Assembly: GCF_019649055.1 (NCBI RefSeq) | Contig: NW_026570406.1 | Coordinates: 111,413 to 175,412, forward strand | From: Paramacrobiotus metropolitanus | Taxonomy: Eukaryota; Tardigrada; Eutardigrada; Parachela; Macrobiotidae | DNA: 64,000 nt | Reading direction: 5' to 3' | Shown: positions 1 to 64,000 of the stretch, piece after piece | How positions within the stretch are numbered: position 1 is the first letter of the stretch | Layout: each line of letters starts with the position of its first letter | Program-made: the position numbers and the translations under genes | Notes under the pieces: generated by a model | The model's input: the letters and a program-made list of their open reading frames with translations, nothing else | Databases searched by the model: none | Told to the model about the DNA's origin: nothing

Positions 1-4
1 GCCC

Positions 5-823
5 ATGTCTCCGGCTACAGAAGCTCGGATCATGGAAGCCATACCGGACACGGATGAATTGCCGAGTACGGTCGCGCCACATATAGTCAAATTGTTGGCC
101 CGAGTAGCGGAACTCATCACAGAGATGAGAGCCCGCAGAAACTTTTGCGTCGACAATAGTCAGGAAGCAAACGACTTGGATCGAGACATCCTGGCCTGGG
201 GAAATAACGCTCGGTTCATACGACGACTTTGTCATCCGGACGCCCCCCAAACGACCAGGACTCGACAACACCTGATTCGTACTACATCATGGTTGGAAAC
301 CAGGGTAAACGAGCACGAGGAAGAGAAGGAACGGGACAAGGAACAGGAGTCAACCAGCGTGGCAACAAACGCCATGGCTGAAAATCGGCCGTCTCGGATC
401 ACAAAGATCCAGACGGCTCGGAAACCAAGCTTCGACTCAGTCCGACTTCCACCTCCGGCCCCACCAGCCAAACCCGACCTTGAATGGATAAAAGCAGTCA
501 ACACACAGTTACTGCGAGCGGACGCTGTTATAGTCGAACTCCGAAAAATGATGGACGAAACCGACCAACGGAGTCCACAGTACTGTCAGATCGACATCAA
601 CCTCGGACACTTGGAGAACAACACCAAGGAAGCCCGATTTATCCTTCGACCAACAACAGTGTCGTCAGCTAAGAATCAGGAACGGCTGCAAACATTGGTA
701 GCCATGATCCAGTCTTTCGTAGACGACTTCTACAAGCGGAAGGAAGCGGAAGAGCAACGTAAGCTGAAGAGGCCGCCCTCTGCCAAAAAAGCCAAAGGTA
801 CAATCGGTCAAACCGACAGGTAG
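5..823 (+). CDS. Element ORF A, unrecognised protein (272 aa visible)
   Basis: ORF A starts at an ATG four bases into the window; the true start may lie upstream. The protein is mostly helical and charged. A Glu/Lys-rich linker lies near residues 95-125, a Pro-rich spacer near 145-160, and a conserved block near 185-225 contains QIDINLGHLENN followed by RFILRP. A basic tail contains PSAKKAKG. The same block and a similar Lys-rich tail occur in element 2 ORF A, so it is a real coding sequence. I recognise no family; position before ORF B suggests a structural (gag-like) role, but this is inference. It ends eight bases before the open frame of ORF B. Confidence 0.6.
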   Translation: MSPATEARIMEAIPDTDELPSTVAPHIVKLLARVAELITEMRARRNFCVDNSQEANDLDRDILAWGNNARFIRRLCHPDAPQTTRTRQHLIRTTSWLETRVNEHEEEKERDKEQESTSVATNAMAENRPSRITKIQTARKPSFDSVRLPPPAPPAKPDLEWIKAVNTQLLRADAVIVELRKMMDETDQRSPQYCQIDINLGHLENNTKEARFILRPTTVSSAKNQERLQTLVAMIQSFVDDFYKRKEAEEQRKLKRPPSAKKAKGTIGQTDR

Positions 824-831
824 TCCCACCG

Positions 832-1593
832 GTGAGTCACCAAGACGAGCCGATGGACGAAGTACCAGTACCACCACTTGAAGGCGACGATGAACCGATG
901 GATACTTCGGAGGAAGTCGGAACAACGGAAGTAACCCGACCTAAGCCCCTGGAACGACCTACAACGTTACCTGGGCTCTCACAAAGAGAACCACAGAGTG
1001 AACGAACACCTGACGGTCGACTTATCCTCCAACCAGGCGGATCGAACTCACCGAAGTTCGCACGGAAGCCGAAACCGACGGGTAACATCGAAGAGCACGG
1101 ACCACGAAGGCGGCTCTTCCCGTCGAAGTCGCCATCACCAGTCCCAGTCAGGACCAAGGAACAACTCTTGGAAATCCTGAAGGCGACTCCGTCTTCCCTA
1201 CCACCGGCTGAAGAGAAGCCGAGCCCGTCGCGGAAAGTGATGGGAGCAAAAGCCCTGTTTACTCCGGCCGTCCATAAGAAGCTAGTCGGCCAAGCCAAAA
1301 CGCTGGACCTTCAACGGATACTCTACGAAGCACAACTTCAAGGAGGTATCCGAGATCGGACCATGACAGAAGAGCAACAGACTCAAATGGCCCAGAAGAT
1401 CCATGCTACCATCCAGGATAGAGACAAAGTCCTGAGAAGGTTGGTTACTCTGAGATGCGGAAAGCAGGAGTTACGACAACTCCCGCTGGATACGAACATG
1501 ATCCAGACGATTCAGCGGCTCCGCAACCCGAGCATCAACCCGGGCGCTTACACATTGGAGATTCAACCTCGGCCTGGAGAAGAGGTTACCTGA
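832..1593 (+). pseudogene. Element ORF B, N-terminal segment
   Basis: This is the first open segment of ORF B. The frame is open from 832 (GTG); the first ATG is at 852. The residues QDEP just before MDE are also present in element 2 with only synonymous codon differences, so translation may enter upstream of that ATG. It has an acidic, Pro-rich N-terminus, a TLPGLSQ motif, and a helical block (VHKKLV to LRRLV, then LRQLPLD) near residues 150-225, all shared with element 2. It ends in a premature TGA: the aligned stretch near 1,586-1,601 has one extra base compared with element 2, which reads through. Function not recognised. Confidence 0.6.
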
Positions 1594-1609
1594 GAAGATT
1601 CCGATAACA

Positions 1610-2065
1610 ATGTCGGATAGCAGCGAAGATGAGGAGAACGCGGACAACATCGACTCCGACGACTCCATGCACCAAAAGGCAGCGGCACCTACGAAGGGAT
1701 CTATACCGAAACGAGGTAGATCGCCGGTAAAGCAGATTTCGCCGACTCGATCAGCATCCCAGCCGACTAAGCTGCCAAGTCAACCGACGACTGAGAAACC
1801 ACCTAGGTTCTCACCTCGGAACACCCCAACGAAACCAAAGAAAACCGAAGAAGCAATGGATACAACATCCCCTTCGGAAGCGCGAGTCGGAATTACGGTC
1901 GAAACGTCACCACAAAGGGACGAACCGACCTCCGTTCACTCTGGTCCACGTCTAACAATAGACGAGTCTCGAACGAACGAGTCGACGACCGAGTCGGTAA
2001 CATACCGACCAAACGGAGTACGGCCAAGGAGAAACCACCTCAAGACTCGTCGCGGAATTTCATGA
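1610..2065 (+). pseudogene. Element ORF B, second segment
   Basis: This segment continues ORF B after the +1 shift near 1,595. It is low-complexity and probably disordered: an acidic start (MSDSSEDEE), then Ser/Pro/Thr-rich sequence with SPVKQISP, RNTPTKP and MDTTSP, which are matched in element 2. The matching frame is lost near 2,030-2,045, and the homologous residues (EFHDD, then DLTRLEQDV and RRASIVGNT) continue in another frame at about 2,045-2,210 before shifting again into the frame of the 2,236-5,040 segment. Element 2 is continuous here, so these are lesions in this copy and not separate genes. Confidence 0.55.
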
Positions 2066-2235
2066 CGACCTAGCCTTACAACACGTAAAGGACTTGACGA
2101 GGTTGGAACAGGACGTCTGCATCGACATGGCGTACCCAGAGGATAGGGAACTCTGGCATTCGCTGAGAATCCGACGTGCCAGTATAGTCGGAAATACCAC
2201 GGAAGCTCGGCGACCACGACCGACTTACCGAGAAG

Positions 2236-5040
2236 ATGGCCGACGTGATGAAACGAATGGGAGAACATTACCGGGCGGAAAGGAGTCGACCTAAAGCCCT
2301 ACAAGAGGCTACGCCGACTCAGCGCAAAGCCACAGCCCCGGAACCCAAGTCGACTAAGAAGACGGTACAGCCATCCGTCGTTAAAATGAAAGTTCCCCTT
2401 TCGACCAGACAACCTTCCGTTCAGATCGACGACGATCAGGACATGAAGGTCATTAACTCGGCTAACTCCACGAAATCCCACAAGGATAAACGGAAGGCCA
2501 AGAAGGAAGCAGCAAAACAGTCTGCCAAGCCGCAAGCGACGGAAGTCCAGAAGAAACCAGCCAAGTCGGAAGCCAAGCAGCCGGCTAAACCGAAGTCGGA
2601 CTCCACGGTTAAGACGCCGAAGCCCAATCCGGCCAAGCGGCAGAAGTCATCCGACGACTTGGATATTTCGGATGCCGGCCCACAAAGGACCGAGCAGAAG
2701 GAGAAGGCTCAAGAACCGCACGACAAGGAGGCGGTCGAACGGAAATTTAAGGAAGTCATGGAACGAACCGGCATAAAGCCGGCTAAGACTTCAGGAGGTC
2801 GGCTACGAAACCCACCAAGACCACCGACTCCGCCCGAACAATCTCAGCCTTCTACATCCAAGCAACAGTCCGATGTAGAATCCGACCAGGCCTCGGACAT
2901 TGAAGATAAGGATTCAATCTCCGACCACGGAGATGGGGATCCCTATGAAGGATTTAAAGGCGACATGAAAGAAATGTTTAACCATGGAGCGGACACCGAC
3001 GAATCCCAGTGGCCAGCTCCAGACGATATACGAGAGCGTCTTCCGGACGAACAGCCGGAGGACCCGGTCGACACATTAATCCGCACAGTCCGCGTACATG
3101 TCGAAGTCGTCCGTAGTATTCGGAGTGCCAAGGAAAATGGCAGGGACATCTACCAATCCCTGGTACAAGACTTGTCGAATAACATACAAGTCGAAGGCGA
3201 AACCGGAAAGTGGTTAACGCATCAACTTATGATGCAGATCGTCGCCTGGACCCTCGACTATGGATTAGCAGTCGCCGTCCACCGACAATGGGGACGGATG
3301 GCTGAACTTATCCAACCAGATCTTATCAAGTCACTCAAGAGTGCAGCAGCAAGGAACGCGGATGACACACCGACTAGAATTGCACGGTGTATCGGATATA
3401 TTCGGAACCCCCGCGGATCGACTCTGGTTCAAATTGCCCGTGTATACAACGTGATGTACATGGACAAGAAGGGGAACATTGACGAAATTATCACGTATAG
3501 GATAGGCGAACGAATCGCGCTCCTGGTCGAGAAACATACTCTCCAGACAACTAATGCGGAACGCGATGTGCCAGTTCGGTATACTGTGCCAAACTTCATA
3601 CCGGAACAACATCGGCGCGAATTTAACCTCCGGATGTCTTACGTCAACACGGACAAACCTCCGGCGGACACGGAACCGACTGAAGAATACAGCGACTCCA
3701 ACGAACAACCGTCGGAAGACGCAGCCCAACTGCTGCATATAGCTCGGACGGCTGGACAGTCGTCACAAAGACGAGTCCAAGCCTTGACCCGACCTCGAGC
3801 ACCGCACGAACCGACAACATATGTCGGCACGGCATCGGCTCCGGCGGGACGAGCAAGCACAGCCAAACCAACTCGGAGTGCGAAGGGACGGTTCATACCG
3901 AAGGACGTACAGTCACTTCCACCGTCCTCACCGATGGAAATTTCGCCGGAACCAGAGGACTTGACCCAACGAAAGGGAAAGTCGAAGTCGACTAAAACGA
4001 AGTCGACTAAGCCGACTAAGAAGAAGGAACCGAAGTCATCCGAGCTGATCTCGTCATCCGAGGAAGAAACCGAAGACGATGACGACGACGACGACGAAGA
4101 TTTCCGAACACCCGGAAATGGATCGCCGAAGGATGACGACGACGACGACGATGGAAACGGTAAACCCCCACCACCGTCGAGCTCGGCACCCCAACAGCAG
4201 GCCGAACCGGAGATACCGGCTAAACAACCTGAAGAGAAGGATAGCGGCGACAAGGCCGACGACTCCAAGAGTAACGAAGACGATGGCGGAGTATACGTCC
4301 CTCGTCAGTACGGTAAACGAGTACCACTGACGCCCGACTCCGACCACCAGCCACTTCGCTCGGACTTTCATGAGGATATGATAGAAGTCCTACCAGACGA
4401 CATTCCCCCACTGGTCAACGTTAGGTTGAAGTATACCGGCATTAAATCGGCTTCGAAACCCAAGCCGAGTGTCTCGGAATATGACGCCGGATGGATGTAC
4501 ACATTCGCCGCTCTGAAGGCCTTGGCCACACGTGGACCAAAGTTCGCCACACCAAGAATCGCCTTCAAACTCCTCCAACACTGGAAGGTAGATGAGACGG
4601 GCGATTGGCGACAACTCAGCCAGAACAACGTGCGACACTACTGCGACCTAGGATACCATGCAGGGAAGCTGATACGTACATATACCAGCGGAAAGCGGAT
4701 GTACTACGAGTTCCCACCGGCTAAGAAAGACCCGGCTCCTTCAACATATGAAGGATGGATACACGCTATTGAAGCATGCATGGAAATGTCCTGGCACCCT
4801 GACGGACTTACCCGCGGAGAAATACTCCACCAACTTATAGCGCGGTTTGAGTTCCAGTGGACATCAACGGAACCACAGCTGGTCGATCCCAAATACAATG
4901 CCAAACCGGACACGATTGCCGGACGGAAAAAGTACTCCCTGGACGACGAACTAGAATTCGTCATATCGAAGGCACTCTACCAACAACGATTCGCCACGAA
5001 CACCGATAAAACCCAGGCGGTCAACGGTTCATCGCCTTAA
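2236..5040 (+). CDS. Element ORF B, main segment (934 aa), unrecognised
   Basis: This is the largest intact part of ORF B; the ATG at 2,236 is internal to the ancestral frame. Layout: Lys/Ala/Pro-rich basic stretch (about 1-190); acidic linker; a conserved helical domain at about 275-480 (landmarks VHVEVVRSI, AVHRQWGRMAEL, RCIGYIRNPRGS, FNLRMSYVN); Pro/Lys linker; Asp runs at about 615-650; and a conserved C-terminal domain at about 725-920 (WMYTFAALKALATRGPKFATP, split as WMYTFAALKALA and GPKFATP; RTYTSGKRMYYEF; YEGWIHAIEACM) that resembles two winged-helix-like modules. Both domains are well conserved in element 2, the linkers poorly. No polymerase, nuclease or protease motif is visible. 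A capsid or nucleic-acid-binding role is conceivable but not shown. Confidence 0.65.
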   Translation: MADVMKRMGEHYRAERSRPKALQEATPTQRKATAPEPKSTKKTVQPSVVKMKVPLSTRQPSVQIDDDQDMKVINSANSTKSHKDKRKAKKEAAKQSAKPQATEVQKKPAKSEAKQPAKPKSDSTVKTPKPNPAKRQKSSDDLDISDAGPQRTEQKEKAQEPHDKEAVERKFKEVMERTGIKPAKTSGGRLRNPPRPPTPPEQSQPSTSKQQSDVESDQASDIEDKDSISDHGDGDPYEGFKGDMKEMFNHGADTDESQWPAPDDIRERLPDEQPEDPVDTLIRTVRVHVEVVRSIRSAKENGRDIYQSLVQDLSNNIQVEGETGKWLTHQLMMQIVAWTLDYGLAVAVHRQWGRMAELIQPDLIKSLKSAAARNADDTPTRIARCIGYIRNPRGSTLVQIARVYNVMYMDKKGNIDEIITYRIGERIALLVEKHTLQTTNAERDVPVRYTVPNFIPEQHRREFNLRMSYVNTDKPPADTEPTEEYSDSNEQPSEDAAQLLHIARTAGQSSQRRVQALTRPRAPHEPTTYVGTASAPAGRASTAKPTRSAKGRFIPKDVQSLPPSSPMEISPEPEDLTQRKGKSKSTKTKSTKPTKKKEPKSSELISSSEEETEDDDDDDDEDFRTPGNGSPKDDDDDDDGNGKPPPPSSSAPQQQAEPEIPAKQPEEKDSGDKADDSKSNEDDGGVYVPRQYGKRVPLTPDSDHQPLRSDFHEDMIEVLPDDIPPLVNVRLKYTGIKSASKPKPSVSEYDAGWMYTFAALKALATRGPKFATPRIAFKLLQHWKVDETGDWRQLSQNNVRHYCDLGYHAGKLIRTYTSGKRMYYEFPPAKKDPAPSTYEGWIHAIEACMEMSWHPDGLTRGEILHQLIARFEFQWTSTEPQLVDPKYNAKPDTIAGRKKYSLDDELEFVISKALYQQRFATNTDKTQAVNGSSP

Positions 5041-5381
5041 ATCCATCAAATCACCGACATGGACATTTACCGAAGGAACGACCGACCTCGGCACAATCGA
5101 CCGAGTTGGCCGACTCGCACCAAGCAAGTCGGCTCGGGTCGCCAGAAGCGCCTACACGGGAATGAGGAAACGCAGAACGCGTTGGGAGAGGGGCATAACC
5201 GACCTCCTCCCATTGACACCACATAGGCGTCATCGACCAACAGAAGTCGACTTACCTCATTAGACGACCACAAAGGCGTCATGGACCAGTTCGAGAACCG
5301 ACCTGGCCCGACCGTAGTAATCATAGGGTGTAAATTATAGGATGCAACCGAGAAACGGTTTGCTGACTTTTGTTTTGACAG
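5041..5381 (+). promoter_or_regulatory. ORF B-C gap: three stem-loops and a splice acceptor
   Basis: This gap has no ORF. It holds three hairpins: 5,214-5,232 (arms TGAC.C / G.GTCA, loop CACATAG), 5,233-5,250 (TCGAC / GTCGA, loop CAACAGAA) and 5,263-5,280 (GACG.C / GCGTC with one bulge, loop CACAAAG). Element 2 has hairpins at the matching places with quite different but still paired arms. The gap ends in a pyrimidine-rich tract and AG at 5,380-5,381 (TTTTGTTTTGACAG), conserved in element 2 as TTTTGTTTTAACAG. This is a likely 3' splice site for ORF C. Confidence 0.65.
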
Positions 5382-7585
5382 ACTCGTACGGAAGAGCCCC
5401 GAACGGAAGCCTTCACGGTGGACTGCCAACAGTGCATGGATAACGCGACGAGGGACAACAACAGAATGCCCTGCGCGTTGTGCATCGTATCCTTTACGAA
5501 CGAACGAATTTCCGGCACCGGAGCGCAACACCGTGCTCAGGCGGCGGCACTTTACTTAAATGTTGTCGCTGGCAATTTGAGCGCATACCGGTACCTGGCC
5601 GGCAGAGAATACCTGATTAACCAACTGGAGTCATATGAACAGGACAATCTGGCTACAATTCAGCGACAACGAGCTCGCGACCCGAGATGGGAAGAAACTC
5701 GACCACCAGTCCTAACAAATAGGCTGTTCGAGTACCGTCAGATGCTGGACCTGCAACGTCAACTTGACGACCAGAAGAAGATAAAGGAGGTCGATAGGAA
5801 GATCGCCACAATGCGAGTTCATCCACCACCGACCGATTTTGAACCGGAAATAAAGATTCGGGTACAGACACCCACACAGGGTCTCCCGACAGTCGGAGAA
5901 TTAACTCCCACAATACGCGATGTTTTTGTCGGAGATCCGAACCGACCGATGACCGGCGCATCTATAACGATGATGATGAATATGCCGGATGGAACTCAAC
6001 AGCCAGTTACTTTCACACCGGCAACTCAGGAACAGTTGATGGCAATCCCACACAGGGCAACGCCAGTGGTCACACAGGCCCGTCCAACTGTTCCTCAGCA
6101 GATTCCCCAGCCCGGAAATCGGACTCAATCGGCGGCTCAACAACAGCAACGCCGATCCAGCAAGAACCTTGCAGGATATGACCTTCGACATCGGATCGGC
6201 CCAGTTGATCTTCGAGACAAAATCGAATCCCAACGAGCCGTTATCCGTGAAGCTGGAAAGGAGCCAACCAGAGCCCCACCAGTGAAACGAACCGGATCTG
6301 GAGAAACGGGAATCGGACTTACGGTCGACTTAACAAATAGGTCGAAACGTAATTTTGTCCCACCCGAACAGCAGCCGGAAGCGCAACAGGTGGAACCGGC
6401 GGCCGAAGTCCAAGCTGAACCAGCAGCTCAACAGGAGCAGATGGACGTTGATGTAGCCGATCAGATGGCACAACTGCCACAAGTAGAAGTGCCGATCCGA
6501 GAAGATCCTCGTTACGACCGCGCTCGACAACAAGGAATCGAGGTCGTTATGCTACACCCCACCGAACGGACAAACCACATTATGAATGTCATGAATTACG
6601 AGGAACGGAACCGACCACAAATCTGGCGGATGGTAGAAAACCTTCGTCAATTCCTCGTCCGATCCGGATATCAGACGCTGTTTGAGCAGCATCAGTGGCG
6701 ATCTGACTTCAACATGAACGCGCACACAGCGCCGAATGTCGAACACCCATATACACGATCGAATGCATTACCGTCGATGACCGACCCGGTTTTACTGAAC
6801 GTGCCCCTGTACAGCCCGGACGGAACACGTGCGAGCCAACTAGGAGCTCGGGAATACTCCCATGACGAGTTGGAGAGTATTGCCCAGTTTGTCATCACGG
6901 ACGCACACCCAGCCTTTGTAATCACCGCGGCTCGGGCAGCACTGGACTTAACCCAGTATCTTCCAGAAGGAGAAGTCGACATGGCCCAAGACGGAGTCAC
7001 GGCATTTCTGCGATTTATCTTCGCAGCTCGACTTGGCAATTATTACTGCCATTACACATTATACGGCTTGTACCAGAACGAGATGATACCAGCGGCTGTG
7101 GAGACCCTCGTAGCCCAACTCGGCACACCGATGAGAAGTGTTATCCTAGCTGTCTGGATGCGTGACTTGCTGTACACCCACGAACGGTATGCGACAAAGT
7201 ATGCCTTTCGTGAGGATCACATAGATCCCAGCGACGACGATCCCAGCGACGACGGTTTATTAGCTGGTACCGTGAAAAGAAGACTCTGCCTAGCGGATTT
7301 AACTCGTCGCCCTACGAACCTTGGATGTCGGATGACATAGCACCTGGCGTACGACCATATGCGTTGCGACTCCGAAAACAAGCGGCTAAGGAATCGAGGA
7401 AGAGCAGGGCGGAGCGCCCAGGCCAAGAAACGGATGAGACTGACGAGATGTCTCAGCGGAGTGGCCCGGCGACTTGCAAACCAAGGGACCCAAATATACG
7501 GCCACATAACCGACCTGGCCCGGACGATGACGAAGAAGAAGATTACTTCGGCGGCGACAAACCCGTCGAAGTCCCACTCAGTTAA
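5382..7585 (+). CDS. Element ORF C, Cys-motif protein, probably spliced
   Basis: The frame opens directly after the acceptor AG at 5,381, and PRTE followed by a C-X2-C-X12-C-X2-C motif (Cys from about 5,424) is conserved with element 2. No ATG precedes the Cys motif, so the start codon probably comes from an upstream exon. After the Cys motif come a helical region (YLNVVAGN, then ISAYR in element 2 or LSAYR here), a Gln/Pro-rich middle, and a conserved helical C-terminal domain (AQFVITDAHPAFV, ARLGNYYCHY, LVAQLGTPMRSV). A frameshift at about 7,253-7,258 moves the tail into another frame. That tail holds MSDDIAPG and an acidic end (DDDEEEDYFGGD) that also ends element 2 ORF C, finishing at 7,585. 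Family not recognised. Cys spacing suits a zinc-binding site. Confidence 0.6.
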
Positions 7586-7810
7586 GATCGAGTTCCCACA
7601 CTGGAACTCGATCCCCCATTGGAATAACTTCAAGCAGGCATTGCCGAGAAACGGCACGGTCGAGAACCGACCTTCCGACTGAGAAACAGTTTAGCTGAGA
7701 AACAGCGCTGTCGAGAACCGACTTCGGAATGGACACTTCTCTTTAGTTCTTTTTTTTGGAAAATGACCAACCATGTACGCGGCGGACGTCAACGACGATT
7801 TTGCCAGAAA

Positions 7811-9051
7811 GCCGACTACACAAGTCGGCCGGATTCTTTGGTCGGACCCGGAAACGCGTGGTTAGACCCGGGTATTTCGGCTCTTTCACCGTACCGGTAC
7901 GTCCCCCAAGGAATCCCCTGGAACCAACTGGGCAACCGACCCCAGTTCCCCAGTTTGGCAAAGACAGATCGTAACCACATCTGCTAACAAAGCAGATCGT
8001 CAACCACGTTCTGCGACCATCGGAGCCAACAGAAGCCCCAACCCGCGTTACATGGAGATTACTCCGGCCAACCGACTCCGGAGAAGAAACCGAGAGGATT
8101 ACGCTAACATGGCGCGGAACACGACGCTGCGCGCGTTCCACGCCATGTTTGCCAAGCACCCGTGGCCAACTTCGGAACCGGGTAGCCGAGCAGCCTTCAC
8201 CATTGTAAACAGCGGAAATCCCTCGGCCGAGCCGCCAACAGTGCAGGAAGACTCGGATTTGACTAGGTACAGGAGCCGACCACAAAGGTCGACTTCGTAC
8301 TTTGCCCATAACTTGGAGACATAATGGATACTGCTGCGCAAGTCGACCACAAAGGTCGGTTGTGCAAGCCGACCACAAAGATCGGTTTTGGAGACCCAAA
8401 CAGTTCGACCCGCAACGATGCAGACCGTTAAAACCACGATTCGCTACCTTTAGACGACCACAAAGATCGACTGAGTATGGTAGCCGACCGACAGAAGTCG
8501 ACTATGGAGAATGGATGGAAGCTGGCAGTAGTCACGTGACAATTCAACCGGATTCTCCGTTTGAATCCAGACCTACAGGCTCTGTACCTGGAGATCAACC
8601 GCAGTCTCCCCCGGACGACATCGGGTAAACCAGCCGATTCACCGGTGACCACGACTACGCGCGTCCTCGAACGTGCTGCCATTCCCTGAAGAGGAACAGC
8701 GACGGTGATTTGGATACTGGTGTACCAACGACTCCGCCGCGACCTGCTTCCCCATGTCTCCAATGGAACATCCTAGGCGGACCGAGTTAGAATACTTGAT
8801 CTGCATCTCCTTAACGAACCCCGATGACGATGACCACCTGTCCGCAACAGTACCGGCCAGTCGGTCTTCGTCAGCGGCAAAGAAAAATTTCCCCGCGGAC
8901 GTGAGTCGTCTACCCCCAACAGAAGCGGCTAGGCGTCACAGGTTCGCGACAAAACAGAATGGAAGAAACGGATTTGACGACCTCAGGGACTTGCATGTGC
9001 ATGAAGTTTAAACCAAAGAGCTCGGCTCGGCAACCGGGGCCACAAAGACCC
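7811..9051 (+). repeat. Stem-loop family, element 1 downstream set
   Basis: This is a dispersed set of small hairpins. Typical form: CGAC, loop CACAAAG, GTCG. Members: 7,811-7,829 (GCCGAC / GTCGGC, loop TACACAA), 8,277-8,291, 8,344-8,358 (with an outer TGCGCA / TGTGCA stem), 8,369-8,385 (CCGA / TCGG, mismatched closing pair), 8,455-8,469, 8,485-8,500 (loop CGACAGAA, outer TAG / CTA) and 9,037-9,051 (GGG / CCC). The hairpins are shared with element 2, with changed stems. They read best as RNA structures in the element transcript. Confidence 0.6.
8052..8324 (+). CDS. Element ORF D, short conserved ORF (90 aa)
   Basis: This short ORF starts at ATG 8,052. Its first 50 residues (ITPANRLR, REDYANM, RNT.LR.FH, HPWPT) are matched by translation of element 2 near 27,200-27,320 on the minus strand, with several synonymous changes, so it is probably coding. 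The second half is not conserved. Its DNA also folds: CTCCGG / CCGGAG at 8,062-8,083 and a strong hairpin at 8,109-8,147 (CATGGCG / CGCCATG outside, GGAAC / GTTCC inside). Function unknown. It could be the 3' exon of a spliced product. Confidence 0.4.
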   Translation: MEITPANRLRRRNREDYANMARNTTLRAFHAMFAKHPWPTSEPGSRAAFTIVNSGNPSAEPPTVQEDSDLTRYRSRPQRSTSYFAHNLET

Positions 9052-10849
9052 TTAGCGTTGTGAGTGAGCGCAGTGCATGATGAAACGCCAGTCAATCGGC
9101 CAACAGATGCCAAGGAACCTCTACCTTGCAAGACTCTGCGACCCGGAAGCAAGTTATTCGGATTGACCGACCTCAACAGTAGCTCGGATCCGACCTGGAG
9201 TTTACGTCAGAAATCACAGAAGGAACGGAGTTGTGTTGCCGAACATCCCTCTGCCAGTCCGAACTGACCGAAGGATGTCCTGACACCAAGGACCCGGCCA
9301 ACTGTAGCCGAACGCACAGAACTCCTAAAATGAAGTCGACAACCATCAGATGGAGGTCGGAAGTAAGCGACAACAAGTCGGAAAATCAACCAGAAGTACG
9401 AAATCGACCTCCTAGTGGAAGAATTTAGCCTTTCGTCGGATAAAACACAAAGTTTTTCTGACTTGAGGAAGTCGGAAAATAGCCGACCTCCGAACTTGGA
9501 CATGGATATCCGACCTCAAGTTGAAGTCGGAAGTGACCGCACAGAAGTTGGAAGGATACGACAACAAGTCGGCAAAGGCATTTAGAAGTCGAGAATCGAC
9601 CTCCTAACGGAAAAATCCGACCTTCGAACGGATGAAGACTCAGTTCATCCGACCTTCCGAAGCCGACCACAACCAAATACAAGTCGGAAATCGGCAACTT
9701 ATTCAACATGACGGAAGAAGAATGACAACTGTCTGCGGTGGATGAATTCGACTTGAAGGAACTGTTTAGCCCCACATGGGCATGTTATTGCAGGTTAACC
9801 CTAGTCGACCACCGACGGATAGGATGACCGACCTCGACAGTAGGTCGGACAACAACGGCACATTGGATAGAAGTCGACCGGACACTTCCATCGATGAAAC
9901 TCATGAATCCCGACCGGACCTTCGAGCCAGTTCGACTCGGATTACTTCAAAACCGGGCTCGTGGTAGCAGATTGAACGGTTGTAACCGACCACTTTTTGA
10001 ACGGAACTGCTGTACATGACGACCACACAGGCCGCATGACTCACATACAGCTTTTTCCGACCTGGACTTCAAGAATTCGGAACATAGCCGAATTTCCCCA
10101 GCCGCCGGTCGACTTACCGGTAGGCCGACCTTGGTCAAACCGACCTTCGTCCTATTCCCCCTTCAGAGAGGATGCTTCGGCATTTGCAACCGCAACAGTG
10201 CCTCTCTATCCCTGACGGACGGACACGAGTCGGAAGTAAGTGTTTAACCGTGCTTATCCGACCTCGGTGAATGTAACCGGTTACGACGGGTAACCCGGGA
10301 ACCGATGCCCCGGACCCAACTTACCGGATGAAAGTGGACAGGAGACCCCGTGGAGACTCAACTGCCCCGTGGACGTCATCCTAGTCGGAATAGGACCCCC
10401 GGACAGATTTTTGCATTTTTTTAGCATTTCTCCTAACAAACGGAATTGTATTTTTCTAGTTCGATCTCTTTAACAGATCTGTTTTGTAACCCCCTTTGCT
10501 CACTGGAATTGTGATTAAACTTTATTTCATACTTTCGCGCTGTATACAACTTTCATTACATTTTTCCTTCACATTGTTCTCCGTTGCCAACAGAAGCAAG
10601 AAGCCAGCCAACAGAAGCACCACCGGTCCAACGAAACGCCCGAGCGGCTTCCGGATTTTTCGGCCGTGAGTGGCTTCCACTCATGGGTTCGGAAGTGAAG
10701 AAGGGACGGTCGACCAGACACCGGACTCCCACTGCCAGAGGACGCGTATCAGCGACCCCACATTGGGTCCGACTGGAGAGTTGTGCGGTACTGGTGCGGT
10801 ACCGAGTCGGAGCATCCTTCGCAGGAGCTCGGATTCCCGCCCAGAGGCA

Positions 10850-11284
10850 TGTCAGAGGCACATGACTGCGCCTGGTGCATACGGCCCACCATGGACGTAT
10901 TTGCACTCACGCTTGCCATATCGCCTCTCTCGCTGTACGTACGTGTGCTGCTGCACTGCACTCATATCCGCTGAAGCGGATATACGCAGCGCACACACTG
11001 AGCATACTTGCTCTCTCGTTCCTCTCTCGCGGTATGACTCAGCGTTCATACGCTCGCGTTGGATTGAGTCCAGTCTGCGCATCATCACACAGCTGATGGC
11101 ACACAGCACGTGCTTGCCGCCAGTTGCTTCTTTCACGCCTTGGCGAACGCTCAAGAGCTTTTTCTAGCATTCACTTGCTTAGCCATCAGTGCTTTGTTCT
11201 TGCATTCCCTGCTATTACGCAGCATTGTTCCTTTATTTGTACAATAAAGCATCACTCGTGATCTCCTCGCGCTTGCCTGTTACA
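10850..11284 (+). repeat. LTR-like terminus of element 1
   Basis: About 435 bp, starting TGTCAGAGGCA and ending TGTTACA, with TG...CA ends. It matches 23,440-23,888 in inverted orientation over the whole length. It contains an AP-1-type TGACTCA at 11,035-11,041, CT-rich tracts, and a poly(A) signal AATAAA at about 11,243, roughly 40 bp before the end. No clear polypurine tract directly precedes it. The partner LTR of this element lies outside the window, so boundaries rest on the comparison with element 2. Confidence 0.6.
11240..11250 (+). terminator. Poly(A) signal in the element 1 LTR
   Basis: AATAAA in the context TTTGTACAATAAAG. The same context occurs in the element 2 terminus (reverse complement near 23,470-23,482). 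It probably directs 3' end formation of the element transcript. Confidence 0.55.
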
Positions 11285-12308
11285 CCTTCGTACCGATTTT
11301 TCGTTGTAGTGTCGTTTATGAGATTGGATGTTGTTGCAACAAAAATAATGTGTGATAGATATCCTTCAGAAACTTTATCAGAATCCTTTGAATAACAACC
11401 GCATGCAGACGGAGAATATTCGAACGTTATTCTTTTAAGCTCTTCTGTGTTTGTACTTGGGTCCCATTGCACCGGTAACGGAATATTCGGCAGAATCTGT
11501 GCGGACCATCTCCAGTGGCCAAATAACCAGATAAATACGTTTTTATATCATGTAGATCATTTTTATGTAAGTACTTACTCAGTTACTCTATACAAGTTAG
11601 TAATTAGACCTTTAATAATTATCATGGTACGAGTACAAACTATGCACCAGAACAAAACGGCGTTTACAAAAGAAACACTTCCTCTATGCTATCCTGGTCG
11701 GGGATCGTACCCATTACACAAATCCCGTTTCCCCGTTGTATTTGCATAGATATTCGCTGTTTAAAAAACTCTTTCGCCCGCTTTTGGCCAGTTGAATTCG
11801 CTATACCGTTTCCCACCGTTTCCACTAGCTTTTTAGTACTGCCTCCTGGTCTCCATAAGGTCCGTAAATTTCGATGGCTGCAGCAACGAAATGGTATCTT
11901 GCTTGCATCCAAGCGTGTTTCGCTAGTTTCTTCCTTTCGGCGAGTTCGGCTGCTGCGCCGGCGTTAGGAAACGTATTTGACTACAGAGAAACGGTTTTTT
12001 TCTTGCTGCCTTTTTGAGCGCATAGTAGTTTCCCTGTTGGCGCTATGCTGAATCCTTTGTTTGTAAGGCCGCTCACACAGCCAATGAGCGTGTTTGGGGC
12101 AGCTGCACAGCAATGGCCGCAGTTCAAAAACGGAATAAAGCCGCAGTTCAAATTGCTGGATTTCGGTTTTCAGGAAATCTGATTTTTCAGTCCACCATAC
12201 TGTCTCCGGGCCTCTCGATGACACTCTCAGTTCGTGTCGTTCCCAGCTTCCCATAGACTGATTTTTTTAAGTGTTCAGCCGTTGTCTATTTGCTGAGAGA
12301 TTCAAAAA
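11285..12308. other. Intergenic region with a retroelement relic
   Basis: This stretch lies between the end of element 1 and F-box copy 1. Apart from the relic at 11,664-11,960, I see no supported gene. The last 100 bases are the presumed 5' untranslated and promoter region of F-box copy 1; the sequence just before the ATG (AAGTGTTC, then GTTGTCTAT, then TTGAGAGA-like) resembles that before copy 2. Confidence 0.4.
11664..11960 (-). pseudogene. Non-LTR-type retroelement C-terminal relic
   Basis: Translated on the minus strand, this gives RYHFVAAAIEIYGPYG in one frame, then after a shift ETVGNGIANSTGQKRA and FFKQRISMQIQRGNG with CVMGTI. The pattern (YHF..., ETxGxxG, TG.KR, FL.QRISxAIQRGNA, GTI) recalls the C-terminal region of many retrotransposon polyproteins in invertebrates; I recall this from general knowledge and cannot check it here. 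An in-frame stop and the frameshift show decay. No RT catalytic motif is nearby. Confidence 0.4.
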
Positions 12309-14488
12309 ATGCACCTTTATGGGGAAAACCATCTCGACATCCGTGCGGTGAACAAGTGGAACTCTGTGGATGTGTTAACCGACAGCGGACTCTACCAGCA
12401 CGGGGAAGTGATCGGCGTGGCGGAGAACGGGTTGCTTGTGGATTTCCAGTGCAGCGGGCAGCGGTCGCAGTTGGTCAGCTACGATAAAGCCTTCAGCGCT
12501 TCGTCCAGCCTGTACCCCGCCCCGCAGAACCACTGGTGCCAAGAACTTCATCGTAATCGCGCACGGACGGCGATTGACAACGTGCGAGTCCTGTGGCGCT
12601 CACATCCGGATGCGGCGTGGCTGTGGTATCCTGCCCGGCTCCTGCATTGTACAGTCTTCCCTACGGCCTACGTACACCTCGTGTATGCTGTTGTCGAACT
12701 GGATGGTCGACAGCAAGCGGAAATTTTTTCCGCCGATCAAGTACGTTTCCGCCCGACCAAGAGGGAGCTGGCCTGGCGAGCGCTGAAGGAAGGTTGCTTC
12801 GAAATGCGCGAACAGCGTCTGCCTGTCGATTTTTGGTCGACCAGCAATTCTCTGGCAGCGGATTATTTTCCCCGATACCTCGAGTTTTGGAAAGCTGTTC
12901 GTGTTGTCGAGATCCGTAGCGAATCACTGAAGTACGTGCGACGAACGTACCCCGCTGATTCGCTAAGAAAGGACGATCCCGTGACAGAAGCTGATGTGGT
13001 GCGTATACTGTACATACAAGTTTAATACTAATTGTCGCTTTGTAGGTACACGTCCTTGTGCTTGTTTTTGTAGTCAGTTATTCACATTATTAACACGCAC
13101 CAGTTAATCCTACTCGTACTTGACTGGTAAAAAAGTTCCGTTAGCCATTCAGCCAAATGACCAACTGCTTCGAAAATGCCGTGGTTAGAAATATAAAGAT
13201 GAAAATGGCTCATTCTACGATAGTTTTCGTTGTAGAAAGTGCTGTACGACCGTAGCCAAAAAGCATTCGCAGCGCAGCAGTGCTCGAAAGCTCTGGATTA
13301 CTTTTCCCAGCGACCGACGCTCCTTAACGCGTTTGGAATACCCCTTAAGGAAACGTACCCTGACGAAGATGCTCGATCCGACATAACCTGTTTATTACCC
13401 ACCGAGACGCATCTGCTGCGCGAGACCTTCCACTCACTGGACAGCGTCAGCCGCTGGAAACTGCGCCGCGTCCGTCCGCTGTGGGATTCCGTCCTGACCG
13501 ACGGGGCCAGCGGGAAAACTGTCCGTATTACCTTCTCCCTGAACCCATTTTCTCCACAGATAGCGGACAAGTACGCCTATATGTACGGCACCGTCGCTGG
13601 TCTGAACAAGTGCATTAACAGCTCGACTCAACGAATCATCGTTGAACGTATGAAGGAGGATTACTTGAACGGTGTGTTGCCGGTGATTCAGTGGATGGTT
13701 CGGGATACCCACCTCAAACAGCTCATTTTTCACGATGTGCAATTTGATTGGGACGATCGCCCCCAAAGGTTTAATTTCCGACACGGTGAGGTGGCTGTTG
13801 AGGAAGCGGAACGTAGGTGCAACAAGGTGATACGACGCCTGACCAGAAACTTGGCGGCCTGCTGCGCTGAAGTCGCACTGCGACGCTGCACATTCCATTG
13901 CGCCGGGCAGATGACAGCGTTTATTCCGAAGGCGGCGATTAAACTGGGCGCAGCGGATATGAAAGCACAATTCTAGGATGTATATGAGGCCCATCTATCG
14001 CGCGACGGAATGGATGTCCAGGAAACGGCGGAGGCGATTCGCACGGAATCGGCAAACCTTCGCAGAATGATTGCTGAGGTACAGTACACAGTCATACCAA
14101 TATTACTAAAATGGTTCAGAGAATCTGCCGAAAATTGTTGCGCAGTCGGAATTGCGCAGCTCCCGATTCAGCACTTGGTTACGCATAATTCGGGAATGCA
14201 GCATTCCAAAATGCGCATGTTGTAAATACGCGGCACAAAGCAGAATAATCTTTTCTGAATTTTTTTGGATATTACAATTAATAATTTGGTGTTTAAAATT
14301 TGTTCGTTCACCTGCAGTGTCTCACGCATTGGCAAAGCGAAGATCCGCGATTGATGACGCCGTACCGTGGTCGCGTGTGGACGGAGGAGAACGTCCAAGA
14401 TGCGGTTGTTTCCAAGTTGACCACCATCGCTCAGCACGCTGTGCACGAACTTGCTCTCAAGGACTCCCGGGGAGAATTACGACGCTGA
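12309..14488 (+). pseudogene. F-box subfamily 1, copy 1 (nonsense codon)
   Basis: Three-exon gene: 12,309-12,998, 13,236-14,078 and 14,318-14,488, with GT-AG borders in phase 0, identical in layout to copy 2. Exon 1 encodes a roughly 230-residue N-terminal domain (WNSVDVL, GLYQHGEV, GLLVDFQC, VLWRSHPDAAWLWYPARLL). Exon 2 carries an F-box (LPTETHLLRETFHSLDSVSR, then RRVRPLW) and a C-terminal repeat-like part. Exon 3 holds HWQSEDPR. A TAG at 13,974-13,976 replaces the TGG found in copies 2 and 3 and would remove about 90 residues. It could be a recent pseudogene or a truncated allele. Probable role, if expressed, is SCF ubiquitin ligase adaptor. Confidence 0.65.
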
Positions 14489-14875
14489 CGCCGACGATGC
14501 GGATGTGTAAGCAGAAGAAGCGTGCAGCCAAGCCATCAGCAGTGGCTTAGTAGCGTAAACTTCTTGATTCGTTCTGGCGTGTACGTAGTTATATGAATAC
14601 TGATTATCTGTGCCAGGACTTCGGCCCCTGTCCTTTGAGGCAAAGGATCTCGGCTTCTACTTCACCAATTTGGTTGCTTTAAAGTACATCAAAATTCTAT
14701 AAGTGTAGCGGTGGATCCAAGATTGTTGACTTTTTGCCAAAATTTGGTCTAGGTCCAGTGGTCAATCATAAGCTTGTTACCATGGACGCGATAAGAAATG
14801 CACACTGTTCTAACACAACTTGACCGAAAACAGCAGAAATATGTGAGCTGCTTTAACAATAAGTACGAGTACGAG

Positions 14876-15185
14876 CAGGAGTAAAGCATCTTCGGTAGCG
14901 CGTTCGAATGTCAAGAGACTCAAGACTCTTTGAACACCGTGCGTTGGTTGTGCGGCAGCGTGATTCTCTTAACAGCCACCCGTGTAAGGTTGCCCATCTA
15001 CGTGCAACGTGACCGTCCCCCGTGGATGAGTGCTATGATTGACAGTGGCCAAGTTAAATGTGAACTGCCAGCCTTCCGCAGTTCGCTGTTAAGTGAATCA
15101 TGCTGTTGCACACTCAACGCACAGTGTTCAAAGAGTCTTGAGTCTCTTGACATTCGAACGCGCTACCGAAGATGCTTTACTCCTG
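14876..15185. mobile_element. Foldback MITE with ~120-bp terminal inverted repeats
   Basis: The left end starts CAGGAGTAAAGCATCTTCGG and the right end is its reverse complement ending at 15,185. Pairing continues with few mismatches for about 120 bases on each side (14,876 to about 14,999; 15,063 to 15,185), leaving a core of about 60 bases. There is no transposase. No clear target duplication: the left flank is GTACGAG and the right flank TTTTTG. It is a non-autonomous DNA element of unassigned superfamily. Confidence 0.7.
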
Positions 15186-15203
15186 TTTTTGTTTTTTTTT
15201 TGT

Positions 15204-15264
15204 TTGCATGCGAAAATGTTTTGCATGCGAAAATTATTACATTATCTGTTTTGCATGCGAAAAC
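15204..15264. repeat. Three copies of TTTTGCATGCGAAAA-type motif
   Basis: Near-palindromic TTTGCATGCGAAAA occurs at about 15,204, 15,221 and 15,250 with unequal spacing, just right of the foldback element. It is either a small repeat or a protein-binding cluster. Confidence 0.4.
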
Positions 15265-15896
15265 AATACAAAGCAATACTTACAGTACTAGCAATAGCGA
15301 ACGTTGGTAAGTGATGACCGCAGAGTTACGTTCAACGTAATGACCAGTATAAGATATGTATGTGTATGTTTGGCAATAATCAGCAGATTATGCCGAAAGA
15401 AGAAAACTTCAAGCAAAGGAACGGTGGTTGATGCAAAGGGCATTCAGAATATAAGGTTCCCTATTTTGTTTCTCCCGGCATAAACTCACTATTTGACTTT
15501 TTATTATCGTCCATATTGCTTTCAGTTTGTCCGCATTCCCTTATAATTATTTCACATATGCATATTTTTCCGGTTCGACCTTGGAACTTTCCAATGGGCG
15601 GGGAGTCGAAAGTGTCACGCATCGCTACAAAGCACTATGCTGCTCGCTTAGCAACTGCTTACAGTGAAACGACGTCGTAGCCGTAACTGTGCTAAGCCTG
15701 CGTTACAGCCAACCGCCCGATGATGGCAACGGCTTCAAGTGCTGCAAAACCAAAATCTTTGCTTTAAAAATCATATTTATTTAATCTTCCATTTTTGACC
15801 TTTAAAAGTTCCGATATAGAAGTCCATCTTCATCTGTATGGTTCCTAGAATCTGATTTAAGTGTTCTTCAGTTGTCTATCAGTTGAGAAACTGAAA

Positions 15897-18298
15897 ATGC
15901 ACCTGTATGGAGGCAAGAGATTTCAAGTGCATCCCGTGCACCAGTGGAACTCTGTGGATGTACTGACGGAGAGCGGACTGTTCCAGCACGGCGAAGTGGT
16001 CGAGGTGGCGGAGAACGGTCTGATCGTGGATTTTCGATGCAGCGAACAGCGGTCACAGTTCGTCAGCTACGACAAAATCTTCGACGCTGGGGTCGCCCCG
16101 CGTTCCGAGCCGTACCACAATTGGCTCGAAGAACTGCAGTGGAATCGCGCACTGACGACGAATGCCTGTGTGCAAGTTCTGTGGCGCTCACATCCGGGTG
16201 CTGCCTGGCTGTGGTATCCTGCGCGCCTCCTGCATCGGGGTTTTTTCTTCCCCTTTGACAGCATTGGCCTCGTGTTCGCTATAGTAAAACTGGATGGTCG
16301 ACTGCAAACGGAACTCTTCTCCGCTGAGCAAGTGCGCTTTCGGCCGTCTAAGGAAGAGTTGGCCAAACGAGCGCTGAAAGAAGGATGCTTTGCTGTGCGA
16401 GAGCAGCGTTTGCCTGCAGATTTTTTGTCGACGACCACTTCTCAGGCATCGGATCATTTTCGCCAGTATCTTCAGTTATTCGAGCATGTTCAGGTTATCG
16501 CGGTTCTTAGCGGAACTCTGAAGTATGTCCAGCGAAAGGACGCGACGCCCTTGACAAAAGAGGATGTGGTGCGTATGCATAGACAAATTTCATTGGTTTA
16601 TCAATTTTTACAGTGTTTCTTTCGATCCCATACACACATTACGTGGACCTCACGCATTATTAGATTATTATTTTTTAAGCAGTTTGCAGTTTTTCAGGTT
16701 TATTTATTGATAAAATTTTGGTCATGCTGAATTTTGGCATTTCTGTTTGACTCAAGAGTCAAGAATATTGTACTTCGCAAATGCGTTGCAGATTTTGTTC
16801 CAGCCTATGCACATCCGTATTTATTGTTATGATTATGTTGGTTATGTTTACAGCTTTTAGCTTGAAATTAGTTTTGCATTCTCGTAATTCTAATAAGTAA
16901 TTATTATGGGCACACTGGGCAGTAAATAAACAGGTTAGTTCCCGTTTTTTTGGAAAAATCCGGTTGGTTGCCATGTAAAGTTCTACTGAGATAGATCATG
17001 GTAAGGGTGCAGCTTTTAATCGTGCGTTTTGTTGCTAGGCAGAGAAATGCGAGGAGAGCAGAAACGCGTTTGCTCAGCTTCAGCGCCGGGAACATCAGGA
17101 GAAGGAAGTTCCAGGCCTGCGGTCGCTTAACGCGATCGAATTCCCGCAAAAACGCAAACTCCTCGACGACGATGCACAATCGGAAGTGGAATGGGTATTG
17201 CCAACCGCCACGCACCTTTTGCGCGAAATCTTCCACTCCCTAGACAGCGTCAGCCGCGAGAAACTGCGGCGTGTCTGTCCGCTGTGGAATGACCTTTTAA
17301 GCGACGCGGACAGCGCGAAAACTGTCCGCATCTCCTTCTCCATGAACCCGTTTTTCCCACAGGAAGAGGAGAATTTCACCTATGTGTACGGCGCCGTCGC
17401 TGGTCTGCTCAAGTTCATTAACGGTTCCACGCAACGCTTGATTATTGAGTGTGTAAATGCGGAGAATTTGGACGGTGCACTGGCGGTGATTAAGTGGGTG
17501 TTGCGTGATAAACACCTCAAACAGCTCATCCTCCATGATGTGGAATTCATCTCGGACGATCTTTTCGCGGCGGAATACGTTTACAGCGGGGATGTGGATG
17601 ATGCGGAGGTGGAGGGGAGAGGCAACACGCTCGTCCGACGCCTGGCCAAGGACTTGACGAATTTGGCGCCGTGTTGCGAGGAAGTGCGACTGCGCCGCTG
17701 TGAAATTAACTGCCGCCAACAGATGACCGTGATTGTCCCGCATGCGACGATTAAACTGGATGCAGCGGATATTGAAGCGCAGTTCTGGAATCTCTACGAG
17801 GCCAATTTGCCGTGCGACGGAGTGAATGTCCAGGAGACGGCGGAGTGGATTCGCACCGGATCGGCGGAACTGCGCACGATGATTGTCAAAGTACAATAAC
17901 AGTAAAAAATTGCTAAGTCAAAATACAGTATCGATTTTTCGTGGTTGGTCAAGACTGATCAGTGGTCACCGATCTGGCCGTGGTCTACATTTAATTCTGC
18001 ATTGGTGAAGTGCAGAATCCGCTTGTTGCTTTATTATGAGCGGGGTTGTTGCAAAAAAAACGCACTGTTGAATTGAATTGAACTACGTAGATGAGTTCCT
18101 TTTTTAGCGTGAAATCTTGTTTCTCTGCAGTATCTCAAGGAATGGCAAAGCGACGATCCGCGATTGACGACGCAGTATCGCGACCACGAGTGGACGGTAG
18201 AGAATCTCAACGAACTGGATGTGTCCAAGCTGACCGCGCTGACACTTCGTGCTTTGAAAGAAGTCCTTCCCGAAGAAATGGAAGATGCGGAAACCTGA
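15897..18298 (+). CDS. F-box protein, subfamily 1, copy 2 (intact, 563 aa)
   Basis: Join of 15,897-16,568, 17,039-17,890 and 18,131-18,298; all introns are GT-AG and phase 0, and the joined frame is open to TGA. Start ATG (MHLYGG) matches copy 1 (MHLYGE). Residues 1-224: N-terminal domain with WNSVDVLTESGLFQHGEVV, then GLIVDFRC and LWRSHPGAAWLWYPARLL; the first part looks like a small beta-barrel (Tudor/SH3-like), which is inference. Residues about 277-315: F-box (LPTATHLLREIFHSLDSVSR, RRVCPLWNDLL). The rest resembles degenerate leucine-rich repeats with RRCEINC. Exon 3 encodes an acidic helical tail (EWQSDDPR, TVENLNELDVSKLT). By family knowledge, F-box proteins bind SKP1 in SCF ubiquitin ligases. 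This is the only intact complete subfamily 1 gene in the window. Confidence 0.75.
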
Positions 18299-18727
18299 AA
18301 TGGATTATAGCAACTGCCAGAACTTTTCTCTGCGCCGATTTTTGTGTTACGTACTGTCTTGCCTGAGATTGGAAAACTGTATTGCGAAATTTTGTGTTAC
18401 CACCTTTGCTGGTGAATATGATGATAAATATTTTTTTTATATGATGATGATAAAAAATTTTTTTGCCTGAATGTTGCGGTTGAATAAATGTCCTAACAGA
18501 AACTAGCGCGGTTGCCAAATGCCAATACGTTTGTGAGCCTGCTAATGCCTAATAGAAAAACGTTTTAGCAGCTTTATAAATGTACGTTCTGTCAAAATAA
18601 TCAGAGAACAAAATCGGTAATTTGGTTTTACAAAGGCGTTGCAAACTTTTCCGGTTTTGTCAACACTTGTTGGTGTGCCCGTAATTACGTGGTTAATGGT
18701 GTTGCCTTACACTGATAAGGGGCTAAA

Positions 18728-18780
18728 ATGCTTCTGTATGGAGAAAACCATAGTCGTCTTCGTCCCGTGCACCAGTGACA
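18728..18780 (+). pseudogene. F-box subfamily 1 start fragment
   Basis: ATG followed by LLYGENH and RPVHQ, then TGA. It matches the first residues of copies 1 and 2 (MHLYGEN, HQWNS) and then homology stops. Upstream bases (GGGGCTAAA) serve as leader. It is a relic of a further tandem copy. Confidence 0.55.
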
Positions 18781-18878
18781 TGGCTGGATAGTTCTGAGCT
18801 TCCGGTTTCCACAAAAGATTTGCTGCGCTCGAGGCAGTTATCACACAATAACATCACTCAACACTCGGAAATGGAAGT

Positions 18879-18978
18879 TCTTGGCGATATTAAGTACTGT
18901 GCAGTTTTATGCTTGCCTAAATCAACAGCAGGCAAGCCGCAAGCGTAACTTGCGCAGTACTTTATATCGCCAAAAACT
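18879..18978. repeat. Hairpin element with ~40-bp imperfect arms
   Basis: Left arm (TTCTTGGCGATATTAAGTAC onward, through TGCTTGCCT) pairs with the right arm ending TATATCGCCAAAAAC. The arms share GCGATAT, AAGTACTG, CAAG/TTG and GCCT, with a loop of about 12 bases. It is probably a small MITE. Confidence 0.5.
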
Positions 18979-19369
18979 TTGATTTTCGGCATTGCCGTCC
19001 ATGTGTCTGGTTGTAGTTGTTATGCCAGCCAAAGTTTTACAATAAGCAACTCGTGTCCTAATGCCGGACAGAATCTGCCGATTAAAATAAAACATGATCC
19101 GCATGCCGGCGAAAGTGTTCGCTGCTACCTGCTAGGATACGATGCCGAACAAAGCGTCGAACCAACAGCGCTGCTGACCATAATATTCATGACCTGCTAC
19201 AATTCATATAGTGGCCAAATTCCGATTTGGGTCCATTTCCGGGTTTGTACCGCTGAGAAAGGGCTGAATTCTAAATGATGTACCCTGCTTTCTTCAGTCA
19301 GTTGCAGTTTGCCAGTATGTGGCTGGAATTTTTTAAATATTATTGTACATTTGTACTGTACATTTCTTA

Positions 19370-20640
19370 TGCCTCGGTCATACTTCGTGTTCTAACGAAA
19401 ATTTTAGAACTTTCTGCTTAGCACATGATCTAAGGAATTTGTTTTAAGTGTTAAGTGTTTAAGTTTTTGTTCTAATATAACTGTTCGCAAAAGTATGCTT
19501 AGAACAGTTTTATCGGTGTGCTGGTCATACTGCTAACATTGTTCTAACAGAAACTCCACCCGTCTGACCCAAAAATTTAAAAACACATATCAGACTACCA
19601 TCATTACATCAGAGTATCACGAACTTCCAAAAAACAGAAGATTTCGAATTTGTGCTTTCGTATCTTAAAAACAGTTTTTGCCAAAATTACGCGATGCAGT
19701 TTCCGCTCTTCCGAAAGAAGCAAGCGTTACTGTCTCTTATTCTTTGTGCCGCCGTAATATCTCGTCGCAATGCTCGGAAAAAACACCGCGAAAAATATAT
19801 TCGGGATATCAACTGCAGTCGACACATTGACGGAGAATTCTATACGCTTGTGCAAGATCTGCGGAAGAAAGATCCCGAACGACACTTCAATTACTTTCGT
19901 ATGACCCAGCCATTGTTTGACATGTTGTTAAACAATTTACTGATGGCTCTACAGCATGCACCAACGCACCGGATTCCAGTATCTCCAGCTGAGCGGCTGT
20001 CGATAACTTTACGGTATATTGTTCATATTATTAACTAATTTTTATTTTGAATAAGCTTTTTTGTCACGATTGCGAAACGAGGTCAAACTCACATTCCACA
20101 AAACAGGAATACTCTCCATCGCTTCAATAAAACGAGCTTCGTCGCTCTGCTCCCATTTTTTGCTCATTTTGTGCAAAGTATTACGAACGGTCAAATTATT
20201 ACAATTTTTTGTTAATTATTACGTATTGGGCGCGTTTAAATGATAGCAACAAAAACCGTATCTCTAATTAAGTTCACAGAATATGACCTATGTGTTTTTG
20301 ACAGTTGGACGCACTTTTTTTAAGTGTACTATTCAAACGATATCCGCATTACCGGCTGATATAACAATGGGAATCGGTGTGCGACCAGGATCCAGTTCCG
20401 GTCCTGAGCGCTACCATTGGTTAAATGTATTAAAACATCTTAAGAAGTTTGATTAGGCCCCTCCCCACTAAAACACGTTTTATATGGCTATAAAACATGT
20501 TTTAAAGATTTTGTGCGAAGAGTGGTCATAGTTTTTTGTTCTAAGAAAAAGGTGCTTAGAACAGCTTGCGGTCATACTGTTAACACATATTTTGATTAGA
20601 ACTGTGTTAAAGGCTTCGAACACCAAGTATGACCGGGGCA
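19370..20640 (+). mobile_element. PIF/Harbinger-type DNA transposon, internally deleted
   Basis: Terminal inverted repeats: left TGCCTCGGTCATACTTCGTG from 19,370, right reverse complement TGCCCCGGTCATACTTGGTG ending at 20,640. Flanks are TTA on the left and TAA on the right, near the TWA duplication typical of Harbinger. Subterminal copies of GGTCATACTG (about 19,533 and 20,572) lie inside. It contains the transposase fragment at 19,652-20,038. At 1.27 kb it is far shorter than an autonomous element, so it is defective. Confidence 0.65.
19652..20038 (+). pseudogene. Harbinger transposase, N-terminal fragment
   Basis: The protein has HFNYFRMTQPLFDMLLNNL and ISPAERL-like VSPAERLSITLRY, a hallmark of the region before the DDE domain in PIF/Harbinger and ALP1/HARBI1-like proteins. 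It stops directly after LRY, where family members continue (usually LATG) into the catalytic domain, possibly because of an intron followed by an internal deletion. No DDE domain follows before the right terminal repeat. Confidence 0.65.
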
Positions 20641-21312
20641 TAATACTTTTCTGTGCGTTTAAAGAAAGAGTGAATTTCTATCGACTTCTTTTAGCGATCT
20701 GGGCATCCATCAGGCCATTACGACTTTCAATACCATGCTTTGTTAACAGTTTACAGGGCCTTGTGATAGCTAAAAATGCTCCTATATGGAGAAAGTGAAA
20801 CTGGGTTTCGTCCCGTCACCCGTGTACCAGTGGAATTCGGTTAATGTGCTGACGGAGAGCGGACTCTTCCAGCACGGCGAAGTGGTCGGCGTGGCGGAGA
20901 AAGGTTTAGCCGTCGATTTCCACTGCAGCGGACGACGAGCGCAGTAGCAATACGTTTAACAGAGCACAAAGAAAAATACTACAGTACCGTACTCTCTAGT
21001 ACCTCCGGCATTGAATTATTAATTGTGCCATGTCAGTATTTTATTGCATTTCATATCTGGCCAAATCAACAGTTTAGCGTGGGGTAGTAACTAAAGTAAG
21101 CCTAAAGTAAGCATTTATCATGTTTAAGCCGAACGTAGTAATTATGTCTGTTGCAGTACAAAAACATTAGCGAAAATCCCAGGCGTCCGGCATATAACCA
21201 TGTAGCCCATGAACCTTTTACGGACAACTTAAGCAAAAAGTAAATCATTTACTGTTAGTTCAGTTGCGGCAAAGACTAAAGAACCGTTAGGTTTTTGACA
21301 CGTCAGCTGGAA
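20641..21312. other. Intergenic with one F-box N-terminal fragment
   Basis: Between the Harbinger element and F-box copy 3 I see only the fragment at 20,776-20,945. The rest has no open frame of interest. Confidence 0.4.
20776..20945 (+). pseudogene. F-box subfamily 1 N-terminal fragment
   Basis: It begins MLLYGES, shifts frame, and continues VPVEF or, in the conserved frame, HQWNSVNVL-type sequence followed by TESGLFQHGEVVGVAEKGL and VDFHCSGRR before a TAG. It closely matches exon 1 residues 15-60 of copies 1 and 2. A one-base shift near 20,825 and the abrupt end make it non-functional. Confidence 0.6.
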
Positions 21313-22815
21313 TTATTCATCATCTTCACTAGATTCATCGTTATCTCCAGCTTCCAAATACCTCTTCCTGAAATCTTTCCAACTGGAATTATCCTCTTCA
21401 TCAGAACATTCCAAATCTTCCGAGTGAATTTCTTTCATAGCCCGCAGCGTCAAGTTGGTCAACTTGGATACATCCAGAGATTCCAGATTCTCCTCCGTCC
21501 ACTCGCGGTCGCGATACTGCGTCGTCGATCGCGGATCAAGACTTTGCCAGTTATTCAGACACTGCATAAAAATATCCACATTTGTGATATCATATTTTAA
21601 TAAAATAGTTTGTACTAAACTATGCGATATACAGTTGTCAGCAGTAAAACAAACTAGTACTTTTCACCCAGACTTTGGTTTTTTAACTCTGAGGTTCTTT
21701 ACCAGCGCTTGCGACTACTCTTACTGTGGGTGGTTATTGCCAGTTTAGTGTATATTACAGTAACTATTAAATAAGTGCCACAAATTGTTTGTTTCAAAAA
21801 CGATCAGTTTTTTTACTTTTGTGCCGACCAGACGTTAAAGTCCTGTTAATCGGGTTGTCCGATCTTGATGTAATAATAATAATAACAATCTACAGCCGCA
21901 TACTCTTCGTACGAGATCACCCATTCCCCAATTTACCTGAGCAACCTGTTTGCGCAGTTCTTTCGACCCACTGCGAATCCACTCGGCCACTTTCTCCACA
22001 TCCACTTCCTCGCGCGATAGATGAACCTCATAGAGATCCCAGAATTGCGCTTCCATATCCAGCGCATCCAGCCTGATCGTCGCATGGGGAATAACTCCCG
22101 TCATCTGGTCGCTGATACTGAATTCGCACCGATACAACCGCAGTTCAGCACAGACCGGCGCCAAGCCCTGCAACGCCGCCACCAGACGCCGGATACCCTT
22201 ATGGGCGCTACCATCCCACATAGCCACCCGCCCACCCCAAGCAGCGTCTTCCTTCAGGACATATTCCTCCCAGATGACTTCTCCGTGGTGGAAGATGAGC
22301 TGTTTGATGCGCGTATCCCGCAGCATCCAACCAATGATCGGCAAAACGCCTTCATCGTTGGCGCGGGGTATGTGCTGGACGATCAGGCGCTCCGTTGAAT
22401 TAGCGATGCACTTGAGCATACCACCCAGAACGCCGTACACATTCGCGGAATTCTCCGAATCCATGGGGAAGAACGGGTTGGCCGTGAAGGATATTTGGAC
22501 GGTTTTACCGCTGTCTGCGTCGCTCAAGACGGAATTCCACAGGGGACACACACGGCGTAGTTTCAAACGGCTGACACTATCCAGAGACTGGAAGATCTGG
22601 CGCAGAAGATGGGTCTCCGTCGGAATTAGGCCTCCCATTTCCAAACTGTGATCTACACCTGAATCTCTGGTACTCGGGGCAGCATCTGCGGAGTGTTTGC
22701 GCTTCCTGGTTCCTTTAAAGGACTTGGTATCGAAGCCATCCTGTTGGTCTTTCTCGCCGGCGCTTGGTTGGCCAGATTGGGTTACGGTTTCCCGGACCTT
22801 CTCGTACACGCATTC
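21313..22815 (-). CDS. F-box protein, subfamily 1, copy 3 (5' exon missing)
   Basis: Exon 22,815-21,937 follows an acceptor (TTCGACAG) and ends at CAG|GTAAAT; exon 21,561-21,313 follows TTATGCAG and ends in TGA. Both are phase 0 and open. The first visible residues ECVYEKV align with KVLYDRS at the start of exon 2 in copy 1. A basic linker (KGTRKRK) precedes the F-box (IPTETHLLRQIFQSLDSVSR, RRVCPLWNSVL). The C-terminal exon is longer and acidic (SEDLECSDEED to SSEDDE). The N-terminal domain exon expected upstream (above 22,815) is absent as far as the terminus of element 2 at 23,440, so the gene is either truncated, uses an unrecognised first exon, or starts at an upstream ATG such as that of MERTTH at 22,887. 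Confidence 0.6.
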
Positions 22816-22887
22816 CTGTCGAACATTAAGGAGAAAGACAGTTAGAAACGGCTCGCTAAGAAAACAGGCGTGCGTTGTGCGTTCCAA

Positions 22888-23439
22888 TTATTAGGGCATA
22901 ATGCAGCATACAGGTGAGCACATAACATGTCAGCTGCTCGTTCTCTTACGCAATTATACTGTCAATCAAATAAATGCACACGGCCCTTAACTCAAAAATT
23001 AAAGGCTAGGGCTATTTTGCCGCAGTATAACAATAGGGGTCTGAATAGCCCTCAGGCTATTTTGCCGCACACTGCGCCGGAATAGCCAGTTGGCTATTCT
23101 GCCGCACTACGGTGGGCAAAATAGCTGGTTGGCTATTTTACCGCACACTGCGTTAAAACAGCTCCTTAGCTATTTTGCCGCACTATGGACGGGAATTGGG
23201 TGATTATAAGGTCGATGCTGCGTGCACGGGAAAACACGGGTGTTGGTTGCGTGCACGGTGAGTTTGCAACGGATCCAACTCAAAAATGGCCGTTCCAGGC
23301 GCCAACCCGAAAACGAACGCGGTAGCCATGGATATCGCATTACACTTCCAGCTGCTTTTGGCATCTCTCACTTCGATTTTATGCCCTTCATCCAGTTTAT
23401 AATCTTCTTCCAATTTAAAGTATAATAGTTCTGAAACTA
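22888..23439. other. Intergenic with palindromic repeat cluster
   Basis: There is no gene. The stretch holds the GGCTATTTTGCCGCA repeats at 23,010-23,187, then unassigned sequence up to the end of element 2. Confidence 0.45.
23010..23187. repeat. GGCTATTTTGCCGCA palindromic repeat cluster, left
   Basis: Multiple copies of GCTATTTTGCCGCA and its reverse complement TGCGGCAAAATAGC, often face to face around a short spacer (for example TAGCCAGTTGGCTA). A similar cluster lies at 36,895-37,073, on the other side of element 2. Confidence 0.65.
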
Positions 23440-23888
23440 TGACAGAGAAATGCAGAGGGCTCCCAGATGCCTTTATTGTACAAATAAAGTGGAGCAAATA
23501 CCGCGTGATTGCGGGAGAAAAAGACAACAAAGCCAATGTCTGCAAGAAATCAGCAAGTCAGGTTGCTGCGAGCGAGTTCTAGCGCGTAATGAGACAGTGT
23601 AGAGAAAGAAGTGCTGGCGGCAACGGCGTCACGCTGCCCAGACACACGGAATGTGAGCGCGCAGACTGGACTCGTATCCAATGCGAGCGTATATGCGCTG
23701 AGTCATACAGCGAGAGAGAGGAACGAGAGAGCAAGTATGCTCAGTGAGTGCGCCCGCGGTGGATCCGCTAGGCGGAGAGTGCATTGCAGCCACTCACGTA
23801 CGTACAAGAGAGGGCGAATCAGCATGTGTGCAGTGATACGCATGCGCAAAGTGGCGTATCTATCACGCAGGCTGTCGTGCCTCTAACA
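23440..23888 (-). repeat. LTR-like terminus of element 2
   Basis: About 449 bp; on the minus strand it starts TGTTAGAGGCA and ends near TCTCTGTCA. Shared with the element 1 terminus: CT-rich tracts, TGACTCA (TGAGTCA on plus at 23,699-23,705), the poly(A) signal in GTACAATAAAG (reverse complement near 23,472) and matching ends. No second LTR is present because the 5' part is lost. Confidence 0.6.
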
Positions 23889-24853
23889 TGCCTCTGGGCG
23901 GGAATCCGAGCTCCTCTGAGGATGCTCCGACTCAGTACCGCACCAGCGTCGCACCTCTCCGGTCGACCCATGTGGGTTCGCCGGTACGCGTCCTCTTCCA
24001 GTGGGAGTCCGGTGTCTGTTGACCGTCCCATCCTTCACTTCCAGATCCATGAGAGGCAAGCAACTCACGGCCGCAAATCTGGAAGCCGCTCGGGCGTTTC
24101 GTTGGACCGGTATCGCTTCTGTTGGCGGGCATCTTGCTTCTGTTGGCTCGCGGAGAACGTAAAAGAAAAGTGTAATGACGGTCAAACAGCGCGAAATAAA
24201 AAGTAATAAAGTTTAATCACAATTCCAGTGAGCAAAAAGTAATACAAAACAGATCTGGTTAGAGATTCTAAGTAAAATACAATTCCGTTTGTTAGAAAAT
24301 GTATAAAAATACTAAAAAGAGATCTGTCCGGGGGGCTTATTCCAACTAGGATGACGTCCACGGGTCTTGAGTTTCCACGGGGTTTCCTGTCTAAATGCAG
24401 TCCGGTATATCAGGTCCGGGGCGTCGGTTCCCGGGTTACCCAACGTAACCGGTAATTTCGTCTGAGGTCGGGTAAGCACGGCTGACACTTACGTTCGACT
24501 CATATCCGTCCGTTCCGGAAGAGAGGCACTGTCGCTGTTGCGAATGCCGAAGCATCCTCTCTAAACAGGGGAGTTGGACCGAGGTCGGTTGACCAAGCTC
24601 GGCCAACTGGTAAGTTAACCAGCGGTCAGGGAATCCGGCTAAGTCCCGAATTCCAAAGTTCGGGTCGGACAAAACCGTGCTTGTGTCATACGACTTCTGT
24701 GGTCGCCAAGTGGTAATGCCGATAAAGTGTGGTCGGTTAAAAACCGTTAAATCTGCTACCACGAGCCTGGTTAAGACTTTTTCGAGGCGAACTGGCTCGA
24801 AGGTCCGATCGGAATTTGTTGCTCCATCCATCCGCTGATGGTTCACTGGTGTC

Positions 24854-25515
24854 ATCCGACCTGTTGTCGGTTGGGATGGATATCCGACCTGAGGTCGGTC
24901 ACAATGTTATCCGACCTAAGGTCGGTGATAACGCACCTCCATGGTCGACCTCGGTAACTCGTGTTATGTTAGGCCCATATGGGGCCACAAGTCCCGTTAG
25001 GTCGAATTCGTCCATTTCGAGCCGCGCGTGGTCGGTGGTAATGTTGTACGACCTGAGGTCGGTTACCACGTGACTAGTCCGTTCGAAGGTCGTATTTCGG
25101 CTAATCCGCTGATGTTCTAGGCGAATCCGAACGATCCGGCATTCCTAACCGACTTCTGTGGTCGGTTGGACCGGTTATCCGACCTGAGGTCGGTGATAAT
25201 GTTATCCGACTCGAGGTCGGTTATTCCAAATCCCAGGTCGATTGAGGTCGGTTTCTTCCGTCCGGAAGTCGTTTTCCGTGAGCATCTTGGTTGGCGTCTC
25301 CATCCACCGACCTGTTGTCGGTTACTTCACGTGTCCGACCCGAGGTCGGTTGCAACGTTATCCGACCTGAGGTCGGTGATTCCATAATTCCGTGTTCAAC
25401 CGAGGTGAGCTACGGTATGCAGGCTCCAAGTGGAGCCATACAAGTCCGTTTCGGTCGAATCCTCCTCATAACCGACCCGTTGTCGGTTACTCAACTTTAT
25501 CCGACCTGAGGTCGG
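24854..25515. repeat. Cluster of 15-bp palindromes, CCGACCTGAGGTCGG type
   Basis: About ten copies in 660 bp, for example at 24,883-24,897, 24,911-24,925, 25,179-25,193, 25,206-25,220, 25,335-25,349, 25,362-25,376, 25,472-25,486 and 25,501-25,515; variants have TAAG, TCGAG, CCGAG or TGTTG centres. Several are followed by GATAATGTTAT. Spacing is irregular. The nearest element 1 counterparts have longer loops (for example near 9,824-9,846). Confidence 0.7.
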
Positions 25516-26568
25516 ATATAATGTTATCCAAACCAAGGTCGGTGGTTCTTCATCCAGGTCGGTTCCGTCCGTTGAGTGGTCGGTTTAAGCCTCTGGGCGT
25601 CCGTCCGGACTCCGTAAGGTTATTTTGGAGCAGTAATCCGGTTCGTGCCTCTAACATGCCCTGGTTCGGGTCGAGAACTTTGCCTCTGGACGGGTCCGAG
25701 TTCCGTCACGTTCGGCGATTCCATGGCGTCTGTTGGCCATCCAGCATGCACTATTGGTCGCTTGTGGCATCGAGGGACTTCTGTGGTCCCACTCCACAAG
25801 ACAGACTCTTTGGTTTTAGACCGGCGTACAGTTCTCACGCCTAGGCAGCGTTGTGCCTCGGGCCCCGACTTATGTCAGACTGCCCGTTCCCATCCCCATG
25901 CAGCATGCAAACTGAGGTAGAATCAGATCTTCACTTCCCTGGTTGGAGTTTCTTCGTTCCGTTCCACGAACCTGTGACGCCTTACCGCTTCTGTTGGGGG
26001 AAGACATCACACGTCCGTGGTGGGGTCTGTTTGAGGGGTGCAGTTCGCGACTACTAGCGCGTCTGCCTAAGATGTTCCCTTGGTACGTCCTGGGGAAGCG
26101 GGTTGGCGGAGTCACCTCGTCTTCGGATATCATAAGAGTTGTCAGATGTTGGCCAAACCGTCGGGGGCCCCTTCAGGTAAAGGCAGCACGGTCAAGCCGC
26201 GCGTAGTCATGTCACCGTTGAATCGGTTGGTTTATCCGATATCCTCCGGGGGAGACTTCGGTTGGACTCCGGGTACAGGTTCCTAGTTGAGAGCCTGTAG
26301 GTCTAAGTTCAAACGGAGAATCCGGCCAAACTAAAATCGTCATTCCCGCGGTCTGCGGTTACCATTACCGACTTCTGTGGTCGATAAAGGTAAACTATTA
26401 AATAAGGCACTCCGATTTCTGACTTCCGTATACTTCCTTCAGGTCGACGTCAGTTGACATTTCGCGGTAACATCTCGCGGGTCGGCTACCGTTGGTAGGA
26501 TCGACTTCTATGGTCGATTCTAGGTAGCATGTCGTAGTTGACGCGATCCGTTTTGCTGTGGTCTTACT

Positions 26569-27320
26569 TCCGGAGTCCGGTTGCCGGAGTAAGCCATGGG
26601 GTGCTTTGCCAACCAAGCTTGACCTGAAACACGCCGCAATGCCGTGTTTCGAGCCATGCTAGCGGAATCCTCGCTGGTTTTCTGCTCCGGAGTCCGGTTG
26701 CCGGAGTATTTTCGCAGCTTATTCCTCGGATGTAAAGTCGAAACTTCACCGACTTCTGTGGTCGGCTAAGTTATTATACTGATTGGTTTCGCTCATCTAC
26801 CTCGGGGATGGTTGACTTCCGTGGTCACCTGAGGTAGTAGATCGTAGGGTCCAAGTTCTACCTTGAGGTTGGTTGACTTCCGTGGTCAACGAAGGTTGTG
26901 GATCGTGGTTCTGTGGCACGGTCTGCGCCGCTTCCTTTCTTAGTTTAGCTATCTCGGGAATAGTCAACTTCTGTGGTTGACTGAGGTAGCAAGACGTGGT
27001 TAAAGTCGCGGTCTGCGGAGTTTGATCTTTGGGCGGGAATCCGGTTCTTCGCTCCTGACTTTAGTTAACTCAATGCGCCTAGTCGTAACAGGTCGGTTTT
27101 GACTTCTGTGGTCAATTCCGAACCATGTGACATTCCGTCCCGACGAGGATACCAGTGTCTGCGGTGACGAAAGTTACTGGTCGGTTACCCGGTCCTAAAG
27201 TCGGCCACGGGTGCCAGGCAAACACGGTGTGAAACAAGCGCAGCGACGTGTTTCGCACCATGTTAGCATAATCCTCTCGGTCCATACTCCGGAGTCGGTT
27301 GGCCGGAGTAATTTTCTTCG
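26569..27320 (-). repeat. ORF D hairpin module, two copies
   Basis: The module is CTCCGG...CCGGAG followed (minus strand) by an AACACG-containing hairpin. One copy lies at about 27,225-27,310 and translates like element 1 ORF D (NRLR, REDYANM, HPWPT). The other at about 26,620-26,706 is frame-broken but keeps the hairpin GAAACACG / CGTGTTTC (26,626-26,650). A further CTCCGGAG-type hairpin lies at 26,570-26,592. Confidence 0.5.
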
Positions 27321-27779
27321 GTAGCAGAACGTGGTTCGCGATATGCTATGTTAGCAGGCCGGGGCGTCTGCTGTCTCCGGTCAAAGCAGATGTGGTTGTC
27401 GATCTGCCCATGCCATGCTGGGGAACTGAGGTCGGTTGGTCAGTTCGTTCCAGGGGATTCCTTGGGGGACGTCCCGGTAGGGTGAAAGAACCGAAACACC
27501 CCGGTCTTGACCACGCGTTTCCGGGTCTAACCGAAGAATCCGGCCAACTTATGTGGTTGGCTCTTCTGGTATGTTCGTGGTTCACGTTTGCTGTTTTGAA
27601 TCTGTAAGAAAAAATTAAAAGAAACTATCCGTTCCATGTATCCACGTCGTTTCTCGACGATGCTGTTTCTCAGCTGGGCAGGTTCTCCGCCAGGTCGATT
27701 CTCGACTCTGCCGTTTCTCGGCTTGATGTCCCATCCTTACTGTTGAAGTTAGGGACCCAGGTTCCTATGTGGGAACCTG

Positions 27780-29923
27780 TTATCCCAAAGGGAATGAGAT
27801 TTGCGGGTCTCCGCCGAAGTAATCCTCGTCATCTTCGTCGTCGGGTTTCGGTGGTCGACCAAGGCGCCGGAAGACTTCAGGCTTACACGTTGCTGTTACC
27901 TGCCCACTTTGTTGTGAGGTGTCTTCCTGACCGGGATGTTCTGCCCGCGCCTTCTTGGCTTTCTGGACCTTCCTGCGGAGTTTGTGTGCGTTAGGTACTG
28001 CACCGGGTGCCAAGTCGTCCGACATCCCTTGTCAGTACGGTCTGGAGGTGAATCCGCTAGGTAACGCTTTTTCTTCTCGGCACCACTTCACGAATTCAGC
28101 CGCATCATCGTCGGGATCTTTGAAGCCCTTCCGGAAGGCGTACTTGGACGCATGCCGTTCCTGTATGTAAAGGAGGTCGCGTAACCAAACTGCCATGGTG
28201 ATGCTTCGCATGGGTGAGCCAAGTTGTGCGACGACCGTATCCAATTCTGGTGGTATATGTCCAGTACGGCGTGCTCCACACAGCGCGTAGTGACAAAAGT
28301 AGTTGCCCAACCTTGCTGCGAAGGTATACCGTAAAATGGTCGCATTTCGATCCTCCGGTCCTGGCTCTTCTTCCGGCAAGTACTACAGTAAGTCCAGGGC
28401 CGCTCGAACTGCTGCGATGACAAAGGCCGGGTGGGCGTCGGTGATGACAAATTGAGCCACGCTCTCCAATTGATCGCGCGAGTACTCTTGAGGTCTGAGC
28501 TGACTTAAACTCGTCCTTTCCGGAGTGGACAAAGGTATGTCCAACAGTGCCGGGTCAGTCACCGATGGCAAAGCGTTTGCTCGGTTAGTCGGGTGGTCGA
28601 CGTTAGGGTGGTCGTTCATGTTGAACTCGCCCATCCAATTATTTAGCTGAAATCAAGTTCGAAATTCAGATCGGATGAGGAACTGACGCAGGTTTTCTAC
28701 CATCCGCCAAATGTGTGGTCGGTATCGTTCCTCGTATCCCAAAGTGTTCATGATGTAATTTGTCCGTTCGTTCGGATGTGGCATAACGACCTCAACTCCC
28801 TGTCGTCGGGCGTTGTCGTAGCGAGGGTCGTCCTGACTTGGGACTTGCACTGTTGGCATCATAGCCATCTGATTTGCCACCTCAACGTCCATTTCTTCAG
28901 GTTTATCTGCCAGTTCCGCCATGTGGGCTTCCGGTTCCTGTTGTTGTTCAGGTGGGGCGAAATTCCGTTTCGACTTGCTAGTTGAGTCGACGACCTGTCC
29001 CGTACTTGTCTTCTCCGGACTTGACCGTTTACCAGGTGAAGGTCTGGTCGCTTCACTGTTACCCTGTCCGCCAGAGGCTCGTCGTTCCTAGATTCTTATC
29101 GAGCATCATGTCCGAGCCTGTGTCGGATTTCGTGTTCGGCCAATGGTCTAGTGGGTCGGCGCTACTGTTGAGTCGTCGACGGGGCAACTGGTTGTGCCGA
29201 AGGTCCGGGTTGGGGAATCTGCTGGGCAACCGATGGCTGGGTTTGTGTGACCACTGGGACGACCTTCTGTGGGATCGTCGCCATCTGTTCCTCCGTTGCA
29301 TGGTAAAAGGTGACCATTTTCATGGTTCCGTCGTCCTGTCGCATCATCATTTGGATTGACGCGGTTTGTAGAGGTCGGTGAATGTCTCCGACTATCACTT
29401 CCCGTACGTCATGAACCACTTGTTCCGAGTCGGAGCGGCCTTGTGTGTGCTGCTGCAACCGAACAGTAATTTCTGGTTCATGTCTCGTCGGAGGCGGGTG
29501 AACTTTCATTTGGGCAATCCTTTCGTCGACTGCCTTAGGCGACTCCCGCTCTTCTCTCTGACGTCTCAGGTCCTGTTGGTGACGGTATTCCAAAAGTCTA
29601 TTGGTCAAGGTCAGTGGTACTGTGTGAGTCCATCCGGGGTCGGAAGCACGATTTCGTTGGATTTGCGACAAGTGGTCTTGTTCATAGGCTCGTAACTGGT
29701 TAATCAGGCGTTCGCTGCGAGCTAAGCGTCGATATGCGCTGATGTTTCCAGCGACGACGTTTATGTACAACGCCGCTGCTTGCATTGCATCACGACGTCC
29801 GACCTGTGGGGTATGTTCATCCAAAAAGGAAATTATGCAGTTCGCGCAAGGGAGTCTGTTGCCCTGCGGAGTTGAGTTTTCTCTGCAATGTCGGCAGTCC
29901 GTCGTGTACGATTCCGTTCGCGG
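27780..29923 (-). pseudogene. Element ORF C, element 2 copy (decayed)
   Basis: It opens after the conserved acceptor (AG at 29,925-29,924) with PRTE and the C-X2-C-X12-C-X2-C motif, then AALYINVVAGNISAYR. Homology to element 1 ORF C runs to the end (MSDDLAPG and an acidic tail with DYFGGD near 27,810), but the frame is interrupted by stops or shifts near 29,160, 28,650, 28,380 and 28,030. The conserved C-terminal domain (AQFVITDAHPAFV, ARLGNYFCHY, VAQLGSPMRS) is nevertheless well preserved, indicating past selection on protein. Confidence 0.65.
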
Positions 29924-30279
29924 CTGTTAAAACAAAAGTTAAACGACCCGTTTCTCGGATTCGTTTTATCCTATACATTTACACCCTATGATTACAACGG
30001 TCAGGCCATGCTGGTTCTCAAGCTGGTCCAAGGCACTTATGTGGTGCCTGTTGGAGTAAATTGGACAGTCTGTTTTGTCCATGGAAGAGGTCGATGACCA
30101 TAAGTACTTATGTGGTACTTATGAAGGAGGTCGATTCTGCGGCTCCTCATCCTGGGGTGTCCGTATTCGTCGATTCCACCCGGTTCACCTGGAGAAAGTC
30201 AGTCGGCTCCTTTTGTTGCTCCGAGGTCGGTGGATGCTTCGGTAAGTGTCCGTATCGATGTGTTGATGGTTTAAGAGCC
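29924..30279 (-). promoter_or_regulatory. ORF B-C gap of element 2: two strong stem-loops
   Basis: Stem-loop 30,099-30,123 has 9 perfect pairs (CATAAGTAC / GTACTTATG, loop CACATAA on minus). Stem-loop 30,031-30,049 has AGGCAC / GTGCCT with the same loop. Their flanks (TCATCGACC, TGGACCAG) align with those of the hairpins at 5,214-5,232 and 5,263-5,280 in element 1, whose arms differ. A splice acceptor with pyrimidine tract ends the gap at 29,924. Confidence 0.7.
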
Positions 30280-33200
30280 TCATATCGCTGACCTTCCCGA
30301 GTCTGGTTGATGCCGAACCTCTTCTGGAAAAATCCCCTGTTGAGGACGAAGTCCGTCATCGCCGAGCGCGTACATTTTTCCTTTCCATGTCTTGGGGTCC
30401 GGTTTGGGCTCGAATTTCGGGTCGATTAGCTGAGGTTTCTGTGCCGACCATCTGAATTCGAATCGTGCCACGAGCTGATGTTGAATCTCGCTGCGGGTCA
30501 GTTCTTCTGGATGCCACGACATACACGCTTCGATGGCATGTACCCAACCTTCGTAAGTGGTCGGCGCCGGGTCGCGTTTTTCCGGTAGAAATTCGTAATA
30601 CATCCGCTTGAAGCTGGTATACGTCCGTATAAGCTTGCTTTCGTTGTAACCGAGGGTACAGTAGCGGAATACGTTGCTTTGGCTTAGTCGCCTCCAACCT
30701 CCACCAATTTCGCCGATTCTGTGGTGCCTAAGGAGTTGAAATGCGATCTTCGGTGTCGCAAACTTTGGTCCACAGGTCGCTAGGGCCTTTAGAGCCGCAA
30801 AGGTGTACATCCATCCCGGATCGTATTCCGAGACACGTGGGGGTAAGGACTGAGCCAGTTTGGTAGCCACTGTTGGGTACTTGACATGTACAGTCGGTAA
30901 TCTCGGGATCTCATTTGGTAGGAGTTCCTGAGTATCCTCGTTCCATTCTGTGAGGAGTTGATTCGGGTCGGAATCCGGTGTTAGCCGTACTTGTTGACGG
31001 TAATTCTGAGGGACGTAGACATCACCACTATCTTCTTCCATCGGCTCATCAGCTTCGTTACTGTTATCGGCCGGCGGGTCCTTCTGGCCCTGGGAAATCT
31101 CCGGTTCACCCTGTTGTTGCGGTGCCGAAGCCGGTGGGGGTTGATTATCGTCATCGTCCTCATCCTCTTCTTCATCTTCGTCCTCTTCGTCGGAGGGTGT
31201 TTTCCCCTTGTTCTTCGCCGACTTCTTCGTTGACTTAGCCGGTTTAGGTTGACTCTTCCGTGGAGTCTTACCTTCCGGAGCCGGTGAAGTTTCCATTGGT
31301 GAGGCCGGTGGGAGAGATTGCGTGTCTCTCGCAGCAAAACGTCCTGTTGCGTTCCGACCTGCCTTCGCCGCGCTCGCTCGTCCCGGCGCTGGGGCGGTGT
31401 TGATGTATGTAACCGGTTGATGCGGTATCCGAGGTCGGTTAGTCGGTAGTCGTTTCTGTGACGACATACCGAACGCTCGTGCAATGTTCAACATGTCCGC
31501 CGCCTCTCCGGATGGTTGTTCATCCGTCTCGCTGTATTCTTCCACGATCATTTCGGTGCCTTCAGGAGAGCGCTGTAGGTTGACGAAGGACATCCGGAGG
31601 TTGAATTCGCGTCGTTGCTGCTCCGGTATGAACCTAGGTACGGTGAACCGAAGTGGTAGGTCACGTTCCGCATTTGTCGTTTGTAGGGAAAATTCCGCCA
31701 CGATAGTTGCGACGACGGGTCGTAAGAGGTCCATTATGGCATTGATGTTTCCCTGACTGTTCTCGTACATGAAGCTGAAAATACGGGCAATGTGCAGTAG
31801 GGAGGATCCGCGAGGGTTTCTTCCGTATCCGATGCATCTGACGATTCTCGTCGGAGGGTCATCTTGATTTCTGGCTGCGGCACTTTTGAGCTTCTGGATG
31901 ATATCGGGTGAGATCAGCTCGGCGATCCGTCCCCATTGTCGGTGGACCGCTACGGCCAATCCGAAGTCCAGGGCCCATGCCACTATTGCCATCATGAGCT
32001 TCTGTGAGGTCCGACCTACGATCCTTAAGTTGGTCGAAAGGTCGCGCACCAATGACTGATGCACATCTCTGCCTTCCGTTCGGGCGTTCTTGACGCTTCG
32101 GACTATTTCGACGTGAAGTCGAACTGTATGAAATCCGACTGGTCGATCGCCAGGTTGAGCGTCGGGTAACCGCTGACGTGCATCATCAGGGGCTGGCCAG
32201 TCGGAAGCGTCAGTGTCTTCTTCGTGACTCCATTCTTCGTTCCGATCGCCTTTAACTCCTTCGTATGGATCGGCTTCTCCATGGTCGGAGATTTTGTCAT
32301 CGGGTTCCGAAGGTTTTTCCGATTCATCGTCCGAGTCTTTCTTGGACGTAGAAGGTTTCGGTTGTTTGGCAGTTGGCTTAGACGTCGGCTTAGACCTTTC
32401 GTGTGGTCGTTGCGCTTCTGTTTTAGTCGCCATGGTACCTGCGCTAGCAATCAGTTCTTGCATCCGTATTTTGGCTGCTTCATAGTCGTATTCCTTCTTG
32501 GCGTTCCCCTTCTTGTCCGGCTTATGTGGGCCAGCGTCGGAGGTGTCAAGGTCGTCTGAGGATTTATGTCGTTTCGCTGGGTTAGATTTCGGCGTTTTGA
32601 CTGATGGATTCGACTTCGGATTGGTCGGTCTTTTTGGAGGTTCCTTGGTTGCCTCCTTTTCGGCTTCCTTTCTGACTTCTTTTTTAGCCTTCTTCTTTTC
32701 CCTCCGTGATAACTTAGCCGTGTTAGCCGAGTTAATTACTTTCGAGTCCAGTAATGGTTCGTCTTGGACTTGCACAGAAGGTTCCCGTACTGGTTGGGGG
32801 TTCTTCATTTTGACGACCAGTTGACGTATTGTCGTGGAGGTCGTTTTCGAATCCGGTGCGAAGAGTTTCTGCCGAGTCGGTGCAGCCTGTTGTTGTGCCG
32901 CAGGTCGGGTCTTCTCCGCTCGGAATCGTTCTCCCATTCGTTTCATGACCTCTGCCATCCTTTGCGTAAGGCGTTCGTGTTCCTTACGGACTTCATCGGT
33001 GTTTCCAACAAGGCTGGCACGACGTGACTTCAGTGAGTTCCAGAGCTCTTTGTCCTCTGGAAACCCGATATCCACGCTCACGTCCTGTTCTGACCGAGTC
33101 AGGTCCTGAACGTGCTTCAAGGCTGGGTCGTTATGAAATTCACGTGAGAAGTCGTCAGCTGGTTTCTGCTTCTTCTTACTTCTCTTGCCCGGGGCTGTTG

Positions 33201-33969
33201 CCGGCCCGTTCGTTCGAGATTCGTCAATGACCAGCTTGGCTGGTTCCGAGGTCGATTCGTTCTGGGATGCAGGTCGGACCTCCTTTGGAGACGTCGTGTC
33301 CATCTCCTCCGGGGTCTGTTTTGGTTTAGTCGGAGTATTCCGGGGCGTGAACCTACGTGGTTGTTCATTCGGAGATTGACTCGGCATCGTTGCCGGTTGA
33401 GACGCTGCCCGGTTCGGTGAAATCTGTTTCACCGGAGATCTACTCCTTCTCGGTGTTGATTCTGCCGATCGCGATCCGTATGATGACCTGGAGCTTGTGT
33501 GTGCATCCATAAGCAAAGTCTCTTGCCACGTTTGGTCGTCATCATAGGTCGGATCATCTTCGATCTGAGCACCCTTTTTGTAGTTGTGGTCAGATTCGTC
33601 GCTGCTGTCCGACATGACCCATCGAATCTTATCAGTGACTTGTTGTCCCCGTTGAGGGGCCATTTCCAAGGTGTAGGCGAAAGGGTTGATGCGAAGGTGA
33701 CGGAGGAGTTGGACTGGCTTGATAATAGCAGCATCCAACGGAAGCTGTCGTAATGCCTGTCTTCCGCACCTTACGAACACCAGTCGGCGTAGAGCCTTTT
33801 CCCTGTCCTGGATTAACGCATATATCCGTTGACCGAGTGCCTGTTGCTCGTCAACGGATAACTTTCCTAGCCTTATTCCCTCTGTTAGGTGAGCTTCATT
33901 GAGTATCCGTTCCAGGTCGTTGTTCTTAGCCTGTCGGACTAACTTCTTGTGAACTCCGGACGTGAACAC
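30280..33969 (-). CDS. Element ORF B, main open part, element 2 copy (1,229 aa)
   Basis: The longest element ORF in the window. It covers the helical block (VHKKLV, LRRLV), the disordered middle (SPVKQISP, RNTPTKP, MDTTSP), the conserved helical domain (RLHVEIVRSV, AVHRQWGRIAEL, RCIGYGRNPRGS, FNLRMSFVN), an acidic run with DDDD, and the C-terminal domain (WMYTFAALKALA, RTYTSFKRMYYEF, YEGWVHAIEACM). It shows that the three ORF B pieces of element 1 were once one frame. Frameshifts lie just before its start (near 33,960) and near 30,365, after which FVLNRGFFQKRF continues in another frame. Family not recognised. Confidence 0.65.
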   Translation of the reverse strand: MFTSGVHKKLVRQAKNNDLERILNEAHLTEGIRLGKLSVDEQQALGQRIYALIQDREKALRRLVFVRCGRQALRQLPLDAAIIKPVQLLRHLRINPFAYTLEMAPQRGQQVTDKIRWVMSDSSDESDHNYKKGAQIEDDPTYDDDQTWQETLLMDAHTSSRSSYGSRSAESTPRRSRSPVKQISPNRAASQPATMPSQSPNEQPRRFTPRNTPTKPKQTPEEMDTTSPKEVRPASQNESTSEPAKLVIDESRTNGPATAPGKRSKKKQKPADDFSREFHNDPALKHVQDLTRSEQDVSVDIGFPEDKELWNSLKSRRASLVGNTDEVRKEHERLTQRMAEVMKRMGERFRAEKTRPAAQQQAAPTRQKLFAPDSKTTSTTIRQLVVKMKNPQPVREPSVQVQDEPLLDSKVINSANTAKLSRREKKKAKKEVRKEAEKEATKEPPKRPTNPKSNPSVKTPKSNPAKRHKSSDDLDTSDAGPHKPDKKGNAKKEYDYEAAKIRMQELIASAGTMATKTEAQRPHERSKPTSKPTAKQPKPSTSKKDSDDESEKPSEPDDKISDHGEADPYEGVKGDRNEEWSHEEDTDASDWPAPDDARQRLPDAQPGDRPVGFHTVRLHVEIVRSVKNARTEGRDVHQSLVRDLSTNLRIVGRTSQKLMMAIVAWALDFGLAVAVHRQWGRIAELISPDIIQKLKSAAARNQDDPPTRIVRCIGYGRNPRGSSLLHIARIFSFMYENSQGNINAIMDLLRPVVATIVAEFSLQTTNAERDLPLRFTVPRFIPEQQRREFNLRMSFVNLQRSPEGTEMIVEEYSETDEQPSGEAADMLNIARAFGMSSQKRLPTNRPRIPHQPVTYINTAPAPGRASAAKAGRNATGRFAARDTQSLPPASPMETSPAPEGKTPRKSQPKPAKSTKKSAKNKGKTPSDEEDEDEEEDEDDDDNQPPPASAPQQQGEPEISQGQKDPPADNSNEADEPMEEDSGDVYVPQNYRQQVRLTPDSDPNQLLTEWNEDTQELLPNEIPRLPTVHVKYPTVATKLAQSLPPRVSEYDPGWMYTFAALKALATCGPKFATPKIAFQLLRHHRIGEIGGGWRRLSQSNVFRYCTLGYNESKLIRTYTSFKRMYYEFLPEKRDPAPTTYEGWVHAIEACMSWHPEELTRSEIQHQLVARFEFRWSAQKPQLIDPKFEPKPDPKTWKGKMYALGDDGLRPQQGIFPEEVRHQPDSGRSAI

Positions 33970-34381
33970 TGACTTTGTTGCCGAGGTCGGTTTCTGTGAC
34001 TGACCCGACTGTGTTCCATCCGTTGGGGTCGAGTTGCTCCTTCGTTCGGACTGGTGGCGGTGAGAAGAGACGTATTCTTGGACCTTTGTCGTCCGAGTCG
34101 TCTTTCGTTTTTAACTTCCTCACAAATTTAGATGATCCCGGTCCACCAGGTTGATGGACTGTGCGACCATACAGCGTACGTTCACCCGTAGTAGGTTCTT
34201 TCTGTGAGAGCCCAGGTAAAGTTGCCGGTCGAGTAGGTCGGACAATCGGCTTCGGCTGGCCATCCTGTGGGATTGCTGGTGTTTCTGAAGTGTCTATGTC
34301 TACCTGCTCAAATGCTCCGACCTCGAGTTCGTTCCCAAGTGGCCGTGCTTCATCCATTGGTTCATCTTGTTGAACCTCCAA
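33926..34381 (-). pseudogene. Element ORF B, N-terminal piece, element 2 copy
   Basis: It matches the N-terminus of ORF B in element 1 (QDEPMDE, TLPGLSQ, then RTKEQL). After RTKEQL the frame is lost relative to the FTSGVHKKL residues that begin the large ORF, and a segment present in element 1 is shortened. The first ATG is at about 34,360; the frame is open to 34,381 and overlaps the end of ORF A by about 20 bases. Confidence 0.55.
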
Positions 34382-34909
34382 TGGTTTGACAGGTTGGCGC
34401 CTTAGTCTTCTTCGCGGGAGTTGATTGTTTCAACTTGCGTTCCGCTTCCTGTTGCTTCCGTTTATAGAAGTCTTCCGCGAAGCTATCTATTTTAACTTTA
34501 AGAATCCGTAGCCGATCCTGGTTCCTGACGGTCCGTTGCGTCTCAGGTCGGAGAATGAACCGGACCTCCTTGGCGTTGTTCTCCAAGTGGCCCAGGTTGA
34601 TGTCTATCTGCCAGAACTGCGGAGTTTGCGGGTCGGTTGAATCTTGTAATTGGTAAAGTTCACCAATCAACTTGTCCGCTGTCTGCAGAGTCAGTTGGAT
34701 TTCGTTATCCGGTATGGATTGTGGAACCGCGAAAGGGTCCTGGTAAGCCGCTGTGCCTGCGCGTGGTGGCGGGATTGAGGCGTCAGACGGGCTACGTGTC
34801 GACTGGATTTGTGTAATCTGAGATCGCCGATCCATTTCCTTTCGTTCTTGGTCACGGTCCCGTTCTTCTATGTAATCTCGGACTCGCGTTTTCAACCATG
34901 AGGAGGTTC
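34362..34909 (-). CDS. Element ORF A, C-terminal part, element 2 copy
   Basis: It starts within the tandem array and has TSSWLKTRV, a Glu/Arg-rich linker, QIDINLGHLENN, RFILRP and the basic tail TPAKKTKA, as in element 1 ORF A. Reading frames through the array upstream are open, giving a 504-codon frame from 35,876, but most of that is repeat. Only this 180-residue part is supported as ORF A. Confidence 0.55.
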
Positions 34910-35874
34910 GGCTGTGCCGTTCCCGGCTGTGCCGTTCCCGGCTGTGCCGTTCCCGGCTGTGCCGTTCCCGGCTGTGCCGTTCCCGGCTGTGCCGTTCCCG
35001 GCTGTGCCGTTCCCGGCTGTGCCGTTCCCGGCTGTGCCGTTCCCGGCTGTGCCGTTCCCGGCTGTGCCGTTCCCGGCTGTGCCGTTCCCGGCTGTGCCGT
35101 TCCCGGCTGTGCCGTTCCCGGCTGTGCCGTTCCCGGCTGTGCCGTTCCCGGCTGTGCCGTTCCGGCTGTGCCGTTCCCGGCTGTGCCGTTCCCGGCTGTG
35201 CCGTTCCCGGCTGTGCCGTTCCCGGCTGTGCCGTTCCCGGCTGTGCCGTTCCCGGCTGTGCCGTTCCCGGCTGTGCCGTTCCCGGCTGTGCCGTTCCCGG
35301 CTGTGCCGTTCCCGGCTGTGCCGTTCCCGGCTGTGCCGTTCCCGGCTGTGCCGTTCCCGGCTGTGCCGTTCCCGGCTGTGCCGTTCCCGGCTGTGCCGTT
35401 CCGGCTGTGCCGTTCCCGGCTGTGCCGTTCCCATGTGCCGTTCGTTCCCGGCTGTGCCGTTCCCGGCTGTGCCGTTCCGGCTGTGCCGTTCCCGGCTGTG
35501 CCGTTCCCGGCTGTGCCGTTCCGGCTGTGCCGTTCCCGGCTGTGCCGTTCCCGGCTGTGCCGTTCCCGGCTGTGCCGTTCCGGCTGTGCCGTTCCCGGCT
35601 GTGCCGTTCCCGGCTGTGCCGTTCCCGGCTGTGCCGTTCCCGGCTGTGCCGTTCCCGGCTGTGCCGTTCCCGGCTGTGCCGTTCCCGGCTGTGCCGTTCC
35701 CGGCTGTGCCGTTCCGGCTGTGCCGTTCCCGGCTGTGCCGTTCCCGGCTGTGCCGTTCCCGGCTGTGCCGTTCCCGGCTGTGCCGTTCCCGGCTGTGCCG
35801 TTCCCGGCTGTGCCGTTCCCGGCTGTGCCGTTCCCGGCTGTGCCGTTCCCGGCTGTGCCGTTCCCGGCTCAGCC
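34910..35874. repeat. 15-bp tandem array, GGCTGTGCCGTTCCC, ~64 units
   Basis: Units are almost identical. Six or so 14-bp variants lack one C (near 35,160, 35,400, 35,478, 35,520, 35,580 and 35,713), and there is one irregular stretch at 35,430-35,455. On the minus strand the unit encodes RERHS in the ORF A frame, and each 14-bp unit shifts the frame. The seed may be the short RQHLIR-coding segment seen at this place in element 1. All three frames of both strands are open through it, so its long ORFs mean nothing. Confidence 0.9.
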
Positions 35875-35880
35875 ATTTTT

Positions 35881-37510
35881 CTAAAGTAAAGTTATTACGT
35901 TTTCGGTTGCCCATAATGATTGAATGGATAATTCTTTTGCGGTATTTGACTCACAGAGTGACGAATAGCTGAACTTCGGAAAGCGGATGCTTTATTGTAG
36001 TTTTGTTTGTTTTGGTCAGATTGTATGTAGCCAGCAGGCTACAGGTGAGCCTACGGGTTTTGCTCTGGTGAAACCATAAAATACAGCGCTACAGCCACCA
36101 GGTTCGGTGCAGAACGCTCCAGATTGGCATTTTCGTGCTGCTTGGTTGCTCCAGTTTATTGATTTCTCAATATAGCTGTTTTCAATCGTTAGCCGCTAAC
36201 AAAGAAATTTTTCAAGGAGTTATCGAGGAAGATTTGCGAATGTAGCGGTAACCCACGGTCGGGGGAGTTTTTGCGCCAGAGATTCAGTACTGAGATACAA
36301 CGAGTAAGTGCAGTGTCTGTCCTCGGTACTTTTAATGACATGAGAGACAACGAGGATGTTTTTTTAGCATTTAGATTGGCTGGTCGGGAATAATTAGTGC
36401 CCGATGTTGTTTCTCTTGGCAGCTTTGCTGTGATATTGTTAACAATGTACTTGCCCATCGTTAGCCTCTATGTTGTGCTGCCGATAACAGTACGTACTGA
36501 AAGCCGGACTAAAACCGTCGACGCATGGTTGCTTTGAAAATAAGTTTTAATTCGATTAACGGCTAGGAAAACATAAACATAAGAAAAACAACAATATTCC
36601 CTCGGAAACTGGAATACAGCTCAAGTAACTTAAGAATTACATAAGAGGACCAATGAAAAGTGCATCTTTTGGAGGGCGAAGGCGAATGCGTACCGCTCAA
36701 AAGGCACAGGCGGAGGAGAAGGCGGAAGGCGAAGCCACTCATACATAGCCTCGATTTTGAGTTGGAGTGTCTCGTTGCTCTGTAACGCTCTGTAAGGTTC
36801 TGTTTGAAGTAAGTAACGCTGTTTAACAGAACTTCCGGCAATTTATCGTACAGAGCTCATTAAAAGTGCGCGGCGAGACAGGCTGCAGTAATGGTGTGGC
36901 AAAATAGCCAACTGACTATTTTGCCGACCATGGTGCGGCAAAATAGCTGAGCAGCTATTTTAACGCAGTGTGCGGTAAAATAGCCAACAAGCTATTTCGC
37001 CCACCTTTGTGCGGCAAAATAGCCAACTGGCTATTTAGCCGCAAACACTGCGGCAAAATAGCCACTTCGATAAAGATTTGAAACGAGAAAGCTGGCCTCG
37101 CAGTGGTAAAGATTGTACAGCAACATGATATGTATTAGTCTTGTAGGGTATAATGCGATGGACTGCCTATAGGCTACTGCACAGTGTAGAATTAACTTTT
37201 AAATTCTGTTTTCGCCACGCCCATTGACCATGGCACATGAAATAATTTTTTTAGGCAACCTATATAGTTGTTCTAAGTTTCTGCAAAAATTGAGGATTTT
37301 TTGAATTTATAGCCTCAAAATGTTCCCTGGTCAGATTTATCAGGCTATGAACTCTGGAAGAGCCTAAAATCTGGAATCTGGTTGTACGAAGTTTCACCAA
37401 CCTGCGACTGAATTTGCAAGTACATAATCATAAAAGTAACAAAAGTTGATGCAAAACCTGCAGATTCCTTCTAACAGTAAGGAGCACTAAGGCCACTGCA
37501 ACGCAAACTG
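35881..37510. other. Intergenic, no gene seen; holds a palindromic cluster
   Basis: Right flank of element 2. It has no homology to the ORF A 5' part. It contains the palindromic repeats at 36,895-37,073. Short open frames near 36,189-36,458 and 36,563-36,841 (minus) have no recognisable content. Confidence 0.4.
36895..37073. repeat. GGCAAAATAGCC palindromic repeat cluster, right
   Basis: Five or more alternating copies of TGCGGCAAAATAGCC and its complement separated by short spacers (AACTG, GAGCA, AACAA), forming hairpins. It is the same family as 23,010-23,187. Confidence 0.65.
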
Positions 37511-37514
37511 GATT

Positions 37515-37900
37515 GTTTTTCCAGTTGGACACTGCAACGCACACTGAAATGCGCGCCTGTGTGCCGCGCGGGATTCCAGTCAACAGCTGCGGCAGTTAAC
37601 CGCAAAAAGCTTTGGGATCAATGACTTTGTATAACAACAGCGGAAGAAGTCCAACTATGCTGGCAAGCAGATCCAGATGGAGTACTTGCTAGCATCGCCG
37701 ATTTTCAAATGTCTGCGTTCCTCCACAGAGAGCATCACATTCGCCAATCGAAATCGCTGCAGGATGATGCGGAATATCTTCGACGATCGTTTTGCACTGG
37801 TCGCTGACTCGCTGCCGTGACGGGCAGGAAGAAGGCGGTTAAACCGGCCGCCATGTACTTGGTAGGATCTACTTGGGACCCTATGACGGCCATGAGTATC
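37515..37900 (+). pseudogene. F-box subfamily 2 relic
   Basis: TTCCAGTTGGACACTGCAAC resembles the F-box coding DNA at 47,724 (TTCCCAGTTGGACACTGCAA), followed by degenerate GAAATGCGCGCCTGTGTG, CAGTTAACCGC, then codons for EYLLASPIFKCLRSST at about 37,680 and AAMYLVGST near 37,850. Order and spacing match the intact-like copy at 38,502-40,568. Many stops and shifts. Confidence 0.55.
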
Positions 37901-38501
37901 GATTCATTGCAAATTAAGAAACCTAAGAAACCAAAGTAGAATGGAATGCCGCGTTTATTCTCGGAGTGGCGTTTCAAATCACAACACTTATATCGCACTG
38001 CCTATTTAAGGAGGCAGCTTCTTACAAGACTGTATTTATAGTCGTGAGAATAAGTTTTTTCACACTGCTGTATCCCACCAATTTCACAACTGGCCGCACT
38101 GATTTTTGAAGGACACTCAGCTGTACGTGTGGGCTCTGATGAGAATTTCGATTGTTCTATAACTGAAGTCTTAATTTAAAGATAATTAAAGATAATCTTT
38201 AATTTAAAGATAATTGGAAATATTTAAAAAAGGTTCCGTTAAGAAACCCCCAAGCCCAGTCTTTTAGGGAAAGCAGAACGGAAATGGAATTTAATTTATT
38301 CAACTCGGTTAAAATCATTGTCATATTATCTGATAATAGCAGACGTACTGTGCCATAGGAGAGCAGTTACATGTACATTAGCTTTTTACTGAAAGAGCCA
38401 GGAACTAATACACAGCTTTTGGACTCAACTACCTGCCAAAACTCTAACCCTTAATCTGATAGTACATCTGATAGACCAGTGCAAGCTGTTAGAGAAGCGA
38501 A
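37901..38501. other. Intergenic, nothing supported
   Basis: AT-rich; includes the repeated segment TAATTTAAAGATAAT at about 38,171-38,211. No gene seen. Confidence 0.35.
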
Positions 38502-40568
38502 TTAATCTGCTTTTAAGCAAAAATATTTCACGCACTCAGCATTATGAATGACAGGGGGGAACGGTAGGAGATCCCGAAGATCGGTGCACTGTTTAACAGC
38601 CATCTTCAGTAGGAACTGCAGCGTCATGCGGGACAGTCTCTCCAGCCGCAATTCCTTCAGACCGTCCACGCACCATTTCTTCCCGCGATAGTGTGATGTC
38701 GCTCGCGGATCGGCCGACTGCACAGCACACAACATCTGCAACCAGACGATATCGTCTCAGAAAGGCAGCTGTTGGCGGATGCAATTCGCGCCGTAATGCG
38801 TCTCAAAATCTACCTTGCGGACCAGCACAAAATTGTCGGTAAAGTCCTCGTTGGAGACTATCAAGGTCAAGAAAGCGGACAACATGCGCAGCTCTTCATC
38901 GCTCGGCGCCGGTAGCGACGCCTCGAAGGAATTCCAGACGGCGCATTCGGAATTGTCCAGCATCGTCAGCCGAATAAACGGAGCGTCGAAGCACAGCTTA
39001 GCGGACAGATCTGATCCCTGATTGTACACGCGATACTCCAGTTTTATCCCGCAGTTGACGAAGTAGATGGCATCACACGGACACTGCCGCCAGGATGCGG
39101 GAAATTGGCAGAGGCGATAGTGATAACTCCGATCCCCTGGCTTGTGCAGCGTATGCAGCGCGCATAAGTTGTGGCCGGCATTCTCACACCAATCCTTTCC
39201 CATCATAAAGTGAAGCCGTGGACCCGCCAGATAGATGGCGGTCAGGTGGATTGCGGAGCTACGCTTCCCCGCAAAACTGATCAGCTCGAACAAGCGGCGG
39301 TAGGTGGTGACGACTATCCTTTCGCCGGGAACTGCCATTATGATACGGCGTGTGGTGGAGCGGAGGCACTGGAAGATGGCAGCTGCCAGCAAGTAGACGA
39401 ATCGAACATCATAACAAATATCCAGCTGTCTGTGTTCGGTGCTTTTGAGGACGATGTTTGCGGTCAGCTGCGGCAATTGCAAAATGGCGTTCCACGTGGC
39501 ACACACGACGCGCATTTCCGTTTGGCGTAAAGTGTCCATTTGGGAAAACACTTCCACAAGTAACTCGGTCGGCAGCGAGCAGAAATCATAATAGATCCGG
39601 AGGTGGGGAGGTATGCGGACTTCACATGTTGTTGCAATCATAAAAGGGAGGTGCTCAGCCAAGTGCCGATCGAATTTCTCACAATCGGTCTGTGCGGCCA
39701 TTCTGTTTTTTATGAGAAGCAGCACGAAAGAACAAGAATCCTGGCACTTTACCGCGAATTTCGCTGAATTGGGTCTGCTGTACTGACAAGAAATGTACCA
39801 CAGTCGTCCTTTCGCAATGCTCGTGCAGAGCACTCTGATTCTTTGTCGCCATCCATTTGTCGCTGTTAACGCGTTCTAGCAGCTCTCCAGCAGGAACTGC
39901 GACATGGTTTTCCGGGAGCGGCACACTGCGCTTCACGTATTCCAACGGTTCAACAGCTTCAGGGGAAGTCTCGTCCCGTCGCGATTCGCTTATAACGTCC
40001 GAGTTCGAAGCGCTTGTGACAGTTCGAGGTGCTTGCCAAACCCGATCATTCCCTATCTCGCTGCGTCTGACGACAGGCTGCATTTTAAACGCACATTGTG
40101 AGATTCTCGCCCAACGCACTTACCTGCTTTCGGCAGACGTCCAACTGGTGACTGAACAACGCTCTCCCACCACGTGCTCAGCACCCTCCAACGAACTCGG
40201 CTGGGCGGTAAAACGTCCGTGTAGCGATACCCGTTATTCCACCATTGGACCACCGCGAAATCGTAACAATCGTAATCCCCACGAGCTGCGTAATCGATCC
40301 ATTCAGCCGGAATCCACACCCAAGGGCCCGACGGATTCTCCGGCACGAGAACTTCCACGGGAGTGATCAGAGCTGTACCATGGGCTCCGTAGAAAAGCTT
40401 ATCATCCCGGAAAAGTCGGTTGAAGGGTGTCAGTTCGCGTCGTCGATTGAGACACTGGAAGTCAATGAAGAGCCCTGTCTCCGCCACGTCCACGACACGG
40501 CCGTGCCGGAATACGCGGTCGTCTCCCAATACGCTGACACTGTTCCACTGGTGTTGCGCGTCTGTCAT
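38502..40568 (-). CDS. F-box protein, subfamily 2
   Basis: N-terminal exon 40,568-40,124 (ATG MTDAQHQWNSVSVL; RVFRHGRVVDVAETGLFIDFQC; PSGPWVWIPAEW) ends at GCAG|GTAAGT. The F-box exon ends at 38,814 (AAG|GTAGAT) and contains a classic F-box (LPTELLVEVFSQMDTLRQTE, then RVVCATWNAIL) and a domain with CPCDAIYFVNCGIKLEY and FIRLTMLD. The last exon is 38,735-38,502 (MLCAVQSADPR, YRGKKWCVDGLKEL). The start of the F-box exon is unresolved: the frames between 40,124 and about 39,830 do not join simply, and GRLWYISCQY near 39,805 is conserved with 47,461, so there may be an extra intron or a frameshift. Probable SCF substrate adaptor. Subfamily 1 shares the layout. Confidence 0.6.
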
Positions 40569-41016
40569 GTCTGAAAGGAATTCAATTGGTTAATATTGCA
40601 GAATACAGCTGGAAACTGGAATGCAGGAACAATTGGTACTACTGTACTTGTAAGGAGGGTCTTCGGCAGACACCTATTTGTTTCAGTCTGTCCGTGATAA
40701 TCTTGCCGGAACTCATCCAACATAAATGCCGCAAAAATAATGAGGTAATAAGCTCAAGAAACGTAGAAGAATATCATCTGATTCTCAAAACAGCAAAGCA
40801 TTTCTTCAACTTGGAAAATGTGCTGCAGCAATAAAAACTCATGTCTTTCTTAAGCTCGACCGCGTTCTTGTACGTACTGTGGCGGCTGGCTCAGGCTGTA
40901 AATCCGCTACATCCATCGTACCAAATCGCTGTCTGTGCGATATCGTTCCAAATTAAACCGGCGGCACCGTACGTTTCTGGATATGGTTTGTGGTACTCCG
41001 AGTCATGTAAATAGGA
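40569..41016. other. Intergenic upstream of the subfamily 2 F-box gene
   Basis: Presumed promoter of the minus-strand gene. No motif I can name and no coding frame with support. Confidence 0.35.
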
Positions 41017-41089
41017 TTATGGAATCTCGTGAATCCGTACGAGTCTCATTTTCACTTCCGGGGCTGCTCCGCCAGCAGTGCATTGACTG

Positions 41090-41349
41090 CATTCGATATT
41101 GAACAGCGACGCTAGCCCGTACTTACATGATACCCTATTAAGGGATTTGGCCCGGTACATAGCACCAAATTCGTGTACACCCACCGGAACTTTCGCTGTC
41201 GCGCACTCCCAAACACTTTTTTGCGATGGTTTATGGTATTTTGTAGCCAAAAGAATTGTATACGTAGTTGTGAAATCCGGTTGTGCAGTTATGAGGGTTA
41301 ACAAAATTCCAAAAAGTTTAAATGCATTCAGGTGTACCAAAAGTCTCAT
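41090..41349 (-). CDS. Possible small secreted protein exon
   Basis: From ATG 41,349 on the minus strand: a basic-hydrophobic start (MRLLVHLNAFKLFGILLTLI, then TAQP) that looks like a signal peptide, followed by a short polar stretch with two cysteines. A good donor (TCAT|GTAAGT) lies near 41,128, after RVS. I could not place the following exon. It may be a chance frame; no family is recognised. Confidence 0.3.
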
Positions 41350-41609
41350 TATGGGCCGATCCCTTTCGAATTTTGCACGTAAATGCACATAACCATGAAG
41401 ATTGTTTTGGTACGGATTCAGACTTTCATGGTTTTTTTCAAATTTTAAAATAAATTTCAAAAATTTTAAAACGAATATCATGCTGGAACGACTGGAATAT
41501 CATGCCATAGTAAACCGACGATTCTGTTGTTATTAGTCAAGGAAATCAGAGTCACCAAATAATCTAACAAATCATAAAATACAAACATAAGTAATATAAC
41601 TCCCCGAAA

Positions 41610-41782
41610 CTTACCGAAGGTCTGCTCTGCTCTGTGCTAATGGAAGATGTAGCGTCTTTGCGTCGGCCACCGCCAGCAAATGCGCATCTACAGTACACGT
41701 TGGTGTGCGTTTCCGATACATAAATGCATTGGCCGTATTCAAACAACTCGTGGTGTTTCTTTGCGTCGGTCATCGTCACCAC
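41610..41782 (-). CDS. Possible exon, unrecognised
   Basis: From ATG 41,782 (MVTMTDAKKHHELFEYGQC) to a good donor CTTCG|GTAAGT near 41,615. It carries three cysteines (YGQC, VYCRC) and a Gly/Arg-rich segment. It might be the first exon of a minus-strand gene whose next exon I cannot find. Weak support. Confidence 0.25.
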
Positions 41783-42489
41783 ACGATGATGTTCGCGGCA
41801 ACATTCATTACGGAATGCAACGTCAGATTTGTAATTGATAATAGTGGCGGCAGTTTTTAAAGGTCACCATTGAAATTGTGGACTTAACCACGGTGAGCTG
41901 ATTTACACAAAAATCGGTGTGCTTACCACATCTGTACTAGCTGTAAGCCTCGATATACTTATGTCGGCTCGATATACGCATCCGGATGTTCGTGTGAAAC
42001 TTCTGTGCATGTTTTGAAAAAAAAACGGCGTCTTACTTTTACGCGAACAGATACATCCAGCAGCGAGCAGAAGTTGTGCAACAGCTTGCCTTTGCGAGCT
42101 GATTATTGTATGACCATAACGGCAAACATGAGAATAAAACAGGGTACTATTTTCCGTTCAATCGCCAGAACATGATGCCGTTTGCGTTCGGAATCGCGTA
42201 CAACTTCGATTCCCAAAAAGTGGCTTGTATTAACCTTCAAGCTATGGTAATTTAACCGAAACTAAATTATCTATTCTACTTACGCTCAAGCATGGCTGAA
42301 TAACTAAATATCATCGAATTCATCAAGTTAACGGCATAAAAACGGTAAAAGGGCTCGAACCGTTAAACACACATACATTCCCATTCAAAGTCCTTCTTTC
42401 GTTGCGCATAAGCAAATTCCCGTTATTCCACAAAAGTCAGCCGTCAGCTCTGATGTCCAAGTAAATGGGATAACCGCCTAAAGGGAGGT
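41783..42489. other. Intergenic, nothing supported
   Basis: AT-rich sequence between the possible exon and the subfamily 3 F-box gene. No open frame, repeat or RNA motif recognised. Confidence 0.35.
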
Positions 42490-43889
42490 TTATAAATCCA
42501 CGTCCAGCTTCACTTTACTGTTCATTATTCGACAGTACATCAGGTATTGCACCATTTGCGTCAATCGGTTCACATCGATGGAGGCCAGTGAACCATCAAA
42601 TGGAAGCAACTTTAAAGCTCTGCGGCTTTTCCGGGGATCTTTAGCCTGTCGTTTTCGAATCTGTAAAGCAATGCACGATGGAGTAGCGCACCAGCATAGA
42701 TGGTGTAGTAAAGTTTTGCGACCCTCATAAAAGTACCGCAAGCGTTCTTCCTAAGTACTGGAATATGTATATTAAGTATTAAGCTGTTTTTACCTGTTTC
42801 AGATCAAAGGAAAGTAAGAAATCCTGTTCACATTCCTTGAGCGTAGTTGACACCAGAGTCTTTTGCTGGTCGTCCAGCAGCGGACAGGCTTGTTCAATCA
42901 TGTTGTACCAGTCAGCAAGAGTTAGACGCCGACCGTGGCTCATTTGTCCGAAGGGGATGCGGATGGTGATCGGCACACAGCCATCCCTTTCATTGTCGAC
43001 AATCTCGCATGTGAAGTTTTTCACGGTCAGCGAATGACACATCGCTGCCAGAGAGTTGAACACGTCGCGAAGAAGGGAAATGAAATCAGCGAAGCGAAAA
43101 GGAAAAAAGCAGCAGTCAACATCCTTCAGTACAAGATTCCCCAGAAGTTCTTTCTCGGTTCTTCCTTGGGTGGCCAAGTGCAAGCGCACATCACCAGCAA
43201 ATAGTTCCAATCGCATTTTGGCACCATAGTTTAGCCCACCCACAACGCCCACGGCGCGATTACTCCAACATGAACGTGCACTGACATCAGCAGTACCCGC
43301 ACAATCAAACGAACTGCACTTCTCAAAACGCATTTCTGCTGGGGACTGGATGTACAGCAAGCGCTTTGCTGAGGTTGATGTCAGGATGCCGTTCCAGCCG
43401 GCGCAAACCGCCCGCAGGTGGCACTGGGCAACGGTGGGCACATACTGGAAGGTCTCCGTCAAATTCTCCACGGGAAGAAACCGGAGCGCGCCATCGTCGT
43501 CGCGAGCTGGTGCTGGCAACAGAGCTTCACATCCCCTTTCCTCCCGATGTGTGGCAGTGGCGCTGCCATTCTCGGTTTTCACCAGCTGGCACACCGATTC
43601 ACCCTGTAACAGTTAAGTGGCCCGTTTATGCCGCATAGTGAGGAGTAAGCAGAACTTGCACGAGGAAACCTACTGAACCGCTTACGTCACTCTCCAGCGC
43701 TTTCTCCGCTGATTGAAGTTGGAGTCCGCCATGGCCAGGGGCCGCTGTTTCCGGTGCTGGTGACGTTAAAAGGTCGTTTTGGTCCAGTTCTGGCTTTTGG
43801 CGTTCCACCTGCCGTGCGAATGCCTGCTCGTGCAGCCGTTCCGTGGACTTCATGGCCACAGAGATGTCTTTCTCCATTTCCGAAGGCCG
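42490..43889 (-). CDS. F-box protein, subfamily 3
   Basis: Exons 43,889-43,686, 43,603-42,794 and 42,750-42,490; all borders are GT-AG and phase 0, introns are 82 and 43 bases, and the joined frame is open to TAA. An in-frame ATG at 43,877 (MEKDISVAMKST) is the likely start, giving about 420 aa. A polar coiled N-terminus (HEQAFARQVERQ) precedes an F-box (FLPVENLTETFQYVPTVAQ, then RAVCAGWNGIL) in the second exon; the remaining part is a variable domain with DCCFFPFRF. The last exon is basic (RKRQAKDPRKSRR) and takes the place of the SADPR exon of subfamilies 1 and 2. It lacks the WNSV-type N-terminal domain, unless that exon lies upstream and was lost. Confidence 0.6.
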
Positions 43890-44115
43890 CTGGAAAACAT
43901 TTACTCGATAAGAAACTGGCGGTGACCACTTAAACAGAATAAGCACGACAGTCTACGAGATTCCTTACACACACCTGCATTACTTTCTCTTCGTACCCCA
44001 GTTGGACCTCCCACGTCAAAGACAGGAAAATGTTTTGTCCTTCGTACTCTTATCCAGTTCCAGGAAGGGGGGATATAACATCTGAAGCAGGCAAGCAGAT
44101 GGCGAGAGCTGGATT
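43890..44115 (-). repeat. Old repeat copy related to the SINE at 46,430-46,782
   Basis: It shares GCGGTGA.CAC, TAAACA.AAT.AGCAC, GA.ATTCCTTAC and CTTATCCAGTT with 46,430-46,640 at roughly 70 percent identity by eye. The tRNA-like head is not recognisable here. Confidence 0.5.
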
Positions 44116-44560
44116 GGGGCCAACAACGAGCTGAATCCCGTCGAATACAGTATGCGAAGAAAGCGTACGCATTCGGATAGGACGCATCCAAGAAATTTGC
44201 TTGCTAAGTTATTACTGAACTGAATGAATCTCTTATTAGTAACTGAATGAATCTGTTAGGACGTACGTACGGCACAATTGCCGAAGAAAGACTGCTGACA
44301 ACGTTTTGGCACGTACTGCCTGCTCTTACCGATACAGTGCCAGCAGATCCTGTACAGTGTACAGGATGTATTGTATAGTACAAACGCCGTCTGCGTCATG
44401 ACCACAGGTCCACAGACGATTTTGTGACTGCAGCCAACTTTACTGCATCTACTATAAAGTTAAATAAAATATGCTCCATGTCAAGAAAACCTTTGCCAAT
44501 TTCTGGAGTGTCTTATTGCATGTGAACTCAGTATACCCCGAGAACTGATAATTTCCACCT
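44116..44560. other. Intergenic, nothing supported
   Basis: Between the old SINE copy and the F-box pseudogene. It contains a short duplication of CTGAATGAATCT (44,220-44,250) and an imperfect palindrome around CCTGTACAGTGTACAGG (44,350-44,366). Confidence 0.35.
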
Positions 44561-45641
44561 CTTGAGGCTTTCGAAGGGGAAAATGTGTCGGAACGGCATT
44601 TCGTCTCTAGCCCGTAAACTAAAAACGGACGCAGTTTCTCGCTGCAGCTGCTTGCCAGAGAACGGCAATAGATGCCATGAAAATAATTGGAGCGTGGAGC
44701 GCTATCCTCCAATCGCCGCTGTTCACCGCCAACATTCTCATCCAAACCAGCCAGTTGAAATTGAAGGGATACGAGTACGCACTGAAAATCTACGTACTGA
44801 TTGCCGCCGTCTTCAAACGCCTCCGCTCCATAACACGTTACATCATTGTGGAGGCACGCGAGTTGAATCTGACTCCGTTCCACTACCGGCAGTTGTTTGA
44901 GATGATCAGCATTACGGGGAAGTACAAGAGAGAAGTAATCCAAGTAACAGCGATCTATTTTGTGGACACGTGGGTCGAACTTCTGATAGACACGATTAGT
45001 GAGAATGTTACCACCACCGAGTGTGTACGGCACCAACCGGAAGGCCAGCGCATTTATCAGATGACGGATTACTGGCGGTTCAGCTATTTTGTCACAGCCT
45101 GGCGACAGTGCCCGTGTGATGTCATCAAATTCATCAACTGCGGAGTGTTCTTGCAGTACGGTGGTTCCGCTACACGTGATCTCACCACCGGGCTGCACGT
45201 TAATGTTCCCGTGATTCGGCTGACGCTGCCAGACGATTTCGGCCTCGCGTTCTGAATCGTCTGGAGGGGATGCTGCCGGCACTGAGTGATCAGCGGATGT
45301 GCATGTTGCACGATTTCTTAAACTTGGTGGCAGCCAATGAAGACTTCACCACTAATTTCGCGCTGGTCCGAAAGGTATAATCTCGGAAGCTTTTCACTCG
45401 CTCCTCATTCAAGCGATATTTCTTGTTACAGATGTTATGTGCTGTGCAGTCCGCTGATCCGCGTCCAACATCGCATTATCGCGACCACAAGTGGTGTATC
45501 GACGGACTCAAAGGTTTGCGGCTGGAGAAACTGCCCCGCATAACGATGCACTTCCTGATAAAGATGGCTGTCCGACAGTGCCGCACCGTTCGCGTTCTTC
45601 CCCCCTTCAAACGTGTAGTGTATAGTAAAGGATTCTCGTGA
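44561..45641 (+). pseudogene. F-box subfamily 2 pseudogene, 5' truncated
   Basis: The first recognisable residues correspond to the second half of the F-box (IIGAWSAIL against VVCATWNAIL); the LPTELL part and the whole N-terminal domain are missing. The body (CPCDVIKFINCGVFLQY, VIRLTLPD) is clear up to 45,250, where a single-base deletion gives TGA in place of W-N codons; the frame is recovered afterwards to VRK|GT at 45,374. The last exon 45,432-45,641 (MLCAVQSADPR, HKWCIDGLKGL) is intact. Confidence 0.65.
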
Positions 45642-46427
45642 ATGCCAGTGTAAAGATGTTGTGCTGTACGAATGTTGTACCTGGCAACTGGCGTAGTTAA
45701 TGTACATACGCAGTTGCGTTGTTGATGTTTTAGTCTGCTAAGGCGCAGCTCCTGAGCTGCTAATAAACTGAAAGTATTAGCGCTCAGTAAATACGTCACA
45801 AAACGTTCCATTCATAACGCGCAATGTGTGAAGTATTTTGGCTCACCAGCGCGTTGATGCGGTTTTATGGGAGCGGGTTGGATGCAGCTGTTTTCTGTAC
45901 GGATCAGGTTAATTCGTGGCAAGTCTGCTAGTTTTCACGCGTATTCAACGCGGCCTCCTGTAATTTCCTGTTGTTCTAACCATTCGTAAAGACTATTTGA
46001 ACATGTTGCATGCCTTCTGATCCATTTTGCGTTTTTCTTCTTCTTCCATGGAAACAGTGCTCCTGATAATTCGCAACAGGAATATTTTTCATTATTAAAA
46101 TTTGGATTATGACATTCTGTGTGGTCAGTAAAGTGCATTTCGAAGCTATTTTCAAGATCAATGGCGAATGGCGATTGAGAAATTTCGTTTAAAAATTGAG
46201 CTTGATACAGCAAATTTATGGGTCGTATTTAAAACGACCCAGTGATAATTGATATCAAAGCGTTCAAGAGATGTATGAAAACTAGCTGTTTTTTATCCAT
46301 CGCACAGAAAAAGTTTACGAATATAATATGATAGTTAAAATATATCAGATCACGTATAAGTACTGTACGAAGCGTTACGAATGTTGATTCCTCTGAGCAG
46401 TGTAAGGTGGTGATGGTGGTTGCGGCA
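45642..46427. other. Intergenic, nothing supported
   Basis: Downstream of the F-box pseudogene. The open frames at 45,935-46,213 and 46,229-46,471 (minus) show no domain or conservation. Confidence 0.35.
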
Positions 46428-46782
46428 GCTGGATAAAATTTACTCGGCAATAACAAACTGGCGGTGAGCACGTAAACAAAATGAGCACGGCAGTTTATGA
46501 AATTCCTTACGCAAAACTGCGTTAATTTCTACGAAGCCGCGCTGGATCTTACCACGCCAAATACGGGATAATGATGCTATAACTTCCCTTTGTACACTTA
46601 TCCAGTTAAAGAGAAAGGAGGGATACGATGTCCGAGGCGGAGTAGTCACAACGGACACGAATTTGAAAGGGCTGGGCTAGGCTCGGCTCGCACAGACACT
46701 CGCAAAAAATCTGCCGATTGAGGGAATCGAACCCACAACCTCCATACTCTAAGGCCGAGAGAGTCACCGCTAGGCTATCGGC
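46428..46782 (-). mobile_element. tRNA-derived SINE
   Basis: On the minus strand it starts with a 71-nt tRNA-like head (46,782-46,712): GCCGAT pairs with ATCGGC at its two ends, an A-box-like TAGCCTAGCGG and a perfect B box GGTTCGATTCC. It is followed by a body of about 280 bases whose relative is at 43,890-44,115. The head has lost two bases between the acceptor stem and the D arm and has a mismatch in the T stem, so it is not a good tRNA. It lies just upstream of the F-box pseudogene start. Confidence 0.6.
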
Positions 46783-46849
46783 AAAGCATACAAACTGTAT
46801 TGAAATATTCTATCGAACAATCCTTCAACTGTTGGATTCCGTCGCAGCC

Positions 46850-48846
46850 ATGCCAAACGCCGTACACCAGTGGAACAGTGTAGAAATACTGGGTGAAGAC
46901 GGCCTGTTCCGCCACGGCTGTGTCGTGGACGTGAATGATACCGGGCTCTTCATTGACTTCCTTTGTCCTAATCGACGACACGAACTAACACCCTTCAACC
47001 GACTTTTCCGCACTGATGGCCTGTCCAGAGGACTCCACCAAGCGCCCGCTCCTCATGTCCGCAATTGGACCACATCCGTCGAAGTGCTGATCCGGGAAAC
47101 GCCGTCCGGTCCGTTGGTGTGGCTTCCGGCAGCAGTACTCGGTCAGGCAACGGGTATGATGGAACCCTGGCGCGAACAAGCGGCGGTAATGCAGTGGTCG
47201 AATAGCGGACAGCGCTGTATGGACATTGTCCCGGTCAATCGCATTCGCTGGCGATTGTCGAGTATGACTGCACGGCAGGCCGAAAAGGATCAGTTAGACG
47301 GAAGCTTCATGCAATCCGTAGAAAATTGGGAATTCGTGAAGCGCAGTGCTGCCGATCAGTTACTCCTTGCTGCCAGCTGGAGGACCGCTTATATGCATGG
47401 ACAGCGTTGACGTTGAATGGATTGCGAAGCAGTCTTGTACCCGGGAATATAGTTGATGGACGTTTCTGGTACATCGGTCGTCAATATCACAAGAACGATA
47501 CGTCGCTCTTCGATGCAAGAATACGGTATATTTCCATTGGTTCGTGAGTGAATAAATTATCGTATGTATTCGCAGAGGGTACAGATATATGATGCATTCG
47601 ATCGACATTTACTGAACAACTTCGTATCCAGCTTGCGCCAGATTGTCCAGTACAATCGCCGGCCGATCTCTGGACGAACGACGGCCTGAATTGGTTTCCC
47701 CCGGAATTGCTGCTGGAAGTGTTTTCCCAGTTGGACACTGCAAAGCAGCAGGAAGTGCGTCTCGTGTGTGTTGCGTGGAACGCCATCTGTCAGTCGTCGC
47801 AGTTAACTGCGAATATTATTATCAAAAGTTTTGGCCGCGAACAACTGGAGAAGTATGCTTCTGGTCGACTGCTGTACCTCATGACGTGACCAGTTTTCAA
47901 CTGTCTCCGTTCAACCACAAACCGCGTTCTGATTGCCGAACGAAAGGGCCGGTTGCACGCGGAAGATTATGAGAAAATCCTGAAGTTGATCGACTTTGTG
48001 GGGAAACAGAAGCAAATCCAACTATCCGCCATCTACCTAGTGGGTGCATCGTGGAAACTCGGAGTTCGTACGCCTGGCGATTGTGCGCCCTTACCGGTGT
48101 GTGCGGTCCATTCCGATGACTGTTGTGATATGCTGTTTAGTTCTGCAGCTGGCACTGCCCAATTGCGATTTAAAGATTTCGCTGCCTCGTGGCGTACTTG
48201 CCCCTGTGATGCCATCTACTTCGTCAACTGCCAAGTAAAGCTGCAGTATTCCGCTATCGATGGGGTGTCTTGGCATATTGCGTGCGAGGTGCTATTCCCC
48301 ATTCCTTTCGCTCGGCTGGCGATGCCTGACGAATTCGGGTGGGCATTGTGGAATGCGTTGGAGGCGACACCGCCGGCACCGAGCGAAGCGCAACTGCATG
48401 GGTTGTCCGATTTGCTGGCTTCGCTGGCAGCCAATAAGCAGTGCTGCTGTTATATCAAGCTGTTTCCCAAGGTAAGGTAGAACTTGATAGCATTTAAACA
48501 GTTGCTGCCCTTTAAAAGCGACATCGCGTCGTTCATGCTGATTTTTTGTGATTAACTTTCATTTACACCTTTTCTGCAGGTGTTGTGGGCTGTGCAAAGC
48601 GCTGATCCGCGCCCGACCTCCCAGTATCGCGGGAAGAAGTGATGCGCGGATGGCGTACACGATGTGCAAGTGGAAAAGCTGTCGCGCATCACGCTACACT
48701 TTCTGATGCACATGGCTGAACGGGGAACGGTCCTTGTGGATCGTTTATCCCTATATCCCTGGATTCGCAAAGGTGTAATTCTGGCTTTGTCTGAAATCAA
48801 ACCTGGGATGAACTATGAAACTGAAACGGATCCCTCTCGGTTTTGA
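46850..48846 (+). pseudogene. F-box subfamily 2 pseudogene, near full length
   Basis: The N-terminal part from ATG 46,850 (MPNAVHQWNSVEIL; GLFRHGCVVDVNDTGLFIDF; PSGPLVWLPAAVL) runs to 47,410. GRFWYIGRQY at 47,461 matches 39,805. The F-box (FPPELLLEVFSQLDTAKQQE, then RLVCVAWNAIC) begins at about 47,695. A frameshift at about 47,887 separates LLYLMT-stop from VFNCLRSTT. The body (CPCDAIYFVNCQVKLQY) ends at 48,471. The last exon starts at 48,580 (VLWAVQSADPR) with TGA at 48,640-48,642 where relatives have TGG. At least two lesions, so probably dead. Confidence 0.65.
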
Positions 48847-49446
48847 ATCGCACGTTACTGTATGCTTTATTGTCTGAAGGCTAGTTAATGCCGAGTTGGG
48901 AAGTTATGTGCGGTGCAAATAATCATATTTAACTTTTCGTTTGAAAATAATTATTACGATCCAGCGAGAAATGATATTGTAATGAGGTTCAAGCATGCGA
49001 TGAAAACTGGCTTTCTTTTGATTTTCTGCACGGACCAAATTAAATACTTACAATTAGATCCAGCACTATCGGAATTTATGAACGAGTGAGTTCGCAACTA
49101 ATTCAGTGGGCAGCAATATGAACTTACGATAGCATCCCGAATCGACTTGCAGAACAACCATCTGGGTGTAGCTGTAGCGTTATCGCGGCACATCCTACAT
49201 TTTCAAACATCGTTCGTATTAATTATTTAAGCCTGCATTACAAATTTTATGTTACTGAAGAGCTTAAGCAAAAATGGTACGAGTATTCCTTACTTATTCC
49301 CCATAATTATATCATGATTTATGTTTATTTTCCAACTACAAGAAAGGTAAAAGCGTAAAGCGTGCCATCACGATATGTCATACTTACAACGGCGCTCCAA
49401 TGTTGTTCTAAAAATCAAAACAAACAAGCCGTTGCATACAGAGAAG
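48847..49446. other. Intergenic, nothing supported
   Basis: AT-rich; no coding frame, repeat or RNA gene recognised. Confidence 0.35.
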
Positions 49447-49484
49447 TTACAATGATAATAAAAAGGAAATCAAGAAACGTCGCA

Positions 49485-49935
49485 TCACATTCGATGCTGT
49501 CCGAACCATGCACCAGGTAGCCCGTGCGGATCCACCGGCACAAAACCCGGAAAGTGACGGTCCAGGCAGATAGCGTGCGTGCAAAGGATTCGGGATTTCC
49601 GCGTGTTTATCGGTGCACGAGCGGATGTCCCACGGTGGTTGCGCCACACTCCACGGAGCCTACGTGTAAGGATCTTCTTTTTCAGTCCAAAGGTACGACC
49701 GCGGGTTGCTCCCGTACAGTACACACTGCCCGGTGTGTACATATTGATGGGCTCCTCCAGCTCCAGGAGGGCAAAGAGCCGGTCCGGGTAGCGGGTGGTG
49801 GTTTGCCAGTCATCATCTTGGAAAAATATTCGTAATATTGTGTGTCCCGATCGGAAGAAGGGATCTTCACGCCAAGACCGGCTTGCGCTATGTGCGTTTT
49901 GGGGTTACGCCTGTACAATGCGACAGCATTAGCCA
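49485..49935 (-). pseudogene. Degenerate unrecognised gene fragment
   Basis: On the minus strand two frames join into a plausible protein: NPKTHIAQAGLGVKIPSSDR and QYYEYFSKMM, then after a shift near 49,800 RLFALLELEEPINMYTPGS, CTGATRGRTFGLKKKILTRR and FPGFVPVDPHGLPGAWFG. Codon choice and the GC-rich composition differ from the flanks. I recognise no family. The join may be an intron or a frameshift. Confidence 0.35.
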
Positions 49936-49938
49936 CTT

Positions 49939-50022
49939 TGACGAATGAAACCGTCGAGCCTGATGTACGGACGGTTTCATTCGTCAGTACGGACGGTTTC
50001 ATTCGGACGGTTTCATTCGTCA
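49939..50022. repeat. 17-bp perfect inverted repeat plus two direct copies
   Basis: TGACGAATGAAACCGTC at 49,939-49,955 pairs perfectly with 49,970-49,986; a 14-bp copy follows at 49,992-50,005 and a 17-bp copy at 50,006-50,022. The repeat lies at the beginning of the degenerate minus-strand gene. Confidence 0.8.
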
Positions 50023-51527
50023 GTATTCATATTATATTAATTTTATTGTGTAAGAAAGTGAGTACCAATAAACTTCCTTGTATTATACTTGTTATAGAAC
50101 ACCGACACCACACCACTCACACCAGGCAACTACGCTTACTGAACAACTTGCAAAAAGTCTTCAAGTTTGTGTTTAGAAAGGTAAGTACTGTAAATACTTA
50201 ACTGTACCACCACCAGTACTTACTGATGCGCATAGCAGTCGTGTCGCGTTCTCACACATTTAGTGATGCGGTACTGTGGTTACGGAACACTGTGGTTACT
50301 TACTGGAGTACTTACGCTGACTGTACTAACGTACTGTAGTATACCCCTTGCTAGTACGTAGTAGCTAGCTAGCTAGTAGCTAGTAGCTAGCAGAAATGTC
50401 TGTTGGTGTTTCTGGATCGAGGACAAGAAGACAGTATTAACCTATATCTTAAGTCTTATATCCAAGTCCCAGAAAAGGATCGTAATTATTGCAGTATTAT
50501 TTAGCATGATAAGTATCTGTTACGTAAATTACTGACTTTATTTTATCGTCGCAAACGAGCACTGTATTTATTGTTAGGACAGGTGTGTGGGTGAACGATT
50601 GCGGTCCCTCTTAGACTTTGACGTCAAATTGCGTCGTTTCGCGTGACCGGTTAAACAGTGTTCATTACTTTTGCCACGATGCGGTTAACAATAAATATAA
50701 TAATTGTGACCAATATCCAGTACATTAATATTGTCTCCGACTACCCATGATGAATGCAAAATTGCAAATACGAGTACTTAGTGAAAGCAATAATTGAGCA
50801 TTATTTCAATAAGCAGAAATTTTCATTATCAGTCATCAGTCGGAAACCAATGGTAGAGAAGCGTGTACGAACCACAACATATAGCACAGCTAATGGTGTT
50901 GTGCTCTCGAGCGCAGGACACTTTACGAGGAGCCTCATAAAATTTAATCAATCCGCTGGCAAAGTGAGTACTGACCACATTACGACTAAGCAGCGGAAAG
51001 ATTAGGAAAGGTTACAGTGGGCATTGTTCCAATTCATTTACGGTTTCTACGTTTCGACTCTGTTTTTACGTTTTTGCCGACTGGTCAAATGTGGATGGCT
51101 GTTTCAGAAAGTTAAACCGTCGCTTCAGTCAAGAACAGTTTCCTGGGCCTATTAAATTTACGGGGGGTTTGAAACTTTGACTATACGTTCTAATACATAT
51201 TTCCCTAGCAAGCAGTAATATTCACGATAAATCGAACTGCAGTGCATCGCGCTTTGAATAAGCATTTATTTCTCAGTTATATTGGTAACTTTTTGACACG
51301 CGCATACAGTTAAGTCCTTACGCAAAGCTTTTCCTTCTGCGTTATAAATAATTCACATAATGTGGGCAAAAAATTCACTTCGAAGAACATGACCGTAAGG
51401 TAATGTTATTTTCATCGCTCACCGGTAACATAAAACCGAAAAGCTGACCCATTCGCTAATTATGCACCTGTTACTGCCCTCGAAATGCCCGTCTTGTAGT
51501 ATTCCACAGTGTGATCGCGCTGTCAGC
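50023..51527. other. Intergenic upstream of the GPCR cluster
   Basis: No supported gene. A short TAGC simple repeat lies at about 50,363-50,392. An open frame at 50,754-51,005 ends in AAA|GTGAGT and could be an exon, but nothing in it is recognisable. Confidence 0.35.
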
Positions 51528-54500
51528 TTAAAAAACCTTTCGTAGCATATCGCTCGCTGCGGTCCGCAGGTGGCCCATGGCCAGAAAGAACAGCACCGGA
51601 TCCAGGATGATCTGGACGTTGAAGAGGAGGATAACCACGTTGGCCACCACCGGGTCGTAGGGGATATCGGCGACGGATAGCAGGAGAAAGTAGGCGATGT
51701 TGGGCGTCCACAGGAGGAAGAGACTGAAGGTCAGCAGGGTCAACAAGAGAAAGGCGTACGAGCTCTGCGAGGATTTGCTGGCCGTCGCGGCCATGCTGCC
51801 GTCCGAATGGCACTCGCCGCTGTGGTTCTTGGCTACCAGCTGCATGTGCTCTCGCGAGCGGTTCTCTGCAAGAAATAATGATGTTCGGTAATTATCTGCA
51901 TTAAAAATCTATCGCCAAATTTGCCCGCTCGTTAGAGAGCTCCCGTATCAAAAATATTGACCTGATATTACGGTATTTTTCACCGATTTTTAAAAATACA
52001 TTAGATATACAGATTTGTATTATTTAATCGACATTTCATCGGACTGTATTGTATTTGTAACATATTTTTATTATTTGAGAGACACTTCATTGGACTGTAA
52101 AAATTTATAAGGAGAATTAAAAATTATTGTAGGAATTAACAAGTGTTGTAAAAATAGCTCCTGTTAATTCTGTGAACGTGGTATATGTATCACATGTATT
52201 CACTAAGCTCGGTTTAACAGTCATTATTGTTGCACGATTTGCAGTTTTACAAAGTTTTAAGACTGCAAAACGTGCACCTACGTTGTTACACAAAAACGAT
52301 ATACTAAGTACTTAATCTACGGTAATATACGATAAATGATAACAGTTCAAAAATTGTGTAATATGTTTAATGTTCCTGTGCATTATACTAACGTATATTT
52401 CGTAAATTGCTGGTCTTAATTAAAGCAATCAAATTCCTTTATTCTGCTGTGGCCGACTAACATTACACATGGAAAAAGTTGGTCTAATCTTTGGAACTCT
52501 ATTAAATTTACAGGCACATGTTTCTTTCTTTTAGTGCAGCTTGCAAAGATGAATTGTGGAAGGTCTGGTGCCGTTACGCTACGATTCTGGGCATATACTC
52601 GCATCTAAGGCCGACTGCGTACATGTTTGCATACTTCTATGCATGGTCATAATTATTACAGATTAAACGTCGCTGATATTTCCTGTTGGATTTTTCAATT
52701 AAGTGGCTATGCACACATGCAAAGCTTATTAACAATACGAACCTGTTGTAAATATTCTGCATCTATTTTCCCAGAAAAAAAAATTTAAGCCGCGTTTTCG
52801 CTTATATAACCTCTTTCGATATTTTTAAATGGCGTTGGCAGTTTTCGCACTTATATTTCGTGGAACGCTTATACCAAATGCTTTCAAGAAATATTTATTT
52901 TTATAATGATAAATAAGAAATACAATAAACAGCAGCAATCTCTGCATTATTCCATTATTCGTGGAAATTATATCACTGAATTCAAGCTATCAAAACAGTA
53001 GTATTTTAATATTACTCGAACACGCGAAATGTGGTCATGCATTAACATTGTACTAATTTACGCGAGGTCACGATTCCTCCCGGTTGTTCGTAGCCTGGTA
53101 TGTAAACATTAAACCCAGTGTTTATATACTCGAAAAATCCTAGACGGGACACCATTTGCATTATCGATGAGACAGCAGTCTGGAATTTTTTCCTAAGCGC
53201 TGCCGCTAAATTTCGCGTGTAAAATGCATGTTTAATGAAATTACACACGCAATGGACATTAAATAATTAATTTATTTGGGATAACTACGGGTAGCTTACG
53301 AAGTATCTGTACAATGATTAGCCATTATACCGGCAAGTAAAATAAAGTTGTTAAAAGGAAAAAAAACGTTTTTTCCCTCGATTCTGTTTATATAACAAAT
53401 AAACCCACCACGCACCCGGATCCATCGCTAAAAAAGACATTTAGCGGAAATCGCAAAAACTACAGTGCAGCGGGAAACCTTTTGGTGTGCGTTAAACGCA
53501 CACACGTAAAACAGCCGGAAATCTAGCGCACACGCACATATAGCTTGCCTACATATTCCCCCAGCCAACGTTTGTCTAATTCATTGCGCGACATTTGCTG
53601 CGCGCTGGATCGCTTTCAATCGGCAATTTAAGTCATTAGCAAAAATGGCCATTTATCCCGCAGCCCGCACCCGCGATAGCAATCAGCACTGGGGAATGGA
53701 TACGGACAGCAGACCATTATTTCGGCCCCTCTCCCATCAAAAACCAATCCGAGCCCGCACAACCGGATCGCATGTGCAGTTCATTACGGCGCCATTAAAT
53801 AGTGCAGCGATAATCATCGTTAAAATTGGTTTCAGCAGCTAGCGCAAAATGCCGGTTTATTTAAAAAACCGTATGTGCGTTTAAGGGCTAATAAATTCTT
53901 TAGTCGGCCAGTCGTTGCGCGGTACAAAAATTTTTTTAATAAAATCAACCAAGAATGCAGTATGAAAATTCCAAATACAGAGTAGTAGGCCATTGCTGTA
54001 CGTATAAATGACCAGCTGTTAGTTCGAACATAAAAGCGTTAAAATAATATTTTTTTATAATTTACTCCCATATACAAAACGAAGAATTATTATTTTTCCG
54101 TTTTATATTTTAGAACAGATAATTATATTTCGTAAAATTTATGAAGAATTTATGTATTTTATGTTTAACACTAAAAATTATTTTAAATGAAGAATTTGCA
54201 GTTTAATATTTATTATTCAAAAAAATATTTATATATTATATATAATATAAAAGCGTCATGCATTTTATGTCTGATATGAAGAATTTATATTTTTAGACAC
54301 AATTGCATTATTCACGTAATGTCCCCATTACCGGCATCCAGTTCCCGTGCTGGTTATTTTCATACAAAGCACTCGAACTGCATTAATACGGGTGGGTCAT
54401 GATTCTGTGTTTTCTCTGAATGTTTTTCCTGCCAGACATTCTTTAGGGAAATGATCGGGAAAAAACACTCGTCTAGGCGACATGGTTATTTTCTTCAATG

Positions 54501-57500
54501 CCGAAGTGTCACGGATTCCCCCACTTAACGCGCCCGGCATCAATATTGTACATGCCGGGCGCGCTTTGACGCCTGCCATCCCCCGTGTCAATTAGCGTGC
54601 CGCGTAAAAACGAAGTGCTGCGTGCCAATCATGCACGTGTGGTGCGGCTCGTTGGGGAATTTTGCCATTTAATGCGCCATTTATAATGGCCGAAATTGGT
54701 GCGGACTAATGGAAAATATAGATAAAAAATATTAGCGTAATTACCGGGAAATTGGTTTTGGGCGGCCAAAGATAGCCTGACGCAATTTTTCCCACTGTGA
54801 TCCAAAAAGCCATTTTGTCGCTCTCATTGGTTTTATTTTTAAAAGTTTTTCTGTTGCATAATATTAGCATTTACATATAAAAACTTATTTTATAATAAAA
54901 TTATTTTGTATGGTATTTTTACACTGTCATTAAATTTTGTTTACTGTTTGCCAAATGTTAATTAATTCGGTGATTTATTCAGTGCACCATTTTTTATATT
55001 AATGTAGGCGGCAACATTTTGTTACCCGTATCTTTACACGGCTACGTCTATGACCTTTACGATATCCCGTAACAACGATGTTTAGTCGTTTAATACCGCA
55101 AGCTGTATTCTGCACAGATCGTAAAGACAGAATGATTCCATCATTTCCGCCAGAAGCACACTACCACAAAATGAGACCGTCTAGCCACATGCGCATTCAG
55201 TTCAGACCTTACAGCCGCATGTGCAACAGCATGAACACAATGCGCATCCACATCTTATGCGTTTAAAACCTACACATTTTTATACATATTTTATTATACA
55301 TTTTTATACATATTTTTTTATACGTTTTTTTTTATTTTTTATACATTTATTAAACATTTTATACAAAGTTTTACCATTCATTTTTTCCCATTATCTCCTC
55401 CGAAATGCTTTATTTTCTCATTGTTTGTGGCTTTATTTGAATGCTCTATATTTATAGCATTTTATTTATATTGTTTGGCATTTTCACCAGTAATGCAGCA
55501 GCTATTTTCAGCGCATCTCCTTCACAAGCTAATTAAAGCGCATTATAGCCTGCAGCCGGTCGGGGCAAAACAATACCCATCTTCCGTTTAAAACCCAATA
55601 TTTATCTATGCAAAAAAGCAGGCCAGCATTTTTTTCTCCATTATCTCCCCGATGCGTAGAAGTACTGTTAAAACAAACACACACACGTACACATGGTTGT
55701 CTGACGCCAGGATTGTGGTGGCCGCGGAACGTGTAAAAGGACACTTTGTCCATTAATCAGCTAAGTAAACCTGTTCACTGGCCTAAGCAAATCAATTATG
55801 CAAAGTAGCGGCGACAAGCGCGCACTGCATTCTAGCCTGTAGTGGCAAGAGAAGGGTTTTTTGTTTGAAGGAGAAAACCGGTTTGCGTGCCATCGTTACA
55901 GTATATGCGCGCACGTCCAGATGTTGGCAATTGCGTCTGTGTTCCTCTGATTGGGCCAGCCGCGCTCACCCGGCACCAAGTGTCCTTGTGCCGGGGATCC
56001 TTGATTTTTTCCCCCATCGATCATATCGTAACCCGCGCCGGACGGGGGAATAAAATACATATATACGAGACGATTATCGGCCCATTCCGCATTTGTACAC
56101 CACAAAAAGATACACGATAACGCTAAACAACGCGGCAGATGGTATCGTTGCTAATGGATGCACTCGCATAAATCACAGATACCCTGATTTGTTTAAAATG
56201 CCCTCCCTTGGGCGGCAGTCCCGTCACCGGCATTTTTTAATTTCCCATTGCCGGCGGCCGTATTTAATTTGAATGGAATAATTTCTATTAAACAATATAA
56301 TCCATTGAAATGAGCGTTTGTATAGGAAAGCAAAAAAAACCATTTGCCATGGCTCGCTACGCCACTATATCTTTTTTTCTAAAAAGGTCTAATATATTTT
56401 CCTATTTTTTAATATTCAATATTTCTATTTTCTTTGCTTCCGGCGGTCGTTATAAATTTAAATACATTAGTCTACGTATGTAATAATTATTGCGCTTCTG
56501 TAAGAAAGCAAGGATCATTTACCACGGCTCGTTACGCCACTACACTCTAACTTTAAAACCCTAGTTTTGTCACAAGGATTCGTATCTTTTCGTCAACTAC
56601 ACATTCACGATTGGTTTGTGATTAATTTTTTCTGACAAATAATTCTGCGTATCAACTCTATTCCAAGACATAATTAGAAAAATCTATTTTTAAATGAAAT
56701 TATACGTAGAAACAGATGTCTAATTAGATGAACGGGTCTCTCGGCAGCAACACCGGAGATTTTTGCGCCCGTATCGATTTCGATGTCCCGGTTAACCGGT
56801 ATATCATGTTTCTTGTTTCCAGTGGACCACCGTTGAAACAAGACGAATTGTAATTGCCGTGTAATCCTGATAGGCGCATAATTAAGCTGTCGAGTTCATT
56901 TACAACGGATGACGGGATTACGCGCCAAAGCATCCACATGACCGCGACATCGGGGTCAGCGCTGATCTAAAGTAATGCCACACGCACACATACGGAAATT
57001 ACAGAATTGTTTTGCTCCAACCCGTTATAGGCTCATTAGCCGGGGCCAAGTCAAGGCTAAGCCGGCGTATGTAATATGCCGGCAATTGATAACTGACGCA
57101 CTGGAAAATCAATACAGCGCGATTGTAAGTGGGTTCGTGAATTAAATATCCCAAGAATCACTTAATTGCGATGGGGAATACGCGGCTGTGTACGCTGATT
57201 GCGGCGGATTAAAAATCTAATGTCTCGTGTAGCAGACAGTCAGCGCGGCGCGTCTACGCTATGATTATATGATTTAGATGATTTAGATCATTGTCATTAG
57301 ACGCGGTGAAGCTGACGATTGCGTCATTTTGTTTTATTTATACAGCGAATAAAATAACACCGAATTGAAATTTTTAAGTAAATGACATCAAATTACAAGC
57401 AAATTCTAATCAACATAATTATACACTGTTCGAGCAAGCTTATCTTCGGCTTAATAATTTAGCAAAAATTAGCAGAAGTTTATAAAATTAATAAGCCGGA

Positions 57501-58483
57501 AAATTAAGCGAAACCCGAGTTTTATCGCGTATATATTCTTGAAAAATTTTTATTTTTATTTTTTTTGCGTTGAATAAATAGCTATACATATAACACGAGA
57601 ATTCAAGTCTAAAAGTTAATTATAATTGAAAATGTATAAGCAAACATTATTGTTATTAAACGATTGCTTATTTTGTTCATGTCTGAGACGAGATAATATT
57701 CAGAATCAGATTTTCGGGATGAAAGTCTGTGCTAAGTATATTAACAAATCAATAAACAGATACACGCTTTCGTCAATAAATCACGCTGATTTTTTTACCT
57801 GATCCCATCCGGGAATTCTGCCGGGCATTGGCCAACTTATCCCGCTGGCGCTTCTTAAACCGTATATACGGGTACACCAGCAGCAGCAGCGCCTCACACA
57901 TCGCCCCCTGAATCTGCAAAAACTGCAGCCAGATCTTCTGCGACCATACCGTATCCAGATTCACCTGACACCCATACACATTAATCGGACGCCGGTACAG
58001 CCATTCGTCCAACAACAATCCCGGCAGGGTGATCACATGCGCCAGCAGCCACACCGCAGCACACAACCCCACCGACCGCGAAATCGTCGCTGTCCGGCTG
58101 TAGTGCACGGGGAAGGCCACCGCCCACACCCGGCTAAAGGAGATTAAGAGATGCACATACGGGAGAAGATACTGCAGCGTCCATAAAGTGTATAAGTAGA
58201 CCGAACACGTGATGTCGGACAGTGGCCAGTTGAAGAGATGCAGCCGGTGTACCATGTCTAGCGGGCACGCGATTACCAAGTAGAGGAGGTTGACGATGAG
58301 AAGATTGATGAGGTAGATGTCGAAGCTGTTTAATTTGACCTTGGTGAAGAGGATTAAGGTGAAGGTGTTGGTGAATAACGCGGCCGCCGTGATGACGCCC
58401 ATGAGGACGGCGCCCTCGCGGTCTTCCGTGGGGGTGGTGGTGTTGGGGGCGGAGGTGTTGTCGGTGTCCATGGTGACGTCCAT
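51528..58483 (-). CDS. Rhodopsin-like orphan GPCR 1 (340 aa, two exons)
   Basis: Exon 1 is 58,483-57,799 (ATG MDVTMDTDN, ending CAG|GTAAAA) and exon 2 is 51,865-51,528 (after TTTCTTGCAG); phases fit and the joined frame is open to the stop. A short N-terminus with Asn-Thr sites (NTSAPNTTT) precedes TM1 (VITAAALFTNTFTLILF) and TM2-TM5 in exon 1; exon 2 holds TM6 (YAFLLLTLLTFSLFLLWTP) and TM7. The DRY box is SRVWAVAFPVHY, CWxP is LWTP and NPxxY is DPVLFF. It is a plasma membrane receptor of a divergent class A family; ligand unknown. It shares the DP-L-F TM7 form with the next two receptors. Confidence 0.75.
51866..57798 (-). other. 5.9-kb intron of GPCR 1
   Basis: AT-rich, unlike the short introns elsewhere in the window. 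No open frame has support. Features: very AT-rich stretches near 54,160-54,260 (TATATATTATATATAATATA) and 55,262-55,340 (repeats of TACATTTTTATACATATTTT), a palindrome around GCCGGGCGCG near 54,532-54,563, and a related pair CCATTTGCCATGGCTCGCTACGCC (split as CCATTTGCCATGGCTCG and TACGCCACTA) at 56,340 and 56,518. Confidence 0.55.
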
Positions 58484-60632
58484 CCCTGCGGGCGATTGTC
58501 ACAAACACACGGCTGAATAAATATCACAAGAGAAAAAAACGTTGTACATGATGCGTGTAAAGGCCAATGAAAAGGTGATCAAATACACGGCGCATCCATC
58601 ACTGTTATCCCGGGCTGAGTCCGGATGGGAACATGATCGTGACAGTGAGTGTGTGTTGGGAGGCATATATATACAACATTGTATACACTTAAACGAAACA
58701 ATGTGTCGCCAACGCCTGCGCGCGCACACAAAACCCGGGCGCGTATATACGGTTATACCACGTTTCCGGTTAAGAAACTTTCTCCCTTCGCTCTCTTCTC
58801 TCTCTCCTGCTCTCGCTGTCGTGTTCCGTGTGATGCCTCTCTGTCAAAGTTTGAAAAGAGAACAAGCCGGGTGCGTATAGAAAAGATTACAATACAGCGC
58901 ATTGCACAGCGCCGTCAATTTGACAGGCTGAGCATGGTTGGTAACATGTGCTGCATTTACGCTTTTACACTGGCAACACTAGCTGTCCGGAGGAAATAAA
59001 CCGCGGCCGGGAAAAGAGCGTCCATATGCGCTATATAACACAGTGAGCGGTCGCGGAAATGACTTTTTCTCCGTGATGCAATTTTTCGCTACGGAGATCG
59101 ATGCACTGGTGTAGATGTGGAATAAATATGAATATGTCTATATAATCTGACGGGTTGTTGTTACACGGGATTAGTCTGGGGATTGATTGCTAACCCGCGG
59201 AATAAACGCCGGGTTGATTAAACTGATCCTGTGCGCGCGGTCATAACGCGGTGTTTACCCTCATAACATATCAAAAGGTTCACCTTTGCTCCCTCTCTCT
59301 AAAGGGGTATAAATCCCGGCGGACGAACGCGTTTTCCGCTTATTATACGGCTGGATGGTGGGCCACACGGCGGAAGTCAGTCCGGCTTAATGATACCTTA
59401 TTATTCCATCATTTCCCCAACCGCCGCGATCGTTATAGTGAGCGAGATTTTTTAAATAGACGCGCCCGGCTCGGGATAGTTCATTTGCGTTGAATCGATA
59501 ATAGACGCAGTCGGCCGGCGGCTACCAAGAATCGATTAATTAACAAAACTAATTAGATCCGTTGTGTGCGGCGGGGAAGTGTCAGGGCCGTGGTTAAATG
59601 AAGGGCTATCGAAGCGTACAGTGGGCGTTGTACCGGTCGGTGTGTGTAAGCCTGTTAGGATTGGATAAATGGTATTGATTGGTGGGCCCCGCGGCGGTTG
59701 GTGAATGGGTTCTGGTGTGGGATAACAGCACTCCCCAGCCGCTGCCTGGATGGATTTTACCGGCAACGATACGGTCGCTGCAAATTTACTGACAATTTTC
59801 CCTTTCCGGCACATTTTATTGCTGTTATAGCGAAACCGAGTGGTTCATATAAAGCAGGCGTGTGCGAGAGTCACTGTAATGCATGTGATGCAAAAACGGC
59901 TTTTTAAGTCAAGACTAAAAAAAACTGGTTTTATCGTTTAATCAGGGTGTGTTTTGTTTCTTTTAGAATTTCGGTCAGCTGGTTCATTATTCTGCCTGCA
60001 CGGAAGAAAAATGATATAAAATTATCTCTTAAATTTCTTTGAAAATTATGGCAAAAAAAAGGCGGTTATGCGGTTTAGATACTCAGCGCATACGTCGCGC
60101 CAGTTAAAGTTTTCCTGCAAAGCACATGTCAAAAATCGATTGTCAGAAAATCTAAAAAAATACGCTAGTTGTCAATAAATCACTACCAGATGTCGACAAA
60201 AAAATTCGTTTAAAAAAATTTTAAAAAGCAGCATAAATGACTCAAGATAATGTATAGGTAAGTAATTATAGGTATTTTAAGATACAGTTTTGTTGGATTA
60301 ATGTTTTAATGGTTGCATGTAAATATATAACCGATTCACAAAATATCGAAACTGTATGGATTTCAATAAACGCGCCGATAATCAATACCGCAAAAAAGAC
60401 ATAAAATTGATGTACGTATAACGGAAAATTTGATTTCTGCACAGATGCAGATTCACGAACAAACAATTGTACAAATCAGTCGCAAATTAGATATGTAAAG
60501 CTTTATTAGTATTAAATTTTACTATAATCATAACTGCGGTGAATCTGGTTATACAGAAAAAATACAGCGGTTTGCATCGCTTTAATATATGTTAAATCCA
60601 ATATCTTAGAAAACTATACAAGAATCACCGGT
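58484..60632. other. Intergenic between GPCR 1 and GPCR 2
   Basis: Contains the likely GPCR 1 promoter (TATA-like sequence and CT-rich tract) and the 3' flank of GPCR 2. No supported coding frame or structural RNA. Confidence 0.4.
58664..58675 (-). promoter_or_regulatory. Possible TATA box of GPCR 1
   Basis: TATATATA lies about 185 bp upstream of the GPCR 1 ATG on its strand, in a region followed farther upstream by a CT/GA-rich tract (58,783-58,815). No transcript start is known. Confidence 0.25.
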
Positions 60633-61847
60633 TTAATGTTTTTCCCCGCGGAGCATCTTCACCAGTGCCTCCCGCAAATCCTTCAACGCCACAATAAACA
60701 GTATCGGATCCAACGCGGCCTGCGCCGAATAGATCAGCTCCCCGATCTCCCGAATCAAAATCAGCGTCTGCTGCTCACTGGCCTCACTGCGCTGTACATC
60801 ATAAAAACAATCCACGGTATCATAGACCTGCGCCGTGGTCCAACACAGAAAAATACTCCCGGTCAGCAGCGTCAACACCAGAAACGACCGGCGGTTCTTC
60901 TTAGCCGTGACATGCGTCACGACTTCCCCGCCGCGTCGTGACGTCTCGGATTCGTCCTTCGGCGTGGAATGATGATCACTAATGCGGTGGAGTTTCTTGT
61001 GCTTATACCATAAAAACGGGTACGCCGCCACGATAAACGCAATCGGCAGGTCGAAGAGAAGCGTCTGCACGACGATACTGTATTTCTGCTGGGCGGCTAC
61101 ATTGGGTGTACATCCGACGACAATCTCCCCCACGGGATACCGGTAGTACAGGGAATCCAGCACCAGGAACGGGATTAAGCAGGCGTGCACGTACACCGCT
61201 ACGACGATGCAGGCACCCGCGGCCACCGCCCGCGAGTGGTGGTTCTTGTAGTGTAGCGGGAAGCTTATGGCCCATAAACGGTTGCCGGTGATGAGGGCGT
61301 GGCAGTGCATGGTGATGCTGCAGACGATGAAGCTACCGTATAAGTACAGATCACACACCCCGGAGGTGTACGGCCACTTCCCGTACACCTCCACCAGGAT
61401 GTCGAAGGGGTTGTTGAGGATGGAGAAGATGATGTTGGTGATGCAGAGGACCCCCAGGTATACCGTAAAGGAGGTGCGGAGACGCCGGCGCGTCAATAAA
61501 ATAAGAAGGAGAATATTCAAGGAGAGGGTGAGGATCATGACAATAATGGCCAGGATGGGGATGGCGTCCCAGGTGGCCGGGAGGGTGTCCAGGAGGTCCA
61601 GGGAGGTCACATTGAGAAGCGTCCAGCCGCCGAAGCGGGAGACGATCAGGACCATGCGGGAGGTGGATTTCTCTGTTAAGTCCGTTATGCTGATCACCGC
61701 GGAGGTGTTGTGCGTCGCGTTCAATAAGATTTTGGATGGGGAACCTTCCAGGACGTTTATTACACTAACGACGGAGTGGTTCGTCTGCGTCTCGTTTAGA
61801 ATAATTAAAGACGAATTAATTAATAACAGAATTGTGGAATTATCCAT
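60633..61847 (-). CDS. Rhodopsin-like orphan GPCR 2 (404 aa, one exon)
   Basis: Complete, uninterrupted. The N-terminal ectodomain of about 90 residues has seven or so N-glycosylation sequons (NST, NSS, NET, NHS, NAT, NTS, NVT). TM1 is about 95-118 (IPILAIIVMILTLSLNILLL) with the conserved Asn. TM3 ends in GNRLWAISFPLHYK in place of DRY. ICL3 is basic (HKKLHRI, then TAKKNRRS). TM6 has FLCWTTAQ instead of CWxP, and TM7 has ALDPILFIV instead of NPxxY. Cys in YTSGVCDLY and VVGCTPN can form the usual TM3-ECL2 disulphide. Same family as GPCR 1 and 3, but without an intron. Ligand unknown. Confidence 0.8.
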   Translation of the reverse strand: MDNSTILLLINSSLIILNETQTNHSVVSVINVLEGSPSKILLNATHNTSAVISITDLTEKSTSRMVLIVSRFGGWTLLNVTSLDLLDTLPATWDAIPILAIIVMILTLSLNILLLILLTRRRLRTSFTVYLGVLCITNIIFSILNNPFDILVEVYGKWPYTSGVCDLYLYGSFIVCSITMHCHALITGNRLWAISFPLHYKNHHSRAVAAGACIVVAVYVHACLIPFLVLDSLYYRYPVGEIVVGCTPNVAAQQKYSIVVQTLLFDLPIAFIVAAYPFLWYKHKKLHRISDHHSTPKDESETSRRGGEVVTHVTAKKNRRSFLVLTLLTGSIFLCWTTAQVYDTVDCFYDVQRSEASEQQTLILIREIGELIYSAQAALDPILFIVALKDLREALVKMLRGEKH

Positions 61848-63789
61848 TTTTAAAGAATTTTCAGTATATAAAGATTACGAGTTAGGCGAGCGACGGTTAT
61901 GGAAAAGTGACAGGAGGCTCCTGGGATGTGTATTGATGAAAAGCGTTGAAATTCCCGTTGAACGCGGCAGAGCTCTCGGCGCTGCGGCAATGTGTTGACA
62001 CAATGTCTAACCCGCCTGTTTGAGAAGTCATGTTGGAAAATGAGAAAAGTGATCCCATTGCGGCCGGCTCGGCTGCCTAACGGCGCCGGTAATCGGGCGT
62101 TGAATCAACACTGCCGTATAAGCTCATCACAATGGGGGAAACACGATCTATTTCCTGGAATATTCTGTAACTTCTTCTTAATACGCACTAGTTTACCGGT
62201 AAAAGTTTTTGGCTATGCTTAGCCATGGTTAGCATGATATACGGGTTTCTTAAACGCCTGTTTCACTGTGGCATGACCTTTAGGTATAAATTAAGCGGAT
62301 AACTTAGTATGCAGCTGTTGAATTGGTTTGGTGACGCGCCGCCAAGCGAGCAGACTGACGGTCCGGTCCGCAAACTTACCAACGGCCTAAACCGTATACT
62401 TCAGTGTTTTCGCATTAGAACGCATTCCCTGCTCGATTTTGCACAAGAAACACTTAATCTTAATCAGCTGCATTATTTATGTAGTTCCTTTACTTCAGGG
62501 ATTCTGGAATGACGGCTTTTATTTTTTTTCCGGGCGAATCTATTGTGAAAAACATTGACGAATACCTCATACTAATAACAATAATTATCACGATGACAGT
62601 AGTGTACGTTTTTGTGCTGTTTTTTTTATTGCCCACTATCATCCGCAATGTCATGTAATGAACTCTTTCCCTTGGCATTACACAACCTGACGTGTCCATC
62701 GTGGACGGTACCACTGGGAGATGCAATGCATCCCTCCCGCGGGAGTACACTTGGATGGGGTGACTAATGGTCGAACCTTGTTGACCTGCCTTCCGCTGTA
62801 AACATTAACAAGTAATCTCGGTTATAACGAGCGCGTCCCGGATATAAGGAGAGACAATTTCTTCCGCCTAGACGTATTACCCTTGTAAGGCAGATAGTAC
62901 GTGTTACTTCCATACGGAAATTCCTGCTGTGGCTCATTACGTGTACTGTAGGTAGCTCATTCATAATAATTATGTTATTAGGTACGTTGCTGAACAGGAA
63001 TGTGGCGCGTAGCAAGTTAAGTATTCGTACCGAGCGAAAAGGTTGTCAATCACAGGAGAAATAGATCTGCTGAAAACTTATAGCAATACAACAAACGTCG
63101 ACAAACGGCGATAACTTGAAACTGGCTTACAAAATGCCAGGTTTGCAGGATCCTGGCTTGCAGGATACCAGGACACTATCGTAAAATGGGATCGCAGGTT
63201 AAATACACTATGAATGTTAATTTCAAGTCCCCTGCCCACATTTTCTTTTTTTTTCTCGGACCAGATAACTACCCGGGTTTTTATGCAGAAACCGTTTTAT
63301 TCCACTCTTTTTTTTTGGCTGCTATAGGGATGCCTCAAAAGTCGTTGAATCCAGTTAAGTAATTCTTTCATGCATTGTTTTAACTGTATTAGATATCGTT
63401 TGGCCGAATCCAACCAAGTTACTGTACCACTGAACGTGGAAAAAAGTGACGCTGACTTGTGAGTTGACTAAAAATATTATAACGGCTGAATTAAGCACCT
63501 GGGAAATCTAAACAGGAAACTCACTGAGATGTCTGGGGATCTGTACTGTCAAAACGCAAGTGCAATGATCTCTTGACTATTCTGTGTAACTCAGGGGACA
63601 AACCCTGTTGTACAGGAAGGTAAATGACGCAAGAACACGTCACCTAAGTCTCAATCAACTAAATAAACTAACAGAATGCTTGCGCAAAACCTTCGAATTT
63701 GTATCTCGAGTATTTAGACGTCTTTTCGTATTATTTCAGTACACCATCGATATTTTGCCAGTTATTATATTGAACGAAAACACGCTTTT
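61848..63789. other. Intergenic between GPCR 2 and GPCR 3
   Basis: No gene seen. It includes a small repeat (GCAGGATCCTGGCTTGCAGG near 63,146) and T-rich tracts. The first 150 bases right of the GPCR 2 ATG are its presumed 5' region. Confidence 0.35.
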
Positions 63790-64000
63790 TCATGGGCTGA
63801 CACGAGCGCCACGGCATAATCGCTTCAATCGGAATAAGTGCTGAAAAAACGCTTCCCGTAGATAGCCCAAAGACACCATCAACAAAATCGGATCAATTGT
63901 CGCTTGCAGACTGTATAGCACATCCCCGATTTCACCCAGTAAATCCAGCCAATCCAGCTCGACAAAACACAGTATGGTGTAATACACCGGCGAAATCGTG
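63790..64000 (-). CDS. Orphan GPCR 3, C-terminal part (cut by window end)
   Basis: The frame is open to the window edge. It shows the end of TM6 (ISPVYYTILCF), an extracellular loop with VELDWLDLLGEIG (compare LIREIGELI in GPCR 2), TM7 with ATIDPILLMVSLGYLREAFF and a short basic tail (RLKRLCRGARVSP) up to the stop. DPILL corresponds to NPxxY. It extends the minus-strand receptor cluster beyond the window. Confidence 0.7.
   Translation of the reverse strand, partial: TISPVYYTILCFVELDWLDLLGEIGDVLYSLQATIDPILLMVSLGYLREAFFQHLFRLKRLCRGARVSP

Follow-up and report, generated by a model that had tools for sequence, protein, structure and literature searches.

The giant Ty3/Gypsy-like LTR retrotransposons of the tardigrade Paramacrobiotus metropolitanus carry a network of hairpins, which extends across coding and non-coding sense sequence. 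Changes in one arm of a stem are compensated in the other, so that stems are maintained. Within an element family the loop is conserved, the favoured loop differs among families, and loop closure is switched in a concerted manner between families A and B. An earlier note on a 64,000-nucleotide stretch of DNA (the window) had described such hairpins in two retroelements; that observation is confirmed and is larger than first stated.

The elements of the window and their main parts are as follows.

1..11284, plus strand: element 1, the 3' half of the family B copy G000:C186:100645-122696
5418..7340, plus strand: 640-aa ORF of element 1, 95% to Paramacrobiotus metropolitanus LOC129596996, its sole protein match
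10850..11284, plus strand: 3' LTR of element 1, with TG...CA ends
23440..34907, minus strand: element 2, a family A giant Ty3/Gypsy-like LTR retrotransposon copy without gag-pol, 3' half only
23440..23889, minus strand: 3' LTR of element 2, 91% to the 5' LTR of the C5 copy in L011
30280..33969, minus strand: 1229-aa ORF after pol, conserved in families A, B and D, no Pfam match

Element 2 matches the pieces L012 and L013 at 83-89% over nearly its whole stretch (blastn), and no RT, IN or Gag match was obtained for it within the window. An in-frame 15-bp tandem array runs on beyond its end to about 35876, and for the tandem-repeat ORF (34362-35876) Pfam gives an extensin match below threshold. 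The reading of element 2 as a DNA transposon with terminal inverted repeats was dropped, since the element has an LTR end; the supposed arms (23055-23195 and 36921-37063) belong to a flanking palindromic satellite. The 22-kb family B copy that includes element 1 has LTRs 99.3% alike and the target duplication CCTT; Gag is present in it, and RT, RNase H and integrase are absent. F-box and GPCR matches had at first pointed to a nematode host; this reading was given up, the one protein match being to Paramacrobiotus metropolitanus.

Three copies of the giant elements measure 22-31 kb between LTR ends, and in all three the LTRs are about 435-462 bp long and 95.2-99.6% alike. The LTRs are direct, with TG...CA ends and 4-bp target duplications (CCTT, GTTA and GTTT, read by eye). 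RVT_1, RT_RNaseH, Integrase_H2C2 and rve domains in the C5 copy identify Ty3-type RT-RNase H and integrase, the closest solved structures are Ty3 Gag-Pol 7q5b and RT 4ol8, and the domain order in L011-L012 is protease, RT/RH, IN. We infer that Gag lies before PR-RT-RH-IN from its position, a CX2CX4HX4C knuckle and a DUF4939 match in family A, which is sub-threshold in Pfam and has no counterpart in the family B ORF. In the Gag-like ORFs of families A, B, C and E the single knuckle follows low-complexity GRG or Q/N/G-rich sequence.

At least 13 hairpins with a shared loop had been reported in element 2. All 13 were found on the minus strand, and the loop tally was borne out (CACAGAA seven times, CACATAA three, CACGGAA two, CATAGAA one). 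The range given for them, 24691..30123, was too narrow: hairpins reach 34216 in the window and elsewhere span the whole element. Second, outer stems are also present, as around 27110. The family A hairpins of element 2, all on the minus strand, are listed here.

24685..24711, minus strand: GCGAC/GTCGT, loop CACAGAA at 24701; one relative has GGTGAC/GTCAC
25144..25170, minus strand: AACCGAC CACAGAA GTCGGTT, loop at 25160
25769..25795, minus strand: GGGAC CACAGAA GTCCC, loop at 25785, outer stem GTGG/CCAC
26363..26389, minus strand: TTATCGAC CACAGAA GTCGGTAA, loop at 26379
26496..26522, minus strand: ATCGAC CATAGAA GTCGAT, loop at 26512
26744..26770, minus strand: GCCGAC CACAGAA GTCGGT, loop at 26760, outer stem AACTT/AAGTT
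26807..26833, minus strand: TGAC CACGGAA GTCA, loop at about 26820, only 4 bp
26868..26894, minus strand: GTTGAC CACGGAA GTCAAC, loop at 26884
26959..26985, minus strand: AGTCAAC CACAGAA GTTGACT, loop at 26975; relatives have TCGAC/GTCGA
27094..27120, minus strand: TTGAC CACAGAA GTCAA, loop at 27110, outer stem GGTTCGG/CCGACCT
27539..27565, minus strand: GCCAAC CACATAA GTTGGC, loop at 27555; family B homologue GCCGAC TACACAA GTCGGC
30027..30053, minus strand: AGGCAC CACATAA GTGCCT, between ORFs, loop at 30043
30098..30124, minus strand: CATAAGTAC CACATAA GTACTTATG, between ORFs, loop at 30114
31444..31470, minus strand: GTCGT CACAGAA ACGAC, coding region; family B homologue has loop CACAAAG

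The similar set with loop CACAAAG, described for element 1, is present at 8277-8291, 8341-8361 and neighbouring places. The family B hairpins of element 1 include the following.

113..129, plus strand: CTCATC ACAGA GATGAG, coding
3760..3774, plus strand: TCGTC ACAAA GACGA, coding
3811..3827, plus strand: CCGACA ACATA TGTCGG, coding
4737..4755, plus strand: TCCTTCA ACATA TGAAGGA, coding
6325..6345, plus strand: TCGACTTA ACAAA TAGGTCGA, coding
7811..7829, plus strand: GCCGACT ACACA AGTCGGC, 3' region
8341..8361, plus strand: AGTCGACC ACAAA GGTCGGTT, 3' region

Counted per LTR-to-LTR copy, the motif hairpins number 38 in sense and 0 in antisense over 27 kb in family A, and 25 and 1 over 22 kb in family B (the copy of element 1). 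They run through the full length of both scanned copies, including the non-coding 3' region. In the element pieces covered by the count, ACCACAGAAGT was seen 96 times on the sense strand and never on the antisense strand, and genome-wide GACTTCTGTGGTC occurs 299 times, against 7 for the reversed control. Perfect hairpins of at least 6 bp number 24 on the minus strand of 23650-28000, where 20 shuffles average 6.5. Host stretches have some excess of perfect hairpins too (39 against 21.4 and 80 against 48.4), without such a repeated loop. In about 47 kb of host sequence none of the 39 and 37 CACRNAA words on the two strands lies in a hairpin of at least 5 bp; a looser count gives 1 and 5. Thus, equal frequency in host sequence or on both strands, which the earlier note had named as evidence against an RNA structure, is not observed. 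Many loop words are stemless, with five full pairs in 59 of the 219 unique-flank CACRNAA words of family A. Rfam gave no match in the window at the gathering score.

The covariation test that the same note had proposed gave a strong signal. When family A rows are picked by the loop alone, stem pairing is 69.6%, against 43.2% in shuffles. The covariation score is 0.608 in family A (shuffles 0.214, sd 0.027) and 0.627 in family B (0.182, sd 0.022), with none of 500 shuffles as high in either. The family B score used 52 of the 62 reference rows; seven of the omitted rows overlapped a retained sequence window, and three (L027:8, L027:5960 and window:6) were left out without strong reason. Recounted over all 62 rows, 64.8% of the cells at positions 1-6 are paired, against 39.2% (sd 2.3), with 0 of 5000 permutations as high. 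With one copy per site the signal over 83 sites holds (z 11.2); where an AC/GT pair closes the loop, at 13 sites, the outer pairs covary less strongly (z 3.2). Alignment A1 retains all of the 52 rows made, which fall into 47 site clusters, and in alignment A2 one family B row was shifted by two columns by MAFFT. The pair is broken in 20 of the 41 stem-changed rows.

Constraint is also seen in divergence between family A copies, which is 0.057 in the loop, 0.058 in the stem and 0.159 in the flank, about 2.8-fold lower in loop and stem than in the flank, with rows containing a loop gap and two family B rows excluded. Coding sequence holds 9 motif hairpins in family A and 11 in family B, against 0.25 and 0.44 in synonymous-codon shuffles, a set in which some ORFs overlap. 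Predicted display of the family A loops is 0.92 in native context and 0.36 for other hairpins of equal loop length; it drops to 0.75 with shuffled flanks. The covariance model (R1) suggested earlier finds family A well, and 15 other pieces give 6 matches at E <= 2. A single place in family D accounts for three of the six; it has CACAGAA and an A·A mismatch, beyond which the stem is GTCGG/CCGAC or a variant.

The favoured loops of five related families are CACRNAA (A), ACANA (B), CAAYA (C), YAMC (D) and GAAWGA (E); those of C, D and E were picked post hoc from the data on which they are tested, and D and E are weaker. The families were all taken from a single genome assembly, and their copies are related; pieces were assigned by RT group or likeness of the 3' region, and L020 was counted in family A, though its neighbouring RT is only 82% (C10:438198). 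In the family-by-motif matrix the diagonal z values are 22.4, 14.6, 8.2, 7.0 and 5.1, and those of the host lie between -1.3 and 0.7. Cross-use between families is small, except for the ACRNA core common to A and B. Single E words reach z 3.0-4.2, near the best word of the host (3.9); in family D, 23 of 780 motif words and 13 of 779 reversed-motif words form hairpins, and 4 kb checked in another family C copy hold two hairpins of at least 4 bp among 16 loop words. At 14 homologous places the loop is closed by C·A in 12 in family A and by a Watson-Crick pair, C-G, in 12 in family B; some hairpins are not kept between the two families. Chance or base composition as the source of the hairpins is disfavoured by the shuffle excess, the stem covariation and this matrix.

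Constant loop, compensating stems, sense restriction and LTR-retroelement context all hold, and thus support the interpretation given in the earlier note. The proposal that a protein reads the structure is strengthened by the family-specific loops and the concerted closure change between A and B. Since loop codes differ within one genome, the reader is probably encoded by the element, rather than being a single host reader. We suggest that such an RNA-binding protein would recognise the loop on a stem of any sequence. By its domain make-up Gag is the most likely candidate, and may act via the low-complexity GRG or Q/N/G-rich tail and the single CCHC knuckle. With many sites along a long RNA, Gag could prefer the RNA of its own family to sibling-family RNA and condense the chosen molecules into particles, much as single-stranded RNA viruses do with their dispersed packaging signals. 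Our best reading, held with moderate confidence, is that the hairpins are packaging or condensation signals scattered along the RNA and recognised by Gag. The element 1 copy, with near-identical LTRs and 25 B-type hairpins, without RT and IN, would fit signal use in trans. We see roughly even chances that the hairpins form a self/non-self RNA code, in which each giant LTR family writes its own loop into dozens of hairpins and the code changes with the element-encoded reader. Under such a code, a sibling family would restrict packaging or processing to RNA of its own kind, RT-less relatives included.

It is possible, at a clearly lower probability, that another element-encoded protein, from a large post-pol ORF, reads the hairpins, and that this serves nuclear export, translation, splicing control or reverse transcription of the very long RNA. 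In this case as well the family specificity suggests a protein of the element itself, and large post-pol ORFs are kept in families A, B and D. However, Pfam recognised no domain, RNA-binding or other, in the post-pol ORFs tested, and AlphaFold models of two non-Gag ORFs (mean pLDDT 52.7 and 32.5) are too poor for use, with no Foldseek match at E <= 0.001. Known export elements are not usually scattered along an entire RNA, which counts against an export role.

A host RNA-binding protein, or an RNA-decay or silencing factor that reads the hairpins or is blocked by them, would explain why coding and non-coding parts carry them alike. It is unlikely, since the preferred loop differs among the five sibling families of this genome, cross-use is small, and host stretches nearly lack motif hairpins.

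Constant apical loops are a usual setting for kissing. Kissing loops as the starting point of dimerisation figure in the title of a Ty1 RNA paper (PMC5454406). Loop-loop contacts, which the earlier note had offered beside a protein reader and which would fold or dimerise the element RNA, are nevertheless very improbable for these hairpins: the loops lack self-complementarity, words complementary to them are scarce (TTCTGTG 5, CACAGAA 179), and none of these words (0 of 26 in A, 0 of 34 in B) lies in a hairpin of at least 5 bp.

Equally doubtful is a mutational origin without function, where palindromes are made perfect by template switching during reverse transcription and small repeats spread by copying within the element. 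Template switching is able to make compensating stem changes, and real short repeats do occur in the 3' region, such as CCGACCTCAGGTCGG, with five-base stems in only 4 of 21. But this process does not keep a 5-7 nt loop constant on unrelated stems, as seen in relatives with differing stems, nor is it expected to change closure in concert at homologous hairpins, and it leaves strand asymmetry, low loop and stem divergence and context display unexplained. A by-product of protein coding (PTTEVG-like repeats) or base composition can practically be dismissed: the ORF1 hairpin CCGACCACAGAAGTCGG can read PTTEVG, but synonymous-codon shuffles in the main refute this origin and the non-coding 3' region has the same hairpins.

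If this reading is true, dispersed signals of the packaging type are not confined to viruses but occur in LTR retrotransposons as well, and the five families of this genome are a natural specificity-switch experiment. RNA tags that coevolve across whole element genomes would be new to retroelement biology and would help to account for the handling of 25-30 kb RNAs. The finding bears on how retroelements distinguish self RNA from the RNA of relatives and host, and on how 25-30 kb elements stay mobile. The hairpins are a ready test set for the putative loop-specific RNA-binding protein.

In the open-access literature searched, no hairpin family of this kind was found described for LTR elements. 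Known retroviral packaging and dimerisation structures are local, few and near the 5' end. They and their Ty1 counterparts resemble the present case in that hairpins in the RNA of a Gag-coding retroelement take part in RNA choice. Those of Ty1 (PMC5454406) are likewise few, local and near the 5' end, whereas here 25 and 38 similar hairpins are spread over 22 and 27 kb. Burro of planarians and Ogre of plants are likewise Gypsy-like LTR elements of 20-30 kb with extra ORFs; the review excerpt (PMC6431247) describes them with extra domains and long LTRs, mentions no repeated hairpin code, and names RNP packaging capacity among the limits on element size. Unlike them, the tardigrade elements have LTRs of about 0.45 kb and, in the extra ORFs tested, no recognised domain.

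The packaging signals of single-stranded RNA viruses and HBV (MS2, STNV, enteroviruses, HBV; Twarock and Stockley) are many stem-loops with a shared short motif and a variable remainder, according to extracts of PMC6281560, PMC7612645 and PMC7793301, and many stem-loops with a common loop motif are also found across the element RNA sequence. The authors of the first extract raise the possibility that repurposed Gag-like proteins assemble in a comparable way (PMC6281560). The viral signals differ in that their coat-protein contacts were studied by experiment, while the reader of the element hairpins is putative; the element hairpins are also carried by an LTR retrotransposon, and their preferred loop varies among sibling families of a single genome. 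In stringent LINEs (PMC5135761), RT and the 3' UTR stem-loop that it recognises are similar in that an element protein reads element RNA structure for self-recognition; there it is a 3' stem-loop of non-LTR elements, and here a dispersed network.

The 13 hairpins that the earlier note had described in element 2, with a constant heptaloop (most often CACAGAA) on differing, covarying stems, all exist, and they belong to a large set that is almost confined to one strand of the retroelements. The two elements of the window and the sequences that accompany them are the following.

Features of the window and one related piece
1-11284, plus strand: element 1, 3' half of a family B copy
23440-34907, minus strand: element 2, a family A copy without gag-pol
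24856-25548, minus strand: repeated ACCGACCTCAGGTCGGAT palindromes, which have triloop TCA, TCG or TTA and few kinds of stem; they form a second class of palindrome, adjoining the covarying hairpins
26570-26706 and 27290-27310, minus strand, and 8062-8090, plus strand: a third hairpin type, CTCCGG, loop CAACCGGACT or CCAACCGACT, CCGGAG, common to families A and B
11231-11249; about 23478-23500; about 7890 of L035, an element piece outside the window: hairpin CTTTATT...AATAAAG close to the 3' end with the AATAAA signal inside, in families A, B and D
34914-35872: a head-to-tail array of about 60 15-bp units that remains in frame and open within an element 2 ORF
23010-23195 and 36894-37064: element 2 is bordered on both sides, in opposite orientation, by a palindromic satellite whose unit has AATAGCCAACTGGCTATTTTGCCGCA
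17186-22887 and 38757-43594: F-box-like genes adjoining the elements; F-box matches occur in 4 ORFs
57773-61847: two rhodopsin-type GPCR genes

The family A pieces contain 179 copies of CACAGAA in the sense and 5 of its complement; ACCACAGAAGT is found 96 times in the sense and never in the antisense. Hairpins of at least 4 bp number 38 sense and 0 antisense in the element copy of contig C5 (27.4 kb, three pieces) and 16 and 0 in element 2, and those of at least 5 bp number 25 and 1 in element 1. In 47.7 kb of host DNA the two strands have 1 and 5 hairpins that satisfy the criterion used for A, and one each by that used for B, so the motif is neither as common in the host nor indifferent to strand. 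A covariance model built from 52 hairpins finds 28 matches in the window at E <= 2. Element 2 accounts for 23 of them, all on the minus strand and including the 18 best (E <= 0.1; 3 of these 18 are rows of the model itself), element 1 for four and host DNA for a single one (E 0.41).

The stems covary, as the earlier note proposed. Around the 112 occurrences of CACAGAA with a unique flank, taken regardless of stem, positions 1-5 outside the loop are Watson-Crick paired in 61-77% of cases vs 29-52% expected from column composition. When each homologous site is represented by one randomly drawn copy, the 83 sites picked by the loop CACRNAA alone have 249 Watson-Crick pairs at positions 1-6, and permutations give 134.7 (sd 10.2), so that z is 11.2; it is 9.0 for the 42 CACAGAA sites and 3.2 for the 13 of these closed by AC/GT. 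In the formal count family A has 69.6% of its cells paired and a score of 0.608 (shuffles 43.2% and 0.214; slid controls do not exceed 0.226), and 52 of the 62 rows of family B have 74.2% and 0.627 (shuffles 47.9% and 0.182; slid controls do not exceed 0.195; z 11.0 with all 62 rows). Both measures are reached by 0 of 500 shuffles in either family. The two measures based on the number of pairs or of pair types fail to distinguish the data from the shuffles (496/500 and 69/500 in A, 138/500 and 236/500 in B); at 52 diverse rows they are near saturation. Homologous sites show the changes directly, for example TCAAC/GTTGA vs TCGAC/GTCGA, GGCGAC/GTCGC vs GGTGAC/GTCAC and GCCAAC/GTTGGC vs GCCGAC/GTCGGC; among 41 rows with a stem change relative to the site majority, a standard pair is kept in 21 (8 by double change) and broken in 20. 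Genome-wide, the next pair around ACCACAGAAGT is G..C in 299 cases (7 in the reversed control), A..T in 26 (8) and T..A in 28 (16), and the non-Watson-Crick A..C and G..T occur 7 (6) and 10 (7) times.

The elements that carry the hairpins are Ty3/Gypsy-like: in the C5 copy, protease, RT, RNase H and integrase match both Pfam and Ty3 structures. The LTRs measure about 0.45 kb, have TG...CA termini and show duplications of 4 bp. From LTR to LTR the C5 copy measures 27.4 kb (LTR identity 95.2%), a copy on contig C3 31.5 kb, its middle being unread (99.6%), and element 1 22.05 kb (99.3%). Element 1, covered by window 1-11284 and pieces L009-L010, has a Gag ORF and post-pol ORFs, but matches to RT, RNase H and integrase are absent. 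With its near-identical LTRs element 1 looks like a young non-autonomous copy, and given such LTRs despite the absent matches it was probably moved in trans. At least 147 RT matches in the genome (169.8 Mb) were grouped by eye into families A to E, with identities to family A of 98-100%, about 88-93%, about 84-85%, about 79-83% and about 69-71%, respectively, and a few intermediates. Several large ORFs lie downstream of integrase, and of those tested only an extensin-like repeat ORF matches Pfam; P0001, P0002, P0003 and L035:3443-5407 are such large conserved post-pol proteins without Pfam match. The last ORF of element 1 has a single database match, LOC129596996 of Paramacrobiotus metropolitanus (95% identity). 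The sole match of P0003 comes from this species, and residues 386-640 of P0003 are predicted, with low confidence, to be all-helical.

Loop scans run without a preset motif in the five families and the host show that the families prefer different loops. The top words are CACAGAA (z 15.4) in A, ACAAA (11.5) and ACACA (8.7) in B, words containing CAATA or CAACA in C (CCAATAG 7.2, CAATA 5.8, CAACA 5.1) and words containing AAC or TACC in D (AAC 6.8, CCAACG 6.7, CTACCG 6.5, TACC 6.1); those of E are weak (GAATGA 4.2, GAAGGG 4.0, GAAAGA 3.0; best host word 3.9). Pooled as CACRNAA, ACANA, CAAYA, YAMC and GAAWGA, the motifs give flank pairing in their own family of z 22.4, 14.6, 8.2, 7.0 and 5.1, those of C, D and E being picked from the data on which they were tested. 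The same motifs give -1.3 to 0.7 in the host and -1.7 to 1.8 in foreign families, except for the B motif in A (12.7), as expected since CACRNAA contains ACRNA; its 5 full stems there equal the permutation maximum. Reversed motifs form fewer hairpins than true ones: 0/93 vs 143/363 (A), 11/174 vs 30/278 (B, where ACACA is identical in both directions), 0/75 vs 11/83 (C), 13/779 vs 23/780 (D) and 0/23 vs 6/32 (E). A second family C copy has 2 hairpins among 16 loop words, and one of them, CGGCCC CAATA GGGCCG, apparently lies at the site of GGTCC CAACA GGGCC in the first.

Families A and B differ in the pair that closes the inner loop. For X-ACANA-Y with at least 4 outside pairs, the closure in A is C·A (53/134) and rarely C-G (1/25); in B it is C-G (20/56), C·A hairpins being absent among those listed. 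At 14 homologous places, counted by eye, with an ACRNA loop in both families, A has C·A 12 times and A·A twice, and B has C-G 10 times, T-A twice, and C·A and a T·G wobble once each. Other hairpins lack a counterpart in the second family.

Examples of homologous hairpins, family A then family B
ATCCC CACATAA GGGAT; ATCTT CACACAG AAGAT
GTCGT CACAGAA ACGAC; GTCGT CACAAAG ACGAG
GAGCT CACAGAA AGCTC; GAGCT CACACAG AGCTC
CTCAT CACAGAA ATGAG; CTCAT CACAGAG ATGAG

Gene conversion could hardly spread one loop-base change among unrelated stems, hence a change of the reader would be the simplest cause of this concerted switch.

The constraint appears to act on RNA. Among family A copies, pairwise difference at 15 sites is 0.057 in the loop and 0.058 in the stem; it rises to 0.122 over the adjoining six bases and to 0.159 in the flanks. 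Within the loop, positions 4 and 5 are the most variable, as expected from CACRNAA. In coding sequences, hairpins with the family's own loop and at least 5 Watson-Crick pairs number 9 in A, 11 in B, 1 in C and 4 in D, vs means (maxima) of 0.25 (3), 0.44 (4), 0.01 (1) and 0.13 (2) in 300 synonymous-codon shuffles; the loops of the three other families yield at most one. ORF1 of a family A copy (L011:2241-4787) has PTTEVG-like repeats, and CCGACCACAGAAGTCGG can encode PTTEVG; here one sequence may serve both protein and RNA. In partition functions over the hairpin and 75 bases on each side, the predicted mean pair probability is 0.92 for A hairpins (at least 0.5 in 43/46) vs 0.36 for other hairpins with 7-nt loops (83/236), and 0.91 (31/33) vs 0.37 (62/163) for B. 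Shuffled flanks lower it to 0.75 (A) and 0.87 (B) and scrambled loop letters change it little, so that in the model the surroundings favour the hairpin and the loop letters are unnecessary for folding.

Since five families in one genome have loops that are not common to all, we suggest that the reader is probably encoded by the element. Gag would be the first candidate: in A, B, C and E a GRG or Q/N/G-rich stretch precedes its one CX2CX4HX4C knuckle, which differs between families (the family C copy has a stop codon within the knuckle). The conserved post-pol ORFs would be the second. The likely use of the hairpins would be to select the long RNA and condense it into particles; they may instead serve its export or translation.

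Giant LTR elements are already known (PMC6431247), and the parts of that work available to us do not mention such hairpins. The closest kind is the dispersed packaging signals described for ssRNA viruses and HBV (PMC6281560, PMC7612645 and others). The anatomy matches, and we claim likeness to these signals rather than membership among them.
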